64,000 bases of DNA from the NCBI RefSeq assembly GCF_006334915.2, contig NZ_VDMA02000006.1, positions 248,001 to 312,000 of the forward strand, in the 5' to 3' direction. The notes under the pieces are model-generated. The model did not search any database and was not told the origin of the DNA. It saw only the letters and a program-made list of their open reading frames with translations. A program made the translations under genes and the position numbers. Each line of letters starts with the position of its first letter. The first letter of the stretch is position 1. The stretch is from Microbispora catharanthi. Lineage in GTDB: Bacteria > Actinomycetota > Actinomycetes > Streptosporangiales > Streptosporangiaceae. This document shows, piece by piece, positions 1-64,000 of this stretch.

Positions 1-1624
1 CGGCCAGCAGCAGGGCCGGCACTCCGAAGGCGGCAAGGAGCACCAGGAGCGCCACGGCGGCGCCGGCGACGCTCCGTACGTCGGCCGAGGGCGCCGCTCC
101 GACGCCGAACACGGTGTCGTCGCCGGAGCACGTCACCTTGTAGGTGTCCGTCTTCGGCGCGCGGATCTCGTAGAGCAGCCGCCACTTGGCGTCGCCCATG
201 GCGAACGGCCGGTAGCTCGCCGCCGGCCGGGCGAGCCTGGCGTTCCGCCCACGGCCGGTCTCGACCTCGCAGCGCGGATCGGGGGACGCGCCGGAGACGT
301 AGATCGCCGGCTTCAGCGCCGGGTTCAGCGCGACGGTCAACGGAGAACCGTCGCGGGAAATGCTCCTCGGCGTGGCGGAGATGCCCATGCCGACCTCGCA
401 CACGGCGGCGACGGCCGTGAGGAGCCCGCAGAGGACCGCCCAGGCGCGCGTGATCCGCCGCAGCCAGGCGGGGTACCGCCTGGGCCGCCGCCCGGCCGTG
501 GGGCGCACCGGCGGCGCGTACGGCCTCGCCGGGAGGCGCGCGGGCCCCGCCGAGTAGGGGGCGGGAGGAATGTACGGAGGGTTCGGCGCGGGGAAGGCCG
601 GTCGCGGACCGGGTGCGATCACCTGCGGGCCTGGTCCGCCGCCCGCCCGGGGGCGCCCGGGCGCACCGGACATGTACGGATACGGCGCCCCCGGCGCCCC
701 CGGCGGCTCCGGTGACGCGGTCGAGGCGCGGGTCGGGGCGACGCGCGTACGCACCGCCTGCGCCACGGTCGGGGGAAGCCACCTGCCCTGCTGGGTGGGC
801 GAGGCGAAGTCACGGCCGCCGCCGGCCAGTTCGTTCAGCACGGCCGACAGGGTCGGCCGCCCTTCGGGTTCCTTGGCCAGGCACCGCGCGACCAGCGTCC
901 GCACGGTGGGCGGCAGCGCGTCGAGGGCGGGCTCCTCGTGGACGATGCGATACCACAGCCCCTGCCACGACCCCTGGCCGAACGGCCCGGTGCCCGTCGC
1001 GGCGAACGCCAGCACGAGCCCCAGGCAGAACACGTCGCTCGCCGGTCCGACCCGGGTGCCCTTGAGCTGCTCCGGGGACATGAACCCGGGGGTGCCCATG
1101 GTGATGCCGGTCTTCGTCAGCGAGCCGCCCTCGGTGGCCAGGGAGATGCCGAAGTCGATGACGCGGGGGCCGTCCCCGGCCAGCAGCACGTTCGACGGCT
1201 TGAGGTCCCGGTGGACGACCCCGGCCGCGTGGATCGATTCCAGCGCCTCGGCCAGCCCGGCGGCCAGGGCCAGGACGGACTCCTCCGGCCACGGCCCGTG
1301 CTCGTTCACGGCGTCTTCCAACGACACGCCGGGCACGTACGCCGTCGCGAGCCACGGCGGAGACCCCTGTGGGTCGGCGTCGACCACTCCGGCCGTGAAG
1401 AAGCCGTTGACCTTGCGGGCCGTGGCGACCTCGCGGTCGAACCTGAGGCGGAAATCGGCGTCGCCGGCCAACTCGGGCCGCACCACCTTCACCGCGACGG
1501 CCCGCCCGCTCCGCGAACGCCCGAGATACACGCGGCCCATCCCGCCCTCGCCGAGGCGTGCCTCGATCCGGAAGGGCCCCACCTGCCGGGGATCGTCCTC
1601 CCGCAGCGCCTCGAAGGTCCGCAC
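1..1624 (-). CDS. Ser/Thr protein kinase with C-terminal membrane/extracellular part (C-terminus beyond window)
   Basis: Translating the minus strand from a GTG at 1624, preceded by AAGGAG with 5-nt spacing, gives a Hanks-type kinase: glycine loop LGEGGMGRVYLG, VAVKV lysine, catalytic HRDLKPSN, DFG-type IDFGIS, and activation-loop MGTPGFMSPEQ, all within the first ~270 residues. A proline-rich linker follows, then an arginine-rich stretch and one hydrophobic segment (near 390-460), an outward domain, and a second hydrophobic stretch that runs off the window at base 1, so the C-terminus is missing. The enzyme phosphorylates Ser/Thr residues of unknown partners at the membrane. No PASTA repeats are seen. 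A GTG at 1630 is an alternative start. It lies about 140 nt downstream of a second kinase gene on the same strand, so the two may be co-transcribed. Confidence 0.9.
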   Translation of the reverse strand, partial: MRTFEALREDDPRQVGPFRIEARLGEGGMGRVYLGRSRSGRAVAVKVVRPELAGDADFRLRFDREVATARKVNGFFTAGVVDADPQGSPPWLATAYVPGVSLEDAVNEHGPWPEESVLALAAGLAEALESIHAAGVVHRDLKPSNVLLAGDGPRVIDFGISLATEGGSLTKTGITMGTPGFMSPEQLKGTRVGPASDVFCLGLVLAFAATGTGPFGQGSWQGLWYRIVHEEPALDALPPTVRTLVARCLAKEPEGRPTLSAVLNELAGGGRDFASPTQQGRWLPPTVAQAVRTRVAPTRASTASPEPPGAPGAPYPYMSGAPGRPRAGGGPGPQVIAPGPRPAFPAPNPPYIPPAPYSAGPARLPARPYAPPVRPTAGRRPRRYPAWLRRITRAWAVLCGLLTAVAAVCEVGMGISATPRSISRDGSPLTVALNPALKPAIYVSGASPDPRCEVETGRGRNARLARPAASYRPFAMGDAKWRLLYEIRAPKTDTYKVTCSGDDTVFGVGAAPSADVRSVAGAAVALLVLLAAFGVPALLLA

Positions 1625-1768
1625 CGGCACTCCTTGGAATCCGGGATTCACGCGTGGTCGATCAGGACATTCTCTCCAAAGAGCGCGGGAACAGGTCGCC
1701 ACGCGACGGCGCCGGGGTGAGGCGCGCGCCGCTGCGACGCCGTCGCCGACGCCGGCGAGGGGCAGGCG

Positions 1769-3958
1769 TCAGGCGGGGCGGAAGGTGCTCCAGAGGGCCT
1801 GCCGAACCGGTGCGGCGGACTCGTTCCAGTCGAAGTCGGGCGAGGCGAACATGATGGCGTAGGCGCGTTCGCCCGCCTCCAGATAGCGGATGACCGCGTG
1901 GACGGTGACCTCGCTGCTGTTGGTGTAGGTGTACTCCCATTCGGCCGCGGGGTAGCGGTAGTCCACCTGGCGCAGCTGGACCTGCGTGTAGTCCGTGAAG
2001 TCCTTGATGTCCAGGTTCTGCTCGGCGGACCGCAGCGCCGCCAGGCTGCCGTCGGGGATCCTCTTGATCGTGACGCTCTGCCCGCTGTCCTTCGGGCCCG
2101 TGAGCCTGACGACGTCGTCGTCGGCTGTGGAGGTCCATTCCTTCGGCACCGCCAGCGCCACCCCGCCCTCGGTCACCAGGTGGTAGCCCTCGGGCACGCG
2201 TACGGCCGACAGCGGGCGAGCGGTCGGCGTGGCGGCGTCGGTGGGCGCGAGGGTGGCGCCCGACCTGCCGTCCTGCTGCGAGACCACGGCCTCGTCCGGG
2301 CCGCTCGGCAGCAGCACGAACACGATCGCGACGATCACCGCGACCACGGCCGCGGCGGCGACGACGAGCAGCAGCTTCGACCGGCCCTCGCCGCCGGCGA
2401 CCTCGTCGGCCCGCTCCTTGCGCCTGCGCCCGACCCGGGGCCCCTGCGGGCCCGCGGCGTCCGCGACCGGCCCTGAGTCGCCGGCCTGCGCCGAGACGGC
2501 CTGCGCGGCGGCCTGTTGCGGTGCCGCGTGTTGCGGCGCCATGTGCTGCGGTCCCGTCTGCTGGGGCGCCGCGTGCTGCCCGGGCCGGTGCGGCGCCCGC
2601 GGCGTGCCGCCCAGGTCGCCGGGCATGTCGCCCGGCGTGGGCGTCGGCCACATGGCCTCCTTCGCCCGCTCGGGCGCGTGCGTCGACCCCGAGGGGGACG
2701 ACAGCGGGTCGAAGCCCGCGTCGAAGGCGGGGTCGAAGGCAGGGTCGAAGGAGGGGGTCTGCCCGAAGGCGTTCACGGGCCCGAACGCGCCCGGGGGCTC
2801 GTACGCGGGGTCGGCCGGCCGCGGCTCCCCGGCATGGGGCTCCATGGGACGGGGCGCGGCGCCGGGCGGGGTGGCCGCGCCCGGGGCCAGGTTCTCCGCC
2901 GTGAGCGGCACGCGGACCGGACCCGAGGGCGTCTCGATGATGCGCGAGGGCAGCGGCCCCGAGGGGATGTCGAGCGGCGGCAGCAACCCCGCGGGCGTGG
3001 AGTCCTGCGGGGTGGGCACCGACGTCGGCGTGCCGGCGCGGCCCGGCAGCCCGGCGCCGTGGCTGTGCAGCACCCGCTCCAGCATCTCCGCGACCTGCGC
3101 GGCCGGAAGGCGGTCGGCCGGGTTCTTGCGGAGCAGGCCCTCGATGACCGGCAGCAGCGCGCCCGCCCGGCGCGGCCGGTTGGGCTCCTGCGTGAGCACC
3201 GCGCCGAGCACGGCGACCGCGTCCGGCCCCTCGTACGGCGGGCGGCCCTCCACGGCGGCGTACAGCGTCGCGCCGAAGGACCACAGGTCGGCGGCGTGGG
3301 TGATCGTGCGGCCCTGGAGGCGCTCCGGCGGGATGTAGGCGGGCGAGCCCATGAGCAGCCCGGTCTGGGTGATCGTGACGTCGCCCTCGATGGCGGCGAT
3401 GCCGAAGTCGGTGAGCACCACGCGGTCGGCGGTGAGCAGCACGTTGCCGGGCTTCACGTCCCGGTGGAGGATGCCGGCGGCGTGGGCGTGGCGCAGCGCG
3501 TCGAGCACCCGGATGCCGATCTCGGCGGCCTGCACGACCGGCAGCGGGCCGCTCTGCCGCACGGCCTGCTCGAGGGACCAGGCGCGGACGAGCTCCATGA
3601 CGATCCACGGCCGCCCGTCCTCCTCGACGACGTCGTGGACGGTGACGATGCCGGGATGGCTGAGCCGGGCGGCCGAGCGCGCCTCGCGCAGCATGCGCCG
3701 GTGGGCGGTCTGCGCGCCGGCGTTGTCGAGCCCGAACGGCAGGAGCAGTTCCTTGACCGCGACGTCCCGGTCCAGCAGCACGTCGTGGGCGTGCCACACC
3801 ATCCCCATGCCGCCGCGGCCCACCGGGGACAGCAGCCGGTAGCGCCGGCCGACGAGACGGCCCTGCCCTTCGGGGGCGCCCCCCGCGGGGACGCGGCCCA
3901 CAGGTCCCTGACCCTCTGGCATAGGGGGGACCATACCGAGCAGGCGATCTGTCGTCAT
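1769..3958 (-). CDS. Ser/Thr protein kinase, single-pass membrane, with extracellular domain
   Basis: 729 residues from the chosen ATG at 3958 (MTTDRLLG). Kinase domain spans about residues 39-305: GRGGMG loop (48-52), Lys in VAVKE (69), catalytic Asp in HRDVKPGN (~167), DFG (~184-186), and SPAYIPPE. A long low-complexity linker follows, rich in Pro, His and Gln (repeats of AAPQQ and GPQHM type), then a transmembrane helix near 530-553 and a ~175-residue outer domain with VPKEW and an aromatic C-terminal half. An in-frame start at 4021 would add 21 residues without a good ribosome site. The outer domain resembles the sensor region of actinomycete kinases, but its ligand cannot be read from sequence. 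Its promoter should lie in 3959-4074, between it and the DUF1116 gene on the same strand. Confidence 0.93.
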   Translation of the reverse strand: MTTDRLLGMVPPMPEGQGPVGRVPAGGAPEGQGRLVGRRYRLLSPVGRGGMGMVWHAHDVLLDRDVAVKELLLPFGLDNAGAQTAHRRMLREARSAARLSHPGIVTVHDVVEEDGRPWIVMELVRAWSLEQAVRQSGPLPVVQAAEIGIRVLDALRHAHAAGILHRDVKPGNVLLTADRVVLTDFGIAAIEGDVTITQTGLLMGSPAYIPPERLQGRTITHAADLWSFGATLYAAVEGRPPYEGPDAVAVLGAVLTQEPNRPRRAGALLPVIEGLLRKNPADRLPAAQVAEMLERVLHSHGAGLPGRAGTPTSVPTPQDSTPAGLLPPLDIPSGPLPSRIIETPSGPVRVPLTAENLAPGAATPPGAAPRPMEPHAGEPRPADPAYEPPGAFGPVNAFGQTPSFDPAFDPAFDAGFDPLSSPSGSTHAPERAKEAMWPTPTPGDMPGDLGGTPRAPHRPGQHAAPQQTGPQHMAPQHAAPQQAAAQAVSAQAGDSGPVADAAGPQGPRVGRRRKERADEVAGGEGRSKLLLVVAAAAVVAVIVAIVFVLLPSGPDEAVVSQQDGRSGATLAPTDAATPTARPLSAVRVPEGYHLVTEGGVALAVPKEWTSTADDDVVRLTGPKDSGQSVTIKRIPDGSLAALRSAEQNLDIKDFTDYTQVQLRQVDYRYPAAEWEYTYTNSSEVTVHAVIRYLEAGERAYAIMFASPDFDWNESAAPVRQALWSTFRPA

Positions 3959-4074
3959 AGATAAGGTCCCCAATTCACGCTCGATCCGCAAGATCCCCCG
4001 AACGGACCGTGCGAATTGCATCGGATATCTGAGGTTGACGACGATATTACGGTCTGATGACGGTCAAAGGGAAT

Positions 4075-5460
4075 TCACGCCTCGCCCAGCGCGTCGAGGG
4101 CGGCGGTGAAGGCCTCGGCCGGCGGGCTGACCAGACCCGCTCCCACCTGCCCGGTTCCGGCGATCCTGCCCGCGATGCCGGTGTTCACGACGGGCAGCAG
4201 ACCGGTCCTGGCCACGAGCGCGACGTCGATGCCGGCCGGCGTCCCGCGGAAGCCCAGCCCCGGGATCTGGTACGCCGGGTGCTCGGCCATGGTGATCTCG
4301 TACATCGAGGTCGTGGCCGCCACGGCGTCGGACACCTCGCCGCCGACGAACCGGACGATCGCGGGGGCCGCCGCCATGGCGAAGCCGCCCAGGCCCGCCG
4401 TCTCGGTGATGGTGGAGTCGCCGATGTCGGGGTTGGCGTCGTCCGGGCCGTATCCGCCGAGGTACAGGCCGTCGGGCACGCCGGCGGGGCCGGTGAACCA
4501 CCGGTCGCCGAGGCCCGACACCTGTATTCCGAAATCGGTTCCATTGCGCGCCATCGCCACGACCAGGCTCGACCCGGGCACGCCGCGCGCCGCGTCGGCG
4601 CTCACTTTCGCCGCCGCCATTCCCGCGTTCAGGAAGAAATGATCATTTCCATTGATGAATCGCAGCACCTCGGCCGCGTGCTGCGGGGCCGCCTCCACGA
4701 CCGCGGGCGCGATCTCGCGCACCAGCAGGGACGTCGCGGCGCGGTTACGGTTGTGCAGCTCGTCGCCCATCTGCAGCGCCTGCGCGATGAGCGTGCGCAG
4801 GTCGAGAGGGCCGCACCGCGCCAGCGCCGCCGCGAGCACCGGCCCGAGCACCTCGCCCATCCAGCGCAGCCGCTCGATCACCTCGGGCCCGTACGCGCCG
4901 TAGCGCAGGACCTTGCCCAGCCCCTCGTTCAGGGAGCAGTAGGCCGTGCCGCCGTGCTCGGCGTCGGCGACCTCCAGCATCCACATGGACGGGCTGACCA
5001 CCCCCGCCATCGGACCGACCGTGCGGTGGTGGTGGCAGGAGTCGAGGGTGATCCCCGCGCCGGAGGCCAGGCGGTCCTCCGCCTCCTCCGGGGTGGCCGC
5101 CAGGCCCTCGAACAGCATCGCCCCGGCGAGCGCCCCCCGCATCGGGCCGGAGGCCCGTTCCCAGGTGATCGGCGGACCGGCGTGGAAGAACTCCCCGGCC
5201 CCCAGGCCGAGAACCTCACGCGCCGGGCGTACGCCGGTCAGCATGGGGCGCGCCGACAGCATCCGCCCGACGGCGGTGGCGTTGGCGCTCTCGCGCCGGG
5301 GGTCGGCCAGCACCCGCGCGAGGGCCGCGGAGGCACCCCGCAGCGGCGGCCGCCAGTCGACCTCCCGCCGCGGCACGGCCTGCCGGTCCAGCGCCTCGCC
5401 CAGCACCTGCGCGCCCACCGTGATGACGCGCGGCTCGCCGTACAGCATGGAGAGGGTCAT
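4075..5460 (-). CDS. DUF1116 protein, AllG (YlbE)-like subunit of a putative carbamoyltransferase
   Basis: 461 residues from ATG at 5460, with GGAG 5 nt before it (a TTG at 5463 is the alternative). The sequence matches the DUF1116 family along its length: SHHHRTVGPM-type segment (CHHHRTVGP), NDHFFLNAGMA, VAMARNGTDFGI, a GGYGPDDANPDIGDS loop, and TETAGLGGFAMAA. In E. coli the homologue AllG works with FdrA (AllF) and AllH (DUF2877) as oxamate carbamoyltransferase (oxalurate + Pi to oxamate + carbamoyl phosphate). All three homologues are here in one minus-strand operon, this one last, 31 nt after the fdrA-like stop. No ureidoglycolate or allantoin genes are present, so the substrate need not be oxalurate. 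Family assignment is firm; substrate is open. Confidence 0.88.
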   Translation of the reverse strand: MTLSMLYGEPRVITVGAQVLGEALDRQAVPRREVDWRPPLRGASAALARVLADPRRESANATAVGRMLSARPMLTGVRPAREVLGLGAGEFFHAGPPITWERASGPMRGALAGAMLFEGLAATPEEAEDRLASGAGITLDSCHHHRTVGPMAGVVSPSMWMLEVADAEHGGTAYCSLNEGLGKVLRYGAYGPEVIERLRWMGEVLGPVLAAALARCGPLDLRTLIAQALQMGDELHNRNRAATSLLVREIAPAVVEAAPQHAAEVLRFINGNDHFFLNAGMAAAKVSADAARGVPGSSLVVAMARNGTDFGIQVSGLGDRWFTGPAGVPDGLYLGGYGPDDANPDIGDSTITETAGLGGFAMAAAPAIVRFVGGEVSDAVAATTSMYEITMAEHPAYQIPGLGFRGTPAGIDVALVARTGLLPVVNTGIAGRIAGTGQVGAGLVSPPAEAFTAALDALGEA

Positions 5461-5494
5461 CAAGCTCCGATCGGGGTCGGCGCGGCCACGCCCG

Positions 5495-6862
5495 TCACCC
5501 GCCCGCGAGGAGGCGGGCGTGCCGGGCGGCCGCGGCGTTGGAGGTGAAGACCGCCGCCCCGGCCTCGTTCAGCCGGGCGGCCTGGGCACGCAGCCCCTGA
5601 GGGTCGCCGTCGGTGCCGACGACGGCCACGACCACGTCCACGCCCCCGGCCACCGCGTCGCGGATCGCGGGCGCGAGCCAGGAGGACGGGTCGGGGTCGG
5701 CGCCGTGCCCGAGCACGACGTCCATCAGCACGACGCCGGAGGCGACGCCGCGCAGCGCCTCCAGGCGCAGCGCCGGGTCGATCATGGGATGGGCCCGGCC
5801 CCGCGTGTAGGCGTCGTCGCCGAAGTCGGTGAACTCGCCTGTGCCCGCGACGAGCGCCGCCTCCGCGCACAGCGTGCCGCCGGCGTAGAGCCCCCGCAGG
5901 ACCGCCGCGTCCCGGCGCCCGGCCGAGGCCGGCGGCGCGGGCCAGGAGGGCCACTCGGGGACGTCGCGGCCGAGGGCTCGCAGCACCTTCTCCGCGGCGG
6001 TGGTCAGGTCGTCCTGCCCCGGCCCGAGGAGCGCGGCGACGACCGGCGTCGCCAGGTCGAGGTCCCGTACGGCACGGGCCACCTCGGGGGCGGGGGGTTT
6101 GGAGACCAGCACGATCAGCTCGGTCGCCGGGTCCTCGTCGAGCGCGCGCAGCGCCTGCACGGCCGAGCGCCCGCCCACCTCGGCGGACAGGTCCCTGCCG
6201 CCCACGCCGAGCACGTGGGACACGCCGACGCCGGCGAGGTCGAGCAGGCTCGTCACCTGCTGGGCGCCGGTCCCCGAGGCGGCCACGACGCCGACGGGCC
6301 CGGGGCGCAGGACGTTGGCGAAGCCCAGGCCGGCCCCGCCCACGACCGCGGTGCCGCAGTCGGGCCCCATCACGAGCACGCCCCTGGCCCGTGCCCGGTC
6401 CTTGAGCAGGATCTCCTGCTCCACGGGCATGTTGTCACTGAAGATCATTACCGAGAGCCCGGCCTCCACGGCGTCGAGCGCCTCGGCGAAGGCGTGCTCG
6501 CCCGGCACGCTCACCAGCGCCAGGCTCGCCTCGAAGGCCCGCGCCGCCGACCGGGTCGTACGCGGCGGCGCGTCGCCCCGCGTCCCGCTCGCCGGCGCCC
6601 GTGCGGCGAGCTGTCGCTCCAGTTCGGCGGCGGCGTCCTCCAGTTCCGCAGGAGAGTCCGCCCGGACCGCCACCAGCAGGTCGCCGGGCGTCGCGGGCGG
6701 CACCGCGAAGCCGAGATCGCGGGCGAGGCCCAGGTTGAGCTCGGTCGCCATCGCGACGACGGCGACGGCCACTCCGGGCATTGCGGTGAGCGCCCGGCTC
6801 ACCCGCATCAGCGTCACGGAGTCGCGGTAGACCCCGGGGCGCACCTCGACCAGGTCGTTCAC
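5495..6862 (-). CDS. fdrA: FdrA (AllF)-like acyl-CoA synthetase-fold subunit of a putative carbamoyltransferase
   Basis: 455 residues from GTG at 6862 (RBS GGGAGG), overlapping the upstream DUF2877 stop by 4 nt (GTGA), which implies translational coupling. FdrA hallmarks: N-terminal RPGVYRDSVTLMRVS, then DNMPVEQE, MGPDCGTA, the Rossmann segment VVAASGTGAQQVT, and GVGGRDLS, followed by a C-terminal half with GLYAGGTLCAEA. The fold is that of succinyl-CoA synthetase alpha/beta; in the E. coli homologue it forms the core of oxamate carbamoyltransferase. It is shorter than the roughly 550-residue E. coli FdrA, mainly at the C-terminus. It probably releases carbamoyl phosphate from an N-carbamoyl amide by phosphorolysis. 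The carbamate kinase needed to collect the ATP is not adjacent but lies at 39219-40154. Confidence 0.9.
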   Translation of the reverse strand: MNDLVEVRPGVYRDSVTLMRVSRALTAMPGVAVAVVAMATELNLGLARDLGFAVPPATPGDLLVAVRADSPAELEDAAAELERQLAARAPASGTRGDAPPRTTRSAARAFEASLALVSVPGEHAFAEALDAVEAGLSVMIFSDNMPVEQEILLKDRARARGVLVMGPDCGTAVVGGAGLGFANVLRPGPVGVVAASGTGAQQVTSLLDLAGVGVSHVLGVGGRDLSAEVGGRSAVQALRALDEDPATELIVLVSKPPAPEVARAVRDLDLATPVVAALLGPGQDDLTTAAEKVLRALGRDVPEWPSWPAPPASAGRRDAAVLRGLYAGGTLCAEAALVAGTGEFTDFGDDAYTRGRAHPMIDPALRLEALRGVASGVVLMDVVLGHGADPDPSSWLAPAIRDAVAGGVDVVVAVVGTDGDPQGLRAQAARLNEAGAAVFTSNAAAARHARLLAGG

Positions 6863-7764
6863 TGGCCCTCCCGATGGGCGAGGACGGCGGACAGGCCGAT
6901 CTGCACGCCCCACGCCAGGTCGGCGCCCGAGGTGTGGCCGAGGCGGAGCAGGCGGTGCACGGCCGGCTCCAGCGGCTGGTGCCCGGCCACGCCGCGCAGC
7001 ACGCCGGTGACCTCCGGGCTCGCCTCGCCTCTGGCGGCGCAGTGCAACAGGGTGGCAGAGATGGGTGTGGTCCGGGTGCGGGCGTCGTAGGTGACCGCCG
7101 CGGCGAGCCAGTCGGCCAGCCAGACGGCGCGCGGCACTCCCGCCGCCGCGCCGAGGTGCCGCAGCGCGACCAGCAGGCCGGCGAGCATGTCGTCGCCGCT
7201 CGGCGTCAGCCCCGGGCCGAGGCCGATCAGCCGCTCGGCCGCGGTGATGCTCTCCACCAGAGAACCGGCCCGGCAGCCGCGCTCGAGCAGCGCCGGGGCG
7301 CCGTCCGGGTCCAGCCCCGGCCGCCGGGGCGAGGCCGCGCGGGCACGGCGGAGCAGGCCGAGGGCGGGTGCGAGCCGTGTGGGGTCGGCGGGGCCGAGCG
7401 GGGGAGCGGGGTCCCACCAGCGGCGCACGCAGATCGACACGCCGCCGACCTCGACGGAGCCCTCGCCGACCCAGGCGTCGTCGCCCGCCGACACCCCGTC
7501 GAGGCGCTCCGCGAGCACCACCGCGTTGGGCAGGCGGACGGCCTCGCCCGTCACCACGGCGACGACGTGCGGCTCGGCCTCGCTCCTGATCTCCAGGTAG
7601 AGCGCGAGGGGAAAGGCCGCGAGCACCCTGGCCGGGCGGCGGGGCGCCTCGATCGCGGGCCGTACGGCCACGCTCGCGGCGCCGCTCACGTAGGCGGAGG
7701 CCGCCGGGGGGCGGGACGCGGGCGTCGTCGCCCGCCGCCCTTTCGGGCGCGTGCCAACACTCAC
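6859..7764 (-). CDS. DUF2877 protein, AllH (YlbF)-like subunit of a putative carbamoyltransferase
   Basis: 301 residues, GTG start at 7764 with GGGAGG four to five bases upstream. The diagnostic DUF2877 motif GLGPGLTPSGDDML is present around residues 185-198, followed by TRTTPISATLL and a C-terminal HTSGADLAWG segment. In E. coli the AllH homologue is the third subunit of oxamate carbamoyltransferase. Here it is the first gene of a minus-strand operon with fdrA-like (4-nt overlap) and DUF1116 genes. The first ~40 residues (basic, then Ala/Pro-rich) are poorly conserved in style, so a later start is possible. The operon is divergent from a PucR-family activator across 7765-8010, a usual arrangement for a regulator and its target. 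Confidence 0.87.
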   Translation of the reverse strand: MSVGTRPKGRRATTPASRPPAASAYVSGAASVAVRPAIEAPRRPARVLAAFPLALYLEIRSEAEPHVVAVVTGEAVRLPNAVVLAERLDGVSAGDDAWVGEGSVEVGGVSICVRRWWDPAPPLGPADPTRLAPALGLLRRARAASPRRPGLDPDGAPALLERGCRAGSLVESITAAERLIGLGPGLTPSGDDMLAGLLVALRHLGAAAGVPRAVWLADWLAAAVTYDARTRTTPISATLLHCAARGEASPEVTGVLRGVAGHQPLEPAVHRLLRLGHTSGADLAWGVQIGLSAVLAHREGQ

Positions 7765-7813
7765 CGGACCTCCCGAAGCCAGTCGTTGCCGACGCTAAGG
7801 CCCGGTCTCCCCC

Positions 7814-7825
7814 CTCCGTACGGAG
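7814..7825. promoter_or_regulatory. 12-bp perfect palindrome in divergent allH-like/pucR intergenic region
   Basis: CTCCGTACGGAG is a perfect inverted repeat in the 246-nt space between the carbamoyltransferase operon (minus) and the pucR-like gene (plus). It lies about 50 nt upstream of the operon's first codon, a plausible operator position. CGTACG cores are common in high-GC actinomycetes, so this may be chance. The rest of 7765-8010 has no clear gene. Confidence 0.35.
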
Positions 7826-8010
7826 AAAGATGCCAACAGTCGGCCGAATGCTTGGCTCTTCCTGACAGGACCGTGGTCGGGCACAATCGGCCTGAGACGT
7901 CCCCGGAGCGAGCCCGACGCGGTGAGCGGAGTGGTCCGCGAGGTACGAGCGGCCCGCGTAGCGAACGAGGAGGGTGAGCGACCGATGACCCGAGGACGTC
8001 GCGACCCCCG

Positions 8011-9639
8011 GTGACGGCATTCTCGGAGACGGCATTGCAGAACGACCCGGCCCCGCCCGCCATGCGCCTGGCGAGCACTGGAACGATCCTGCACGGCGTG
8101 TCGGTGGGCGAGGTGCTCGGGGTCTCGACGCTGGCGGACGCCCGCCTGATCGCCGGGCGGGCCGGCCTCGACCGCATCGTGCAGCGCCTCAACGTGATGG
8201 AGGTGCCCGACATCCTCGCCTGGGTGAAGCCGCACGAGCTGCTGCTCACCACGGGCTACCCGCTGCGCAACACGCCGCAGTCGCTCGACCGGCTCGTGGC
8301 CGACCTGGACGAGCGCGGCCTCGCCGCCCTGGCGATCAAGCTCGGCCGCTACCTGGACGAGCTCCCCGGGGAGATGGTCGAGCAGGCCGACCGGCTGGGC
8401 TTCCCGCTGATCCTGCTGCCCAACGACGTGGGCTTCGACGACATCCTCAACCAGGTGCTCACCGACATACTCAACCGCCAGGCGGCGATCCTCGCCCGTA
8501 CGGAGGAGGCGCACCGGGCGCTCGTGCAGATCGTGCTGGCCGGGGGCGGGATGCGGGAGGTGACGGCGGAGGTGGCCGGGCTGCTGCAGGTGGCCGTGGG
8601 GGCGACCGACGCCGCCGGTCATCTCCTCGCGGCCGCCGGGGAGTCCGCGCAGGTGGCGCGGCTGCGGGAGATCAACGCGGCTCTCGCGCGGACGCCGGCG
8701 GCCCCGCCCGCGGGTGGCGACGGGCACTACGCGGCGGTGCCCGTCGTCGCGGGCGGGCACCACCACGGGAGGATCGCGGCCTACAGCGCCCACGGCACGC
8801 TGACCCCCAGCGACATCGGCATCCTGGAGCGCGCCGCGACCGTCGCGGCGCTGGTGATCACGAAGCAGGAGGCGGTCACCGCCGTCGAGAGCAAGTACCG
8901 CGCCGACTTCCTGCGCGACGTGCTCACCGGCAGGGGCGGGCTGCGGGTGGCCGAGCGCGCCCAGGCGTTCGGCTGGGACCTGGAGCGCCCGGTGAGCGTG
9001 CTGGTCGCCGAGATCGACCCGGACGCCGAGGAACGGCCGGTCCAGGACCGCATGCTGGCGGCGTGGCAGGCGTCGGTGCGCAAGCACGACCCGCGCGGCG
9101 CGGTCGCCGGCTTCTCCCACGAGGTCGTGGCGATCGTCGGGGCGGCGGCCGATCCGGCGAAGGTGGCCAGGGACGCGCTCGCCGCCGTCTCCGACGGCAC
9201 GTTCTCCACCGGCCTCAGCCGGGTCGCCTCCGGCGCGGACGCCCTGCCCGGCGCGTACGGCCAGGCGCTGAAGGCCGCCAGGGTGGGCCGCCAGCTCCAC
9301 GGGGCCGGCGCGGTCGCCCACTTCGACGAGCTGGGCGTCTACCGGCTGCTGTCGCTGGTGAACGACACCGACGAGCTGCACGCCTTCGTCCGCGAGACCC
9401 TGGGCCCGCTCGCGGGGGACGACGACGCGGAGAACGCCGACCTGCGCCGCACCCTGCAGGCGCTGCTGGAGACCAACCTCAACGTCGCCGAGACCGCGCG
9501 CCGCCTGCACTTCCACTACAACACCCTGCGCTACCGGATCGGCAAGCTGGAGCGCATGCTGGGCAACTTCACCGAGGACGCGCACCTGCGGCTCAACCTC
9601 ACCCTCGCCCTCCACGTCCTGCGCATGAGGGGCATCTAG
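8011..9639 (+). CDS. PucR-family transcriptional regulator (purine/pyrimidine catabolism type)
   Basis: Up to 542 residues. N-terminal PucR domain (about 30-150) with VSVGEVLG, VMEVPDI and ELLLTTGYPL; central GAF/GGDEF-like region; C-terminal PucR-type helix-turn-helix with LLETNLNVAETARRL and HYNTLRYRIGKLERM. This is the usual architecture of activators of purine, allantoin and related nitrogen catabolism. The GTG at 8011 has no strong ribosome site; ATG at 8062 or GTG at 8098 would still keep the whole first domain. It is divergent from the FdrA/AllG/AllH-like operon and upstream of the NCS2 permease and molybdenum hydroxylase on its own strand, so it likely controls one or both. Effector unknown. 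Confidence 0.9.
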   Translation: MTAFSETALQNDPAPPAMRLASTGTILHGVSVGEVLGVSTLADARLIAGRAGLDRIVQRLNVMEVPDILAWVKPHELLLTTGYPLRNTPQSLDRLVADLDERGLAALAIKLGRYLDELPGEMVEQADRLGFPLILLPNDVGFDDILNQVLTDILNRQAAILARTEEAHRALVQIVLAGGGMREVTAEVAGLLQVAVGATDAAGHLLAAAGESAQVARLREINAALARTPAAPPAGGDGHYAAVPVVAGGHHHGRIAAYSAHGTLTPSDIGILERAATVAALVITKQEAVTAVESKYRADFLRDVLTGRGGLRVAERAQAFGWDLERPVSVLVAEIDPDAEERPVQDRMLAAWQASVRKHDPRGAVAGFSHEVVAIVGAAADPAKVARDALAAVSDGTFSTGLSRVASGADALPGAYGQALKAARVGRQLHGAGAVAHFDELGVYRLLSLVNDTDELHAFVRETLGPLAGDDDAENADLRRTLQALLETNLNVAETARRLHFHYNTLRYRIGKLERMLGNFTEDAHLRLNLTLALHVLRMRGI

Positions 9640-9757
9640 GTCGTGCCCCTTAGATCTCTTGCCTACTCCGGTCGCCCAGGCGGCGCCTCGCTTCGTTGTC
9701 GCCCCACCCACGAAGATTCCTCGCAAGCTCGGAATCTCCGCGGGGCCCGGGAAGGTC

Positions 9758-9778
9758 GCCCATAGCTCCGCTATGGGC
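9758..9778. repeat. Perfect 9-bp stem, 3-nt loop hairpin in a stem-loop-rich intergenic region
   Basis: GCCCATAGC / GCTATGGGC flank TCC. It sits in 9640-9866, a 227-nt gene-free stretch between pucR and the S4-domain gene. The same stretch contains AGATTCC...GGAATCT (7-bp arms, 10-nt loop, near 9713-9736) and CTCGC-TACG-GCGAG (near 9817-9830). None has a U-tract. It could be the pucR terminator, a repetitive intergenic palindromic unit, or a structured RNA. Confidence 0.5.
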
Positions 9779-9854
9779 TCCTCCTCCGCCTTGCGATGCA
9801 TCCACCTGGCCGATCCTCGCTACGGCGAGATCTGCGGGACACTCCCTGACTATC

Positions 9855-9860
9855 TAAGCT
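9855..9860 (+). promoter_or_regulatory. -10 element (TAAGCT) for a leaderless gene
   Basis: The hexamer fits the actinobacterial TANNNT -10 consensus and ends 6 nt before the GTG at 9867, so transcription should begin at the start codon. No ribosome binding site precedes the gene, which agrees with a leaderless mRNA. Confidence 0.55.
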
Positions 9861-9866
9861 GGCGGC

Positions 9867-10094
9867 GTGAACGACGCGAAGGCCCCAGCGATCACCTTCG
9901 AGCTGGACGGCGACTACATCCCGCTCTGCGATCTCCTCAAGTTCTGCCAGATCACCGACAGCGGCGGAGCGGCCAAGCACCTCGTCGCGGAGGGCCGGGT
10001 GCGCGTCGACGGACGCGTGGAGTTGCGCAAGGCCTGCAAAATCCGGGCGGGCCAGGTCGTCACCGGCGAGGGGTACACGATCCGTGTGGTGTGA
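9867..10094 (+). CDS. Small S4-domain RNA-binding protein (YbcJ/YaaA type)
   Basis: 75 residues, essentially one S4 domain: PLCDLLKFCQITDSGG, AKHLVAEGRVRVDGRVE, then a KIRAGQVV loop. Stand-alone S4 proteins of this size bind structured RNA, and family members are linked to ribosome or tRNA biology. The GTG start is supported by the TAAGCT hexamer placed exactly 6 nt upstream (leaderless). It lies between pucR and the permease gene but has its own promoter signal, so it is probably not functionally part of the catabolic genes. Confidence 0.88.
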   Translation: MNDAKAPAITFELDGDYIPLCDLLKFCQITDSGGAAKHLVAEGRVRVDGRVELRKACKIRAGQVVTGEGYTIRVV

Positions 10095-10240
10095 CGCTCC
10101 GGAGCTCGCCGGTTTGGCAGATCATGCCCATGTCTGTCGCGCACGCCAGTCCTAAAGTGCCCCAAACGGTCTAGAACGCCGCGGAGGGACGCCTGCGGGG
10201 TGGCCGCCCGGCCCACGGCCCAGTACCAAGAGGGGCGTAA

Positions 10241-11623
10241 ATGGCTTTCAGATGGACAGTGCACGGCGACGGGAGAGGGCTGGCCCCCGGGGAGGTCGTC
10301 AAACCGGACGAGAGGCTGAGCTGGCCGCGCATGGTCGGCATCGGCGCCCAGCACGTGATCGCCATGTTCGGCGCGACCTTCGTGTTCCCCCTCGTCATGG
10401 GGCTGGACCCGAACACGGCCGTGATGATGTCGGGCGTCGCGACGATCCTGTTCCTGCTCTTCACCCAGGGGCGTATCCCCAGCTACCTGGGCACGTCGGC
10501 GTCGTTCGTCGGCGGCGTCGTGGCGGTGCGTGCGGCGTTCGGCGGCGACACCCCGGCGGCCGACCAGGTCGTGACCGGCGCGATCCTCGTCGCCGGCCTG
10601 GTGCTCGCCCTGTGCGGCGTGGCGATCCACGTGCTCGGCGTGCAGATCATCCACCGCGTCTTCCCCCCGGTCGTGACCGGCGCGGTGGTCCTGCTGATCG
10701 GCTTCGGCCTGGCGTACGTCGTGGCCGACGTGTACTGGCCGCAGGACCCGTGGATCGCGCTCATCACGATGGTCGCGACGTTCGTGTTCATCGTGCTCTT
10801 CCGCGGCTTCCTCGGCCGGATCGGCGTGCTACTCGGGCTGGTCTTCGGGTTCGTCCTGTCCTGGCTCGCCGACAAGGTCTTCGGGAACATCACCGCCTAC
10901 AACGCGGGCACCGGGAAGATCGACACCCACCCCCGGGTGAGCTTCCAGGCCGTCGCCGACGCCGACTGGATCGGGCTGCCGCACTTCCACGCCCCGTCGT
11001 TCCAGGCGTCGGCCGTGCTGGTCGTGCTGCCCGCGGTGATCGCCCTGATCGCGGAGAACGTCGGCCACGTCAAGGCCGTGGGCCAGATGACCGGCGCCGA
11101 CGTCGACCCCCAGATGGGCAGGGCGGTCATCGCCGACGGCGTCGGCACCGTGGTCGCCACCGCCGTCGGCGGCTCGCCCACCACGACGTACGCCGAGAAC
11201 ATCGGCGTCATGGCGGCCACGCGGGTCTACTCGACGGCCGCCTACTACATCGCCGCGGTCATCGCGATCCTGTTCGGCCTGTGCCCCAAGTTCGGCGCGC
11301 TGGTCGCCGCCACGCCCGGCGGCGTGCTCGGCGGCGTCACGGTCATCCTGTACGGCATGATCGGGTTGCTCGGCGCCAAGATCTGGGTGGAGAACCGGGT
11401 GGACTTCGCCGACCCGGTCAACATGGTGCCGATCGGCGCGGGGATCATCCTCGCGATCGGGCCGGTCACCCACCAGATCACCGGCGACTTCTCGCTCGCC
11501 GGGATCGCGCTCGGCACGATCGTGGTGCTCGCCGGCTATCACCTGCTCCGCGCCATCGCGGGCAGACGAGCGAAGGAGGTCACGGGTGGGGAGATCGGGC
11601 TCGAACGCGACCCGGCCGTCTGA
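10241..11623 (+). CDS. NCS2-family uracil permease (UraA/RutG-like)
   Basis: 460 residues, ATG with GAGGGG RBS. About 14 hydrophobic segments. The NCS2 signature regions are clear: IGAQHVIAMFGATFVFP at the N-terminus, ALIAENVGHVKAVG with the substrate-binding Glu, and GGSPTTTYAENIGVMAATRVYS with the second Glu. The SPTTTYAENIG form is that of the uracil branch (UraA, PyrP, RutG) rather than the xanthine/urate branch. It is expected to import uracil or a close analogue such as thymine or barbiturate by proton symport. It is followed after 27 nt by the molybdenum hydroxylase genes, suggesting one transcription unit for uptake and oxidation of the same compound. Confidence 0.92.
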   Translation: MAFRWTVHGDGRGLAPGEVVKPDERLSWPRMVGIGAQHVIAMFGATFVFPLVMGLDPNTAVMMSGVATILFLLFTQGRIPSYLGTSASFVGGVVAVRAAFGGDTPAADQVVTGAILVAGLVLALCGVAIHVLGVQIIHRVFPPVVTGAVVLLIGFGLAYVVADVYWPQDPWIALITMVATFVFIVLFRGFLGRIGVLLGLVFGFVLSWLADKVFGNITAYNAGTGKIDTHPRVSFQAVADADWIGLPHFHAPSFQASAVLVVLPAVIALIAENVGHVKAVGQMTGADVDPQMGRAVIADGVGTVVATAVGGSPTTTYAENIGVMAATRVYSTAAYYIAAVIAILFGLCPKFGALVAATPGGVLGGVTVILYGMIGLLGAKIWVENRVDFADPVNMVPIGAGIILAIGPVTHQITGDFSLAGIALGTIVVLAGYHLLRAIAGRRAKEVTGGEIGLERDPAV

Positions 11624-11650
11624 ACGGCCCGCGCCGCGGGTGCGAACGCG

Positions 11651-12526
11651 GTGAAGCCGCCTCCGTTCGGCTACCACGGCCCGGCCACCCTCGGCGAGGC
11701 GCTCGACGTCCTCGCCGAGGCCGGGCCCGACGGGAAGGTGCTGGCGGGCGGCCAGAGCCTGATCCCGCTGCTCAACATGCGGCTGGCCGCGCCCGCCCAC
11801 ATCGTCGACGTGAACCGCGTGCCCGGCCTGGACGGGATCGAGGCCGGGCCGTCCGGCGTACGCGTCGGGGCCCTGGCCCGCCACGCCGCCGTGGAGCGCT
11901 CGCCGGAGGCCGCCGCCGCGCAGCCGTTGCTGCGGCAGGCGCTGCGGCTGGTCGCCCACCCCGTGATCCGCAACCGCGGCACTGTGGTGGGCAGCCTCGT
12001 GCACGCCGACCCCGCCGCCGAGATGCCCGCCGTGCTCGCCCTGCTCGGCGGGTCCGTACGGCTGGCGAGCCGGGGCGGGGAGCGGGAGGTGCCGGCCTCG
12101 GAGTTCTTCACCGGCCCGATGGAGTCGGCGCTGCGGCCCGGTGAACTGGCCGTGTCGGCGTTCTTCCCCGCGCTGCCCCGGCGGTCGGGCACGGCCTTCC
12201 ACGAGGTGGCCCGGCGGCACGGCGACTACGCGGTGGCCGGGGTGGCCGCCGCCGTCACGCTGGACGAGGACCTCCGGATCGCCGCCGCCCGCGTCGCCTG
12301 TGTGAGCGTGGGACCGGTCCCGGTGGTGGTGGACGTGACCGCCGCCTGCGGCCCGCGCCCGGCCGCCTCGGCCGGCTGGGAGGCCGCGGCGGAAGCCGTA
12401 CGGGACCGGATCGATCCGGAGGGCGACATCCACGCGACGGCGGACTACCGGCGGCACCTCACCGGGGTGCTCGCCGCACGGGCGCTGCGGGACGCCGCCT
12501 CCGCGGCCCGCGGGGAGGAATCGTGA
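11651..12526 (+). CDS. Molybdenum hydroxylase medium subunit (FAD-binding, XdhB/CoxM-like)
   Basis: 291 residues. FAD-binding signatures AGGQSLIPLLNMR (about 32-44) and HPVIRNRGTVVGSL (about 103-116) followed by HADPAAEMP are those of the xanthine dehydrogenase/CO dehydrogenase flavin subunit, and length fits (usually 280-300). It carries electrons from the 2Fe-2S subunit to FAD and on to an acceptor. The stop overlaps the next start (GTGA) and gene order M-S-L is the common one. Substrate is set by the large subunit and cannot be read here. Confidence 0.9.
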   Translation: MKPPPFGYHGPATLGEALDVLAEAGPDGKVLAGGQSLIPLLNMRLAAPAHIVDVNRVPGLDGIEAGPSGVRVGALARHAAVERSPEAAAAQPLLRQALRLVAHPVIRNRGTVVGSLVHADPAAEMPAVLALLGGSVRLASRGGEREVPASEFFTGPMESALRPGELAVSAFFPALPRRSGTAFHEVARRHGDYAVAGVAAAVTLDEDLRIAAARVACVSVGPVPVVVDVTAACGPRPAASAGWEAAAEAVRDRIDPEGDIHATADYRRHLTGVLAARALRDAASAARGEES

Positions 12527-13011
12527 ACGAGACAGGCCATCACGTGAGGCTGACGGTCAACGGGGTCGTGCGGGAGGCGACGGTGCCCGGGCGGCGGCTG
12601 CTGTCGGACTGCCTGCGCCACGACCTCGGCCTCACCGGCACCCACGTGGGCTGTGAGCACGGCGTCTGCGGCGCCTGCACGGTGCTGCTGGACGGCGAGC
12701 CGGTGCGGTCGTGCCTGACGTTCGCCGTCACGGTGGACGGCCACGAGATCACGACGGTGGAGGGGCTGGCGCGCGACGGCGAGCTGTCGCCGGTCCAGCG
12801 GGCCTTCACCGAGTGCCACGCCCTGCAGTGCGGGTTCTGCACGCCGGGGTTCCTGTGCACGGTCACCGCGTTCCTGCGGGACAACCCCGCACCGACCGAG
12901 GAGGAGGCGCTGAAGGCCGTGGCGGGCAACCTGTGCCGGTGCACCGGCTACCAGAACATCCTCAAGGCGGTCCACCGGGCAGCGGAGATCCAGGCGGAGG
13001 AGGACCGGTGA
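12523..13011 (+). CDS. Molybdenum hydroxylase small subunit ([2Fe-2S], XdhC/CoxS-like)
   Basis: 162 residues, the family norm. Two iron-sulfur clusters are visible: the plant-ferredoxin-type GCEHGVCGACTVLLDG plus a later Cys in VRSC, and the alpha-helical type QCGFCTPG with NLCRCTGY. It relays electrons between the molybdenum site and FAD. GTG start overlaps the upstream stop, and its own stop overlaps the next GTG, so M, S and L are translationally coupled. Confidence 0.94.
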   Translation: MNETGHHVRLTVNGVVREATVPGRRLLSDCLRHDLGLTGTHVGCEHGVCGACTVLLDGEPVRSCLTFAVTVDGHEITTVEGLARDGELSPVQRAFTECHALQCGFCTPGFLCTVTAFLRDNPAPTEEEALKAVAGNLCRCTGYQNILKAVHRAAEIQAEEDR

Positions 13012-15392
13012 CGACCAGGTTGTTCGGCGAGCCGGTCCGGCGGCGCGAGGACGCCCGGCTGATCACCGGTCAGGGGCGCTACCTCGACGACCTGGGCGGA
13101 GGCGCGCTGGCCGCCGCCTTCGTCAGGTCGCCGCACGCCCACGCGCGGATCCTCGACATCGACGTGTCGGCCGCCCTCGACGTCGAGGGCCTCGTCGCGA
13201 TCTACACGTGGGAGGACCTGCCGGGCGCGCTGGCCGAGCCGCTGCCGCTGCTGATCCCGCACCCCGCGCTCACCCACGGCCGCACGGCGTACCCGCTGGC
13301 CCGGGAGATCGTCCGGCACGTCGGCGAGCCGGTCGTGATGGTCGTGGCCCGCGACCGCTACCTCGCCGAGGACGCCTGCGCCCTGATCCGGGTCGACTAC
13401 GAGATCCTCAAGCCCGTCGTGGGCATCGAGGAGGCCGTGCGCGGCGTTCATCTCGTGCACGAGGACGTGCCGGGCAACATCGGCGCGCACCTCGTCCAGG
13501 AGGTGCCGGGACCGGGCGGCCTGACCGCGCGGGAGGCGATCGACGCCGCCCCGCACACGCTGGAGTTCCGCCTCGACGTCGAGCGCAGCGCGTGCACGCC
13601 CCTGGAGGGGAAGGGCGTGTACGCCCGCTGGGACGCCGACGACGGGTCGCTGCGCGTCTACTCCTCCACGCAGACGTCCACGAGCGTGCGGATGGCGATC
13701 GCGGCCAAGCTCGGGCTGCCGCTGCCCAAGGTGGAGGTCATCGCGCCCGACGTCGGCGGCGGGTTCGGCGTCAAGATCGTGCATCCGTGGCCCGAGGAGG
13801 TCCTCGTCCCATGGGCGGCCCGGCTGCTGAACCGCGAGGTGAAGTGGACCGAGGACCGGCGCGAGCACTTCGTCTCGTCGTCACACGAGCGCGGCCAGGT
13901 CCAGCACGTGCGGGCCGGGTTCGACGACGAGGGGCGCGTGCTCGGCCTCGAGGTCGAGATCCTGCACGACCACGGCGCCTACACGCCGTACGGGATCATC
14001 GTGCCGATCATCACCTCGACGCAGCTGCTCGGGCCGTACAAGGTGGGGGCCTACCGGGTCGAGTTCTCCTCGATCTACACCAACACGGTGCAGGTCACGC
14101 CCTACCGGGGCGCGGGCCGCCCGCAGGGCGTGTTCTGCATGGAGCGGACGATGGACCGCATCGCCGCCCACCTCGGCAGGGACCGCACCGCGGTCCGCGC
14201 GGCCAACTTCATCCAGCCGCACGAGTTCCCCTACGACCAGGGCATGACGTTCCAGGACGGGCGCCCGCTGATCTACGACAGCGGCGACTACCCCGAGGCG
14301 CTGCGCATGCTCAAGGAGCTGATCGGCTGGGACTCCTTCCCGGAGACGAAGGCCCGCGCGGCGGCCGAGGGACGCAGGATCGGCATCGGCGTCGGCTGCT
14401 ACGTCGAGGGCACCGGCGTCGGCCCCTACGAGGGCGGGCACGTGCAGGTGACCTCCGACGGCCGGGTGCACGTCTCGACCGGCCTGACCTCCCAGGGACA
14501 GGGGCACGAGACCGTGTTCGCCCAGATCGCGGCCACCGAGCTCGGCGTGCCGATCGAGAAGGTGTCGGTCGTCACCGGCGACACCCGGCGCTTCGGGTAC
14601 GCCGTGGGCACCTTCGCCTCACGGGCGGCCGTGATGAGCGGCAACGCGATCGCGCTCGCCTGCCGGAAGGTCAGGGAGAAGGCGCTGCGGATCGCGGCGG
14701 AGGCGCTGGAGGCCGACCCGCGCGACCTGGAGATCACCGACGGGATGGTCCACGTCGCCGGCGTGCCGTCGGCGTCGATCCCGCTGGCGACCGTCGCCGT
14801 GCTGTCCAACCCGCTGCGATACGCCTTCGACGAGGAGGCCAAACGGGCCACCCAGTTCGCAGGCCCCGCCTCAGACGACCGGCCGCCGGTGGCGGAGGGG
14901 GAGGAGCCGGGTCTGGAGGGCCGTGACTACTACTCGCCGGTCAGGTCCACCTTCGCCGCCGGCATGCACGCGGCGATCGTGGAGACCGACCTCGACACCG
15001 CGGAGATCAGGATCCTGCGTTACGCCGTCGTCCACGACTGCGGCAAGCTGATCAATCCGATGATCGTCGAGGGGCAGATCCACGGCGGGGTCGCCCAGGG
15101 CGTCGGCGGGGCGCTGTACGAGAAGATGGTCTACGACGAGCACGGCCAGTTGCTGAACGCCTCGTTCATGGACTTCCTGATGCCGTACGCCACGGAGGTG
15201 CCGCGCATCGAGACGGCCCACCTGGAGACGCCCTCACCGCTGAACCCGCTGGGGATCAAGGGCGCGGGGGAGGCCGGGGTCATCCCCGTCTCGGCCGTCA
15301 TCGCCTCCGCGGTCGAGGACGCCGAGGGCATCACGATCGCCCGGATGCCCGTCTCCCCCTCCGACCTCCACCACCTGCGCCTGGAACGGTGA
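13008..15392 (+). CDS. Molybdenum hydroxylase large subunit (xanthine dehydrogenase family)
   Basis: 794 residues from GTG at 13008. N-terminal GEPVRRREDARLITGQGRY, molybdopterin-binding segments DVGGGFGVK, YRGAGRPQG and GQGHETV, and the catalytic Glu in GIKGAGEAG near the C-terminus. The position where CO dehydrogenases carry their Cys-containing active-site loop reads PYRGAGRP, so this is not a CO dehydrogenase. Members hydroxylate N-heterocycles or aldehydes with water-derived oxygen. Next to a uracil-type permease, a uracil/thymine or related N-heterocycle dehydrogenase is plausible (uracil to barbiturate), but xanthine, hypoxanthine, nicotinate-like or aldehyde substrates remain possible. 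No XdhC-type maturation factor is seen nearby. Confidence 0.92.
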   Translation: MTTRLFGEPVRRREDARLITGQGRYLDDLGGGALAAAFVRSPHAHARILDIDVSAALDVEGLVAIYTWEDLPGALAEPLPLLIPHPALTHGRTAYPLAREIVRHVGEPVVMVVARDRYLAEDACALIRVDYEILKPVVGIEEAVRGVHLVHEDVPGNIGAHLVQEVPGPGGLTAREAIDAAPHTLEFRLDVERSACTPLEGKGVYARWDADDGSLRVYSSTQTSTSVRMAIAAKLGLPLPKVEVIAPDVGGGFGVKIVHPWPEEVLVPWAARLLNREVKWTEDRREHFVSSSHERGQVQHVRAGFDDEGRVLGLEVEILHDHGAYTPYGIIVPIITSTQLLGPYKVGAYRVEFSSIYTNTVQVTPYRGAGRPQGVFCMERTMDRIAAHLGRDRTAVRAANFIQPHEFPYDQGMTFQDGRPLIYDSGDYPEALRMLKELIGWDSFPETKARAAAEGRRIGIGVGCYVEGTGVGPYEGGHVQVTSDGRVHVSTGLTSQGQGHETVFAQIAATELGVPIEKVSVVTGDTRRFGYAVGTFASRAAVMSGNAIALACRKVREKALRIAAEALEADPRDLEITDGMVHVAGVPSASIPLATVAVLSNPLRYAFDEEAKRATQFAGPASDDRPPVAEGEEPGLEGRDYYSPVRSTFAAGMHAAIVETDLDTAEIRILRYAVVHDCGKLINPMIVEGQIHGGVAQGVGGALYEKMVYDEHGQLLNASFMDFLMPYATEVPRIETAHLETPSPLNPLGIKGAGEAGVIPVSAVIASAVEDAEGITIARMPVSPSDLHHLRLER

Positions 15393-15431
15393 CCACCGTC
15401 AGAGCGCCGGAGTACACGTCCCGTTCCTGAG

Positions 15432-16343
15432 TCAGGACACTTCGGCGGTGAGGCGCTTGCGGAAGACCCAGTAGGTCCAGGCCTGGTAGGCGATGACGCC
15501 GGGCAGGGCGATCAGGCCGATCCAGGTGAGGACGGTCAGCGTGTACGGCGCCGAGGCCGCCTCGGCCAGCGTGAGCCCGGGCAGGGGAGCGGTCCACAGC
15601 ACGCCGAAGACGGTGGCGGTCGTCGCGGCGATCGCGGTCGCGGTCGCGGTGAAGGCCCAGCCCTCCCGGCGGCCCCACACCAGCGTCACCCCGGCCGCCA
15701 GCGCCGCGGCCGCGAGCAGGGCCGTGCCCAGCGTCCACATCGGCCCCTTGCCGGGCACGGACGGCAGCGTGGCGATCGCCACCGGCACCGCCCCGACGGC
15801 CGCGAGAAGCGCGGCGCGGCGGGCGCGGGCCCGGACCCCGCCGGTCGTCTTGAGCGCCACGAACACCGCGCCGTGCAGCACGGCCACCGACAGCGACAGG
15901 GCCCCGCCGAGCACGGTCGCCAGCGCCGTGCCGAACAGCAGGTTGCCGAAGATCGCGCCCCACAGGAACGCCGGGAGCACGCTGCCGGTGACGATCCCGG
16001 CGTCGCACAGCGCGATCTCGCGCCGGGAGTGGACCTTGCCCCGCCACTCCAGGCCCACGCCGCGCACGACCAAGCCGGCGATGACGAGGAAGACCGCCAG
16101 GTAGAAGCCGCTGAGCAGGCCGGAGTACCAGGCCGGGAAGGCGGCGAACATCGCTCCGATCGCGGTGATCAGCCACACCTCGTTGCCGTCCCAGACCGGC
16201 CCGATGGTGGCCAGCACCTGCCTGCGGTCGGCCTCCGAGCGCGACAGCAGCGGCAGCAGCGCGCCCACCCCGAAGTCGAATCCCTCCAGGACGAAGTAAC
16301 CCGTCCAGAGGAACGCGATCACGATGAACCAGAAGGTCGTCAT
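15432..16343 (-). CDS. cydB: Cytochrome bd ubiquinol/menaquinol oxidase subunit II
   Basis: 303 residues, ATG at 16343 with GAGGAG 8 nt upstream. CydB features: TTFWFIVIAFLWTGYFVLEGFDFGVGALL at the N-terminus (read in pieces), IGPVWDGNEVWLI, GAMFAAFPAWY, and a C-terminal YQAWTYWVFRKR. Eight to nine membrane helices. Forms the bd-type oxidase with CydA, giving high-affinity O2 reduction at low oxygen. It follows cydA by 11 nt. No cydDC assembly transporter is in the window. Its stop faces the molybdenum hydroxylase stop across about 40 nt. Confidence 0.96.
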   Translation of the reverse strand: MTTFWFIVIAFLWTGYFVLEGFDFGVGALLPLLSRSEADRRQVLATIGPVWDGNEVWLITAIGAMFAAFPAWYSGLLSGFYLAVFLVIAGLVVRGVGLEWRGKVHSRREIALCDAGIVTGSVLPAFLWGAIFGNLLFGTALATVLGGALSLSVAVLHGAVFVALKTTGGVRARARRAALLAAVGAVPVAIATLPSVPGKGPMWTLGTALLAAAALAAGVTLVWGRREGWAFTATATAIAATTATVFGVLWTAPLPGLTLAEAASAPYTLTVLTWIGLIALPGVIAYQAWTYWVFRKRLTAEVS

Positions 16344-16354
16344 CTCGTGGCTCC

Positions 16355-17842
16355 TCAGTACATGAGCGTCGGCGTGAGCCGCGCCTCGTCGGGGCGGGCG
16401 GGAACGGTGCCGGCGGGCATGTTCTCGACCGGCGGCAGCTCCGGGCCCGCCTTGACGTGCCGCATGAGCAGCACGCCCTCGGCCACCGCCAGCACGCCGT
16501 ACAGGACCGTGAAGATCGCCAGGGTGATCGCGACCTCGCCGAGCGAGACGCCGGGCGACACGCTGGCGGCCGTCATGAGCTCGCCCTGGACGGTCCACGG
16601 CTGACGGCCGATCTCGCTGAGCAGCCACCCCGAGATGATCGCGACGGCGGGCAGCGGGAGCGCCAGCACGCACAGGCGGGCGAACCAGCCAGGCACCGGC
16701 TTCGCCGGGCCGCCCTGCCGCCGCCGGGGCCGCCGGGTCAGCCACAGGCCGAGCGCGGACAGGCCGACCGTGGCCATGCCGAAGCCGATCATCACGCGGA
16801 ACGACCAGAAGACGACCGGCAGGTTCGGGGTGTAGTCGGCCGGGCCGAAGGTCTTCTCGTACCGCGCCTGGATGTCGTCGACGCCCTGGACCGTCGCGCC
16901 GGGGTCGTGCGCGGCGAGCAGGCTGAGCAGGCCGGGCACCTCGACGCCGGGCACGATCGAGAACGGCGCTCCGGCGGTGTCGTGGCGCAGGCCTTCCGCC
17001 GCGGCGAGCTTCATCGGCTGCTGCTCGCGCAGCAACTGGCCGGACAGGTCGCCGCTGCCGGCGACGACGGCCCCCGCGATCGCCGTCATGACGAGCGCGG
17101 CGCGCAGGCTGGTCCGCCACATGTCCGGGAGGCGGCGCATCGGCGTGGTGGCGTCCCCGACGGCCGTACGGGCCGGGCGGCCGTCCTTCCGAGACCGCTC
17201 GGGCCGCAGGCCGAGCCCGCGCTCACGCAGGATGCGGTAGCCCGCGACGGCGATGACGAACCCGCCCGCCACGACGAACGAGGCGGCGACGACGTGCGGC
17301 ACCTGGGCGAGGGCCGTCGAGTTGGTCAGCACCGCCCACAGGTCGGTCATCCTGGCCCTGCCGTCCACGACCTCGTAGCCGACCGGGTGCTTCATCCACG
17401 CGTTGGCCGCGAGGATGAAGTACGCCGACAGGTTGGAGCCGATGACGGCCGCCCACAGACAGGCGAGATGGATCCGCTTGGGCAGCCGGTCCCAGCCGAA
17501 GATCCACAGGCCGAGGAACGTCGACTCCAGGAAGAACGCGAGCAGCGCCTCCAGTGCCAGCGGCGCGCCGAACACGTCGCCGACGAAGGTCGAGTACTCG
17601 CTCCAGTTCATCCCGAACTGGAACTCCTGGACGATGCCGGTGACCACGCCCATGGCGAAGTTGATCAGAAAGAGCTTGCCGAAGAACTTCGTGAGCCTGA
17701 GGTAGTGCTCCTTGCCCGTCAGGTGCCAGGCGGTCTGGAGCCCGGCGACGTAGACGCCCAGCCCGATCGTCAGGGGTACGAAGAGAAAGTGGTACACGGT
17801 GGTCACCCCGAACTGCCACCGTGCCAGGTCAAGCGCGTCCAT
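16355..17842 (-). CDS. cydA: Cytochrome bd oxidase subunit I
   Basis: 495 residues, ATG with an AGGGAG site. N-terminal ARWQFGVTTVYHFLFVPLT contains the heme b595 His; KEHYLRLTKFFGKLF, NWSEYSTFVGDVFGAPLA and the GRQPWTVQGE motif are CydA hallmarks. The Q-loop is of the short type usual in actinobacteria. It oxidises menaquinol at the cytoplasmic membrane. It is first in the cydAB operon, and a long inverted-repeat operator lies just upstream at 17860-17908, so expression is probably controlled by a dimeric repressor. It sits between a molybdenum hydroxylase and a CoxG-like protein. Confidence 0.97.
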   Translation of the reverse strand: MDALDLARWQFGVTTVYHFLFVPLTIGLGVYVAGLQTAWHLTGKEHYLRLTKFFGKLFLINFAMGVVTGIVQEFQFGMNWSEYSTFVGDVFGAPLALEALLAFFLESTFLGLWIFGWDRLPKRIHLACLWAAVIGSNLSAYFILAANAWMKHPVGYEVVDGRARMTDLWAVLTNSTALAQVPHVVAASFVVAGGFVIAVAGYRILRERGLGLRPERSRKDGRPARTAVGDATTPMRRLPDMWRTSLRAALVMTAIAGAVVAGSGDLSGQLLREQQPMKLAAAEGLRHDTAGAPFSIVPGVEVPGLLSLLAAHDPGATVQGVDDIQARYEKTFGPADYTPNLPVVFWSFRVMIGFGMATVGLSALGLWLTRRPRRRQGGPAKPVPGWFARLCVLALPLPAVAIISGWLLSEIGRQPWTVQGELMTAASVSPGVSLGEVAITLAIFTVLYGVLAVAEGVLLMRHVKAGPELPPVENMPAGTVPARPDEARLTPTLMY

Positions 17843-17859
17843 GTCTCCCTCACGCCGGA

Positions 17860-17908
17860 GCTCTACAGCTCGTAGTTCTATAACCAGTAGTACTACAAGC
17901 TGTAGAGC
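17860..17908. promoter_or_regulatory. Composite operator upstream of cydA (TACA/TGTA-type inverted repeats)
   Basis: GCTCTACAGCT (17860-17870) and AGCTGTAGAGC (17898-17908) are perfect 11-bp inverted repeats. Extended to 17 bases the arms match at 16 positions. Between them is a second perfect palindrome GTAGTACTAC (17887-17896). The array therefore offers regularly spaced GTAG/CTAC half-sites and ends about 18 nt before the cydA start codon. TACA-n-TGTA-type sites are recognised by BlaI/MecI/CopY-family repressors, which is the best guess for the regulator; a GntR- or TetR-type protein is also possible. The AT content is well above that of the surroundings. Confidence 0.75.
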
Positions 17909-18192
17909 ATTAGGGCTCCGCGAGGTGCGATCTTCGTCACAGCCGGGCGGTGTGCCGCCCGGACCCCGGTTCGCGGTGCCGGATCCCCGTCGCTTGCAGT
18001 ACCGACGATTGCGGTCGGACCGTCCCGGTCACCAGGGACAGGGGTCCCGTCCCGCCGGGAGCGCCTCCTGGGGAGGCACGGGATCAAGAATGGACGAACG
18101 ATGACAAGTGCCGCGTCCGCCGCGCGGCTGATTCACTCGTACGCCGCGCGGTTGACGGCGCGAAGGCCGGATCGGTGGACGGGTGTACGGGC

Positions 18193-18390
18193 CACCACAC
18201 CGCGGGGCCGGGCTGGGGACTGATCACAAACACGGGGGAGGGGGACGACGCGCCGGCCTGTTACGTGGCGGGGACGGCCGGGCTGGAACCGCTCGCGCCG
18301 CCCGGCGCCCGGGCGTCCTACAGCCAGGCGGGCTACAACCTGGCCGGGCGCGTCGTGGAGAAGGTGACGAGGCTGACGTACGAGCGCGCC
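18193..18390 (+). pseudogene. Remnant of a serine beta-lactamase/esterase-family gene
   Basis: Within the 741-nt stretch 17843-18583 one frame reads HHTAGPGWGLITNTGEGDD, YVAGTAGLEPL, PPGARASYSQAGYNLAGRV and VEKVTRLTYERA. This is the middle of a PF00144-type beta-lactamase (the YxN-containing YSNAGYN region, here YSQ). The N-terminal SxxK part and everything after YERA are absent, and flanking sequence does not continue the family, so it is a decayed fragment about 66 codons long. It begins about 285 nt from a BlaI-like operator at 17860-17908. The remainder of the gap holds no other convincing gene. Confidence 0.75.
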
Positions 18391-18556
18391 GGCCGCGATC
18401 GGCCTGCTCCCCGGCGGCGCCGACGAGTGCGGGCGCGGCGCGGCGTTATGGTCATGACTCCGGTAGCCGGCCGTGCCTCCGGGGCATGTGAACTCTGCAC
18501 GACCGCGGCGCCGTGGCGGGGCAGATGTTGCCGTTCTCGCCGTACGGGTGATTCTC

Positions 18557-18562
18557 TAGGGT
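18557..18562 (+). promoter_or_regulatory. -10 element (TAGGGT) of the coxG-like gene
   Basis: TAGGGT lies 21 nt before the ATG at 18584. Transcription should start near 18569, leaving a short leader with a good GGAGGTGG ribosome site. Same hexamer type as other promoters in this window. Confidence 0.5.
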
Positions 18563-18583
18563 GCTCGGCATCGGAGGTGGCCC

Positions 18584-19273
18584 ATGAAGGTCTCAGGCAG
18601 CGCGCTGGTCGCGGCGGAGCGCAAGCGGGTCTGGGACGCCCTCCAGGACCCCGGCGTCCTGGTTCGGACGATCCCCGGCTGCGAGCGCCTGGAGACGATC
18701 GGCGAGCACGTGTACGCGATGACGGTGACCGCGGGGGTCGCCTCGATCAAGGGCGTCTACCAGGGCGAGGTGGCGCTGCGCGACCAGGAGGAGCCGGACC
18801 GGTTCACGCTCGGCGCACGCGGCCAGGGCGCCCCCGGCACGGTCGAGGCGACCGTGGCCGTACGGCTCAGCGACGCCGGAGGCGGCACCCGGATCGACTA
18901 CGACGCCGAGGCCGTCGTCGGCGGCATGATCGGCGGCGTGGGGCAGCGGATGCTCGCCTCGGTCGCCAAGAAGACCGCGGGGGAGTTCTTCTCCGCCGTC
19001 GAGCGGCACCTGCTGTCCGTCCCCGCCGGATCCGTGGAAACCGTCGTCGCCGAGGTCGCGCCGGTGGCGGCGGCCGGCGACGAGCGTGCGGCGGTGGCGG
19101 CGGCCGTGACCGGGGAGGCCGCGCCGCGGGTGTTCACGCGAGAGGTCCCGGCCGCGCCCCGCCAGGGTGTGCCGGCCTGGACGATGCTCGCGGCGTTCGG
19201 CACCGGCGCCGGGGTGGCGCTCGGCAGCGCCGTCATCGGCTGGCTCCTCGGCCGCCAAAGCCGCCGCAGGTAG
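18584..19273 (+). CDS. CoxG-like SRPBCC protein with C-terminal membrane anchor
   Basis: 229 residues, ATG with GGAGGTGG. Residues 1-145 are a CoxG-type START/SRPBCC domain: VSGSALVAAERKRVWDAL, DPGVLVRTIPGCERLE, VASIKGVYQGEV, DAEAVVGGMIGGVGQRML. A low-complexity Ala/Val-rich linker follows, and a final hydrophobic segment VPAWTMLAAFGTGAGVALG with a basic tail anchors it to the membrane. CoxG proteins accompany molybdenum hydroxylases; in mycobacteria CoxG is reported to hand menaquinone to CO dehydrogenase. Here it lies close to, but is separated by cydAB from, the molybdenum hydroxylase genes. A role in passing electrons from that enzyme to the quinone pool is a reasonable inference. Confidence 0.85.
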   Translation: MKVSGSALVAAERKRVWDALQDPGVLVRTIPGCERLETIGEHVYAMTVTAGVASIKGVYQGEVALRDQEEPDRFTLGARGQGAPGTVEATVAVRLSDAGGGTRIDYDAEAVVGGMIGGVGQRMLASVAKKTAGEFFSAVERHLLSVPAGSVETVVAEVAPVAAAGDERAAVAAAVTGEAAPRVFTREVPAAPRQGVPAWTMLAAFGTGAGVALGSAVIGWLLGRQSRRR

Positions 19274-19353
19274 GACGCGCGCCGCCCCGGGCAGGACATA
19301 CGCCGCCGCGGGTGGGGCAGGCGTCGCGACCACCGACGTCCCGCGACTCCGCG

Positions 19354-19389
19354 GACAGGCCGGTTCCGCCGTGGCGGGACCGGCCTGTC
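19354..19389. terminator. Bidirectional hairpin terminator
   Basis: Arms of 17 nt (19354-19370 and 19373-19389) pair with one G-U wobble around a 2-nt tip; outer part GACAGGCCGGT pairs with its complement perfectly. It lies between two converging genes, coxG-like (stop 19273) and the FAD monooxygenase (stop 19416). No U-tract, as is common in high-GC actinomycetes. Confidence 0.75.
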
Positions 19390-19415
19390 GTGGTTCGGCT
19401 TCCGGCTGCGGGTTC

Positions 19416-20594
19416 CTAGGAGAGGGCGCCGACGGGCGCGTCCCAGTCGATGCGGTAGCGCTGTTCCGGGCCCACGGTCTTGTCCGGATTCAGGAACGTC
19501 TTCACCATCAGCGGCATGAGAAGCGGCACCAGCTTCTGCATGACCGGACCCGGCGTCTTGGCGCTGATGATCTTGGAGGTGCGTGCCGCGACCTTCTCCA
19601 CCCGGGTGCGGCGGAGCCGCTCGTACGTGGCGAACGCCCGTGGTACGTCCTCGATGTCCCGCAGGCAGCGGGCGAGCTCGACGGCGCTCTCGATGGAGAG
19701 CGACGCGCCCTGCCCCGAGCTGTTCGACGGCGCGTGGACGGCGTCGCCGACCAGGACCATCCGATCCCGATACCAGTGCGGGACGCTGGGCATGATGTAG
19801 AGGGCCCCCGTCACCTGCATCGATGTCACCGGGGTGTGACGGAGCAGATCCCCGCCGGGCACGTCCTCGCCGTACTTCTCACACAGGATGCGCATCCACT
19901 CCTCGCGCGGCACCTCGCGGGCCTGGGTGAGGGACAGGGGGCGGTGGTAGGGCAGGTTGACGCCCCAGGTGGTGCCGCCCGCGGCGTTCAGCCAGTAGAG
20001 GTAGTAGCCGCGCCTGCCGAAGGCGAAGACCGTCGTCTCCGGGTCTTCGGGCACCTCGTGCGAGGACACGCCTTCCAGGCCGAGCATCCCGGTCCACTTC
20101 GGGCCGGGCGCGTCCGGGTCGATGAGCCGGCGAACGGTGGAGTGGACGCCGTCGGCGCCGACCAGGACGTCGAACCGGGCCCGGCTGCCGTCCTCGAAGA
20201 CCGCTGTGGTGCCCTCGACCCCGGTGAGCCGTCTGCCGTACTCGATGTTGACGCCCTGCTTCACGGCCTCGTCGTGCAGCGCCCGGTAGAGGTCGGCGCG
20301 CCGGACCGCGTGCAGCGGTCCGACCTGGGACAGGCTGGGCAGCTCCAGGCGCGTGCGACTGCCGAGCGTCATCACCGAGCGTGTGCTGGGCTGCGCGGCC
20401 GCCCGCACCGCGTCGGCCGCACCGACGATCTCCAGTGCCGCCATGCCGTTGGGGGCGAGGACGAGCGATCCGCCGACGCCGTCGGCGCTGGTGGGGTACG
20501 CCTCGTAGACGGTGGCGTCGATGCCCGCCTTACGCAGCGCCAGCGCGGTGACCGGGCCGGCGATGCCGCCGCCGATGATCGCGACGTTCTTCAT
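19416..20594 (-). CDS. FAD-dependent monooxygenase (aromatic hydroxylase family)
   Basis: 392 residues from ATG at 20594, which has a strong GGAGGAG site; an upstream in-frame start at 20666 lacks one. Dinucleotide motif VAIIGGGIAGPVTALAL at the N-terminus, DG motif LVGADGVHSTVRRL (~160), and the second FAD motif VLVGDAVHAPSNSSGQGAS (~290). This is the PHBH/UbiH-like class that hydroxylates aromatic or related substrates using NAD(P)H and O2. Its substrate is unknown. A PadR regulator is encoded just downstream on the same strand beyond a hairpin, and is the likely controller (PadR proteins often regulate phenolic or drug detoxification). Confidence 0.9.
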   Translation of the reverse strand: MKNVAIIGGGIAGPVTALALRKAGIDATVYEAYPTSADGVGGSLVLAPNGMAALEIVGAADAVRAAAQPSTRSVMTLGSRTRLELPSLSQVGPLHAVRRADLYRALHDEAVKQGVNIEYGRRLTGVEGTTAVFEDGSRARFDVLVGADGVHSTVRRLIDPDAPGPKWTGMLGLEGVSSHEVPEDPETTVFAFGRRGYYLYWLNAAGGTTWGVNLPYHRPLSLTQAREVPREEWMRILCEKYGEDVPGGDLLRHTPVTSMQVTGALYIMPSVPHWYRDRMVLVGDAVHAPSNSSGQGASLSIESAVELARCLRDIEDVPRAFATYERLRRTRVEKVAARTSKIISAKTPGPVMQKLVPLLMPLMVKTFLNPDKTVGPEQRYRIDWDAPVGALS

Positions 20595-20700
20595 TTCTCC
20601 TCCTGTCGATTGACGTGCTCGCCGAACCGTCATGGGAGGAGACCCGTTATTCTCGATTCGTTGCATCTTCGGGCCACCGCATGCCGGTTCGAAGGTTCTC

Positions 20701-20730
20701 CTGGTGGCGGTGTTGCAGCACCGCCACCAG
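20701..20730. terminator. Strong 12-bp hairpin after the padR-like gene
   Basis: CTGGTGGCGGTG (20701-20712) and CACCGCCACCAG (20719-20730) form a perfect 12-bp stem with a 6-nt loop, starting 2 nt beyond the padR-like stop codon on the minus strand. It separates padR from the monooxygenase gene that follows in the same direction, implying separate transcripts. Confidence 0.8.
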
Positions 20731-20732
20731 GG

Positions 20733-21380
20733 CTAAATGTCGGTGATGTTCTTTTCCGCGAGTTCCTTCATCTCGGCCGGCAGTCCGCCGGCCTCGTGGA
20801 AGGCCCGCCACTCCGGCAGGCCGGGGAAGGTGCCCGCGGTCAGCTCGTCGAGCAGGGCGCCGATCCAGCCCTCTTCCGCCTTGAGTATCGCCAGGTCGTA
20901 CTCCGTCTCGATGAGGAAAAGACGCGGCACCTGCGCGCTGTCACGTTCGTAGAGCTCCTCCAGCCCGGCGATCCCCTTCCTGATCGCCGCGAGCCGGTCG
21001 GTGAGCAGCCCGGCCACGTCGTCCGGGGGGAGCACCGCCATGACCGACAGGCCGGCGCGAAACCACGGGAACTCCGTGTGGGGGACGCGGAGCAGCTCCC
21101 GGGTCCAGTCGACCAGCTCCTCCCGGCCCGCCTCGGTGATCCGGTAGACGGTCCGCTCGGGGCGGCGCCCCTGGCGACCGCTCTCCAGTTCCTGGATCAG
21201 CCCATGCTTGGCCAGGTTGCCGACGACCGTGTAGAGAGACCCCCACTTGATCCCCATGTCGTGCTCTTTGTTCCAGCCGCGCAGGGCCGCCGCCATCTCG
21301 TAGGGATGCATCGGCCGATGCGCGAGCGCGGAGAGCACCGCCAACGCCAGCAGGTTCGCCACCTTGCGCCGCTTCGCCAT
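20733..21380 (-). CDS. PadR-family transcriptional regulator
   Basis: 215 residues. N-terminal winged helix: LLALAVLSALAHRPMHPYEM, GSLYTVVGNLAKHGLI, and wing segment RPERTVYRITEAGREEL (residues 10-90); C-terminal Vir-type helical domain with LEELYERD and a long dimerisation region. It is a dimeric repressor, likely of the neighbouring FAD monooxygenase and of itself. A 26-nt inverted repeat sits just upstream of its start (21406-21431). Confidence 0.9.
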   Translation of the reverse strand: MAKRRKVANLLALAVLSALAHRPMHPYEMAAALRGWNKEHDMGIKWGSLYTVVGNLAKHGLIQELESGRQGRRPERTVYRITEAGREELVDWTRELLRVPHTEFPWFRAGLSVMAVLPPDDVAGLLTDRLAAIRKGIAGLEELYERDSAQVPRLFLIETEYDLAILKAEEGWIGALLDELTAGTFPGLPEWRAFHEAGGLPAEMKELAEKNITDI

Positions 21381-21405
21381 CGACGATCACCCTCCTGCTC
21401 GCTTA

Positions 21406-21431
21406 CTCGCATACGAATATACGGCTGCGAG
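21406..21431. promoter_or_regulatory. Inverted repeat (possible PadR operator) upstream of padR-like gene
   Basis: CTCGCA and TGCGAG arms enclose a 14-nt AT-rich core (ATACGAATATACGG region, itself nearly palindromic). It is 26-51 nt upstream of the PadR start codon, where an autoregulatory operator and the promoter would lie. Confidence 0.5.
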
Positions 21432-21486
21432 TCCACTGGCCGCAAGACCGGGGGCCCCGGCGTACGCCGCGGGCGGGCCGGGCGGA

Positions 21487-22713
21487 TCAGGCGGCGGCGC
21501 GGTAGACGGTCGCTCTGCGAACCCCGCCGCCCTTGCAGGAGGAACGGGTCCCGACCGCCCACAGCGCCGGCGTCCCGGGCCGGGAGGCCAGGGCCGTGAC
21601 GTCACCTCCCTCGCACTTGCCGTCCTCCAGGCGCTGGCGCAGGGTGATGCGGCCGTGCCGGTCCATGTGGAGGAGCCGGACGCCCCACTGCGCCTCGATC
21701 CACGCGCCGTGCCTCCCGTCGTCCACGATCTCGGTGAGACCCGTCCCGTCGAGCTCCTCGTCGCGGATGACGTCCATGGACCACTCGCGGCCGTTCCAGT
21801 GGCCGATCAGCCATTGTGCGAGCTCCTCGTCGCCGGTGTCGTTGAAGACGCCCCCGACCGCCCACACGTCCCTCGTGCCGCGTGCGAGGACGTCCCAGAA
21901 GAGCGCGCTCAACCCCTCCACCAACGGCAGGCGGGGAAGGGCCACACTGGTCCAGGCGCGGCCGTTCCACCTCGCCGCGGCGGGCTGACGGGTGGCCGTG
22001 TCCCGGCCCACCGCCCACACATCAGAGGGGGTGCGCCCGTCGATCGACTCGGCCCGGATCGGCACGTGCGTGTCCGTCCAGCGGCCGTCGGGCCGCCGGC
22101 GCTCGACGACGGTGGCGCTCGTCTGGCCGGCGTCGCCCTTCCGCGCCAGGAACCACACCTCCGGGCCGATCGCCCGTGCCCGGGTGATGCCGAGGCCGCC
22201 GCCGAGATCGGTGACCCGCCAGGATCGGCCGTCCCACCGTGCGGCAGAGGATCGGGACATGTCCGGCGCATAATCGGGGGCGCCGGTGAAGACCCACAGG
22301 TGATCCTGCTGGTCCACCACCACGGCGCGCCCGGGGCCCTCCACACCGGTCAGCGGCACCCGCTTCCAGCCGCGTACGGTGAACCGTCCCACCCATGCCT
22401 CGTTGTCGGCGCCCGCGCCGACGGCCCAGGCGCTCCCGTCCGCTCGCATCGCCACGCCGGTGAACGTCAAAAGTTCCGCCTCCGGTAGGACGCGCACCGG
22501 CCGCCATGGTCCCGCCATGGTGGGGGCGGGCAGGAGCGGGGACGCCGGCCGGGCGGCCGGCTGTCCGGGCGTGGGCGTACGCCGGGCCGGCGACTGCGGC
22601 CGAGGGGTGTCCGACGACGCGTGCACCGTACGGCGCCTCTCTCCGGGTCCGGCGCACGACGCGACCAGGACGGCCGAGAGCAGGGCGACAAGGAGTTTCC
22701 CGCGGGGTGACAT
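21487..22713 (-). CDS. Secreted lipoprotein with beta-propeller-like repeats
   Basis: 408 residues from ATG at 22713. N-terminus MSPRGKLLVALLSAVLVASC is a lipoprotein signal with lipobox VASC. After a Pro/Ser-rich linker come repeated units of the kind WAVGAGADN, WVFTGAPD, SDVWAVGRDT, DVWAVGGVF and ALWAVGTR with W-N-G-R turns (RWNGRAW, HWNGREW), consistent with a propeller built from roughly 45-residue blades. Function unknown; such proteins are usually surface-attached binding or scaffold proteins. It has no obvious operon partner. Confidence 0.82.
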   Translation of the reverse strand: MSPRGKLLVALLSAVLVASCAGPGERRRTVHASSDTPRPQSPARRTPTPGQPAARPASPLLPAPTMAGPWRPVRVLPEAELLTFTGVAMRADGSAWAVGAGADNEAWVGRFTVRGWKRVPLTGVEGPGRAVVVDQQDHLWVFTGAPDYAPDMSRSSAARWDGRSWRVTDLGGGLGITRARAIGPEVWFLARKGDAGQTSATVVERRRPDGRWTDTHVPIRAESIDGRTPSDVWAVGRDTATRQPAAARWNGRAWTSVALPRLPLVEGLSALFWDVLARGTRDVWAVGGVFNDTGDEELAQWLIGHWNGREWSMDVIRDEELDGTGLTEIVDDGRHGAWIEAQWGVRLLHMDRHGRITLRQRLEDGKCEGGDVTALASRPGTPALWAVGTRSSCKGGGVRRATVYRAAA

Positions 22714-22899
22714 GCGCCACAGCGAACTAGACGCACCGGCCCCGCCGCAACCGGTCGGCGCGGGCCTGCCTCCGGTCCTGGTGCGGGCCGAGAAATGCCG
22801 CGCCCGGCCGGTTGACGTGAGGCTGTGGCCGCCCCTGCCGCTCCCGGGAAACGCCGCCGGCGGGGAATCGGCCGCCGGAGGCGCTGGTTGGGACATGTC

Positions 22900-23562
22900 G
22901 TGAAAGTCGAGATCTTCTCCGATGTCGTGTGTCCCTGGTGCTACATCGGTCACCACCGTCTCCGGGAGGCCGTGCGCCTCTACGAGGGGGACGTCGAGGT
23001 CGCCCATCGTCCGTTCCAGCTCGACCCGGACGGAGTCTCCGGCGGTGAGCCGCTGCTGCGCGCGCTGGAGCGCAAGTTCGGCGGCGCCGCCCGGGTGGCG
23101 CAGATGACCGGCCACGTCACGGGCGTGGCGGCGCAGGACGGGCTGGAGCTCCATTTCGACCGGGCGGTCGCCGCCAACACGTTCGAGGCGCACCGGCTGA
23201 TCCGGCTGGCCGGCCGCGCGGGGCGCGACGCGGACATGGCCGACAGGCTCTTCCGGGCGCACTTCACCGACGGCCTCGACGTCGGCGACCCCGCCACGCT
23301 GGCCGCCCTGGCCGCCGAGGCGGGAGTCGAAGACAGGGGCGAGGGGGCGGACGAGGTGCGCGCGGAGCTGGCCCGCGCCCGTGCGCTCGGCGTCCGCGCC
23401 GTCCCGCTGTTCCTGTTCGAGGAGAAGTTCGCCGTCTCGGGCGCGCAGCCCGTCGAGACGCTCGTGGCCGCCCTGCGGGAGGTCGAGGCGCGTACGGCCG
23501 AGGAGAGGGCCGTACGCGTGCTGGCCGGCGAGGACTGCGACGACGGCACCTGCGCGGTGTGA
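22900..23562 (+). CDS. DsbA-family thioredoxin-like protein (FrnE type)
   Basis: About 220 residues from GTG at 22900; an upstream start at 22825 would add 25 mostly basic residues and looks wrong. Active site SDVVCPWCYIG at the extreme N-terminus, RPFQLDPDG, and GVRAVPLFLFEEKFAVSGAQP with the cis-Pro loop are those of the cytoplasmic FrnE/2-hydroxychromene-isomerase-like DsbA subgroup. C-terminal CDDGTC is an extra Cys pair. It lacks a signal peptide, so it acts in the cytoplasm as oxidoreductase or isomerase. It precedes the hydantoinase genes by about 95 nt. Confidence 0.87.
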   Translation: MKVEIFSDVVCPWCYIGHHRLREAVRLYEGDVEVAHRPFQLDPDGVSGGEPLLRALERKFGGAARVAQMTGHVTGVAAQDGLELHFDRAVAANTFEAHRLIRLAGRAGRDADMADRLFRAHFTDGLDVGDPATLAALAAEAGVEDRGEGADEVRAELARARALGVRAVPLFLFEEKFAVSGAQPVETLVAALREVEARTAEERAVRVLAGEDCDDGTCAV

Positions 23563-23656
23563 GTCACCCGTCCGGGCAGGGTCTGACGACAGGACGGCGA
23601 TTCTTCGGCAGAGTGCGCCGGTTCTTCCGATCGGCGGCGATCGGTAGACACGGAGC

Positions 23657-25702
23657 ATGTCCAGCGTCCGCATCGGGGTCGACACAGGCGGCACCTTCAC
23701 CGACGTCGTGCTCGTCGACGAGGAGTCCGGCCAGATCGTCACGACCAAGACTCCCTCGACTCCTGCCAACCCGGCCGACGGGTTCATGGCAGGCGTTCAC
23801 AAGGTGCTCGAGGCCCACGCGGGGTCCCGCGCCCTCGATGCCGTGTCCGCCCTCGTCCACGGCACCACCGTCGCCACCAACCAGTTGCTGGAGGACCGCC
23901 CGGACGGCACGTCTCACCTGGGCTTCGTCACCACGGAGGGCTTCGAGTCCGTCCTGGAGATCGCCCGGCAGAGCGTGCCGGACGGGTACGGCAACTCCTA
24001 CTTCTGGGTCAAGCCGCCGCGGATCGTGCCCGTCCACCGGGTGCGCACCGTCGGGGGACGGCTCGACCACCTCGGCCGTGAGGTCCGGCCGTTCGACGAG
24101 GAGCAGGCCGCGGACGTCGCGCGGTGGTTCAGGGAGCGGGGCGTCACCGCGATCGGGGTGTGCTTCCTGCACTCCTACGCCGACCCCGGGCACGAACGGC
24201 GGATGCGCGAGGTGCTGGAGCGCGAGCACCCCGAGGCGGTCGTGTCGCTGTCGAGCGACGTGCTGCGGGAGTACCGGGAGTACGAGCGGTCGGTGACCAC
24301 GCTGGTGGACGCGGCGGTCAAGCCGATCATGCGGCGATACATCGAGAACCTGTCGGAGCGGCTCGGCCGGCCGTTCTCCGTCATGAAGAGCAACGGCGGC
24401 GTGCTGTCGGCGGCCGAGGTGGTGCACCAGCCGATCACGACCGTGCTGTCCGGCCCGGCCGCGGGGGCGCTCGGCGCGGCGCTGATCGCGAGGACCGCCG
24501 GGCACCCGAGCGCCATCACCCTCGACGGCGGCGGCACCTCGACCGACGTGGCCGTCGTGGTGGACGGAGAGCCGTCGCTGACGACCGAAGGCAGCATCGG
24601 CCGCTACCCGTGCAAGATCCCGATGATCGACATCGTCACGGTCGGGGCGGGCGGCGGATCCATCGCCTGGATCTCCCCCGAGGGGACGCTGAAGGTCGGC
24701 CCGAGGTCGGCGGGCGCGGACCCCGGGCCGATCTGCTACGGCAGGGGCGGCACCGAGGTGACGGTGACCGACGCGCACGTCTTCCTTGGGCGGGTGCCTC
24801 CGCATCTGCTCGGCGGCGAGATCTCCCTCGACGTCGCCGCCGCTCGGGCGGGCGTCGAGGCGCTGGCGGGCCGTCTGGGGCTGACCCCGGAACGCTGCGC
24901 CACCGGGATCCTGGAGATCAGCGCGTTCAACCAGTCGAACGCGATCAGGCAGATCACGGTCCAGCGCGGCCTCGACGTGCGGGACTTCCCGATGGTCGCC
25001 TTCGGCGGCTCCGGGCCGCTGCTGGCCTGCCGCCTCATCGACATCCTCGGGCTGCGGGCCGCGATCGTCCCGCCCGACCCCGGGAACGTGTCCGCGTTCG
25101 GCCTGCTCACGGTCGACGTGAAGAACGACTACGTGCGCACGCACGTCGCCCGCGACCCCTCCCCGGATGCGCTCGGCGAGATCCTCGCCGACCTGGAGGC
25201 CCAGGCGGCGGCCGCGCTCGACCGCGAGGGGTTCGCCGAGCACGTGTACGCGCGCAGCGCCGACCTGCGTTACTACGGCCAGGCGTACGAGGTGCGGGTG
25301 CCGGCCCCCGACGGCCCGGTGGACGAGGCGTGGCTCGCCGTGATCGCCGAGCGGTTCCACGCCGAGCACGAGAGGCTCTACGGGTACGGCTACCGCGACG
25401 ACCCCCGCCACGCCGTCGAATGGGTCAACCTCCGGGTGTCCGGCATCGGCCCGATCAACCGGCCCAAGATCGCGCGCAGGCCCCGTCAGGAGGACGAGCC
25501 GAGCCCGGTCGCGACCCGCGACGTGTACTACGACCAGTGGGGCCGCACCGTGATCTACCGCCGGGCCGACCTCGGCGCGGGAGCCGCGGTGCGCGGCCCG
25601 GCCGTGATCGAGGAGTACGGCTCGACCCTGCCGGTGCACCCCGGCTTCACGGCGACCATGGACGACTACGGCAACCTCGTGGTGGTGAGCGATGACCGAT
25701 AG
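23657..25702 (+). CDS. hyuA: Hydantoinase/oxoprolinase subunit A (HyuA)
   Basis: 681 residues. N-terminal ASKHA-type phosphate motif RIGVDTGGTFTDVVL, VHGTTVATNQLLE, then LSGPAAGALGA and the second phosphate motif TLDGGGTSTDVAVV, GAGGGSIAW, RSAGADPGP, and C-terminal LRYYGQAYE. These are diagnostic of the ATP-dependent HyuA family (N-methylhydantoinase, 5-oxoprolinase, acetophenone carboxylase). It pairs with HyuB, whose gene overlaps by 11 nt. Substrate cannot be decided between hydantoin-like rings, 5-oxoproline and carboxylation substrates. Confidence 0.93.
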   Translation: MSSVRIGVDTGGTFTDVVLVDEESGQIVTTKTPSTPANPADGFMAGVHKVLEAHAGSRALDAVSALVHGTTVATNQLLEDRPDGTSHLGFVTTEGFESVLEIARQSVPDGYGNSYFWVKPPRIVPVHRVRTVGGRLDHLGREVRPFDEEQAADVARWFRERGVTAIGVCFLHSYADPGHERRMREVLEREHPEAVVSLSSDVLREYREYERSVTTLVDAAVKPIMRRYIENLSERLGRPFSVMKSNGGVLSAAEVVHQPITTVLSGPAAGALGAALIARTAGHPSAITLDGGGTSTDVAVVVDGEPSLTTEGSIGRYPCKIPMIDIVTVGAGGGSIAWISPEGTLKVGPRSAGADPGPICYGRGGTEVTVTDAHVFLGRVPPHLLGGEISLDVAAARAGVEALAGRLGLTPERCATGILEISAFNQSNAIRQITVQRGLDVRDFPMVAFGGSGPLLACRLIDILGLRAAIVPPDPGNVSAFGLLTVDVKNDYVRTHVARDPSPDALGEILADLEAQAAAALDREGFAEHVYARSADLRYYGQAYEVRVPAPDGPVDEAWLAVIAERFHAEHERLYGYGYRDDPRHAVEWVNLRVSGIGPINRPKIARRPRQEDEPSPVATRDVYYDQWGRTVIYRRADLGAGAAVRGPAVIEEYGSTLPVHPGFTATMDDYGNLVVVSDDR

Positions 25703-27539
25703 GAACGTCGACCCCGTGCTCGTGGAGATCGTGGAGGGCACGCTCGCCTCCGTGGAGATGGAGGTGGAGACCGCGATCGCCCGCACCGCCCGCTCGCCGA
25801 TGATCCGCGACGCCCACGACTTCCGCGCGGGCATCCACGACGCGCGGCTGCGCAAGCTGACCGGGCGCTCCTATTCGGCGCTGGTGCAGCCGATCGTCCG
25901 CGACTTCCCGATCGGCACCATGCGGCCCGGCGACGTCTTCTTCCACAACGACGTCTACCTCTCGGAGGGCGGCATCGGCCACCTGCCCGACCTGTGCGTG
26001 ACGGTGCCGGTCTTCCACGGGGGCGACGTCGTCGCGTTCGTCCAGGCGTTCGGCCACCACGACGACATCGGCGGCGCGGTGCCGGGATCGATGCCGTCGC
26101 ACGCGCGCAGCGCGTTCGAGGAGGGCCTGATGGTCCCGCCCATCAAGCTCTGGGACCAGGGCGTGCCCAACCGCGCCGCGCTCACCATCATGACGCGCAA
26201 CTCCCGGATGCCCGATTCGCTGGCGGGGGACCTCGACGCGGAGTGCTCGGCCTGCCTCATGGGCGCCCGGCGGCTCGGCGAGCTGTTCGACCGGTACGGC
26301 CGGGAGGCGGTCGAGGCGTGCTTCGACGCGATCATCGACAAGACGACCGAGACGTTCCGCCGCGAACTGCTCGCGAAGATCCCTGAAGGTGTGCACATCT
26401 GGGAGGACTACGCCGAGCACGACGGCGTGGACGAGCCGCGCCTGCACACCCAGCGGATCACTCTCACCGTCGACCACGCGGCGGACACCCCGCTGACCAT
26501 CGACTTCACCGGCACCTCGCCTCAGGCCAAGGGACCGATCAACCACGCCGGCGACTACGCCGACGGCGTCTTCCTGAAGAAGTGGCTGGCGCCGATCCTG
26601 CGCAACCTCGCCGACACGCCCGAGCGGATGGCCGAGCTCGACGTCAACGAGGGCGTCGTGCCGCTGATCAGGATGGTCTTCCCGGAGAAGGGCACCCTGC
26701 TGACGCCGATCTTCCCCGCGCCCACCAACGCCCGTACGTTCGTGATCCTGCGCCTGCTCGGCGTGCTGGCGGGCGTGCTCGCCAAGGCGACCGGCGGCCG
26801 CATGCCCGCCGACCAGGAGACCATCCGCTACACCGGCGTGTACGGCGAGTCGGACGACGGGCCCTACCTCATGCGCGAGGTGCTCGGCGGCGGCTCGGGC
26901 GGGCGCTGGTACGCCGACGGGGAGGACACCATCCACGTGGTGCCCGACAGCCGCAACATCCCGGTGGAGTTCGCCGAGGCACGCTGGCCGTTCCGGGTCG
27001 AGCGGCTGGGCCTGGCCGTGGACAGCGGCGGGCCGGGGGAGTTCCGCGGCGGCCTCGGCTACGACAAGCACATCCGCATGCTGCGGGACGCCTCCTTCAT
27101 GTCGATCGCCGACCGCTCGATCCTGTCGTGCTGGGGCGTCAACGGCGGCCGGGCGGGCCGTCCCTTCCAGGTCACGGTGGACGGCGTGGAGATGGAGGGC
27201 CTGGTCGACGACTTCCCCGTACGCGCCGGGCAGGTCATCCGCATCCGCACGACCGGCGGAGGCGGCTGGGGCTCGCCCTACGACCGGCCGGCGGAGAGGG
27301 TGGCCGCCGACGTCCGCGACGGGAAGGTGTCGCCCGAGGGCGCGCGCGAGGACTACGGCGTCGTGCTGTCCGTCTCACACGAGGCCGGAGCCGTCGACGA
27401 GGTCGTCATGGACGTGGAGGCGACCGAGCGCCTGCGGGAGCGGCTGCGCGAGACGCGTCCCGCCGCCTTCTTCGACCGCGGCCCGGGGTACCCCAAACTC
27501 TCCGGCGGCCTCCCGCATGCGGAGGTGGACACCGTCTGA
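25692..27539 (+). CDS. hyuB: Hydantoinase/oxoprolinase subunit B (HyuB)
   Basis: 615 residues, start ATG inside the hyuA end. HyuB features: VEIVEGTLASVEMEVETAI, GDVFFHNDVYL, HLPDLCVTVPVF with FGHHDDIGG (metal-binding His/Asp), IDFTGTSPQAKGPIN, and a C-terminal GGGGWGSPYDRPAERV glycine-rich end. With HyuA it forms an ATP-dependent amidohydrolase acting on a cyclic imide or lactam. A role in opening a pyrimidine-derived or hydantoin ring would fit the nucleobase theme of the window but is not demonstrated. Confidence 0.93.
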   Translation: MTDRNVDPVLVEIVEGTLASVEMEVETAIARTARSPMIRDAHDFRAGIHDARLRKLTGRSYSALVQPIVRDFPIGTMRPGDVFFHNDVYLSEGGIGHLPDLCVTVPVFHGGDVVAFVQAFGHHDDIGGAVPGSMPSHARSAFEEGLMVPPIKLWDQGVPNRAALTIMTRNSRMPDSLAGDLDAECSACLMGARRLGELFDRYGREAVEACFDAIIDKTTETFRRELLAKIPEGVHIWEDYAEHDGVDEPRLHTQRITLTVDHAADTPLTIDFTGTSPQAKGPINHAGDYADGVFLKKWLAPILRNLADTPERMAELDVNEGVVPLIRMVFPEKGTLLTPIFPAPTNARTFVILRLLGVLAGVLAKATGGRMPADQETIRYTGVYGESDDGPYLMREVLGGGSGGRWYADGEDTIHVVPDSRNIPVEFAEARWPFRVERLGLAVDSGGPGEFRGGLGYDKHIRMLRDASFMSIADRSILSCWGVNGGRAGRPFQVTVDGVEMEGLVDDFPVRAGQVIRIRTTGGGGWGSPYDRPAERVAADVRDGKVSPEGAREDYGVVLSVSHEAGAVDEVVMDVEATERLRERLRETRPAAFFDRGPGYPKLSGGLPHAEVDTV

Positions 27540-27552
27540 CGTGCCGCCGGCC

Positions 27553-27843
27553 TCAGCCGCTCATCGCGGCGGAACGGGAGACCTTGGCGGGTGTGGTGCG
27601 CAGCTCCGCCTCGAGTTCGGCGATCACGTGCTGAACGGCGCTCCTCATCCGTGCCCGGCGGCCGTTGAGCTCTTCGGCGAAGGCGCGAGCCGCCGGGCCC
27701 ACCCACACCGGTTCACCGCCGAACTGGGCGCAGGCCCGGTCCAGGGCCGTCTCCAGGACGTGAACGTGCTCCCGAACCGTCTCGAGCGCGGCCCGCAGGT
27801 CGTCGTACTTCGGATTCGGCACCAGGTCGTCGTCCGTGGGCAC
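27553..27843 (-). CDS. Small helical WXG100-like protein
   Basis: 96 residues, GTG start with GGGAG about 10 nt upstream. It is mostly alpha-helical: a first helix DDLRAALETVREHVHVLETALDRA, a turn with EPVWVGPAARAF (W-x-G), and a second helix ending RMRSAVQHVIAELE. This is the helix-WxG-helix plan and length of ESAT-6/WXG100 proteins, the small partners of type VII secretion. No ESX machinery is in the window. A secreted partner of the nearby 664-aa protein is possible; the family call is tentative. Confidence 0.6.
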   Translation of the reverse strand: MPTDDDLVPNPKYDDLRAALETVREHVHVLETALDRACAQFGGEPVWVGPAARAFAEELNGRRARMRSAVQHVIAELEAELRTTPAKVSRSAAMSG

Positions 27844-27951
27844 GTTTCGGGCTCCCGTTTACAGCGGCAGAAAAGACAGGTGGTCGTAGCGTGCTACTCC
27901 CTGAGATTATGTGGCCGGATATGGTTCCGGCGAGACACGGAGGCGGACTCG

Positions 27952-28416
27952 ATGCCCGGCGCGCCCTTTTCCGTACGGCTACGCCCCATCGCTGCCGCGC
28001 TCCTGTTGGCGCTTCTCACCTCAACCGCCTGCACATCAGAAGATTCCCCCACAGCAGCACAAGCAGGCCAAACCCTAAAAAAACACGTCCTTCAACTTCT
28101 GGAGGAGCGCAACGCCCGGAACGTGACCGTCACCGACCCCGGCGGCAAGAACATCCCCTGCGGCGACGGCAAAGCCAAACAAACCTTCGCCGCCACTGGA
28201 GAAGACCTTTGGCCAGGAACCGAACCCGACGCGCTCAACGACATGCTGCTCGGCGCGCTAAAGCGTGTGGGTGCCTATCGGATATCTGGAGCATCTGACG
28301 CGAAAACTCCGGTGGAAGTCGTCAACCGATCAACGCGCACCATCCTCCGGCTGAGCTCCAGAGAGAAGGGCCGATATCAGGTGCAGGGGGAGACCGAATG
28401 CCTCTTGATTTCCTAG
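27952..28416 (+). CDS. Small lipoprotein, unknown function
   Basis: 154 residues from ATG at 27952 with GGAGG 8 nt upstream; a TATGGT -10 hexamer lies near 27920. N-terminus is a signal with lipobox STAC (Cys near residue 27), then a short domain with HVLQLLEERN, a single internal Cys in NIPCGD and another in ETECLLIS that may form a disulfide. Base composition is clearly less GC-rich in 28020-28090 than around it. Its stop codon shares two bases with the stop codon of the converging 664-aa gene. Confidence 0.75.
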   Translation: MPGAPFSVRLRPIAAALLLALLTSTACTSEDSPTAAQAGQTLKKHVLQLLEERNARNVTVTDPGGKNIPCGDGKAKQTFAATGEDLWPGTEPDALNDMLLGALKRVGAYRISGASDAKTPVEVVNRSTRTILRLSSREKGRYQVQGETECLLIS

Positions 28417-30407
28417 CCGCCGAGTAGCTCTGCACGCGCCTGCGCGCGTTGTTTATTGCCGTCGAATCGGTCGGCCCAGCGTTGTGACGACTGTCCCAGT
28501 GAAAGTTGTTCGTCGCCGCCGAGGCCGTTGGCGATGAACCATTGGTCGAGGGCTCGCAGGCCCTGGTTGCCTGACTGAGCTATGGCCGGGAAGGGGCGGA
28601 GGTTGCCCTCGCCGTCGGCGATGGCGACACCGGGCGGGCAGGTGGCCTGGTAGTCCTTGGGCGATACGGCCGCGGGGAACCCGGCGCCGAGGAGAAGCCC
28701 GGCCACGGTGTGCTGCCGGCCCAGGGTTTCGGCGTCGTCGCTGTCGCGCAGTCGCTCGACGTTCGTCTCCTCACCGGGGCTGATGTTGTTCAGCAGGCCA
28801 CGGCCCTGGTCGAGCATCAGCCACAACAGTTCCCCCTGCGGCAGGGCCTTGCCGAGCACCAACTGGCTGACGTCCCAGGCCATGTCGTCCGCGATGTCGT
28901 TGCGTTCCGCGACGTCGTCAAGAGCCTTGAGGTGTTTTTCCGCGGCGGCGAGTTCGAAGCCGCGGACGTTGCCCAGCGCGGCGAAGAGGTCATCCAGGCG
29001 AGAGGGGTCTGCGGCCTTGAGCATCGGCGGCACGTTCACGCCGACGAGGCGCTTGGCGAGGTCCCCCATGCCCTGATCGAAGGGCCTGCGGTCGGACTCG
29101 CCGCCGGCGAAGGTGAGCAGGAACCGGTAGGTGTCCTCCGGGCTCAGCCGGAACGCCGGCGACAGTCCCGGCACGCGCGACTCGACCGGGCCGAAGGCGC
29201 TGGGCAGCAGCTGGTTGGAGTCGCCGAGGTTCGCGCCCTCGGTCATCTCGGTGGCGTACGCGCCCGCGATCTCGGCGAGGTGGACGCGCGTGGGCGGGGC
29301 GAAGCGGAACGCCGAGGTCCCGGTGACGACGGCGAAGGCGAACCGCGCCGCGACGTCGCTGTGGGCTCCGTCCTTCTCGTCGTACGCGCCGGACGCGGCG
29401 GCGAGCATCCGCCCGAACGCGTCGGCGGACGTGGCGTCCACGGCCGCGCGGTCGTTCAGGTCCCGCAGGAACGTCACCAGGTCGGGCCGCCGGTCACGCG
29501 AGCCGAGACCCGGGCGCGTGAGCAGGCGGGCGGCGGCGTCCCTCGGCAGCGGGTTGTTCCTGGTCGCCAGCGCGATCGCGAGCCGCGCCGCCGCGGGATC
29601 GGCGGCCAGCGCCTCGAGGTATGGCGTCAGCGTCTCGCCGCGTGTCGTCTCCCCGGGGAGGAACACCTGTGCGGCCACCACCTCGGCCAGCCACTCGGTG
29701 GGCAGTCGCCCCGCCGACAGCAGGTCGCCGATGTCCCTGCGGTCCTCCTCGTCGTCCGCCCTGGTGCGCACGGCGGCGGCGACGGCCGCGAAGCCGGGGA
29801 CCGCGGACCCTCCGCTCACCGCCGAGCCGAAAGCCCGGCTCGCGGTCCGCGCGGCCTCGTCCACGTTCTCCTGCAGCACCTGGCGCAGCCGCCGGGGCAG
29901 TTCGACGGTCCGGCGTACGCCGATGCCGGCGAAGAAGGCGGCGGCGAACTCGGAGTCGTCGGCGTGCGCGGCCAGGTCCTCGACGAGCTTGCGGTACTTG
30001 TCCACGAGGTGGAAGTCGAACGGGGCGTCCGGATCGACGTCCTTGTACGCCGCGGCGAGTGCGCCGCCCAGTCGCCGGGCCTCGGCCGACCCGAGGAGGT
30101 TCTTCTCGTCGTACGGCACCAGCGAGCCCGGCGACCAACTGGGCGCGTGGGAGAGGCTCACGGCCATCCGGTGGCGGCGGCGCAGATCGGGCAGCCGTTC
30201 GTCGATCCACCGTTCGACCTCGCCGACGGGGCTCAGGGACGCGGCGGGCAGTCCCCTCGCGGCGAACACCCGCCGGACGGCCTCGGCGCGTTCCCCGATG
30301 ACCCCGCGGGCGTGCTCCAGTTCCTTGACGAAACGATCCATGGGCCCGGGGGACATGCCACTGAAGTCCGGAGACAACGGTCCCGTGCCCGGTGCATCCG
30401 ATCCCAC
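28413..30407 (-). CDS. Large protein of unknown function, possible type VII-associated or toxin-related
   Basis: 664 residues from GTG at 30407, preceded by GGGGGC at suitable distance; the reading frame is open to 30572 but the extra part reads like non-coding. No signal peptide or membrane segment. The first ~110 residues are helical (MDRFVKELEHARGVIGERAEAVRRVF), resembling the N-terminal WXG-like domains of large type VII substrates. The rest is alpha-helical with conserved-looking stretches DDMAWDVSQLVLGK, GELLWLMLDQGRGL and, near the end, LRALDQWFIANGL and WADRFDGNKQRAQA. I do not recognise a catalytic motif. It converges on a lipoprotein gene with overlapping stop codons. Confidence 0.7.
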   Translation of the reverse strand: MGSDAPGTGPLSPDFSGMSPGPMDRFVKELEHARGVIGERAEAVRRVFAARGLPAASLSPVGEVERWIDERLPDLRRRHRMAVSLSHAPSWSPGSLVPYDEKNLLGSAEARRLGGALAAAYKDVDPDAPFDFHLVDKYRKLVEDLAAHADDSEFAAAFFAGIGVRRTVELPRRLRQVLQENVDEAARTASRAFGSAVSGGSAVPGFAAVAAAVRTRADDEEDRRDIGDLLSAGRLPTEWLAEVVAAQVFLPGETTRGETLTPYLEALAADPAAARLAIALATRNNPLPRDAAARLLTRPGLGSRDRRPDLVTFLRDLNDRAAVDATSADAFGRMLAAASGAYDEKDGAHSDVAARFAFAVVTGTSAFRFAPPTRVHLAEIAGAYATEMTEGANLGDSNQLLPSAFGPVESRVPGLSPAFRLSPEDTYRFLLTFAGGESDRRPFDQGMGDLAKRLVGVNVPPMLKAADPSRLDDLFAALGNVRGFELAAAEKHLKALDDVAERNDIADDMAWDVSQLVLGKALPQGELLWLMLDQGRGLLNNISPGEETNVERLRDSDDAETLGRQHTVAGLLLGAGFPAAVSPKDYQATCPPGVAIADGEGNLRPFPAIAQSGNQGLRALDQWFIANGLGGDEQLSLGQSSQRWADRFDGNKQRAQARAELLGG

Positions 30408-30549
30408 GTCTCGCCCCCAGGTCGCGTACCGACACCGCACGTCGTCCCGGTCTTCACCGTACCGCCCCGCGCGCCCCGGCACCGGTGATTGGCGGCGGTG
30501 TCCGTGGGTAGCCGTCCAGTAACGGCACAAACGGGATGGTGAGTTATAA

Positions 30550-30705
30550 ATGGCATCTATCGTCCAGCGCATCAGGGACTACCTGCAGAGCCCCAAGGGC
30601 CGGGAGAACGTCGAGAAGGCCAAGACCGCGGCGCGTGATCCGCAGAACCAGCAGCGGCTGCGCCGGCTGATGGACCAGTGGCGCGGCCATCGCACGCATC
30701 GCTGA
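30550..30705 (+). CDS. Small conserved-type protein, 51 residues
   Basis: ATG at 30550 (GGTGAG upstream) to TGA at 30703. Predicted protein MASIVQRIRDYLQSPKGREN... is basic and helical, with KAKTAARDPQNQQRL and ending WRGHRTHR. It resembles short actinobacterial proteins of unknown function that start with an amphipathic helix followed by a basic segment. A TAACGG sequence upstream may be its -10. Codon use (third-position G/C) supports it as real. Confidence 0.6.
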   Translation: MASIVQRIRDYLQSPKGRENVEKAKTAARDPQNQQRLRRLMDQWRGHRTHR

Positions 30706-30717
30706 CGCAGCCCGGGG

Positions 30718-30723
30718 TAGGGT
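30718..30723 (+). promoter_or_regulatory. -10 element (TAGGGT) upstream of the CoA-transferase gene
   Basis: TAGGGT placed about 127 nt before the GTG at 30850. The implied leader of about 120 nt is GC-rich and can fold (GGGCCGTACC...GGACCGGGC), but I see no known riboswitch. Confidence 0.4.
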
Positions 30724-30849
30724 GGCGGCCCGGGGCGCCGGGCCGTACCGGGAGTACGGACCGGGCTGTCGCGCCGGCGGGGTGACCTGGCAGGCTTTCC
30801 GGTGGAGACCGAAGGACGTTCTCCTCAGCGACCCCCGTGGAGGCTGGCC

Positions 30850-32016
30850 GTGCAGGGACCTCTCAGCGGCATCGTCGTCCTCGATCTGTCCCGGGCCCTC
30901 GCCGGGCCGCACTGCGCGCAGATGCTTGGCGACCTGGGCGCCCACGTGATCAAGGTGGAGCACCCGTCGGGTGACGAGTCACGCGGATGGGGCCCGCCCT
31001 TCGTAGGCCCGGATCACGACATATCCACGTACTTCCTCGCGGCCAACCGCAACAAGCGGTCGCTCACGGTGGACATGAAGTCCGAGGAGGGCCGCGACCT
31101 GATCGAGCGGCTCGTACGGCAGAGCGACGTGCTGGTGGAGAACTTCCGCACCGGCGTGCTCGACCGCCTCGGGTTCTCCGCCGAGCGCCTGCACGGGCTC
31201 AATCCCCGGCTGGTGATCCTGTCCATCACCGGATTCGGCCACGACGGTCCCGAGGGCGGCCGGCCGGGCTACGACCAGATCGCCCAGGGGGAGGCCGGGC
31301 TGATGTCGCTGACCGGTCCTTCGCCCGACGAGCCCTACCGGGTCGGAGCCTCGATCGCCGACCTGCTCGCGGGCATCCACGGCGCGTACGGCGTGGTCGC
31401 GGCGCTGTACGAGCGCGAGCGCACCGGTCGCGGGACGGTCGTCAGGACGTCCCTGCTGGCGTCGGTCGTGGGTGTGCACTCCTACCACGGCACCGCCTGG
31501 ACCGTCGGCGGCGCGGTGCCGAAGGCGGGCGGCAACCACCACGCCTCCATCGCCCCGTACGGCGCCTTCCGCTGCGCCGACGGCATGATCCAGATCGCGG
31601 TGGCCAACGACGGGCAGTGGCGCAAGGTCGCCCAGCTACTGGACATCGATCCCGGAATGCCGAAATATGCGACGAACAGGGATAGGTTCGCCCATCGGGA
31701 AGAGCTGATCGCCGAGATGGAGAAGGCGCTGGCGGCGCACGATCGCGAGCACTGGCTCGCGGCGCTGGGGGAGATCGGCGTGCCCGCGGGCGCGATCCGG
31801 TCGATCGACGAGGTGTACGCCTGGGACCAGGTGCGGTCACAGGGCCTGCTCGTCACCGTCGACCATCCCGTGCTCGGCCCGATCGAGCTGCCCGGCCCGC
31901 CGCTGCGGTTCGACGGCCGGGCCTCGGATGACGGGCATGCCGCGCCTCCCGGCCTGGGCCAGGACAACGACGCCGTGCTCGACTGGCTGGCCGAACGGGA
32001 GCGGCGCTCGCCGTGA
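30850..32016 (+). CDS. CaiB/BaiF-family (class III) CoA-transferase
   Basis: 388 residues from GTG at 30850, chosen for GGAGG 6 nt upstream; an in-frame GTG at 30802 gives 16 extra residues without homology. Family motifs: SGIVVLDLSRALAGPHCAQMLGDLGA at the start (in pieces), VIKVEHPSGDESR, FLAANRNKRSL, DVLVENFRTG, PGYDQIAQGEAGLMS with the catalytic Asp region, and a C-terminal QDNDAVLDWL. It moves CoA between carboxylic acids. The stop overlaps the next gene by 4 nt, so the partner carboxyltransferase likely uses the acyl-CoA product. Donor and acceptor acids unknown. Confidence 0.92.
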   Translation: MQGPLSGIVVLDLSRALAGPHCAQMLGDLGAHVIKVEHPSGDESRGWGPPFVGPDHDISTYFLAANRNKRSLTVDMKSEEGRDLIERLVRQSDVLVENFRTGVLDRLGFSAERLHGLNPRLVILSITGFGHDGPEGGRPGYDQIAQGEAGLMSLTGPSPDEPYRVGASIADLLAGIHGAYGVVAALYERERTGRGTVVRTSLLASVVGVHSYHGTAWTVGGAVPKAGGNHHASIAPYGAFRCADGMIQIAVANDGQWRKVAQLLDIDPGMPKYATNRDRFAHREELIAEMEKALAAHDREHWLAALGEIGVPAGAIRSIDEVYAWDQVRSQGLLVTVDHPVLGPIELPGPPLRFDGRASDDGHAAPPGLGQDNDAVLDWLAERERRSP

Positions 32017-33515
32017 ACGAAGGCGACGCGGGCAGGCCGGACGCGCGGACGCTGATCGCGCGGGTGCTCGACGCGCACTCGTGGAAGTCGTGGGACGAGC
32101 CTCCGCGGGACCGGGCCGCGCCCGGGTCGGAGTACGCCGCCGAACTCGCCCGCGTCCGGGCCAGGACGGGGTACGACGAGTCGGTCGTCACCGGTGAGGG
32201 CACGCTCGACGGACGCCGGGTGGTCGTCGTCGCCTGCGAGTTCTCCTTCCTGGCCGGCTCGATCGGGGTGGCGGCGGCCGAGCGGCTCGTCCGGGCCGTC
32301 GAACGGGCCACCGCCGAGCGCCTGCCGCTGCTCGCCGCCCCCGCCAGCGGCGGCACCCGCATGCAGGAGGGCGCGCTGGCCTTCACCCAGATGGTGAAGA
32401 TCACCGCGGCGGTCGCCGCCCACCGCGCCGCCGGCCTGCCGTACGTCGTCTATCTGCGCCATCCCACGACGGGCGGGGTGTTCGCGTCATGGGGCTCGCT
32501 CGGGCATGTGACGGCCGCTGAGCCGGGCGCGCTCATCGGCTTCCTCGGGCCTCGGGTGTTCGAGGCGCTGCACGGCTACCCGTTCCCCCAGGGAGTCCAG
32601 GTCGCGGAGAACCTCTACGCCCATGGGCTGGTCGACGCCGTGGTCTCGGCCGAGGACGCGCGGGAGATCGCCATCCAGGCGCTGGCCGTGCTCTGCGCCC
32701 CGCGCGCGGGTCTGAAGCCCGGCCAGGAACCCGAGGAGGCGGCCGAACCGGCACCGGCGTGGGAGGCCATCACCCGCTCGCGCCGTGACGACCGCCCCGG
32801 CGTGCGCGACCTGCTCAGATACGGCGCGCGGGACGTGACACCGCTGCACGGCACCGGCACGGGGGAGCGTGACCCCGGCCTCCTGCTGGCGCTGGCCAGA
32901 TTCGGCGCCGCGCCCGCCGTCGTCCTCGGCCAGGACCGGCGGCGGCAGCGGGCGGGCAGCACGCTCGGCCCGGCCGGGCTGCGGGTGGCCAGGCGCGGCA
33001 TGCGCCTGGCCGGCGAACTGCGCCTGCCGCTGGTCACGGTCGTGGACACCGGCGGGGCGGAGCTGTCGAAGGCGGCCGAGGAGGGCGGCCTGGCCGCCGA
33101 GATCGCCCGCTGTCTGGCCGACCTCGTCATGCTGGACGCGCCGACCGTGTGCCTGCTGCTGGGGGAGGGCGCGGGCGGCGCCGCGCTGGCCCTGCTCCCG
33201 GCCGACCGGGTCGTCTGCGCGCAGCACGCCTGGCTGTCACCGCTCCCGCCGGAGGGCGCGTCGGCGTTGCTGTACCGGACCGTCGACTTCGCCCAGGAGA
33301 TCGCCGCCGCACAGGGCGTACGCGCCGCCGACCTGCGGCGGGACGGCATCGTGGACAGGATCGTGCCGGAACGGCCGGACGCGGCGTACGAGCCGGAGGA
33401 GTTCTGCCGCAGGGTCGGCCGCACGCTCGAACACGAGATCGCGGGCCTGCTGGACCGCCCGGCGGGGGAGCGGACGGCGGCCCGCTTCGCCCGCTATCGG
33501 TCGCTCGGCTCCTGA
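32013..33515 (+). CDS. Fused AccD-AccA-like acyl-CoA carboxyltransferase
   Basis: 500 residues with two crotonase-like carboxyltransferase halves. Residues ~45-230 are AccD-like: FLAGSIGVAAAERLVRA, SGGTRMQEGALAFTQM, PTTGGVFASWGSLGHV, GALIGFLGPRV. Residues ~270-480 are AccA-like: RRGMRLAGELRLPLVTVVDTGGAE, LLLGEGAGGAALALLPADRV, LSPLPPEGASALLY. The AccD zinc finger is absent. The fold transfers CO2 between biotin and acyl-CoA, or decarboxylates malonyl-type thioesters. No biotin carboxylase or biotin carrier gene is nearby. Coupled to a CaiB-type CoA-transferase. Confidence 0.85.
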   Translation: MNEGDAGRPDARTLIARVLDAHSWKSWDEPPRDRAAPGSEYAAELARVRARTGYDESVVTGEGTLDGRRVVVVACEFSFLAGSIGVAAAERLVRAVERATAERLPLLAAPASGGTRMQEGALAFTQMVKITAAVAAHRAAGLPYVVYLRHPTTGGVFASWGSLGHVTAAEPGALIGFLGPRVFEALHGYPFPQGVQVAENLYAHGLVDAVVSAEDAREIAIQALAVLCAPRAGLKPGQEPEEAAEPAPAWEAITRSRRDDRPGVRDLLRYGARDVTPLHGTGTGERDPGLLLALARFGAAPAVVLGQDRRRQRAGSTLGPAGLRVARRGMRLAGELRLPLVTVVDTGGAELSKAAEEGGLAAEIARCLADLVMLDAPTVCLLLGEGAGGAALALLPADRVVCAQHAWLSPLPPEGASALLYRTVDFAQEIAAAQGVRAADLRRDGIVDRIVPERPDAAYEPEEFCRRVGRTLEHEIAGLLDRPAGERTAARFARYRSLGS

Positions 33516-33560
33516 ACCGGCCGCCTCACCCTCACTCAAAACCCTGCCTCGCCCGGGTCC

Positions 33561-34007
33561 TCACGGGCTCTCGTGACCGTCCGCCCGGTCAGGAGTGAGC
33601 GGCACGGGCACGCGCTCCACCCGGATCGCGTGGACCTCGTCGCGGGGCACGACCACCTCGTAGGCGCCGTGGTCCACCAGCCAGTAGCCGAGCGCCTCGG
33701 CCTTGAGGCCGTTGTGGCCGGTGTAGGCGATGTGCAGGCCGCCCTCTCCGCCGTCGCCACCGTCGTCCTCGTCCAGCACGAGGCACGGCTCGCCGCCGAA
33801 CGCCCCGACCGTGCGCAGCAGGGTCAGCCGCTCCAGCGCGGAGCGGCTCACCCGCAGCCGCCAGTAGCCGCCCGCGGAGGTGAACCCCTCCTGCGGCGTC
33901 TCGCTGAACAGCACCACGTCGTCGCCGCCGGGCCCGACCGCGGCGGCGTAGTCCCGGTCGCGGTAGCGGGCGACGAATCCCAGGCCGGCCGGCTCGATCT
34001 CGCTCAT
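33561..34007 (-). CDS. Hypothetical protein (148 aa)
   Basis: Acidic protein of 148 residues, overlapping the preceding gene's end by 4 nt (ATGA), so co-translated with it. No signal or membrane segment. Contains YRDRDYAAAVGPGGDD, GGYWRLRVSRSALERL, an Asp/Gly-rich loop LDEDDGGDGGEGG and LHIAYTGHN. It looks like a small beta-rich domain. I do not recognise a family. Its conserved coupling to the 152-aa neighbour suggests a two-protein unit, perhaps an immunity or chaperone pair, but that is only a guess. Confidence 0.7.
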   Translation of the reverse strand: MSEIEPAGLGFVARYRDRDYAAAVGPGGDDVVLFSETPQEGFTSAGGYWRLRVSRSALERLTLLRTVGAFGGEPCLVLDEDDGGDGGEGGLHIAYTGHNGLKAEALGYWLVDHGAYEVVVPRDEVHAIRVERVPVPLTPDRADGHESP

Positions 34008-34462
34008 CGCGCCGGCCGCCAGGTCAGGCCGTCGTACCCGGCGAAGGGACGCTCACCGGCCGCGGTGAGGTGGACGATCTCCGCGCCCGCGGGGATCGGC
34101 ATGGGCATCGTGTGGAACTGTGGCACCACCTGCTCGCGCGAGGCGGTGAAGCCGTTCCCGGTGAAGGGCGGTGCATCGCTCCAATCACCGCCCATGTGCG
34201 GGCCGTACGGGACGACGTAGGTGTCGATGTCCCGCGCGTCCCAGCGCATGATGTACAGCTCGGGCACGTCCGGCGTCAGCTCCGATCCGTCGAAGCACAG
34301 GTCGAGGGCCTCGACGAGCGCGGCGGGGGTGGTGAGGCGGTCGCAGTCCTGCACGCGGTACACGTAGCCGGAGATGATCGTGCGACGGCCCGACAGGTAT
34401 GGCACGAGCAGCCGCGGCGGAACCACCTTCTGCATCCGTGTCCTGTGTCCCGGCTCGCTCAT
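34004..34462 (-). CDS. Hypothetical protein (152 aa)
   Basis: 152 residues. Reads PPRLLVPYLSGRRTIISGYVYRVQD, ELYIMRWDARDIDTYVVPYGP, QVVPQFHTMPMPIPAGAEIVH. It lacks signal, membrane and known catalytic motifs. The mix of aromatic residues and GRRTIISGYVYR segment resembles C-terminal domains appended to actinomycete polymorphic-toxin proteins, but the match is weak. It follows the amidase gene by 10 nt on the same strand and overlaps the 148-aa gene, so the three may be one operon. Confidence 0.7.
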   Translation of the reverse strand: MSEPGHRTRMQKVVPPRLLVPYLSGRRTIISGYVYRVQDCDRLTTPAALVEALDLCFDGSELTPDVPELYIMRWDARDIDTYVVPYGPHMGGDWSDAPPFTGNGFTASREQVVPQFHTMPMPIPAGAEIVHLTAAGERPFAGYDGLTWRPAR

Positions 34463-34472
34463 GGGGCCAAGT

Positions 34473-35264
34473 TTACGATCTGTGGACTCCGAGCCGGCGG
34501 TGTTCGAGCGAGGGGAGGGTGGCGCGGGCGGTCTCCGTCCACGCCGCGTCGATCTCCGCGATCAGCACGCCGGGGCCGGTGCCCAGGTCATGCCGGGCGA
34601 CGCCCATCGGATCGACGAGCATGCTGCGGCCCACACCGAACCCGTCCGGTATGGCGGGATTGGGCGCTTGACCGACCGCGATGGTCCAGGTGGTGTTCTC
34701 GATCGCCCTGGCCCTGACGAGGGTCGTCCAGTGGTCCTCCTTCAGCGGCCCCGAGCCCCAGGCGGCGATCACCGCGAACGTGTCCGCGCCCTGGTCGACC
34801 AGCGCGCGGGCCAGTTCGGGGAAGCGGACGTCGTAGCAGGTGATCAGGCCGATCCTGAGCCCGGCCAGCTCCACGACCGCCGGCGCGTCCCCCGGCGCGA
34901 CCAGCTTCGACTCCTTCGCGCCGAAGGAGTCGAACAGGTGGATCTTCCGGTAGGCCGCGGCGAGCGACCCGTCCTCCCGCAGGGCGACGGCCGTGTTCCA
35001 GACCCTGCCGTCCGCGGCGGGCTCGAAGACGCCGGCGATGACGGCCGTGCCGTGCTCGCGCGCGGCCTCGGCCAGGCCGGTGACGAACGGGCCGTCCAGC
35101 GGCTGGGCGGTCTCGACGATCCCCGGGCCGAACCGGGCGAGCGTCGCCTCGGGGAACACAGCGAGGTCCGCCCCCCGCGCCCGTGCGAGGGCGTCACGCA
35201 CGGTCGAGAGGTTGGTCTCCGGGTCGTGGTCGACGGGGATCTGGCACAGCGCTACGCGGGTCAC
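34473..35264 (-). CDS. Carbon-nitrogen hydrolase (nitrilase superfamily, omega-amidase-like)
   Basis: 263 residues from GTG at 35264. The catalytic triad of the superfamily is visible: Glu in VFPEATLARFG (~39-45), Lys in YRKIHLFDSFG (~105), and Cys in GLITCYDVRFPE (~143). IHLFD and CYDVRFPELAR place it in the Nit2/omega-amidase and deaminated-glutathione-amidase branch, which hydrolyse short alpha-keto or dicarboxylic monoamides. It could remove the amide of malonamate or of 2-oxoglutaramate; the latter fits the aminotransferase 1.3 kb away. An upstream DUF418 frame overlaps its first 71 nt. Confidence 0.88.
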   Translation of the reverse strand: MTRVALCQIPVDHDPETNLSTVRDALARARGADLAVFPEATLARFGPGIVETAQPLDGPFVTGLAEAAREHGTAVIAGVFEPAADGRVWNTAVALREDGSLAAAYRKIHLFDSFGAKESKLVAPGDAPAVVELAGLRIGLITCYDVRFPELARALVDQGADTFAVIAAWGSGPLKEDHWTTLVRARAIENTTWTIAVGQAPNPAIPDGFGVGRSMLVDPMGVARHDLGTGPGVLIAEIDAAWTETARATLPSLEHRRLGVHRS

Positions 35265-36234
35265 GGATCACAGTCTGCCCGGTCGCCGCCACACCCCACC
35301 AGGTGCCCCGTGAGGTGCCCCACCAGGTGAGCGTGCGCCACACCCACTCCAGCGGGCCGTACCGGTGCCGGGCGAGCCACCACCTGCAGAAGACCGCCTG
35401 CGCGGCGACGGTGACGACGGCGAGCACCACGACGGCGGCTCCCGTGCCGTCGGCCTCCAGAAGCGGCATCGCCACCACGATCACCGTCGTGCCCGTCACG
35501 TAGTTGGTCAGCGTCATCCGGCCCAGCGCCTCGAACACCGCCGCATGACGGGCGAGCAGCAGGAACGCCGTCGCGTACGCCATCGCGCCGCACAGCGCCG
35601 CCGCCTGATAGATCCCCCCACCGGGCGGCGCGTGGTTCCACCACCAGGTCAGCCCGGCCGCGAGCAGGGCCGCCGTCCCGCACACGACGCCGAGGAACGG
35701 CCCGCTGCCCAGGCCGTCCGTCCCGCCGAGGCGCCCGGCCCCCCTCGCCCGCTCCTCGGGGGCGGCGGCCAGGCCGAGCAGGAACAGCGCGGTGATCAGC
35801 ACGTACGGATGGGGGTCGAGCACGGCGGCGACCAGGACGCCGCAGCCCACCAGCAGCACGGCCGCCCGGGGAAGGAAGCTCGCCGGCAGCAGGACGACCA
35901 CCCCCAGCAGCGCGTACGGCAGCAGCACCTCGCCGGGGTCGATCAGGATGTGCGCCGCGCCCAGCGCCGCGAGCACGGCCAGGCGCCGCAGCATGACGAC
36001 GCGCGGGCGCCGCGTGCGCAGCCGTGCGGAGCGCAGGAACAGCGCGAAGGACAACCCGAACAGGAACGCGAACATCGGGTAGAAGCGGCTCTGGAACAGG
36101 TTCTCCATCACCCAGTCCAGCGAGGTCGGCCCCAGCCGCAGCCTCTGCTGCCAGGCGTTGACCAGCATGATCCCGCACACGGCGAACCCGCGCAGCGCGT
36201 CGACCCGCCGGATCCTGCCTGTCGCCACGCTCAC
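35194..36234 (-). CDS. DUF418-type integral membrane protein
   Basis: 346 residues, GTG start. N-terminal RIRRVDALRGFAVCGIMLVN and MFAFLFGLSFALFL, followed by about eight to nine further hydrophobic segments and the DUF418 end motif LARHRYGPLEWVWRTLTWW. The family is related to membrane acyltransferase-like proteins of unknown activity. The frame runs past the conserved WWG end for about 40 more residues (Pro/Arg-rich) and overlaps the amidase start by 71 nt, an unusual long same-strand overlap; the true biological end may simply use the first stop regardless. Confidence 0.85.
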   Translation of the reverse strand: MSVATGRIRRVDALRGFAVCGIMLVNAWQQRLRLGPTSLDWVMENLFQSRFYPMFAFLFGLSFALFLRSARLRTRRPRVVMLRRLAVLAALGAAHILIDPGEVLLPYALLGVVVLLPASFLPRAAVLLVGCGVLVAAVLDPHPYVLITALFLLGLAAAPEERARGAGRLGGTDGLGSGPFLGVVCGTAALLAAGLTWWWNHAPPGGGIYQAAALCGAMAYATAFLLLARHAAVFEALGRMTLTNYVTGTTVIVVAMPLLEADGTGAAVVVLAVVTVAAQAVFCRWWLARHRYGPLEWVWRTLTWWGTSRGTWWGVAATGQTVIRDPRSAVPDPRRPRPGDQPLDRA

Positions 36235-36535
36235 CCGCCGGTCCCTTCGTCAGCGCGCATCGAGGCGCGGGCGGGTCCACCCGTCGGCGGCCACGTCCCG
36301 CAGCGCCCGCTCGTGCGTGCGACCCTCCCATCGACTCTCACCAGCGCAGCAGCCGTCGCCACCGAAGTCGCCACGGTGCCGGCGAATCCGCAGGGACGGC
36401 CCTGCCGGCCCTGATCGCCAAGATACGTGAGCGCTTCGCGCGGCGTCCGGAGCGGCTCGAATCCAAGGAACGGCTTGCGCTCGCGCTCGATGAGGAGTTC
36501 ATGAGCCGGAGGTGTCGCCGGATAGGGTTGACCGC
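36235..36535. other. Divergent intergenic region between DUF418 and aminotransferase genes
   Basis: 301 nt without a supported gene. A TAGGGT -10 hexamer at 36523-36528 lies 7 nt before the aminotransferase GTG. One plus-strand frame through about 36405-36538 reads LIAKIRERFARRPERLESKERLALALDEEF, which looks protein-like, but no start codon with a ribosome site precedes it; it may be a gene remnant. Confidence 0.45.
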
Positions 36536-37711
36536 GTGAGCGAGCCGCTGGTGCGGCGGATGCGGGAGTTCGGCACGACCGTGTTCGCCACGATGACGAA
36601 GCTGGCCGTGGAGACGGGCTCGATCAACCTGGGCCAGGGCTTCCCGGACACCGACGGGCCGGAGCGCATGCTGGAGCGGGCGGTCGAGGCCGTGCGAAGC
36701 GGCCTCAACCAGTACCCGCCCGGGCCGGGCCTCCCCGAGCTGAGGCAGGCGGTCGCCGAGCACCGCAAGCAGTGGTACGGCCTCGCCTACGACCCCGACG
36801 GGGAGGTCCTCGTCACCGTCGGCGCCACCGAGGCCATCGCCGCGGCGATCCTCGCGCTCTGCGAACCGGGCGACGAGGTGGTCGTCTTCGAGCCCTACTA
36901 CGACTCCTACGCCGCGGCCGTCGCGCTCGCGGGAGCCGTGCGCAGGGCGGTCACGCTGCGTGTCGACGCGGGGCGGTTCACCTTCGATCCGGCCGAGCTG
37001 GAGGCCGCGATCACGCCCCGCACCCGCGCGATCCTGGTGAACTCGCCGCACAACCCGACCGGCACCGTGTTCACCCGTGAGGAGCTGGAGTGCGTCGCCC
37101 GGGTCTGCCTGGAGCACGACCTGATCGCGGTGACCGACGAGGTGTACGAGCACCTCGCCTTCGACGGCGTCGAGCACGTTCCGCTCGCCACGCTGCCCGG
37201 CATGCGCGAGCGTACGGTCATGATCTCCTCAGCGGGCAAGACCTTCAGCGTGACCGGCTGGAAGACCGGCTGGGTGTGCGCTCCGGCGCCGCTCGCGGGC
37301 GCCGTGCAGGCGGTCAAGCAGTTCCTCACCTTCACCGCGAACGCCCCCTGGCAGGCCGCGGTCGCGTACGCCCTGCGGGAGGAGATGGAGTGGGTCGCGG
37401 CCCAGCGGGCGGCCCTGCAGGCCAAGCGGGACCGCCTCGTGACGGGCCTGGCGAAGGCCGGCTTCGACGTGCTCCGGCCGGCCGGCACCTATTTCGTGCA
37501 GACCGACATACGGCCGCTCGGCTTCGACGACGGGCTGGAGCTGGCCCGGCGGCTGCCCGAGCTGGCGGGAGTGGTGGCCATCCCGACCCAGGTCTTCTAC
37601 GACCACCCCGCACGGGGTCGTCACTTCCTGCGGTTCGCCTTCTGCAAGCGGGACGAGGTCATCGACGAGGCGGTGACCCGCCTGCGCCGCCTCGGCGGCG
37701 ATCAGGCGTGA
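36536..37711 (+). CDS. PLP-dependent aminotransferase, class I/II (KAT/DapC-like)
   Basis: 391 residues from GTG at 36536, chosen because TAGGGT sits exactly 7 nt upstream (leaderless); an in-frame GTG at 36512 overlaps that promoter. Fold type I motifs: NLGQGFPDTDGP, NQYPPGPGLPELRQAVAEH, VTVGATEAIAAAIL, NSPHNPTGTVF, DEVYEHLAFDG, and PLP lysine in SSAGKTFSVTGWKTGW. Closest in style to kynurenine/glutamine-phenylpyruvate transaminases and to actinobacterial DapC candidates. Glutamine transaminase plus omega-amidase is a known pair, and an omega-amidase-like gene is nearby. Lysine biosynthesis (DapC) is the other option. Confidence 0.9.
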   Translation: MSEPLVRRMREFGTTVFATMTKLAVETGSINLGQGFPDTDGPERMLERAVEAVRSGLNQYPPGPGLPELRQAVAEHRKQWYGLAYDPDGEVLVTVGATEAIAAAILALCEPGDEVVVFEPYYDSYAAAVALAGAVRRAVTLRVDAGRFTFDPAELEAAITPRTRAILVNSPHNPTGTVFTREELECVARVCLEHDLIAVTDEVYEHLAFDGVEHVPLATLPGMRERTVMISSAGKTFSVTGWKTGWVCAPAPLAGAVQAVKQFLTFTANAPWQAAVAYALREEMEWVAAQRAALQAKRDRLVTGLAKAGFDVLRPAGTYFVQTDIRPLGFDDGLELARRLPELAGVVAIPTQVFYDHPARGRHFLRFAFCKRDEVIDEAVTRLRRLGGDQA

Positions 37712-37782
37712 TGGCGGAGGGTCACCTCCTGCCGATTCTCGGCCGACGGTATCGGCGTGACACCGCTCCCTAGGATGAAGGC

Positions 37783-37986
37783 ATGGCCATGACGCTTCGC
37801 CTGACCGACGAGCAGACCGAGGCCCTCCGGCGGCGTGCCGAGAAGGAAGGCCGGAGCATGCAGCAGATCGCCCTGCACGCGATCGACGACTACCTCGCCC
37901 GCGTCGCCGACGACGAGTACTCCGACATGCTGGCCGAGAAGGGGGCCCAGCGTTTCGCGGACCTCCTGCGCAGGCTGGGAGAGTGA
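37783..37986 (+). CDS. Ribbon-helix-helix antitoxin of a Doc-type module
   Basis: 67 residues. N-terminal LRLTDEQTEALRRRAEKEGRSMQQIALHAIDDYL is a typical RHH DNA-binding unit, followed by an acidic-to-helical tail that would bind the toxin. TAGGAT at 37771-37776 lies 6 nt before the ATG (leaderless). It overlaps the toxin start by 4 nt. Expected to neutralise the toxin and repress the operon. Confidence 0.85.
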   Translation: MAMTLRLTDEQTEALRRRAEKEGRSMQQIALHAIDDYLARVADDEYSDMLAEKGAQRFADLLRRLGE

Positions 37987-38366
37987 TCCGCTACATCAGC
38001 CTTGACCAGGGGCTGCGCATCGCCCGCCACGCGACGGGAGCGCCGGTCGAGGTGCGTGACATCGGGCTTCTCGAGGCGGCGCTGCTGCGTCCGCGGACGT
38101 CGTTGTTCGGGCGGGACGCCTACCCGGGCCTGCTGACCAAGGCCGCGGCCATCCTGCATTCGATCCTCTCCAACCACCCGCTCGTGGACGGCAACAAGCG
38201 AGCGGCATGGCTCACGATGTACGTCTTCTGTGCGAAGAACGGAGTGGAGATCGAACCGCGGGACGACGACGTCGCCTACGACTTCGTGATCGCGGTCGCG
38301 TCGGGGAAGCTCACCGAGGTCGACGAGATCGCGGACGTGTTGCGCGGCTTCACCGCCTCATCCTGA
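37983..38366 (+). CDS. doc: Doc-family toxin (Fic fold)
   Basis: 127 residues, GTG start overlapping the antitoxin stop (GTGA). The Fic/Doc motif HPLVDGNKRAAW (about 60-71) has the Lys-Arg form of Doc rather than the GNGR of AMP-transferring Fic proteins. Doc of phage P1 phosphorylates elongation factor Tu and blocks translation. N-terminal part (ISLDQGLRIARHATG, LLEAALLRPRTSLFG) and C-terminal DVAYDFVIAVASGK are also family-like. The last 17 nt overlap the converging TMEM175-like gene. Confidence 0.92.
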   Translation: MIRYISLDQGLRIARHATGAPVEVRDIGLLEAALLRPRTSLFGRDAYPGLLTKAAAILHSILSNHPLVDGNKRAAWLTMYVFCAKNGVEIEPRDDDVAYDFVIAVASGKLTEVDEIADVLRGFTASS

Positions 38367-38991
38367 GCACACGGACCGTGCCGGCGGCGACGAGCGGGGT
38401 CGCCAGCCACAGGAAGGGCACCGCGGTGACCGCCCACGCGCTCGCCGCGGCGGTCAGCAGCCAGTAGATCCCGATGGCCCAGTAGATGCAGGCGTTGCCG
38501 CGCAGGCGTCGCAGGTCGGCGTCCGGCCGGTGCACGCGCTGCGCCAGCACCAGGGTGAACAGCGCGCCCTGGGCGAGCAGCAGGATGGCCTCGTTGCCGG
38601 CGAACAGGCCGGTCGCCAGGGCCCTCGCGTCCGCCTCGGCCGGCAGGTGGCTGGCGTTGGTCTCGCCGAAGATCGACGTCGTGTACGGCAGGACGGCCAC
38701 GAAGAACAGCAGCGGGATGTGCAGCAGGAGCATCGACTGCGACACCCGCTCGATCTGGTCGAACAGCGTGTGATGGGCCCGCCAGGCGAACCAGAGCATG
38801 AGAAAGGCGATGGCGAAGGCCATGAAGGAGCCGAAGTGGTCCCCGAAGAAGGCGCCCAGCCGCTGGAAGTCCTCGCCCTCAGGGCGGGGGAGTTCCAGAG
38901 CGAGCAGCGTGATGGCGATCGCGAAGATCGCGTCGGCGAAGACGCCGACGCGTTCGTGCGTGAGCCCGGGACGCACCTGAGGCGTGGCCAT
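38350..38991 (-). CDS. TMEM175-like (DUF1211) membrane protein, putative potassium channel
   Basis: 213 residues from ATG at 38991, with GGAG 6 nt upstream; longer in-frame starts (39003, 39243) lack ribosome sites. The family signature is the first helix ERVGVFADAIFAIAITLLALEL. Six hydrophobic segments follow, as in bacterial TMEM175 proteins, which form tetrameric K+-selective leak channels. The start is divergent from the carbamate kinase gene. Its end overlaps the doc gene by 17 nt. Confidence 0.88.
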   Translation of the reverse strand: MATPQVRPGLTHERVGVFADAIFAIAITLLALELPRPEGEDFQRLGAFFGDHFGSFMAFAIAFLMLWFAWRAHHTLFDQIERVSQSMLLLHIPLLFFVAVLPYTTSIFGETNASHLPAEADARALATGLFAGNEAILLLAQGALFTLVLAQRVHRPDADLRRLRGNACIYWAIGIYWLLTAAASAWAVTAVPFLWLATPLVAAGTVRVLRMRR

Positions 38992-39206
38992 GCGGATCTC
39001 CATGAAAGGGGGGCAGTGGCGAGCATTCTGGCAGAAGTCGCCTCGGACCGGAGCCGGCCGGCGACGGGAAGGCCATGTGCCCGGACCCCGGTGGTGACGG
39101 CCTCCGCCGCTCGGTGCCGAGCGTGTTTGCCGAGCTTGGTGAAATCTGCCCATGAATGCGGCAGGGGTGGGCGAGACTCGCCAATGAAGGCCCGGATGGG
39201 GCTGGA

Positions 39207-39212
39207 TAGTTT
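39207..39212 (+). promoter_or_regulatory. -10 element (TAGTTT) for leaderless carbamate kinase gene
   Basis: TAGTTT fits TANNNT and ends 6 nt before the GTG at 39219. No Shine-Dalgarno sequence precedes that GTG, in agreement with a leaderless transcript that would cover both the kinase and the amidohydrolase. Confidence 0.55.
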
Positions 39213-39218
39213 CCGGGT

Positions 39219-40154
39219 GTGGGCGGACGCGTACTGATCGCACTGGGCGGCAACGCCATGACGGCTCCCGACGGGAGCGCGTCCCCGGCTGACCAGCAGC
39301 GGGCGATCGGCGAGGCGATGGCCCACGTGGCGGCGCTGAGCAGGGCTGGGCACGAGGTGGTGCTCACCCACGGCAACGGCCCCCAGGTCGGCAATCTCCT
39401 GCTGAAGAACCAGCTCGCCGCCCACGTCGTGCCGCCGGTGCCGCTCGACTGGTGCGTGGCCCAGACGCAGGGCACGATCGGCACGCTCATCATGAACGCC
39501 CTGCAGCGCGAGGCGGGGCACGCCCGGGTGGCGGCGATCGTCACCCGCACGCTCGTGGACCCGGCCGACCCGGCGTTCCAGGACCCCGTCAAGCCGATCG
39601 GGCGGTACTTCGGGGAGGAGGAGGCGCGCCGATTCGAGGGGCACGGCCAGGTGTGGCGGCGCTTCGACCGCGGATGGCGCCGGGTGGTCGCCTCGCCGCG
39701 GCCCGTGGAGATCCTGGACGCCCCCGCGGCCGTCGCGCTCATCGACGCCGGGTTCACCGTCGTCGCCGCGGGAGGCGGGGGAGTGCCGGTCGTGCGCGGG
39801 GAGGACGGCACGCTGACCGGAATCGAGGCCGTGATCGACAAGGATCTCGCCGCCGCCGCGCTGGCGGTCGCCGTCGGTGCCACCGACCTCGTGATCGCGA
39901 CCGACGTGCCGTACGCCGCCGTCGACTTCGGCACGCCCCGCGCCCGCCCGATCGGGGAGATCGACGTGGCCGCCCTGCGCGAGTTGCAGGCGGCCGGTCA
40001 CTTCGCCGGAGGCAGCATGGGGCCGAAGGTCGAGGCCGCCCTGTGCTTCGCCGAGGAGACCGGGGGACGGGCCGTGATCACCTCGCTGCACCACATCGGT
40101 GCCGCGCTGTCAGGAAATATCGGTACGAGGGTGTACAGAGGGGTGGAGAGATAG
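39219..40154 (+). CDS. arcC: Carbamate kinase
   Basis: 311 residues. Amino-acid-kinase fold with carbamate-kinase motifs: [11 protein letters not shown] (1-14), [34 protein letters not shown] (~177), [16 protein letters not shown] and [11 protein letters not shown]. Catalyses carbamoyl phosphate + ADP to ATP + carbamate. There is no arginine deiminase or ornithine carbamoyltransferase here, so the carbamoyl phosphate is not from the arginine deiminase route. The stop TAG shares its G with the GTG of the ring-opening amidohydrolase gene, a tight coupling that links it to N-heterocycle breakdown. In E. coli the FdrA/AllG/AllH genes sit next to a kinase of this family. Confidence 0.95.
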
Positions 40155-41260
40155 TGCCGGATCCGATCGAGGTACGGAAGGTTCCCATCGAGAGCGTCAC
40201 CGACGCCTCCGGGCTGGCGAGGCTGATCGACGACGGCGTGATCGAGGCCGACCGCGTGCTGGCCGTGATCGGCAAGACCGAGGGCAACGGCGGCGTGAAC
40301 GACTACACGCGGATCCTGGCCGACCGGGCCTTCCGCGAGGTGCTCGTGGCCAAGGGCACGCGTACCGCCGAGGAGGCCGCGCAGGTGCCCCTGGTGTGGT
40401 CCGGCGGCACCGACGGCGTGCTCAGCCCGCACGCGACGATCTTCGCGACCGTCGATCCGGCCACGGCCGTACGGACCGACGAGCCGCGGGTGAGCGTCGG
40501 CGTGGCGATGAGCGAGGTGATCCTCCCCGAGGACATCGGCAGGCCCGCCATGGTCGAGAAGGTGGCCGCCGGGGTGCGCGAGGCGATGAAGATCGCCGGC
40601 ATCGACGACCCGGCCGACGTCCACTACGTGCAGACCAAGACGCCGCTGCTCACGCTGTCCACGATCACCGACGCCAAGGAGCGCGGCCAGACGGTCGTCA
40701 CCGAGGACACGCTGAAGTCGATGGACATCTCCAACTCCACCACGGCGCTCGGCATCGCCGTCGCGCTCGGGGAGATCGAGACGCCCTCGGCGGAGCAGAT
40801 CCACAAGGACCTGTCGCTCTACTCGTCGGTCGCCTCCTGCTCCAGCGGCGTCGAGCTCGACCGGGCCCAGATCGTCGTGGTGGGCAACGTACGCGGGATC
40901 GGCGGGCGCTACCGCGCCGGCCACTCGGTCATGAAGGACGCCCTGGACGCCGACGGGATCTGGGAGGCCATCCGCGGCGCGGGCGTCGACCTACCGGAGC
41001 GCCCGCACCCGGACGACCTCGGCGACCGGCTGGTGAACCTGTTCATCAAGTGCGAGGCCGACCCGTCGGGCCGCGTACGCGGGCGGCGCAACATCATGCT
41101 CGACGACTCCGACGTCCACTGGCATCGCCAGATCAAGGCGACCGTCGGCGGGGTGGCGGCGAGCGTGACCGGCGACCCGGCCGTGTTCGTCTCCGTGGCG
41201 GCGGTCCATCAGGGCCCGTCCGGAGGAGGCCCCGTGATCGCCATCGCCGACCTGGGCTGA
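40154..41260 (+). CDS. Ring-opening amidohydrolase (cyanuric acid hydrolase/barbiturase family)
   Basis: 368 residues from GTG at 40154, the family's usual size. The three internal repeat units, each supplying a Lys-Ser pair, are visible: [15 protein letters not shown] with [21 protein letters not shown] with [15 protein letters not shown]; and RQIKATVGG with [16 protein letters not shown]-terminal metal-site residues lie in the last segment. Known members hydrolyse cyanuric acid to carboxybiuret or barbiturate to ureidomalonate. Sequence alone does not separate the two for me, but the uracil-type permease and molybdenum hydroxylase in the window favour barbiturate. Coupled to carbamate kinase. 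Confidence 0.92.
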
Positions 41261-41296
41261 CGCCTCCGGCGCGGTCCTTGGGTAGGGTCGGGAGAC

Positions 41297-41866
41297 GTGC
41301 CATCGATTCCGCAGCCCCTGCGCCCCGACGACGACGGCGGCACCGACGCGTCCGTCGCGTCGGCGCTGTCGGCGTTCCAGGCCGGCACGGCGACGGCGGC
41401 CGACGTCCTGGCGGCGCTCGCCGGGACGAGGCTGCTGGTGCCCGTGGTCGCGCTGCTCACCGAGTCGGAAGTGGGGGAGCACGGCCTGCGCCAGGAGAAG
41501 GAGAGCGAGATGGCCCTCCCGAAACTGGTCGGCAAGGACGGTCGTGAGGCCGTGCTCGCCTTCACCGGGACCGAGCCGATGCGCAGGTGGCGCCCGGACG
41601 CCCGGCCGGTGCAGGCCACGGCCCCGCAGGTCTGCCAGGCGGCGCGGCACGAGAGCGCCGCCGCCGTGGTGGTGGACGTGGCCGGGCCGGTCCCGTTCGT
41701 GATCGAGGGCGGCATGCTGCAGGCGCTCGCCACGGTGGAGGAGGCTAAGCGGGACGCCTCCGCCGTGGACCGCCTCGCCCGCGAGGTGCCGGGTGCCACG
41801 GTGGCCCGTCTGGGGACCGCGGAGGACAAGCGCCGCGGCCGCTGGTGGAGCCGCCGCCGCGCCTGA
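41297..41866 (+). CDS. SseB-domain protein
   Basis: 189 residues, GTG start; TAGGGT at 41283-41288 lies 8 nt upstream and GGGAG overlaps the same space. Contains an SseB N-terminal-type domain: VASALSAFQAG, TATAADVLAALAGTRLLVPVV, LPKLVGKDGREAVLAFTGTEPMRRW, and VVVDVAGPVPFVIEGGML. SseB-like proteins of actinomycetes are cytoplasmic and of unclear function. The basic C-terminus KRRGRWWSRRRA is a tail. Confidence 0.8.
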   Translation: MPSIPQPLRPDDDGGTDASVASALSAFQAGTATAADVLAALAGTRLLVPVVALLTESEVGEHGLRQEKESEMALPKLVGKDGREAVLAFTGTEPMRRWRPDARPVQATAPQVCQAARHESAAAVVVDVAGPVPFVIEGGMLQALATVEEAKRDASAVDRLAREVPGATVARLGTAEDKRRGRWWSRRRA

Positions 41867-42110
41867 GCGGCCTCGACCGCCGCCCCGCGCGCTGCCCGGC
41901 ACCTCCTGCCTGACACGCCTGTGCCGCCGTGGCACCCGAACGTCCGCCCGATCCCGCCCGACCCCGGCTGACCTCCTGTGACGCTCGACCCGCCGCGGGC
42001 CGAGACGGGCCGCGCGGCCGGCGACGGCCGCGTCGTCCACAGGAACGCGGTCGTCCACAGGGGGCCCGCACCCCGGCCCTCGGCGGCGCGCGGGCGTTAG
42101 TGTCGGCCGC

Positions 42111-42794
42111 GTGCCCCTCGTCGTCCTCGCCGCCGTCCTCGGCCTGATCGCCGGCGTGTACGCGCGGGCGGCCTCCCGCGGGTTCTGCGCGGAGCCGGAC
42201 GACCGGCGCGAGAGCCGCCGCGGAGAGGCGCGGAAGGCTCTCGCGGCGGCGGCCCGCACCGTGCCGCTGCCCCGCCCGCCGTTCGCGGTCGAGGGCGCGA
42301 CCGCGCTGGCCGCGGCGCTGGTGGCCTGGCGCGTCCACGACGGCTGGGTGCTCGCCGCGTGGCTGTACGCCGTGGTGGCGGGGGCCGCGCTCGCGGAGAT
42401 CGACCGGAGGACCTGGCGGCTGCCCGACGCGATCACGCTGCCGTCGTACCCGATCCTGCTGGCCCTGCTCGCGCCGTCCGGCCGCCTGCTGCCCGCGGTG
42501 GCGTCGGGCTGCGCGCTCGGCGCCGTCTACGCCGTGCTGTGGTTCGCCCGCCCCACGGGCCTCGGGCTCGGCGACGTCAAGCTGGCCGGGCTGATCGGCC
42601 TGCTCACCGGCGCGCTCGGCGTGCAGGCCACGGTCGTCGCCGGGATGGCGGGCCAGGTCCTCGGCGCGCTGTACGCCGTGGGGCTGCTCCTGGCCCGCAG
42701 AGCCACCCGCACGACCGAGTTCCCGTTCGGCCCTTTCATGCTCGCGGGGGCGCTCGTCGCAGTGGCCTTTCCCGGGGCTTTCCCCGGTGGGTAG
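42111..42794 (+). CDS. Type IV prepilin peptidase (A24)
   Basis: 227 residues from GTG at 42111, with TAGTGT at 42098-42103, 7 nt upstream (leaderless). Six or so membrane segments. The two catalytic aspartates are in [12 protein letters not shown] (~94) and [11 protein letters not shown] (GxGD, ~150). The N-terminal methyltransferase domain of dual-function enzymes is absent, as in most actinobacterial forms. It would cleave pilin-like leader peptides of a Flp/Tad or competence system encoded elsewhere. It directly precedes the aro operon, a common actinobacterial arrangement. The 244 nt before it (41867-42110) contains no other gene. Confidence 0.88.
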
Positions 42795-42886
42795 CACGTG
42801 CGGTTTCGGGTCAGGGGGCATCCGCGTACGGTCATGGGGGTGTCAGGGGGACGCCGCAGTCGGGCGCACATGGAAGACTTGTCACC

Positions 42887-44065
42887 ATGCTGCGCTGGTT
42901 GACCGCCGGGGAGTCACACGGCCCCGAGCTTCTCGCGATCCTGGAAGGCCTGCCCGCCGGGGTGGAGGTGACCACCGCCGACCTCGCCGAGGCGCTGCGC
43001 CGCCGCCGTCTCGGATACGGCCGCGGGGCGCGGATGAAGTTCGAGCAGGACGAGGTGACGATCTCGGGCGGCGTACGGCACGGCCGCACGCTCGGCTCGC
43101 CCGTCGCGATCCGCATCGGCAACACCGAGTGGCCGAAGTGGGAGACCGTGATGGCCGCCGATCCGGTGGACCCGGCGGTGCTGGAGGGCCAGGCGCGCAA
43201 CGCGCCGCGGTCGCGGCCCCGTCCCGGCCACGCGGACCTCGCCGGCATGCAGAAGTACGGCTTCGACGACGCGCGGCCGGTGCTCGACCGGGCCAGCGCC
43301 CGGGAGACCGCCGCCCGGGTGGCGCTCGGCCAGGTCGCCCGCGCCTTCCTCAAGCAGGCACTGGGCGTCGACATCGTCAGCCATGTGACCTCGATCGGCG
43401 AGGCCGTCGCGCCCCGCGACGTGCTTCCCGGCCCCGGCGACATGGAGGCGGTGGACGCCGACCCGGTGCGCTGCGTCGACCCGGCCGCGAGCGCGGCGAT
43501 GGTCGCCGAGATCGACAAGGCGCACAAGGACGGCGACACCCTCGGCGGCGTGGTCGAGGTCGTCGTCTACGGCCTGCCGCCGGGCCTCGGCAGCTACACC
43601 CACTGGGACCGCCGTCTCGACTCCCGCCTCGCCGGGGCGCTCATGGGCATCCAGGCGATCAAGGGGGTCGCCGTCGGCGACGGCTTCGAGACCGCCCGCC
43701 GCCCCGGCTCGCGGGCCCACGACGAGATCGAGAACACCCCCGAGGGCGTGCGCCGGATGACCAACCGGGCCGGCGGCGTCGAGGGCGGCATGACCAACGG
43801 CGAGCCGCTGCGGGTCAGCGCCGCGATGAAGCCGATCTCCACCGTGCCGCGCGCGCTCGCCACGGTCGACGTGCTGACCGGCGAACCGGCCAAGGCGCAC
43901 CACGAGCGCTCGGACGTCTGCGCGGTCCCGGCCGCCGCGATCGTCGCCGAGGCGATGGTGGCGCTGGTGCTCGCGGACGCGGCCGTCGAGAAGTTCGGCG
44001 GCGACTCCGTCGAAGAGGTCGCGCGCAACCTGTCGGGTTACCTGTCGTCCCTGGTCATCAAGTAA
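42887..44065 (+). CDS. aroC: Chorismate synthase
   Basis: 392 residues from ATG at 42887. Family motifs: [20 protein letters not shown] at the start, [51 protein letters not shown], and the C-terminal [10 protein letters not shown] and [12 protein letters not shown]. Converts EPSP to chorismate with reduced FMN. First gene of an aroC-aroK-aroB-aroQ series. An open frame extends upstream to 42359, but that part is the shadow of the prepilin peptidase gene. Confidence 0.98.
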
Positions 44066-44079
44066 TAGGGTTTGTGATC

Positions 44080-44592
44080 ATGCAATCGGCGTCCCAAGGC
44101 CCCGCCGCGGTCCTCATCGGCCCGCCCGGCTCGGGCAAGTCCACGGTCGGGCGGCTCCTCGCGGACCGCCTCGGCCTGCCGTTCCGCGACACCGACGCCG
44201 ACGTCGAGGCCGTCACGGGCAAGACCGTCAGCGACGTGTTCGTGGAGGACGGCGAGGAGAGGTTCCGCGAGCTGGAGGCGCAGGCCGTGCGCGACGCGCT
44301 GGAGACGCACCCGGGCGTGCTCGCGCTCGGCGGCGGGGCGATCATGCACGAGCACACCCAGAAGCTGCTGTCCGGCCACCGGGTCGTGTACCTCCAGGTC
44401 GGGCTCGACCAGGCGGTCAAGCGGGTCGGTCTCGCCTCGGCCCGCCCGCTGCTGGTGCTGAACCCGCGCAGCCGGCTGAGGCAGCTGATGGAGCAGCGCC
44501 GTCCGATCTACGAGGGCCTCGCCGCGATCACCGTCGCCACCGACGGCCGCGAGCCCGAGGACGTGGTGACCGAGATCGAGGGGGCGCTGTGA
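44080..44592 (+). CDS. aroK: Shikimate kinase
   Basis: 170 residues from ATG at 44080 (GTG at 44074 is the alternative). Walker [19 protein letters not shown], substrate-binding [20 protein letters not shown] and the lid RPLLVL are standard. Phosphorylates shikimate at the 3-position. A TAGGGT hexamer at 44066-44071, 8 nt before the ATG and overlapping the aroC stop region, suggests an extra internal leaderless promoter. Overlaps aroB by 4 nt. Confidence 0.97.
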
Positions 44593-45665
44593 CCGCGACA
44601 CGCATCACCGTGCGCGGCGAGAGCCCGTACGACGTCGTCGTCGGCACCGATGTGCTGCCGGAGCTGCCGGGCCTGCTGGACGCGAAGGTGCGCACGGTCG
44701 CCGTGATCCACCCCGCCGGGCTGCCCGAGATCGCCAGGCCCGTGCGCGAGAGCCTGGAGGGCGCCGGACACGAGGTCGTCGCCCTGCCCGTGCCGGACGG
44801 CGAGGAGGCCAAGTCCGTCCACGTCGCGGCCGAGCTGTGGTCGGCGTTCGGCCGGTACGGCATCACGCGTTCCGACGCGGTCGTCGGCGTCGGCGGCGGG
44901 GCGACCACCGACCTGGCCGGATTCGTGGCCGCGACGTGGCTGCGCGGCGTCCAGGTCGTGCAGGTGCCGACCACGCTGCTGGCCATGGTGGACGCGGCCG
45001 TCGGCGGCAAGACCGGCATCAACACCCCCGAGGGCAAGAACCTGGTCGGGTCCTTCCACCCGCCGAAGGGCGTGCTGTGCGACCTGGCCACGCTGGCGAG
45101 CGTGCCGCGCGAGGACTACGTCGCCGGCCTCGCCGAGATCATCAAGGGTGGGTTCATCGCCGACCCCACGATCCTCATGCTGATCGAGGACGACCCCGCC
45201 GCCGCCCGCACCCCCGAGGGCGAGCACACCCGCGAGCTGGTCGAGCGCAAGATCCGGGTGAAGGCCGACGTCGTCGGGGCGGACCTGCGCGAAAGCGGCA
45301 TCCGGGAGATCCTCAACTACGGCCACACCCTCGCCCACGCGATCGAGCGGGTCGAGGACTACCGCATCAGGCACGGCGAGGCCGTGGCCATCGGGCTGGT
45401 CTACGCCGCCGAGCTGTCCCGGCTCGACGGCCGCGTCGGCCGCGACGTCGTGGACCGCACACGCTCGATCCTCGAATCGGTCGGGCTGCCCACCTCCTAC
45501 CGCGCCGACGCCTGGCCGCGGCTGCGCGAGCACATGCGCGTGGACAAGAAGGCCAGGGGAGCGGTGCTGCGGTTCGTCGTGCTCGACGACATCGGCAGGC
45601 CCGCCCGCCTGGAGAACCCCTCGGAGGAGCTGCTCGAAGCCGCCTACCGGGAGGTCGCCCGATGA
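44589..45665 (+). CDS. aroB: 3-dehydroquinate synthase
   Basis: 358 residues, GTG start in a GTGA overlap with aroK. NAD-binding [15 protein letters not shown], catalytic/metal segment [44 protein letters not shown] and [10 protein letters not shown]. Cyclises DAHP to 3-dehydroquinate, the second shikimate step. Overlaps aroQ by 4 nt (ATGA). Confidence 0.98.
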
Positions 45666-46096
45666 GGCAGGTGCTCGTCCTGAACGGGCCCAACCTGGGC
45701 CGTCTCGGCAGCCGGGAGCCCGACGTCTACGGCGCGCAGACCTTCGACGACCTGGCCGCCCTGTGCCGCGAGTCCGGCCGCGAGCTGGGCCTGTCGGTGG
45801 AGGTCAGGCAGACCGACGACGAGGCCGAGCTGGTGAGCTGGATCCACGAGGCGGCCGACAGCAGGACCCCCGTGGTCCTCAACCCCGCCGCCTTCACCCA
45901 CTATTCGTACGCGCTGCGCGACGCGATCGCGCAGCGCACGGCTCCGCTGGTCGAGGTGCACATCTCCAACCCGAACGCGCGGGAGGAGTTCCGCCACACC
46001 TCGGTCGTGGCGGCGGTGGCCACCGGGACGATCGCGGGGTTCGGCATGCGGTCGTACGAGCTCGCGCTGCGCGCGATCGCGGACATGGGCGAGTGA
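45662..46096 (+). CDS. aroQ: 3-dehydroquinate dehydratase, type II
   Basis: 144 residues. [19 protein letters not shown] carries the flexible-loop Arg and catalytic Tyr; [15 protein letters not shown] and [15 protein letters not shown] carry the conserved Asn and catalytic His. The usual NPGAYTH appears as NPAAFTHY, a mild variation. Dehydrates 3-dehydroquinate. Ends the coupled aro series; the next gene follows after 14 nt. Confidence 0.96.
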
Positions 46097-46110
46097 CGAA
46101 AGAAGGGACC

Positions 46111-46905
46111 ATGGGCTACCGGTCGTACGTGGCGGTCGGAGACAGTTTCACCGAGGGACTCAACGACCCCCTCCCGGACGCGCCCCCTCCGGCGCCGGGT
46201 GAGGTGGTCCGTTACCGGGGCTGGGCCGACCGGGTCGCCGAGCGGCTCGCCTTACTCGAACCGGACTTCCGCTACGCCAACCTCGCGGTGCGGGGGAAGC
46301 TGATCGACCAGATCGTCGCCGACCAGGTGCCCGTGGCCGTCCAGCTGAGGCCCGACCTCATCAGCTTCTGCGCGGGCGGCAACGACCTCATCCGCCCCGG
46401 CGCCGACCCCGACGAGATGGCCAAGAAGCTGGCCGCCGCCGTACGCGACCTGCGGGCCACCGGCGCCGACGTCGTGCTGTTCACCGGGACCGATCCCCGG
46501 GACACCCCGATCATGCGGCAGCTGCGCGGCAAGTTCGCGATCTTCTTCATGCACGTGCGCTCGATCGCCGACCTGTACGGCTGCCACCTGGTGGACATGT
46601 GGTCGATGCAGGGACTGCGGGACTGGCGGGCCTGGAGCGGCGACCGGCTGCACATGAACGCCGAGGGCCACCGCCTGGTCGCGGCCCGGGTCCTGCACGT
46701 GCTGGGCGTGCCCGGCGAGGACGACTGGCGCAAGACCTGGCCGCCCCGGGAGACGGTGGACCCGAGGGCCAAGCGCCGCGAGGACGTGCAGTGGCTCAGA
46801 GAGCACTTCGGCCCGTGGATCGGGCGGCGCCTTCGCGGCACGTCCTCCGGCGACGGCCTCGCCCCCAAGCGGCCCGAGCTCGGTCCGCTGCCCCCTGCTC
46901 CCTGA
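46111..46905 (+). CDS. SGNH/GDSL-family hydrolase
   Basis: 264 residues from ATG at 46111 with AGAAGGGA. Block I VAVGDSFTEGLND holds the nucleophile Ser, AVRGKLIDQI the Gly block, CAGGNDLI the Asn block, and SGDRLHMNAEGHRLVA the Asp-x-x-His pair. No signal peptide, so a cytoplasmic esterase or lipase of unknown substrate. Close behind aroQ and possibly co-transcribed. Confidence 0.92.
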   Translation: MGYRSYVAVGDSFTEGLNDPLPDAPPPAPGEVVRYRGWADRVAERLALLEPDFRYANLAVRGKLIDQIVADQVPVAVQLRPDLISFCAGGNDLIRPGADPDEMAKKLAAAVRDLRATGADVVLFTGTDPRDTPIMRQLRGKFAIFFMHVRSIADLYGCHLVDMWSMQGLRDWRAWSGDRLHMNAEGHRLVAARVLHVLGVPGEDDWRKTWPPRETVDPRAKRREDVQWLREHFGPWIGRRLRGTSSGDGLAPKRPELGPLPPAP

Positions 46906-46968
46906 CCCTGCTCCCTCTCCCCGACCCGGCGGGCCCGCGCCGCGGTGCCGGCGCGTCCCCGCCGACGA

Positions 46969-47460
46969 CTACGCCGGCGTGCCGATCAGCGCCGTCGCGC
47001 GGCGCAGGCTCCGCGATGTCCAGGGTGGGCAGTCCGGATCGCCTTCGACCTCAGCGGCGGTGAGCCAGAGGAACTCCTCCACCTCCTCCGGCGAGGCGGC
47101 CACGGGCTGGGCGTGAGGCGGCATCGTCGCGCGGAAGACCACGTTGACGACGGGGTCGCCGTCGTCGGTGACGAAGAACCCGCTCTCCACATAGGAGAGT
47201 CGGGCTCCCGTGATGTCGACCCCGATCTCCTCGGCGACCTCACGCCGTGCCGTCTCCTCGAGCACGTCGAGTCCCGCGCCGTCTACCTCGACCTTGCCGC
47301 CCACGCCGGCGAGCATGCCGGGTGCGTGAGCCTCCCGCCTGCCGCGCCGGATGAGCAGCCACCGGCCGTCTCGCTCCAGGAAGACCTCGACGTTCACGAC
47401 GAAGGCCGGTCGGCCGCCCCGGGTGAGGCACACCGACGTGACAGGGGTGTCAGCGCTCAT
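46969..47460 (-). CDS. NUDIX hydrolase
   Basis: 163 residues from ATG at 47460. The NUDIX box GGKVEVDGAGLDVLEETARREVAEEIGV lies around residues 54-82 and matches GX5EX7REUXEEXGU (with a longer GX spacing at the front). A TAGAGT hexamer 7 nt before the ATG suggests a leaderless transcript. The substrate is an unspecified nucleoside diphosphate derivative. The frame is open to 47493 but without ribosome site. The 232 nt to the next gene (47461-47692) holds nothing recognisable. Confidence 0.88.
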   Translation of the reverse strand: MSADTPVTSVCLTRGGRPAFVVNVEVFLERDGRWLLIRRGRREAHAPGMLAGVGGKVEVDGAGLDVLEETARREVAEEIGVDITGARLSYVESGFFVTDDGDPVVNVVFRATMPPHAQPVAASPEEVEEFLWLTAAEVEGDPDCPPWTSRSLRRATALIGTPA

Positions 47461-47692
47461 CCCCCGCACTCTACGCGCGGTTGCGGGCCTCACGCCCTGC
47501 CCGAGGCGCGGATGGCGGCGCGCGGCCCCCGCACCGGCGCCACCGGCAGCCCGGCCGGTGCGAACGCCGCCTCAGACCAGAGGAGGTCCTACCACGGTCC
47601 GATGCGCGACGGGCGGGCATCGCGCGAGGATCCTGCTTCACTACCACCGGCGCAGTGGACGCCGATGCCCAATTCGAGCAAGGGGAGTGACG

Positions 47693-48433
47693 ATGGCGTG
47701 GAAACGACGGCGCGTGCCCCGGCGCGGACGGGTGTGGCTGCTCGTCGTGCTCGCGGCCCTGCCGATCGCCGCGGCCGCCGTCGTGGCGGTGGCCTTCCCG
47801 TCGGTCGCCGCCACGACCTGCCCCGGCTGTTACGGGCTGGAGCGGCTGGCTCCGGACGTCTACACGGAATCGGGACTGCCGCCGGACCGGAGGCGGCAGG
47901 TGGTCTCCACCGTGGAGGAGGCGGAGCGGCGCGTCCGCGACTTCTACGGCGGCAGGCAGGCCTCTCCGCGGATCCTCGCCTGCCTCAGCGACCGCTGTTA
48001 CCGCCGGATCGGCGGCGGAGGGGAGCGGGGCGTCGCGGTGCTGAACCGGGCGGTGATGCTGTCGCCCGAGGGGGTGGATCCGGTCATCGCCTCACACGAG
48101 ATGTCGCACGTCGAACTGCATGCCCGGCTCGACTCGGGTGGTGCGGAGGTGCCCCAGTGGTTCGACGAGGGCCTGGCCGTCCTGGTCGCCGGCGACCCGC
48201 GGTATCTCGCGCCGGAGACGGCGGCCGACCGCTGCCTGGTGAGCACGGACGCCGCGCTGCCCGTGACGCTGGACGCCTGGCTGCGGGCGGCCGGCGCCGA
48301 CCAGCGCACCTATGCGAAGGCGGCGTGCCGGGTGAGCCGATGGGTCACCGCGAACGGCGGGCCGCACGCCGTGCTCGACCTCGTCCGGCGCCTCAACGCG
48401 GGGGAGACGTTCGGCACGGTCACGAAGATGTGA
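47693..48433 (+). CDS. Membrane-anchored HExxH zinc-peptidase-like protein
   Basis: 246 residues from ATG at 47693 (GGGGAG upstream; GTG at 47687 possible). Basic N-terminus then one hydrophobic segment VWLLVVLAALPIAAAAVVAVAF, so an outward protein anchored or secreted. Zinc motif SHEMSHVELH (~140) followed by QWFDEGLAVLVAG (~163) gives a gluzincin layout: two His plus Glu in the WxDEGxA segment. Two Cys pairs (CPGC and CLSDRC) may form disulfides. Peptidase activity is likely but substrate unknown. Confidence 0.82.
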   Translation: MAWKRRRVPRRGRVWLLVVLAALPIAAAAVVAVAFPSVAATTCPGCYGLERLAPDVYTESGLPPDRRRQVVSTVEEAERRVRDFYGGRQASPRILACLSDRCYRRIGGGGERGVAVLNRAVMLSPEGVDPVIASHEMSHVELHARLDSGGAEVPQWFDEGLAVLVAGDPRYLAPETAADRCLVSTDAALPVTLDAWLRAAGADQRTYAKAACRVSRWVTANGGPHAVLDLVRRLNAGETFGTVTKM

Positions 48434-48476
48434 CCGGAGCCGGAGCGGCCGGGTTCCCCTCACGCGGAGGCCCGGC

Positions 48477-50555
48477 TCAGGAGTCGGCGGTGAGGCGGCG
48501 CAGGGCGTCGCGGACCTTCGCGGGATCGGTGGTGCGCCAGAAGGGCGGCAGCGAGTTGAGCAGGAACCCGCTGTAACGGGCGGTGGCGAGCCTCGGATCG
48601 AGAACGGCGACGACGCCCCGGTCGTCCATCGACCGCAGCAGCCGGCCCGCGCCCTGCGCCAGCAGCAGCGCGGCGTGGGTGGCTGCCACCGCCATGAACC
48701 CGTTGCCCCCCGTGGCCGCCACGTGCCGCTGCCGGGCCGAGGCGAGCGGGTCGTCGGGTCGCGGGAACGGGATCCTGTCGATGATCACCAGGGTCAGCGA
48801 CGGGCCCGGCACGTCGACGCCCTGCCACAGGGACAGCGTGCCGAACAGGCAGGTGGCGGGGTCGCCCGCGAACTGCTTGACGAGCTGCGAGGTCGAGTCG
48901 TCGCCCTGGCAGAGCAGCGGCACGTCGAGCCGCTCGCGCAGCGCCTCCGTGGCGGCCTTCGCGGCCCGCATGGAGGAGAACAGACCGAGCGTCCGGCCGC
49001 CGGCCGCCTCGATGAGCTCGGCGATCTCGTCGACGTACGCCTCGGGCAGGCCGTCGCGGCCGGGCTGGGGGAGATGCGTGGCGACGTAGAGGATGCCCCG
49101 GCGCGGGTGATCGAACGGCGAGCCGACGTCGAGGCCGGTCCACTCCCCGGCTCGCAGGCCCCACTGGCGGGACAGGCTGTCGAACGAGCCGCCGAGTGCG
49201 AGCGTCGCGCTCGTGAGGACGACGGTGCGGTCGCCGAACAGCTTGTCGCGCAGCATGCCGCCGACCGAGAGCGGCGCCACCCGCAGGGTGGGAGGAACGC
49301 GCCCGCGCCCCTCCTCCAGCCAGACGACCTCCGCCCGGTGGACCTCCTCGGACCGCGCGTCACCCGGGCCGCCGTTCGCGCCGCGCTCCGAATCCCGTGA
49401 GCCTCCTGAGTCCCCGGTGTCCTCCGAGTCGTCTCCGGCCTCGTCGCGGCCGGCCGCCGGGCCGAAGGCGTCGAGCATGCGCTGGGCGGTGTCGTGCACC
49501 TCGTCCAGCGCCGTGAAGGCGGCCTTGCGCAGCCCGGCGTTCTCCGGGTCGTCCTTGTCCTTGTTGCGCGGTCCGAGGGCCGTGATGCAGGCGAAGGCGG
49601 CGTCGCGCACCAGCGCGAGCGTCATCCCGAGCGACCCCGGCAGCGTGTCGACGCGGCCGGGCGGGGCGACGGCCAGCAGGGAGCGCAGGTCCTCACCCGC
49701 CTCCTGGAGCCGGTCGGCCACCCCCTGCTCGACGAGCCGTCCGGCCCGGCGCACGGCGAGGCTCACCGTGCTCTCCGACAACTCTCCGGTGACCACCGAC
49801 GTCACCCGGTCGACCAGCTCGTGCGCCTCGTCCACCACGACCACGTCGTGCTCGGGCAGGACCGCGAAGTCCTCCATGGCGTCGATCGCCAGCAGCGCGT
49901 GGTTGGTGACCACGACGTCGGCCTCGCCCGCGCGCTCCCGCGCGAGCTCGGCGAAGCAGTCGGCGCCGCTGGGGCACCGCTGGGCCCCCAGGCACTCCCG
50001 GGCCGTCACGGAGAACTGCCGCCAGGCCTGGTCGCTCACGCCGGGCACGATCTCGTCGCGGTCGCCGGTCTCGGTCTCGTTGGCCCACTCCTGGATGCGC
50101 TGCACCATCCGGCCGGTGGCGCTGACCTCACGCGGGTCGAAGAGCTGGTCGTCCTCGTCCTCGGGCATCCCGTCGGCCATCTTGTGGCGGCACAGGTAGT
50201 TGCGGCGGCCCTTCAGGATCGCGAACTCGGGCCGGTGCGGCAGCAGGCTCTCCAGCGCGTCGGCCAGCCGGGGCAGGTCGCGGTCGACCAGCTGGCGTTG
50301 CAGCGCGATCGTGGCGGTGGACACCACCACGGCCTCGCCCTTCTCGGCCGCGTGCCTGATCGCGGGCACGAGATAGGCCAGCGACTTGCCGGTGCCGGTG
50401 CCGGCCTGCACCGCGAGGTGCTCCTCGCTCTCGACGGCGTCGCGCACCGCCTGTGCCATCTTGACCTGCCCCGGGCGCTCGACGCCGCCCAGTGCGGTCA
50501 CCGCGGCGGTGAGGAGTTCTTCGACGGGCGGGAGCTCGGGACGGTCCTTGGGCAC
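48477..50555 (-). CDS. dinG: DinG-family ATP-dependent helicase
   Basis: 692 residues. Walker A AVQAGTGTGKSLAYLVPA (~50), TATIALQRQLV, a four-Cys iron-sulfur pattern (LCRHK, ECLGAQRC, GADCF between ~120 and ~200), DEAH box VVVVDEAHEL (~245), HALL motif TNHALLAID, and C-terminal QGAGRLLRSMDDRG motif VI. A charged spacer of about 40 residues (Asp/Glu/Ser-rich) interrupts the middle. It is a superfamily 2, XPD-like 5'-3' DNA helicase for resolving R-loops or G-quadruplexes. Confidence 0.95.
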   Translation of the reverse strand: MPKDRPELPPVEELLTAAVTALGGVERPGQVKMAQAVRDAVESEEHLAVQAGTGTGKSLAYLVPAIRHAAEKGEAVVVSTATIALQRQLVDRDLPRLADALESLLPHRPEFAILKGRRNYLCRHKMADGMPEDEDDQLFDPREVSATGRMVQRIQEWANETETGDRDEIVPGVSDQAWRQFSVTARECLGAQRCPSGADCFAELARERAGEADVVVTNHALLAIDAMEDFAVLPEHDVVVVDEAHELVDRVTSVVTGELSESTVSLAVRRAGRLVEQGVADRLQEAGEDLRSLLAVAPPGRVDTLPGSLGMTLALVRDAAFACITALGPRNKDKDDPENAGLRKAAFTALDEVHDTAQRMLDAFGPAAGRDEAGDDSEDTGDSGGSRDSERGANGGPGDARSEEVHRAEVVWLEEGRGRVPPTLRVAPLSVGGMLRDKLFGDRTVVLTSATLALGGSFDSLSRQWGLRAGEWTGLDVGSPFDHPRRGILYVATHLPQPGRDGLPEAYVDEIAELIEAAGGRTLGLFSSMRAAKAATEALRERLDVPLLCQGDDSTSQLVKQFAGDPATCLFGTLSLWQGVDVPGPSLTLVIIDRIPFPRPDDPLASARQRHVAATGGNGFMAVAATHAALLLAQGAGRLLRSMDDRGVVAVLDPRLATARYSGFLLNSLPPFWRTTDPAKVRDALRRLTADS

Positions 50556-50771
50556 GGAAGAACGCTACCCGGTGCCACCGACATCCTGTGCGTGTCCGCC
50601 CCACCACATCCTGGCGTTCCAGGAACTCCCTCCCGGCACGCGTGGCACACTGAGATGTCAGTGCTCTCAAGGTCAACAGCGATCTACCCAGTGAGGTCGA
50701 AAAGGGGCGAAACGGAAGTTTCGCGAGGGTTCCCGAGATCGAGTGGACGGAAAAGGGCAGGTAAAGGCACT

Positions 50772-52034
50772 ATGTCTGCCATGTCGGAAGTTGTCCCACT
50801 GCCATCGTTCGGCGAGGTGTTCTTCGACGCGCGAGGCCAGGACCGTGTGCTCCGGGTCACGTGGCACGACGGCACGCTGGTGCTGAGCCTGTGGCGGGGC
50901 GAGATGTGCACGGCCAGTTTCCGCATGCCCATGAACGACGTGGGACGGCTGATCGACACTCTCGACGAGGGTTTCGCCGAGGCGGGTGGCGAGGAGCAGG
51001 ACGCCGGGACGGGACCGTTCCCCCGGCAGGGAACGGCGGGCCAGGACGGCTACGCCCCCCAGGAGCCGTACCCCGCGCACCCGCAGGACCAGGGGCAGGA
51101 CGCCTACGCGACCCAGGTCCACGACCCGTACGCCACGCAGGTCCACGACCCGTACGCGGCCGAATCCCCGGACGCGTACGCGACGCGGGCCCAGGACGCC
51201 TACGCCGTGCCCGACGCGTACGCGGGGCAGCCCGGTGACGGATACGCGGCGCAGGACCCCTACGGCGCGCCCCAGAACGCCCCGCACAACGCGCCCCAGA
51301 TCCCGTACGGCCAGGTCCGGGACGGGTACGCAGGCGACGAGGGCCACGCCACCGCGCCCGACGGCTACGGCCAGGCCCCGGACGGGTACGGCAGGGCCAG
51401 CGACGGCTACGCGCAGGGCGAGAACGGATACGTCGCCCGGGACCGTCGCGGATCGCACGACGCCGGGTTCCCCGAGCAGCCCGCCCCGTCCGGCTACAAC
51501 TACCCGGACTATCCCGGCCCCGATTATCCGGGGACGGGGCAGTACGCCCGTCCGCCGGTGCCGCCGCCCGCCCCGGCCCCCGAGGCCTACCCGGCGCCCG
51601 CCGCGCTCGGCCCCAACGACGTGCTCGTCGCCCGGGGCACGCCCACCCAGGACCGCCTCGTCGCCTCCTCGGCCCAGACCGGGCCGCAGCCGGCCTACCC
51701 CCAGGCTCCGCAACCTCATGCCCCGCAACCTCACGCCCCGCAGCCCGCGGGGCCGCAGCCCGGGGCGGTCGACCCGAGCGACCCCCTCGGCCTCGGCGCG
51801 GTCCGGCCCTACGTCAACGAGCAGCACCCGAGCGAGCAGTACGCGAGCGAACCGCCGCTCTACACCACGGGCGAGCGCCTGCGGCCGGACCAGTGGCCGG
51901 CCGGTCAGGCCCCGGACCAGCACGCCGAGCACGAGCGCCGCGGGGGGCGGCGCGGCGGGCAGCCCGCCGCGGACTCCCCGATCCCCTGGTCGGACGAGGA
52001 CGGGGAGGGCTGGGATACCTCACGGGGGTGGTGA
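50772..52034 (+). CDS. Protein with small folded N-domain and long tyrosine-rich disordered tail
   Basis: 420 residues from ATG at 50772. Residues 1-75 look folded (FFDARGQDRVLRVTWHDGTLVLSLWRGEMC, then RMPMNDVGRLIDTLDEG). From ~80 to ~260 the chain is low complexity with spaced tyrosines in DxYA/DGYG units (HDPYAT twice in tandem, PDAYA, QDAYA, GDGYA, APDGYGQ). A Pro/Gln/His segment with APQPH repeats follows, ending acidic and Trp-containing. This composition resembles tyrosine-based prion-like regions. A DNA-level tandem of about 27 nt occurs at 51113-51166. Function unknown; divergent from dinG. Confidence 0.8.
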   Translation: MSAMSEVVPLPSFGEVFFDARGQDRVLRVTWHDGTLVLSLWRGEMCTASFRMPMNDVGRLIDTLDEGFAEAGGEEQDAGTGPFPRQGTAGQDGYAPQEPYPAHPQDQGQDAYATQVHDPYATQVHDPYAAESPDAYATRAQDAYAVPDAYAGQPGDGYAAQDPYGAPQNAPHNAPQIPYGQVRDGYAGDEGHATAPDGYGQAPDGYGRASDGYAQGENGYVARDRRGSHDAGFPEQPAPSGYNYPDYPGPDYPGTGQYARPPVPPPAPAPEAYPAPAALGPNDVLVARGTPTQDRLVASSAQTGPQPAYPQAPQPHAPQPHAPQPAGPQPGAVDPSDPLGLGAVRPYVNEQHPSEQYASEPPLYTTGERLRPDQWPAGQAPDQHAEHERRGGRRGGQPAADSPIPWSDEDGEGWDTSRGW

Positions 52035-52078
52035 GGGTCCCGGTCCGCGGGAGTTGCAGCTGTAAGTAACCTCGTCGT

Positions 52079-53671
52079 TTGATGGACACATCAACGGCAC
52101 TGCAGTTCCTCCTGCTCCCGGCCGGCGCCCTCGGCGTCGCCGCCCTGGCCAGATGGCGTGACTGGTCGGCCCCACTGCTCCTGGTGGTGGCCGGCCTGGC
52201 CGCCTCCTACGTGCCCGGGGTCCCCGACTACAGCCTCGACCCCCATATCGTCCTGGTGGTCTTCCTGCCGCCGATGCTCTACTCGGCGGCGCTGGACAGC
52301 TCATACCTGCGGCTGCGCGACGCCGCCAGGCCCGTCGGCCTCCTGGCCGTCGGGCTCGTCCTGGCGACCACCCTGGTGGTCGGCTTCGTCGCGCACGCGA
52401 TCGTCCCCCAGCTCCCGCTCGCGGCGGCCTTCGCGCTCGGCGCGATCGTCGCCCCTCCCGACGCCGTGTCGGCGGTCGCCATCGGACGCAGGCTCGGCCT
52501 GCCGCGACGCGCGCTGACCATCCTCGTGGGCGAGAGCCTGTTCAACGACGCCACGGCGCTGACCGCCTACCGCGTCGCGGTCGGCGCGGTGACCGGCGCC
52601 GCCGCCGACCTGCTCGACATCGGCGGGCAGTTCCTCCTGGCCGCCGGCCTCGGCGTGGCGATCGGCCTCGCCATCGCCTACCTCGCGGGGTTTGTGCTGC
52701 GGCGGCTCGACGACGCGCTGATCGCCAACGGCGTCTCGCTGCTCGTGCCGTACGCCGCCTACCTCGCGGCCGAGGCGGTGCACGCCTCCGGGGTGATCGC
52801 CGTCGTGATCGTCGGCATCTACCTGGGCCACGAGCTCAGCCGGACGACGTACGGCACCCGGCTGCTGTCGGGCGCGGTGTGGAAGGTCGCCGACCTGGTC
52901 CTGGAGTCGATCGTGTTCGCCCTGATCGGCCTGCAACTGCGTCCGATCATCGCCGGGCTGAACGGCGAGCGGCCGGGAGAGCTGGCGACGTACGCGATCG
53001 TGCTGTTCCTGGTGGTCGTGCTCGTGCGGATCGCGTGGGTGCCGCCCAGCACCTACCTGCCGCGGATGCTGTCGAAGCGGGTGCGCGCCCGGGAGCCCAA
53101 GACGCCGTCCTGGCAGAACGTGATGCTGACGAGCTGGGCGGGCATGCGCGGGGTGGTGTCGCTGGCCGCGGCCTTCGCCCTGCCCGAGCACTTCCCCCAG
53201 CGCAACCTGCTGCTGTTCCTGACGTTCGCGATCGTCGTGGGCACGCTGATCGTCCACGGGCTCTCGTTCCCCTGGCTGATCAGGCGGCTGGGCGTCTCCA
53301 CCGCCCGGGAACGGTACGCCGACGACCTCGCGGAGGCGGGCGCCCAGCAGGCCGCCGCGGCCGCGGCCCTGGCGCGGCTGGAGGAACTCACCTCCGACGG
53401 CGTGCTGGACGTCCACGAAGAGGTCGTCGACCAGTTGCGCACCCGCTCCGAGCGCCGGGCCCTGCACGCCTGGGAGCGGCTCGGCGGCGGCACCGGCCCC
53501 GAGGGCGAGGAGACGCCCGCCTCGCTCTACCGGCGGCTGCGCCGCGAGATGCTCGCCGCGGAACGCGAGGTGTTCGTGCGGCTGCGCGACGAGCGGCGCA
53601 TCGACGACGAGGTCCTCCATCGCGTCATGCAGGAGCTCGACTTCGAAGAGGCGACGCTCGAACGCGGCTGA
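52079..53671 (+). CDS. CPA1-family Na+/H+ antiporter
   Basis: About 530 residues; start is TTG 52079 or ATG 52082. TAACCT at 52067-52072 is 6 nt from the TTG and 9 nt from the ATG, and no ribosome site exists, so a leaderless start is likely. Twelve or so membrane segments with VFLPPMLYSAALD, IVAPPDAVSAVAIGRRLGLP, and GESLFNDATALTAY (ion-binding Asp-rich helix), and SWAGMRGVVSLAAAFALP. The C-terminal 140 residues form a cytoplasmic helical, charged domain. Exchanges Na+ or K+ for protons in pH and salt homeostasis. Confidence 0.93.
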   Translation: MMDTSTALQFLLLPAGALGVAALARWRDWSAPLLLVVAGLAASYVPGVPDYSLDPHIVLVVFLPPMLYSAALDSSYLRLRDAARPVGLLAVGLVLATTLVVGFVAHAIVPQLPLAAAFALGAIVAPPDAVSAVAIGRRLGLPRRALTILVGESLFNDATALTAYRVAVGAVTGAAADLLDIGGQFLLAAGLGVAIGLAIAYLAGFVLRRLDDALIANGVSLLVPYAAYLAAEAVHASGVIAVVIVGIYLGHELSRTTYGTRLLSGAVWKVADLVLESIVFALIGLQLRPIIAGLNGERPGELATYAIVLFLVVVLVRIAWVPPSTYLPRMLSKRVRAREPKTPSWQNVMLTSWAGMRGVVSLAAAFALPEHFPQRNLLLFLTFAIVVGTLIVHGLSFPWLIRRLGVSTARERYADDLAEAGAQQAAAAAALARLEELTSDGVLDVHEEVVDQLRTRSERRALHAWERLGGGTGPEGEETPASLYRRLRREMLAAEREVFVRLRDERRIDDEVLHRVMQELDFEEATLERG

Positions 53672-53689
53672 GCGGGCTCAGGGCGCGGC

Positions 53690-53950
53690 CTACTGGCTCA
53701 GGCGCTGGTCCACGAAGCACCAGCGCCAGTTCTCTCCCGGCTCGAACGAGCGGATCACCGGGTGGCCGATCTCCTTGTAGTGAGCGGTGGCGTGCTTGCC
53801 GGGAGAGGAGTCGCAGCAGCCGATGTGGCCGCACTCCAGGCACTTGCGCAGGTGGACCCATCGCATGCCGCGCTCCAGGCACTCCTGGCAGCCTTCGGGC
53901 GTGAGCGGCTCAGGGTCGGCCGCCACGAGCAGGTGTTCGCAATTCCCCAT
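53690..53950 (-). CDS. ZnF-UBP domain protein
   Basis: 86 residues, one zinc finger of the UBP type: CEHL, CQECLERGMRWVHLRKCLECGHIGCCD, SSPGKHATAHYKEIGHPVIRSF, and ENWRWCFVDQ. In eukaryotes this fold binds the ubiquitin C-terminus; stand-alone bacterial copies are common in actinobacteria and of unknown role. A TAGCAT hexamer 7 nt before the ATG suggests leaderless transcription. Confidence 0.9.
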   Translation of the reverse strand: MGNCEHLLVAADPEPLTPEGCQECLERGMRWVHLRKCLECGHIGCCDSSPGKHATAHYKEIGHPVIRSFEPGENWRWCFVDQRLSQ

Positions 53951-54073
53951 GCCGCAGATGCTACGGCCCGCGATCGGGTGCCCGACGCGCCCCCGCGTCC
54001 GTGGGCCGTGTACGCCGAACCTCTACAAACTCCCCCTCGGGATCTGCACATCGCTTCCGTAGGTTCGTGGGCC

Positions 54074-54782
54074 ATGACGACGACGGTCGACACGGGCGAC
54101 TTCACCGCCTGGTTACGCGACTTCGAGGGCGCGGCGCTGTTGCGGCGCACCTGGGGCGACCCCGACTGGAGCACGGCTGGAGCCCGCCCTCGTACGGAGC
54201 CTCCAACGGTTCCAGGTGGGGGAGGACGGCGACGGCGCCCGCCTGATGGACAAGGCCCGTCAGGCGGGCGACCCCGTGTACGCGGAGGCGGTCCGCCTGT
54301 TCGTGGCCGAGGAGTGCGAGCACGCCCGCCTGCTGGGCCGGCTCCTGGAGGCGGCGGGCGCGGCGACGATCTCCGGACACTGGACCGACGCCGCCTTCGT
54401 CCGGCTGCGGCGGCTCCTCGGGCTGCGCACGGAGCTGATGGTCCTGATGCTCGCCGAGGTGGTCGCGCTCGGCTACTACCGGGCGGTGCGCGACGGCGTT
54501 CGGGACCTGCTCGCCGCGGAGGTCGCGGGCCGGATCCTCGCCGACGAGCTGCGCCATGTGCCCTTCCACCGTGACCGGCTGCGGCGGTCCTTCCTGAGGT
54601 CCTCCCGGCTGTCGCGGGTGATCGCCTCGGCCCTGTGGTGGTCGCTGCTGGCGGGCGTGCTGGCCGTGGTCTCCCTTGATCACGGCGACGCCCTGTGCCG
54701 GGCCGGAGTGTCCAGGACCGCCTTCGCCCGCGAGGTCGCGGGGTATTTCCGCGGCGTCGTCGCCGAGGTGATGACGCGGTGA
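54074..54782 (+). pseudogene. Ferritin-like diiron protein gene interrupted by a frameshift
   Basis: Reading starts at ATG 54074 (TAGGTT 8 nt upstream, leaderless): FTAWLRDFEGAALLRRTWGDPDWST. Near 54175-54180 the protein-like frame shifts by one: the first frame runs into PRTEPPTVPGGGG, while the +1 frame resumes LEPALVRSLQRFQVGEDGDG and continues to MTR at 54782. The downstream part has the ferritin-like ExxH pairs EECEHARLL and ADELRHVPFH, then a hydrophobic helix near residue 200. Either a true pseudogene, a sequencing error, or a rare recoding event. The intact product would be about 235 residues. Confidence 0.75.
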
Positions 54783-54878
54783 CGACGCGGTGATGACGGG
54801 GTGAGTGCGGAGGGGCCCGAAGGGCGCCCCGGCTTCGGTTCCGCGGCGGGCGGGCCGCCGTTGGGTAGGGTGATCGGC

Positions 54879-55244
54879 ATGCGACTCCTCCCGTTCGCCG
54901 CCGCCTGCGCGGCCGCCGTCCTGCTCGCCTCCGGCTGCGCGAGCGCGGACAAGGCGCAGACGTGCGCCGAGTCGACGCGACTGATCACCCAGACCATCAG
55001 CGAAATCGGCAAGGTCGTGGACGACCCCGCCGCCATGCGCAAGAAGATCGAGGACGGCGCCGCCGATCTGGAGGACATGGCGAACAAGGCCGCCGACACC
55101 ACGCTCAGGGACGCCCTCCAGGGACTCGCCGACAGCCTCAAGAAGCTCGATGTCGACGACGCCAACGCGGCGGTGGACGCGGCGCAGAAGGTCGCCACCG
55201 ACGGCGCGAGCTACCTGCGCGAGGTCAGCCGGGCCTGCCTCTGA
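54879..55244 (+). CDS. Small helical lipoprotein
   Basis: 121 residues from ATG at 54879, with TAGGGT at 54866-54871 7 nt upstream (leaderless). Signal with lipobox LASGC (Cys ~20). The mature part is helical and Ala/Asp-rich: TRLITQTISEIGKVVDDP, RKKIEDGAADLEDMANKAADTTLRDALQGL. Two further Cys, near the start (QTC) and at the end (RACL), may be bridged. A periplasm-facing helical bundle of unknown function. Confidence 0.8.
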   Translation: MRLLPFAAACAAAVLLASGCASADKAQTCAESTRLITQTISEIGKVVDDPAAMRKKIEDGAADLEDMANKAADTTLRDALQGLADSLKKLDVDDANAAVDAAQKVATDGASYLREVSRACL

Positions 55245-55271
55245 CCCGGCCCCCGGCACCGCCCCCTCCGC

Positions 55272-56666
55272 TCAGGCGCGGTCCGCGAGCCGGTCCCTTC
55301 CGGCCGGACCGAGTGCGAGCGTGACCACCACGCCGGTCACGGAGATCACGGCGGCGACCAGGACGGCGGAGCGCAGACCGCCGGCGGTGGCGGCGCGCAG
55401 CGCCTCCCCGGTCAGGCCGGCGGTCCCGCGGCCGGCCACGGCCACCAGGACGGCCAGGCCCGCGGCGCTGCCCGCCTGCAGGACGGTGGAGGACAGGCCG
55501 GAGACCACGCCCTGCTCCTGCGGGGCCACGCCGGTCGAGGCGAGGATGAACATCGTGGAGAACCACAGGCCCGCGCCGACCCCGAACCCGACGACGCCGG
55601 CCAGCAGACCGAGGTAGGACCCGTCGGCCGACAGGCGCCACGCCAGCACCGCCGTGCCCGTCGCCCCCACGGCCATGCCGAGGATCAGCGTGCCGCGCAG
55701 GCCGAGGCGCGGGATGAGCCGTTCGGCGGCCAGATTGCCCGCGGTGATCGCGAGGGTGGGACCGAGGAAGGCCAGGCCCGACGCGGCGGCGTCGTAGCCG
55801 AGCACGTCCTGGAAGTGCAGCGTGAGGAAGTACGGCACGCACTGCAGGGTCAGGCCGTAGACCAGGATGACCCCGGCCCCGGCGGCCGTGTGCCGGTTGG
55901 CGAGCAGCCGCGGCGGCAGCAACGGCTCGCGGCTCCGCGCCTCGATCACGAGGAAGGCGGCGAGCAGCCCGGCCGCCGCGGCGGCGGACGCCAGGGCGCC
56001 GGGGGAGGTCCAGCCCCGCTGAGGACCCTGCGCGACGGCGAACACGAGTCCGGTGACGCCCGCGGTGCCGATGAGGGCTCCCGGCAGGTCGAGTCCGCCG
56101 GCCCGCCGCCTCCCGTCCGGTGTCAGCACGGCGAACGCCGCAGCGGCGCCCACCGTGGTCAGCGGCACGTTCACGAAGAAGACCGCCTCCCAGCCGAACG
56201 CGCGGGTCAGGACGCCGCCGAGCAGCGCGCCGAGGCTCAGCCCGGCGGCGCCGCACGTCGCCCACACGGTCATCGCCCGGTTGCGCGCGGGCCCCTCCGC
56301 GAACATGGTGACGACCAGAGAGAGGGTCGCGGGCATCAGCACCGCTCCGCCGAGCCCCTGCAGCGCCCTGGCGCAGACCAGCGGTGCGGGGGAGGAGGCC
56401 AGCCCGCCGAGCAGTGAGGCGGCGCCGTACAGCAGCAGGCCGGCGACGAACATGCGCCGCCTGCCGAGCAGATCGGACAGGCGGCCCCCGAGCAGCAGGA
56501 AGCCGCCGAAGGGCACCGCGTAGCCGCTGACCACCCATTGCAGCGCGTACGGGGAGAACCCCGCCTCGCGGGCGATCTGCGGCAGCGCGACGTAGACGAC
56601 GGTGAAGTCCAGGGCGGTGATCGAGCTGCCCAGGCCGAGAAGGACGAGAGGGATCACGGATCGCAT
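55272..56666 (-). CDS. MFS drug-efflux transporter (DHA2, 14-helix type)
   Basis: 464 residues from ATG at 56666. Motif A-like GGRLSDLLGRRRMF (~66-79), LDFTVVYVALP motif D1 in helix 1, ARALQGLGGAVLMPATLSL motif C-type region, and 14 predicted helices. It exports hydrophobic compounds with proton exchange. Divergent from an MmyB-like regulator at 56746 across 79 nt, the usual layout of a regulator with its pump. Confidence 0.92.
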   Translation of the reverse strand: MRSVIPLVLLGLGSSITALDFTVVYVALPQIAREAGFSPYALQWVVSGYAVPFGGFLLLGGRLSDLLGRRRMFVAGLLLYGAASLLGGLASSPAPLVCARALQGLGGAVLMPATLSLVVTMFAEGPARNRAMTVWATCGAAGLSLGALLGGVLTRAFGWEAVFFVNVPLTTVGAAAAFAVLTPDGRRRAGGLDLPGALIGTAGVTGLVFAVAQGPQRGWTSPGALASAAAAAGLLAAFLVIEARSREPLLPPRLLANRHTAAGAGVILVYGLTLQCVPYFLTLHFQDVLGYDAAASGLAFLGPTLAITAGNLAAERLIPRLGLRGTLILGMAVGATGTAVLAWRLSADGSYLGLLAGVVGFGVGAGLWFSTMFILASTGVAPQEQGVVSGLSSTVLQAGSAAGLAVLVAVAGRGTAGLTGEALRAATAGGLRSAVLVAAVISVTGVVVTLALGPAGRDRLADRA

Positions 56667-56745
56667 GCAGGCAGCCTGATCGCGGCCCCGGGTCCCAGCC
56701 AGCCCCGAGTTCTGACTACTCAAAAGTCGCCTAGGCTGGACGACC

Positions 56746-57606
56746 GTGGATCGAGGGGTCGAACTCAGCGAGTTCCTCAAGTCCCGCAGAGCGCGGGTGC
56801 GGCCGGAGGACGTCGGCCTGCCCTACAAGGGCAACGGGACGCGGCGCGTGCGCGGCCTGCGCCGCGAGGAGCTGGCGCTCGCGGCGGGGGTCAGCGTCAG
56901 TCACTACACGCGCCTGGAACAGGGCAACAGTCGGAACGTCTCGGCCGAGGTGCTGGACGCGATCGCCGACGTGCTGCGGCTTACCGGGGACGAGCGGGCC
57001 TACCTGCACGCGTTGGCCCGCCCGGCGCATCGGCGCCAGGACGTCGCGCGGGCCCCGGTCAGGCCGGGGCTGCAGCGTGTCCTGGACTCGCTGGTGCTCA
57101 CCCCGGCGCTCGTCCTCGGGCGGCACGCCGACGTGGTGGCCTGGAACAGGCCGGCGGCCGCCGTGTTCGCCGACTTCGCCGCGATCCCGGAAGAGCGCAG
57201 GACGATCGCCCACCTGATCTTCCTGGACGAGGGGATCAGGCGCATGCACGGCGAGGGGTGGCCGCGGCTGGCCCGGGAGCACGTGGCCCAGCTCCGCGTC
57301 CTGGCCGCGCGTCACCCGCAGAACGCGAAGATCATGGAGCACGTCGACACCATCTGCCGGCAGAGCCCCGAGTTCGGGAAACTGTGGCACGAGCATCACG
57401 TGGCCGTCGCGACGCACCGCGACTACGTCCTCGACCACCCGGTCGCAGGCGAGCTGCGGCTGTCCGCCGAGCTCGTCGGCCTGTCCGGGGACCCCGAGCT
57501 GCAGGGGATGGACCTGTTCGCCGCAGAGCCCGGTTCGGAGTCGGAGGACAGGCTACGCCACCTGATCGCCACGACAACGCGTGTGGCGTCGTCCTGTCTC
57601 CCCTAA
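56746..57606 (+). CDS. XRE-family regulator with MmyB-like ligand-binding domain
   Basis: 286 residues from GTG at 56746; TAGGCT at 56732-56737 is 8 nt upstream. N-terminal helix-turn-helix ELSEFLKSRRARVRPEDVG, RRVRGLRREELALAAGVSVSHYTRLEQG; then the MmyB/MLTR ligand-binding domain with LTPALVLGRHADVVAWN, WPRLAREHVAQLR and LDHPVAGELRL. Members often control adjacent transporters or reductases. It most likely regulates the divergent MFS gene. Confidence 0.93.
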   Translation: MDRGVELSEFLKSRRARVRPEDVGLPYKGNGTRRVRGLRREELALAAGVSVSHYTRLEQGNSRNVSAEVLDAIADVLRLTGDERAYLHALARPAHRRQDVARAPVRPGLQRVLDSLVLTPALVLGRHADVVAWNRPAAAVFADFAAIPEERRTIAHLIFLDEGIRRMHGEGWPRLAREHVAQLRVLAARHPQNAKIMEHVDTICRQSPEFGKLWHEHHVAVATHRDYVLDHPVAGELRLSAELVGLSGDPELQGMDLFAAEPGSESEDRLRHLIATTTRVASSCLP

Positions 57607-57659
57607 GAAGTGGCAACCCGGCAAATCTAGGGGAAAAGGGGCAGAAATAGCGTTCTCGC

Positions 57660-57995
57660 ATGGAAGAGAACGAACCCGACCCCCGCTTCGTCCTCGCCAA
57701 CGAGCGCACGTTCCTCACCTGGATCAGCACCTCCCTCGCGCTGAGCGCGGGCGGCATCGCCATCGCGGTCGTTCCCGAGGACGTCTTCGTGCCGTGGGTG
57801 CGCACGCTGCTCGCCGTCGTGCTCGTGCTGCTGTCCGCCGTGGCGGCCGGCTCGGCCTATCCCCGCTGGAGGCACATCGACCGGGCGCTCCGGCAGGACC
57901 GCGCACTCCCGCCGCCCGCCCTGGCCCCCATGTTCGGGTACGGCGTGGCCGGGGTGGCCGTCCTGGCCCTGTTCCTCATCCTCCTGGCGCGGTGA
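57660..57995 (+). CDS. DUF202 (YidH-like) membrane protein
   Basis: 111 residues. ANERTFLTWISTSLALSAGG is the family signature, with three membrane segments (SLALSAGGIAIAVV, LAVVLVLLSAVAAG, VAGVAVLALFLILLA). Function unknown. Followed 7 nt later by a second DUF202 gene, a pairing seen as yidH-yidG. Confidence 0.9.
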   Translation: MEENEPDPRFVLANERTFLTWISTSLALSAGGIAIAVVPEDVFVPWVRTLLAVVLVLLSAVAAGSAYPRWRHIDRALRQDRALPPPALAPMFGYGVAGVAVLALFLILLAR

Positions 57996-58002
57996 GCGGC
58001 GC

Positions 58003-58329
58003 GTGAACGGCGAGCCGAGGCCGGGCCTGCACAGCGAGCGGACCCGGATGGCCTGGGTCCGCACGGCCGTGACCATGTCGGGCTCGGCCGTCGGAGCGGC
58101 GGGGATCATGGTCCGCCACGACCTGCCCGGCCTCGCCGTCCCCTTCGCGGCGGCCGCGCTGGCCGGGGCGGTCCTGCTGCTGCGCACCGGGAGGCGGCAC
58201 CGCGCCCTGGAGCGTACGCTCCGGCACGGGCGTCCGCTCGACCACCGGCTGGACGCCCGCATCGCCTGGGCGGGCGCGCTGGCCGTCGCCGCCGCGGCGC
58301 TGGTCGCGGTGCTCGTACTGGCCGCGTGA
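58003..58329 (+). CDS. DUF202 (YidG-like) membrane protein
   Basis: 108 residues from GTG at 58003. LHSERTRMAWVRTAVTMSGS matches the DUF202 N-terminal signature; three hydrophobic segments. Forms a pair with the preceding gene, perhaps as a heteromeric membrane complex. Role unknown. Confidence 0.88.
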   Translation: MNGEPRPGLHSERTRMAWVRTAVTMSGSAVGAAGIMVRHDLPGLAVPFAAAALAGAVLLLRTGRRHRALERTLRHGRPLDHRLDARIAWAGALAVAAAALVAVLVLAA

Positions 58330-58445
58330 ACCACCGGTCCGGCGGAGCCGGAAGGGGGACGCCGCTCCCGCGCGGCTCGCTCGCTCCTCCGTGCCGTCAC
58401 GTGGAATGGCGGGTCGCCGAGGGGAATCGTGGCCGGCAGGATCTT

Positions 58446-59327
58446 TCAGATCGCCGGCACGGCTTCCATGCTGTGCGGACGCGGGCTGGTCTCCAGCCGG
58501 ACGCCGCCGATGGCCGTCACCGCCGCCTTGTCCGCGTTCTTCCCCGCCCACGCCTCCGCCTGCCCGCGCAGGGTCCGATCGGGAGAAAGCAGAGTGTCGG
58601 CCATCATCGAGAAGAGGCTCGTGCACGCCTTCGATCTGGCGCCGAGATCGCAGCGGGCTTTCACGGACAGCACCTTGTCCGGCCCGTCGTACCAGATATA
58701 GACGGACATATGGAGCCTGGCGGCGTCGCCGGGCCGGCAGATCATCCCCATCTTGGCGCCGGTCAGCGGGTCGGACGCCGCGGACCTCGCGCAGCTCCAC
58801 GAATTGGCCGCCTGCAGCCAGTTCACCGCGACCATGGTGATCGTCACCTTGGGCAGGTAGCGCTGCCTTCCCGTGGGGAACCTCCCAGGGAAGGAAGGCG
58901 CGGGGGCGTCCGTCACCGGTTCGGTGGTCGCCAGGCCGACGGCACCGCCGGCGACCCCGCCCAGCGCCAGCGCCGCGATCAGCGTACCCACCGTGACCAG
59001 CACGAACACCGCGGTTCCCGCCCGGCGGGGCCGAGGGCCGGCGTCGGAGGGGGCCGGAGGAGGAACCCCGGTTCCTGGGGGCGCGTACGGGGGCGTCTGC
59101 TGGACGGCGTACGGCTGGGCCGCCTGCGCTCCGGGTGTCTGCGGCCCGGGTGTCTGCGGCCCGGGCGAGGCCGCGGACGGGTGACCGGTCGCGGGCCTGG
59201 GAGGCGGCGCCGCGGTGAGGCCCTGCTGGGCGGGTGTTCCGGGAGGCGTCGGCACCGGCTGCCAGGCGGCGCCGTCCCACCAGAACCTGCCGTCGGGAGA
59301 GTACGGCCAGCCGGGTGGCGCCGCCAT
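58446..59327 (-). CDS. DUF2510-type membrane protein with proline-rich linker
   Basis: 293 residues from ATG at 59327 (GAGGAG upstream). N-terminal GWPYSPDGRFWWDGAAWQPV resembles the short W-rich DUF2510 motif; then a Pro/Gln/Ala-rich linker, a membrane helix GTAVFVLVTVGTLIAALALGG (~105-125), and an extracytoplasmic domain of ~150 residues with four Cys (SCARS, ICRPG, RCDLG, KACTS) that can form disulfides. Overlaps the upstream gene's stop (TGATG). Unknown function; probably works with that neighbour. Confidence 0.78.
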   Translation of the reverse strand: MAAPPGWPYSPDGRFWWDGAAWQPVPTPPGTPAQQGLTAAPPPRPATGHPSAASPGPQTPGPQTPGAQAAQPYAVQQTPPYAPPGTGVPPPAPSDAGPRPRRAGTAVFVLVTVGTLIAALALGGVAGGAVGLATTEPVTDAPAPSFPGRFPTGRQRYLPKVTITMVAVNWLQAANSWSCARSAASDPLTGAKMGMICRPGDAARLHMSVYIWYDGPDKVLSVKARCDLGARSKACTSLFSMMADTLLSPDRTLRGQAEAWAGKNADKAAVTAIGGVRLETSPRPHSMEAVPAI

Positions 59328-59890
59328 CAATGTCTCCTCTTCATCGTGAGCTCGATGGATCGGGTGTTCGCGTTCCGCTCCAGCGCGTACTCCCAGTCGA
59401 GAATGAAGGCGATATCCCCGTCGCCCGCGATCTGCTCGGCCAGCCAGCCGCCGACCTTCTTGACCGTCGGGGGATCGTCACGGTGGGGCAGCGTCGCGAA
59501 CCACGACATGTAGTCCAACCCGGCCGCCGCCGTAGTGCTGTCCGGGTTGATGATCCTGGCCTCGACCTTGCTGATGTATTCGTAGAAGTCCGCCACGTTG
59601 ACGGCGCGGAAGAGGTCCGCTTCGAACCGGACCTTGCCGATTCTCAGCTCACAGGACCAGAACCGCCTCTTGTCGGCGCAGGTGTGTCCCTGGCCCTGCA
59701 GCGCCTCCACCACGGTGCCGATCTCGAGGCCGGGAACGCAGTCGTGGCCGCAGTATTTCGTGTCCTGCTTGCGAACGTTGGAGGCGACGGCGTAGGCGCC
59801 GACGCCGGCGAGCAGGAAGACGACCGCGGCGATCGCCACGACCGTGATCCGGCGAGACCCGCGGCCACTCCGCGTCAACTCCACAGTCAC
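59327..59890 (-). CDS. Single-pass membrane protein, unknown function
   Basis: 187 residues from GTG at 59890; the open frame extends to 59941 but that part translates a palindromic operator (59913-59928), so the later start is better. Basic N-terminus, membrane helix ITVVAIAAVVFLLAGVGAYAV, then an outer domain with Cys at KYCGHDC, HTCAD and WSCELRI, and WEYAL, ending in a charged tail. Coupled by TGATG to the DUF2510-type gene. The two probably form one envelope unit. Confidence 0.75.
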   Translation of the reverse strand: MTVELTRSGRGSRRITVVAIAAVVFLLAGVGAYAVASNVRKQDTKYCGHDCVPGLEIGTVVEALQGQGHTCADKRRFWSCELRIGKVRFEADLFRAVNVADFYEYISKVEARIINPDSTTAAAGLDYMSWFATLPHRDDPPTVKKVGGWLAEQIAGDGDIAFILDWEYALERNANTRSIELTMKRRH

Positions 59891-59912
59891 GAAGACGGAG
59901 TATGGCAAGGAT

Positions 59913-59928
59913 TCCCCATATATGGGGA
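59913..59928. promoter_or_regulatory. 16-bp perfect palindrome TCCCCATATATGGGGA
   Basis: A perfect inverted repeat with AT core in very GC-rich surroundings, about 23 nt upstream of the GTG at 59890. The position fits an operator overlapping the -35/-10 region of the two-gene membrane-protein unit. Regulator unknown. Confidence 0.65.
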
Positions 59929-59998
59929 CAAGGATCGCCAATCTCGCCGATCGGTTGGCCGGCGTCCGCGGTGGTGACGATCACGATGTGAGCCGCGG

Positions 59999-61111
59999 TC
60001 AGTCGCCCGCGGCGGCGATGGTCCCGGCGACCTCCTCCGCCCGTTCCTCCTCCTCACGGGCGAAGCGCTCGGCGTCGAGCCGCTCGGCGATCTCCTCGTC
60101 CTGCCGCATCAGCGCGTCGAGGCTCTGCCCGGCCATGTCGAGCACGCCCATGTCGGCGTACGCCTTCTGCAGGCGGGGGCTCCACAGGCCGATGTCCTTC
60201 ACGCAGGGGACGATCCGGCTGAACAGCAGCGAACGGAACAGCCGCAGGTATTCCGACCGGTCCACGCACTCCATGGCCTCGGCGGATTCCTGTCGCGACA
60301 GGCCGACGGTCTCCCAGATCTCCTCGCCGCGCAGCCGGTCGCGCATGAGGTAGCACCCCTCGATGACGAAGTCCTCGCGCTCGCGCAACTCGGCGTCGGA
60401 CAGGTTGCGGTAGTAGTCGCGCAGCGCCATCCGGCCGAACGCCACGTGCCTGGCCTCGTCCTGCATCACGTACGCGAGGATCTGCTTGGGCAGCGGCTTG
60501 GTGGTGATGTCGCGCATCACCCCGAACGCGGCCAGGGCCAGGCCCTCGATCAGCACCTGCATGCCGAGGTAGGGCATGTCCCACCGGGAGTCGTTCAGCG
60601 TGCTGTCCAGCAGCGCCTTGAGGTGCTCGTTGATGGGGTAGGCGAGCCCGACCTTCTCCTGCAGGAACCGCGCGTACGTCTCGGCGTGCCGCGCCTCGTC
60701 CATCGTCTGGGTGGCGGCGTAGAACTTGGAGTCGAGATCGGGCACCGACTCGACGATCCGGGCCGAGCAGATCATCGCGCCCTGCTCGCCGTGCAGGAAC
60801 TGGGAGAACTGCCAGGCGGCGTTGTGCCTGCGCACCTCGTCGCGCTGTCGGCGGTCCATGCGGTCCCACAAGGGAGAGCCGTAGATGGCGAGCGTGGTGT
60901 CGGGGATGCCGAGCACGTCGTAGGGGTCGACCTCGAGGTCCCAGTCGATCCGCTTGACGGAGTCCCACTGCTTGTCCTTGCCCTTCTGGTAGAGGGCGAG
61001 CATGCGGTCCCGGCCGTCGTCGTACTCCCAGGTGAACCGGGCCGCTCCGGTCATCTCCACGTCCCACGTGGACAGCTCGGCGGGGATGGTGTAGAGCTCG
61101 TGGGTCGACAC
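59999..61111 (-). CDS. Ferritin-like diiron protein
   Basis: 370 residues. Two helical iron-binding motifs: GEQGAMICSARIVE with MDEARHAETYARFLQ (~115-160), then LIEGLALAAFGVMRD with MQDEARHVAFGRMALRDYY (~190-235), i.e. paired E and ExxH sets of the R2-like/desaturase-like ferritin superfamily. Charged coiled C-terminal tail (EEEERAEEVAG). It may be an oxygenase or oxidase. Divergent from a TetR gene with symmetrical operator in between, which marks it as the repressor's target. Confidence 0.88.
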   Translation of the reverse strand: MSTHELYTIPAELSTWDVEMTGAARFTWEYDDGRDRMLALYQKGKDKQWDSVKRIDWDLEVDPYDVLGIPDTTLAIYGSPLWDRMDRRQRDEVRRHNAAWQFSQFLHGEQGAMICSARIVESVPDLDSKFYAATQTMDEARHAETYARFLQEKVGLAYPINEHLKALLDSTLNDSRWDMPYLGMQVLIEGLALAAFGVMRDITTKPLPKQILAYVMQDEARHVAFGRMALRDYYRNLSDAELREREDFVIEGCYLMRDRLRGEEIWETVGLSRQESAEAMECVDRSEYLRLFRSLLFSRIVPCVKDIGLWSPRLQKAYADMGVLDMAGQSLDALMRQDEEIAERLDAERFAREEEERAEEVAGTIAAAGD

Positions 61112-61123
61112 GGGGGACCTCCC

Positions 61124-61180
61124 TTGACGTACACCGTACGTATCCCTGTGAGCGTGTCACGTACGCTGTACGTACGTCAA
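61124..61180. promoter_or_regulatory. Symmetric TetR operator region between diiron and TetR genes
   Basis: TTGACGTAC (61124-61132) and GTACGTCAA (61172-61180) are perfect 9-bp inverted repeats 39 nt apart; each is followed inward by a related CCGTACGT/ACGTACGCTGT element. Each arm begins with a consensus-like -35 (TTGACG) pointing inward, so each of the divergent promoters would be overlapped by one operator copy. The layout fits joint control by the TetR protein. Confidence 0.7.
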
Positions 61181-61218
61181 TGGACGGGCGACTGTGCGCG
61201 GCGAGAGAGGATTCGGCC

Positions 61219-61911
61219 ATGCTCAACCGCAACCGCATCGTGACCGCCGCCGTGGAGCTCATCGAGAGAGAGGGCGCCGACGCCGTCTCGATGCGCAGGA
61301 TCGCCGCGGAACTCGGCGTCGGCGTCATGTCGCTGTACAACCACGTGCCCAGCAAGGCCGCGCTGCTCGACGCCGTCGCCGAGGACGTGCTGTCGCGGAT
61401 CGGCTTCACCGACGACCCGTCCGCCCACTGGACCGAGCGGGTGCGCATCCAGGCGCGGGCCTTCCGGCGCATCGCCCACCACTACCCCCGTTCCACGATG
61501 GTCGTGGTGAGCAGGCAGCTGAGCTCGACCGCGGGCCTCCTCCCGGTGGAGCGCGCCCTGGCGACCCTGCGCGAGGCGGGCTTCGACGGCCGGGAGGCCG
61601 TCCGGATGCTGCGCATGTTCATCGCGTACGTCGTCGGCTCGCTGCTGCGGGAGGTGGGGGTGACCCCCACGTTCGCCCCCGTACGGGCCGACGCGATCAT
61701 CGCCGAGGTGGACCCCGCGCTGTTCCCCGTGGTGAGCGAGCTGCGGCCGCATCTGGACTCCTGCGACCACGACGAGGAGTTCGAGTTCGGCCTGGAACTG
61801 CTGGTCCAGGCGATGGCCGTACGAGCCGCCGCACGGGCGGACGCGCAGGCCGGCCGCGGGGCCGGCGAGCGGGGCGGCGGGCGGGCCGGTCATGGAGGCG
61901 CCCGGCAGTAG
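61219..61911 (+). CDS. TetR-family repressor
   Basis: 230 residues from ATG at 61219 (AGAGAGG upstream; ATG at 61180 lies inside the operator). HTH: NRNRIVTAAVELIEREGADAVSMRRIAAELGVGVMSLYNHVPSKAALLDAVAED (read in pieces), with the C-terminal domain of the TetR_C_1 type. Likely represses itself and the divergent diiron gene in response to a small ligand. Confidence 0.93.
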   Translation: MLNRNRIVTAAVELIEREGADAVSMRRIAAELGVGVMSLYNHVPSKAALLDAVAEDVLSRIGFTDDPSAHWTERVRIQARAFRRIAHHYPRSTMVVVSRQLSSTAGLLPVERALATLREAGFDGREAVRMLRMFIAYVVGSLLREVGVTPTFAPVRADAIIAEVDPALFPVVSELRPHLDSCDHDEEFEFGLELLVQAMAVRAAARADAQAGRGAGERGGGRAGHGGARQ

Positions 61912-61934
61912 GCCGCCGGGCGCCTCCGCCCGGG

Positions 61935-62438
61935 TCAGTACCAGTTGTGGGACCGGAAGTGGCCCCAGGCGCCGCACGGCGAACCGTAGCGGCCCTTGAT
62001 GTACCGCAGCCCCCACCTGATCTGGGTCTGCGGGTTGAACCGCCAGTCGCTGGCGACGTAGCCCATCTTCCGCCCGGGCAGCGCCTGCGGGATGCCGTAG
62101 GCGCCCGAGCCCTGGTTGTAGGCCCGGTGGTCCCAGTTGCTCTCCCTGGTCCACAGGCTGTCCAGGCACTGGAACTGCTCGCCCGACCACGTGTGGCGGG
62201 TGACGAGCCGGAAGGCGTACGCCTTGCTGCGGATCTTCGCCGGCGCCTGGCGGAACCGGGGCGGCTGCGCCGCCACCCGCGTCGTCCACACTCCGACGTG
62301 GGTGACGGGCCGCACGCTCTCCCCGGTCCGCTCCGCGGCGGTCCACTCGTCGGCCCACGCCACTCCGCTTCCGCCACCGGTGACGGTGGCCGCGATGACG
62401 GCGGCGACTGTGTTGCGTAGAACGCTTCTGCTGTCCAA
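61935..62438 (-). CDS. Secreted lytic transglycosylase-like protein
   Basis: 167 residues from TTG at 62438, with AAGGAC just upstream, giving signal peptide LRNTVAAVIAATVTGGGSGVAWA. C-terminal half is an SLT-type transglycosylase domain: LWTRESNWDHRAYN with the catalytic Glu, GAYGIPQALPG, NPQTQIRWGLRYIKGRYGSPCGAWGHF and ending HNWY. It cleaves peptidoglycan during growth or turnover. A longer frame (to 62510) would hide the signal peptide. A GC-rich structured leader lies upstream. Confidence 0.9.
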   Translation of the reverse strand: MDSRSVLRNTVAAVIAATVTGGGSGVAWADEWTAAERTGESVRPVTHVGVWTTRVAAQPPRFRQAPAKIRSKAYAFRLVTRHTWSGEQFQCLDSLWTRESNWDHRAYNQGSGAYGIPQALPGRKMGYVASDWRFNPQTQIRWGLRYIKGRYGSPCGAWGHFRSHNWY

Positions 62439-62752
62439 ATCGGTCCTTGTCGTCGGGTCGCGTGCGGAAGGCGGGCGCGCGTGGCGCCCGCCGCGCGGCC
62501 GCGCGCCCATGGCGTGGGCGCCGCCGTCCGCTCGGCCCGCACCGGATCACCACAAGCTTCCGGCGGGCACCGCGACGGGTCCTCACGCGGATTGAAATAC
62601 GGCCGCCCGCCTCCCCGGCGGCATCCGCGGCACCTCGCGGACGGTTCTTTGCCGATCCGCCCCCCAACGCCGACCGTTCCCGGAGGCGCGGCTTACCGTG
62701 CACGGCGCGCCCTGCGGCGAGAACGGACGGGACGCTCGTTTAGGGTGCGGAC
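62439..62752. other. Structured intergenic/5' leader between transglycosylase and gpx genes
   Basis: 314 nt without a gene. Close to the transglycosylase start are a 9-bp perfect stem GGCGGGCGC/GCGCCCGCC (62470-62492, 5-nt loop) and a 14-bp palindrome CGCGCGGCCGCGCG (62492-62505). Further up there is an imperfect stem around CGGATCGG/CCGTCCG. Cell-wall hydrolase genes of actinobacteria often have c-di-AMP (ydaO) riboswitches, but I do not see that motif. The gpx promoter lies at the other end. Confidence 0.5.
62741..62746 (+). promoter_or_regulatory. -10 element (TAGGGT) for leaderless gpx-like gene
   Basis: TAGGGT ends 6 nt before the ATG at 62753, with no ribosome site between. Confidence 0.6.
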
Positions 62753-63241
62753 ATGAGCGTTCTCGATATTCCGGTGACCACGATCGACGGCGAGGGCACG
62801 ACCCTCGGCGACCTGCTCGGCGGCGGGGCCGCCCTGGTGGTCAACGTGGCGTCCAGGTGCGGGCTGACCCCGCAGTACGAGGGCCTGGTCGCGCTCCAGC
62901 GGGCGTACGCCGACCGGGGGTTCACCGTCGTCGGCGTGCCCTGCAACCAGTTCATGGGCCAGGAGCCCGGCTCGGCGGAGGAGATCAAGGAGTTCTGCTC
63001 CACGACCTACGGCGTGGACTTCCCGTTGCTGGAGAAGACCGAGGTCAACGGCCCGGGGCGGCATCCTCTCTACGTCGGGCTGACCGAGACCCCCGACGCG
63101 GAGGGCGAGGCGGGCGACATCCAGTGGAACTTCGAGAAGTTCCTGGTCGCCGCCGACGGCCAGGTGGTCGCCCGGTTCCGCCCCCGCGTCGTCCCCGAGG
63201 CCCCGGAGATCGCCGAGGCGATCGAGAAGGTCATCGCCTAG
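62753..63241 (+). CDS. Glutathione peroxidase-family thiol peroxidase
   Basis: 162 residues. NVASRCGLTPQYEGL holds the catalytic Cys (Cys, not Sec), VVGVPCNQFMGQEPG the second Cys and Gln, and IQWNFEKFLV the catalytic Trp-Asn. Bacterial members mostly use thioredoxin or mycothiol-linked reductants. Detoxifies peroxides. Its stop overlaps the converging LacI-like gene by 11 nt. Confidence 0.94.
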   Translation: MSVLDIPVTTIDGEGTTLGDLLGGGAALVVNVASRCGLTPQYEGLVALQRAYADRGFTVVGVPCNQFMGQEPGSAEEIKEFCSTTYGVDFPLLEKTEVNGPGRHPLYVGLTETPDAEGEAGDIQWNFEKFLVAADGQVVARFRPRVVPEAPEIAEAIEKVIA

Positions 63242-64000
63242 GAACCGAGACCTTGGGCCCGCAGCTCGCCCGTACGACGAGCTGGGTGGGCAGCGTGACG
63301 GTCGGAGGACGCCTGCCCTGCCGCAGCACCAGCTCGGCGGCGCGGTAGCCGATGTCCTGGGCCGGCTGGGCGATCACGGTCAGCGGCGGGGAGCACAGCT
63401 CGGCCCAGGGCACGTCGTCGAACATGATGAGCGACACGTCCCTGGGGATGCGCACGTCCAGCTCGCGGGCGGCCAGCACGGCCGCCTCGCCGAGCACGTT
63501 GCCGCCCGCGATCACCGCGGTGACGTCCGGCCGGTGCTGCAGCAGGCCCGCGGCCGCGGCGTAGGCGGAGTCGCGGCTCGACCGGGCGTGCACGACCAGA
63601 TCCCGGTCGGCGGGCAGGCCCAGCGAGGCGATCGCGGCGCTGAACGCGGCGACCCGCTGCGACTGCCCGTGCCGGCCGAGATAGGCGATCTTGCGGTGGC
63701 CCAGCCCGGCCAGGTACTCGACGGCCGTCAGCACCCCCGCCCGGTCGTCGGGCACCACGCTGGGCACGTCGGCGCGCACCCGCCGGTCGGCGAACACGAC
63801 GTTCAGCCCCGCGCGCAGGGCGGGCGCCCACATCTCGCCGTCCCCGGACGGCACCGCGATCAGCCGGTCCATGCTCTGCTCGATGAGCGTGCCGATCAGC
63901 TCGGCCTCCCGTTCGGGATCGTCGCCGGTGACCCCCACCGTGACGGGCTCGCCGTACGAGCGCGCGCACGACAGCACGCCGTCGGTCAGCCGCGCGTAGA
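63231..64000 (-). CDS. LacI-family transcriptional regulator (N-terminus beyond window)
   Basis: The frame is open to the window's right edge, so the helix-turn-helix is outside. Visible is the periplasmic-binding-like effector domain: ARLTDGVLSCARSYGEPV, DRLIAVPSGDGE, VVFADRRV, GVLTAVEYLAGLGHRKIAYLG, VTAVIAGGNVLGEAAVLAA, VSLIMFDDVPWAEL, PPLTVIAQPAQDIGYRAAELVL, TQLVVRASC. Represses sugar or nucleoside uptake genes that would lie beyond the edge. Confidence 0.9.
   Translation of the reverse strand, partial: YARLTDGVLSCARSYGEPVTVGVTGDDPEREAELIGTLIEQSMDRLIAVPSGDGEMWAPALRAGLNVVFADRRVRADVPSVVPDDRAGVLTAVEYLAGLGHRKIAYLGRHGQSQRVAAFSAAIASLGLPADRDLVVHARSSRDSAYAAAAGLLQHRPDVTAVIAGGNVLGEAAVLAARELDVRIPRDVSLIMFDDVPWAELCSPPLTVIAQPAQDIGYRAAELVLRQGRRPPTVTLPTQLVVRASCGPKVSVPRR

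Follow-up and report, generated by a model that had tools for sequence, protein, structure and literature searches.

A barbiturase-linked AllH-FdrA-AllG operon in Microbispora catharanthi, a probable carbamoyltransferase of oxidative pyrimidine breakdown

Which substrate is served by a three-subunit carbamoyltransferase of the AllFGH type in the actinomycete Microbispora catharanthi? The operon resides on the minus strand of the window, the 64-kb stretch of DNA analyzed, and runs from 7764 down to 4075. The AllH-like subunit (DUF2877; 6859..7764; GTG start, 301 aa) is followed by the FdrA/AllF-like subunit (5495..6862; GTG start, 455 aa), and by the AllG-like subunit (DUF1116; 4075..5463), which starts at a TTG, or at an ATG three bases further on. 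The AllH and FdrA frames share 4 nt, and FdrA and AllG are spaced by 31 nt, as reported in an earlier note on this DNA. The identities proposed there are borne out by PF11392 (97 bits, cut-off 25) for AllH, by PF06545 (332 bits, cut-off 27) for AllG, which scores 379 bits to PDB 3CLQ, and by PF00549 (84 bits) and the FdrA model NF004760 (364 bits, under its cut-off of 433) for FdrA, which scores 224 bits to PDB 3DMY ('Protein fdrA'). FdrA, AllG and AllH, which together define oxamic transcarbamylase (EC 2.1.3.5), are hence encoded side by side. AllH matched no sequence of solved structure at E 0.001 (best E 0.04). Its AlphaFold model (pLDDT 82, pTM 0.72) has no Foldseek match at E <0.2 and a VIA-align Z never above 4.8; lacking a good structural match, the predicted fold says nothing on AllH function.

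E. coli AllFGH (EC 2.1.3.5), acting with AllK, resembles the M. catharanthi set in that three homologous subunits are encoded in one operon and a carbamate kinase is found in the genome. Identity over the aligned part is 47% for AllG and 39% for FdrA. Unlike in E. coli, allantoin genes do not adjoin the operon, the carbamate kinase sits with a barbiturase, and FdrA is 100 aa shorter (455 vs 555 aa), a difference already noticed in the earlier note. AllG belongs to a separate clade, marked by specific residues such as R241, T309, L335, G336, R419 and G432. A phylogeny of these proteins had been suggested, and was run on AllG: the window AllG falls in a clade of 34 rows (support 100/100), these being the only barbiturase-linked AllG rows in the tree, one a duplicate. 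The clade leaves out E. coli AllG, which sits on a long branch; the separation is tentative.

Allantoin genes are missing from the window, as had been said, and a different ureido-acid substrate had been deduced from their absence. The deduction fails because the genome carries on another contig an allantoinase (C55:452107-453366; 551 bits, cut-off 358) beside an allantoicase (C55:451118-452026). The two enzymes make up a urea-releasing route. The one Ldh_2 protein recovered from the genome stays below cut-off both on the AllD model (120 bits, cut-off 496) and on its best model, the malate/lactate/ureidoglycolate dehydrogenase PRK10098 (156 bits, cut-off 336), and thus no clear source of oxalurate was found in the genome. 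That the operon splits allantoin-derived oxalurate, as in E. coli, is accordingly improbable, though the same three subunits have that activity in E. coli (according to an excerpt of PMC11326118), the genome has both allantoin enzymes, and allantoinase is found in 41 of 72 AllG genomes. Allantoinase is missing from the remaining 31 and AllG from 84 genomes with allantoinase, and the two genes are nearly independent (phi 0.17 in the 296 Actinomycetes genomes described below). The allantoinase/allantoicase pair lies apart from the operon, AllG stands apart from the long-branched E. coli row in the tree, and linkage to allD, allC and allB with a carbamate kinase next in the operon, as known for oxamic transcarbamylase, is not seen. 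Oxalurate is probably not the substrate. The conclusion of the earlier note is well supported, by evidence other than its own: the operon is linked to barbiturase, carbamate kinase, a Mo hydroxylase and a uracil-type permease.

The neighbourhood of the operon is conserved far beyond chance. Eighty related loci were kept; in 69 the sequence reaches 9.9 kb or more upstream of AllG, and of these 69/69 contain FdrA, AllH and PucR, and 61 all seven neighbours in unchanged order. In the window, a PucR-family regulator (8011..9639, plus strand; PF07905 125 bits, PF13556 61 bits) is divergent from AllH, and is followed on the same strand by a RutG-like NCS2 nucleobase permease (10241..11623; PF00860 252 bits; best NCBIfam model TIGR03616 RutG, 360 bits, under the cut-off of 759). 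Between PucR and AllH a conserved stretch (7822..7863) features the inverted repeat GCCAA-N15-TTGGC, a possible operator; single 9-mers from this stretch recur in as many as 44 of 72 intergenic regions. Apart from this site, the repeat pattern has one further occurrence in the window, at 59937. No copy was found near carbamate kinase/barbiturase or HyuA, so that the sequence gives no support for co-regulation, and shared regulation through a common motif was rejected.

Next to the permease, on the plus strand, reside the genes of a molybdenum hydroxylase, formed by a CoxM-like FAD subunit (11651..12526; PF00941 154 bits), a CoxS-like 2Fe-2S subunit (12523..13011; PF01799 108 bits) and a CoxL-like Mo subunit (13008..15392), a candidate uracil dehydrogenase on the grounds of its context. 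XdhC-type genes for Mo-enzyme maturation adjoin AllG in five compact clusters of other families. CydA/CydB-like ORFs at 17842-15432, recognised by eye with no profile scan, agree with the bd oxidase previously noticed, and a CoxG-like gene (18584..19273, plus strand; PF06240 85 bits) lies further on, as it comes after CoxL in other families too. CoxL scores 1522 bits on NF040766 (cut-off 950), a model named 'aerobic carbon-monoxide dehydrogenase large subunit', and the gene order MSL is assigned to form I in PMC13203968. These data, with the CoxG-like gene, would fit an aerobic CO dehydrogenase cluster with the ureido genes as mere bystanders, a reading that we hold to be most implausible. The motif AYxCSFR with the CO-oxidising cysteine, carried by type I CODH according to an excerpt of PMC4053681, is absent from CoxL in all fetched loci, the window included. 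The CoxL loop in the window reads TPYRGAGRP, a string matched 79 times across the fetched loci (duplicates counted); PYRGAGR had been remarked as atypical in Streptosporangium roseum (same excerpt). CoxL moreover co-occurs with barbiturase (61 genomes with both, 5 with barbiturase only, 2 with CoxL only, 228 with neither; phi 0.93 in the 296 genomes).

Carbamate kinase (39219..40154, plus strand) scores 291 bits on NF009007 (cut-off 266) and 336 bits on TIGR00746, whose cut-off of 358 is not reached; a catabolic carbamate kinase is supported by the former model. Its stop codon and the GTG start of the barbiturase gene (40154..41260, plus strand; PF09663 493 bits) overlap by one base (TAGTG). 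The product is much closer to the solved barbiturase 5HWE (597 bits) than to the best cyanuric acid hydrolase (326 bits), as expected for barbiturase (EC 3.5.2.1). The arginine found in cyanuric acid hydrolases at CAH Arg188 is lost, being replaced by Asn in the window protein and in 5HWE. Asn is present at this position in 42/42 cluster-type rows and is not exclusive; the barbiturase subgroup is printed with glutamine at the site (PMC4051656), which differs from the Asn seen here.

Could the PF09663 enzyme be a cyanuric acid hydrolase, and AllFGH handle carboxybiuret or biuret? The cyanuric acid hydrolase model NF052395 accepts the protein (475 bits, cut-off 360), and the Aminobacter plasmid pSR8 has a contiguous run of fdrA, DUF1116, a gene for a cyanuric acid hydrolase of the same sequence as PDB 5T13, and a carbamate kinase gene. 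NF052395 evidently takes in barbiturases too, and the window protein was therefore not filed under that name. The bit scores to solved enzymes, the Arg at CAH Arg188 in both plasmid rows, and a uracil-type permease and Mo hydroxylase suited to barbiturate make this alternative very improbable. Judging from the pSR8 run, an independent parallel, the window is not the only place where AllFGH comes after a ring-opening amidohydrolase. Similarly, FdrA-AllG-carbamate kinase modules lie beside a BiuH-like cysteine hydrolase in an E. coli plasmid and in two actinomycetes (G003 and G288), and beside an annotated 'cysteine hydrolase' in Peptoclostridium. What the pSR8 and BiuH-like modules have in common with the window is the placement of this cassette behind an enzyme that hydrolyses a ureido compound; they differ in the upstream enzyme and in having AllG outside the barbiturase-linked clade. 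In nitrifiers, allFGHK beside a biuret hydrolase has been interpreted as serving oxalurate degradation (excerpt of PMC12625717, the main text of which lacks the string 'barbitur'); as in the window, the cassette lies away from known upstream purine-degradation genes.

Co-occurrence was monitored in 296 Actinomycetes genomes, the counts ignoring kinship except in the window's own family (28 genomes). AllG and barbiturase occur together in 60 genomes, AllG only in 12, barbiturase only in 6, and neither in 218 (phi 0.83); in the same order, the figures are 60/12/3/221 for AllG and CoxL group 5, and 13/0/1/14 for AllG and barbiturase within the family. HyuB is found in 63 genomes, 61 of these with barbiturase, and HyuB-barbiturase counts are 61/2/5/228. 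Barbiturase, CoxL and HyuB are all present in 60 genomes, 59 of which have AllG; the lone exception (G014) is 72% complete, and one of the 59 (G051) has a distant AllG type only (202 bits) and was counted as an AllG genome nonetheless. Left out were the second fragment of the split barbiturase match of G209, G161 from the allantoinase count (below cut-off), and, from the CoxL count, a second copy each in G051 and G183 that falls short of the cut-off; the partial copy of G119, also below, was retained. Of 67 barbiturase copies, 54 have a carbamate kinase on their own strand at a distance of 28-217 bp. For 37/67 copies AllG is found on the contig that carries barbiturase, the two being on opposite strands in 37/37, 17-43 kb apart in 30 and 89.6 kb to 1.7 Mb apart in seven, where both genes are kept. 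Compact clusters of other actinomycete families contain all the pathway genes of the window. Established by these data are gene identities, from homology, and the clustering and co-occurrence of the genes.

AllH-FdrA-AllG is probably (roughly 75%) the three-subunit carbamoyltransferase of oxidative pyrimidine breakdown, splitting ureidomalonate. Ureidomalonate is the likely substrate because the operon is linked to barbiturase, carbamate kinase, molybdenum hydroxylase and uracil-type permease. We infer all substrates, that of CoxMSL included, as well as the reaction direction and the malonate steps. The NCS2 permease would take up uracil, which CoxMSL would hydroxylate to barbiturate, an activity that we take to be uracil/thymine dehydrogenase, EC 1.17.99.4. 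Barbiturase would open the ring to yield ureidomalonate (HOOC-CH2-CO-NH-CO-NH2), and AllFGH would convert this compound and inorganic phosphate to malonamate and carbamoyl phosphate, a step modelled on the E. coli enzyme with oxalurate, ureidomalonate being oxalurate plus one CH2. From carbamoyl phosphate, carbamate kinase would produce ATP, along with CO2 and ammonia; an amidase would hydrolyse malonamate, with malonate presumably used via a CoA-transferase and a decarboxylase. Neither a Rut nor a reductive uracil route was recognised: the best RutA match in the genome scores 74 bits (cut-off 498), and no dihydropyrimidinase was seen with the allantoinase model as indirect probe, which returned allantoinase, one 229-bit frame placed by eye among pyr genes, and the rest at 33 bits or less.

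The known oxidative pathway shares with the window barbiturase and probably a uracil-oxidising enzyme, and differs in its end step, hydrolysis of ureidomalonate to malonate and urea by ureidomalonase (excerpt of PMC3758960), where a phosphate-splitting, ATP-saving step is proposed here. As the hydrolytic step exists, AllFGH is not chemically required, which counts against the proposed pathway, as do the 31 kb between AllFGH and the carbamate kinase-barbiturase pair, the failure to find the PucR-AllH repeat near carbamate kinase or HyuA, the acceptance of the barbiturase by NF052395, the 13/67 barbiturase copies whose contig has no carbamate kinase, a genome (G197) with barbiturase and CoxL and no AllG, HyuB or adjacent carbamate kinase, and one (G266) with CoxL and HyuB and no barbiturase or AllG.

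Candidates for the malonate steps reside on the plus strand of the window: a family III CoA-transferase (30802..32016; PF02515 405 bits), a putative malonate CoA-transferase found near carbamate kinase/barbiturase in several clusters, and an AccD-AccA-like carboxyltransferase (32013..33515; PF01039 194 bits; TIGR00515 accD 188 bits, under the cut-off of 317), a putative malonyl-CoA decarboxylase with relatives in four loci (L156, L163, L165, L199). The window yielded no convincing candidate for the malonamate amidase. A nitrilase (34473-35264) was not accepted as such; it is 31-33% identical to the CN-hydrolase after CoxG of G102, G158 and G226, and its closest model, deaminated-glutathione amidase, scores below cut-off. 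An amidase-signature enzyme adjoins CoxG in G045, G063, G202, G219 and G237, a CN-hydrolase in G158, G102, G226, G174, G014 and Embleya, and neither was seen next to it in the window or in the G030, G197 and G266 stretches. Outside the window, the amidase following CoxG might itself act as a ureidomalonase.

HyuA (23657..25702, plus strand; PF01968 302 bits), found in compact clusters, and HyuB (25692..27539, plus strand; PF02538 456 bits), both of hydantoinase/oxoprolinase type, are equally conserved and have no role in the proposed pathway, a further point against it. Being linked to barbiturase as tightly as CoxL, with no assigned step, HyuAB may hint at another AllFGH substrate than ureidomalonate, either downstream of it or a sibling in the same pathway, such as the HyuAB product or a 5-methyl compound from thymine, and G266 has CoxL and HyuAB with no barbiturase. 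We regard this as unlikely: G197 has barbiturase and no HyuB, ureidomalonate is the simplest match to oxalurate, and the pSR8 operon couples AllFGH directly to a ring-opening amidohydrolase.

The link of AllFGH with the carbamate kinase-barbiturase pair was not found described in the open-licence PubMed Central literature searched. On balance we lean, less firmly than on the assignment to ureidomalonate, to a broader picture in which at least 11 sampled Actinomycetes families have an ATP-saving oxidative pyrimidine pathway, with the PYRGAGR-type CoxL as uracil dehydrogenase and AllFGH as ureidomalonate transcarbamylase, and AllFGH plus carbamate kinase form a portable cassette harvesting carbamoyl phosphate from acyl-ureas supplied by barbiturase, cyanuric acid hydrolase, BiuH-like enzymes or the allantoin route. 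If true, pyrimidine nitrogen could be freed without urea and with a gain of ATP, the new class of AllFGH transcarbamylases would extend past oxalurate, and a database label under which these organisms pass for CO oxidisers would be corrected. In this oxygen-using breakdown in soil actinomycetes, the neighbouring genes would fill pathway steps still devoid of assigned genes, with two steps apparently lacking any, the oxidation of uracil to barbiturate and the further conversion of ureidomalonate, gaining theirs.

The AllH-FdrA-AllG operon (AllFGH) likely acts on ureidomalonate in oxidative pyrimidine degradation. The AllH (7764-6859), FdrA (6862-5495) and AllG (5463-4075) genes, all on the minus strand of the window (contig C65 of genome G000, 248001-312000; host genome 9.25 Mb), are all present exactly as described in the earlier note: AllH overlaps FdrA by 4 nt, and 31 nt separate the latter from AllG. 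AllH and AllG are named by Pfam, which assigns CoA-ligase domains to FdrA. A PucR regulator is divergent from AllH, followed by a RutG-like NCS2 permease and by CoxM-CoxS-CoxL, the three subunits of one molybdenum hydroxylase. The closest named relatives of the window are Microbispora. Eighty related loci were kept of 446 relatives, and in 69 of these the sequence before AllG extends for 9.9 kb or more. FdrA, AllH and PucR are each found in 69/69, the permease in 62, CoxM in 64, CoxS and CoxL in 63 each, and the order of all seven neighbours is identical in 61, some genes scored missing being possibly cut off by the 10 kb flank.

A whole-genome search detected a single gene of the ring-opening amidohydrolase family, sited inside the window. 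The GTG start of this barbiturase (40154-41260) overlaps the stop codon (TAGTG) of the carbamate kinase gene directly before it (39219-40154). Upstream of the latter, a short ORF (37983-38366) resembles by eye a Fic/Doc-family protein. With PDB 5HWE 'Barbiturase' the window barbiturase reaches 597 bits, compared with at most 326 bits for cyanuric acid hydrolases (CAH), and it is accepted by the NCBI CAH model too (475 bits, cut-off 360). The position of CAH Arg188 is Asn in the window protein, in 5HWE, and in 42/42 cluster-type rows (some being one gene under two locus ids), and Arg in Aminobacter and Citrobacter plasmid rows. Asn is not exclusive, since five distant actinomycete rows feature three Asn and two Arg. 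The finding is at odds with a passage of PMC4051656, in which the barbiturase subgroup is printed with glutamine at this place.

Barbiturase forms 3-oxo-3-ureidopropionate, i.e. ureidomalonate, according to an excerpt of PMC3758960, and the E. coli AllFGH reaction, oxalurate + phosphate to oxamate + carbamoyl phosphate, was demonstrated in the reverse direction, as stated in part of PMC11326118. Ureidomalonate differs from oxalurate by one inserted CH2. In the simplest reading of the gene set, uracil would be converted to barbiturate by CoxMSL, barbiturate to ureidomalonate by barbiturase, ureidomalonate to malonamate and carbamoyl phosphate by AllFGH, the CoxMSL and AllFGH steps being those we infer, and carbamoyl phosphate would yield ATP, ammonia and CO2 through carbamate kinase. 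Malonamate would next need an amidase. An amidase-signature or CN-hydrolase gene adjoins CoxG in 11 fetched clusters; no similar gene was found in the window. Malonate could, speculatively, be turned into acetyl-CoA via CoA-transferase and AccDA-like genes. The earlier note had argued for a different ureido-acid substrate from the absence of allantoin genes. The argument fails at the genome level, allantoinase and allantoicase being adjacent on contig 55, as in the urea-releasing route; the conclusion is right, though for a partly wrong reason. The single Ldh_2 protein found in the genome reaches 120 bits with the AllD model, where the cut-off is 496, and no clear source of oxalurate was found in this genome.

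Six genes were monitored in one set of 296 Actinomycetes genomes. AllG was found in 72, the barbiturase family in 66, carbamate kinase in 107 (E 1e-40), allantoinase above cut-off in 125, CoxL group 5 and HyuB in 63 each. Pairs, counted as both/first only/second only/neither and uncorrected for phylogeny, gave 60/12/6/218 for AllG-barbiturase (phi 0.83), 60/12/3/221 for AllG-CoxL (phi 0.86), 61/5/2/228 for barbiturase-CoxL (phi 0.93), 61/2/5/228 for HyuB-barbiturase (phi 0.93), 67/5/40/184 for AllG-carbamate kinase (phi 0.67), 41/31/84/140 for AllG-allantoinase (phi 0.17) and 43/23/82/148 for barbiturase-allantoinase (phi 0.25). Within the window's own family (28 genomes), AllG-barbiturase counts are 13/0/1/14. 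AllG, barbiturase, CoxL and HyuB are all present in 59 genomes from 11 families, including G051, the AllG of which is of a distant type (202 bits).

For 54/67 barbiturase copies, a same-strand carbamate kinase gene stands at a distance of 28-217 bp; the remaining 13 have no carbamate kinase on the same contig. AllG and barbiturase share a contig in 37/67 copies, always on opposite strands, 17-43 kb apart in 30 and 89.6 kb to 1.7 Mb apart in seven. That both genes are kept even at such distances speaks for a functional link over mere proximity. Cluster genes are scattered across 4-41 kb in the window. In other families they form, with variations, a single cluster, in which AllG-FdrA-AllH and PucR-permease-CoxMSL-CoxG-(amidase)-HyuAB-(CoA-transferase, carboxyltransferase)-carbamate kinase-barbiturase are arranged back to back; the set is likewise present, half of it inverted, on an Embleya replicon. 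XdhC-type Mo-enzyme maturation genes adjoin AllG in G068, G090, G102, G221 and G226. Between CoxG and HyuA of the window (19416-21380), ORFs resemble by eye a FAD-dependent oxidoreductase and a PadR-type regulator. HyuAB (23657-27539; best NCBIfam models caprolactamase subunits, below cut-off), tied to barbiturase as tightly as CoxL, is the main part without a place in the proposed pathway. A hint to its role comes from genome G266, where XdhC-PucR-permease-CoxMSL-CoxG-HyuAB (locus L204, 6507-20000) occur and no barbiturase, AllG or carbamate kinase match was found.

The window CoxL is labeled aerobic CO dehydrogenase by an NCBI model. Its loop, TPYRGAGRP, has 79 matches in the fetched loci (duplicates included), with one other YRGAGR form; a motif search found AYxCSFR in none of them. 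Passages of PMC4053681 assign AYXCSFR to type I and AYRGAGR to type II, and note the PYRGAGR of Streptosporangium roseum and Saccharomonospora viridis as atypical. In the part of PMC13203968 consulted, the role of form II is called unclear and the order coxMSL, seen in the window too, is assigned to form I. A role as uracil dehydrogenase would explain the PYRGAGR subtype.

A tree of 49 AllG rows groups the 34 barbiturase-linked ones in a single clade (100/100) that leaves out E. coli chromosomal, CAH-linked and cysteine-hydrolase-linked AllG; the order of the outer branches is unsure owing to the length of several of them. Nine AllG and four FdrA positions carry a residue that at least 97% of the clade shares and that does not occur in the nine compared rows of other types, AllG R419 being D, E or Q, and G432 His (9/9), in the latter. 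A further AllG type, 37-40% identical to the window protein, was seen in loci L176, L177, L178 and L181, ~9 kb from carbamate kinase in the first three (three genomes).

AllG occurs without barbiturase in 12 genomes, and is outside the barbiturase clade in ten; in G023 and G108, 80% complete, it is inside. Carbamate kinase is 357-375 bp from AllG in G003, G159, G116, G167 and G288, with a BiuH-like cysteine hydrolase alongside in G003 and G288 (275-278 bits, cut-off 370). Six genomes have the barbiturase family and no AllG. One, G014, is 72% complete. G031, G093, G100 and G122 carry distant proteins of the barbiturase/CAH family PF09663 (291-403 bits, save G100 with 439), with no carbamate kinase on the same contig; in G093 the gene is adjoined by ORFs resembling, by eye, urease and amidase. 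G197 (loci L202, L203) encodes CoxL and a close barbiturase, and lacks AllG, HyuB and an adjacent carbamate kinase; it may use ureidomalonase instead, and is a candidate place for its gene.

Plasmid pSR8 of Aminobacter sp. SR38 (L197, 8972-21391) carries fdrA-DUF1116-cyanuric acid hydrolase-carbamate kinase (arcC)-amidohydrolase-ABC transporter-DUF2877, the first four contiguous, DUF2877 about 6 kb further. Over 370 aa its ring-opening amidohydrolase matches PDB 5T13 (entry name cyanuric acid amidohydrolase), which we take to be TrzD, at every residue; AllFGH may here serve cyanuric acid use, acting on carboxybiuret or biuret. On a Klebsiella quasipneumoniae plasmid, too, the two matches are close, with 61 bp between them. 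A cysteine hydrolase accompanies DUF2877-fdrA-DUF1116-arcC and permeases in E. coli plasmid NZ_MW800638.1 (L201, 3819-11029), where it is BiuH-like (280 bits, cut-off 370), and in Peptoclostridium (L200, 4202-11363); AllG matches occur in 96 Escherichia plasmid records. Given these cassettes beside cyanuric acid or cysteine hydrolases, AllFGH with carbamate kinase looks like a portable module placed behind varied ureido-producing enzymes.
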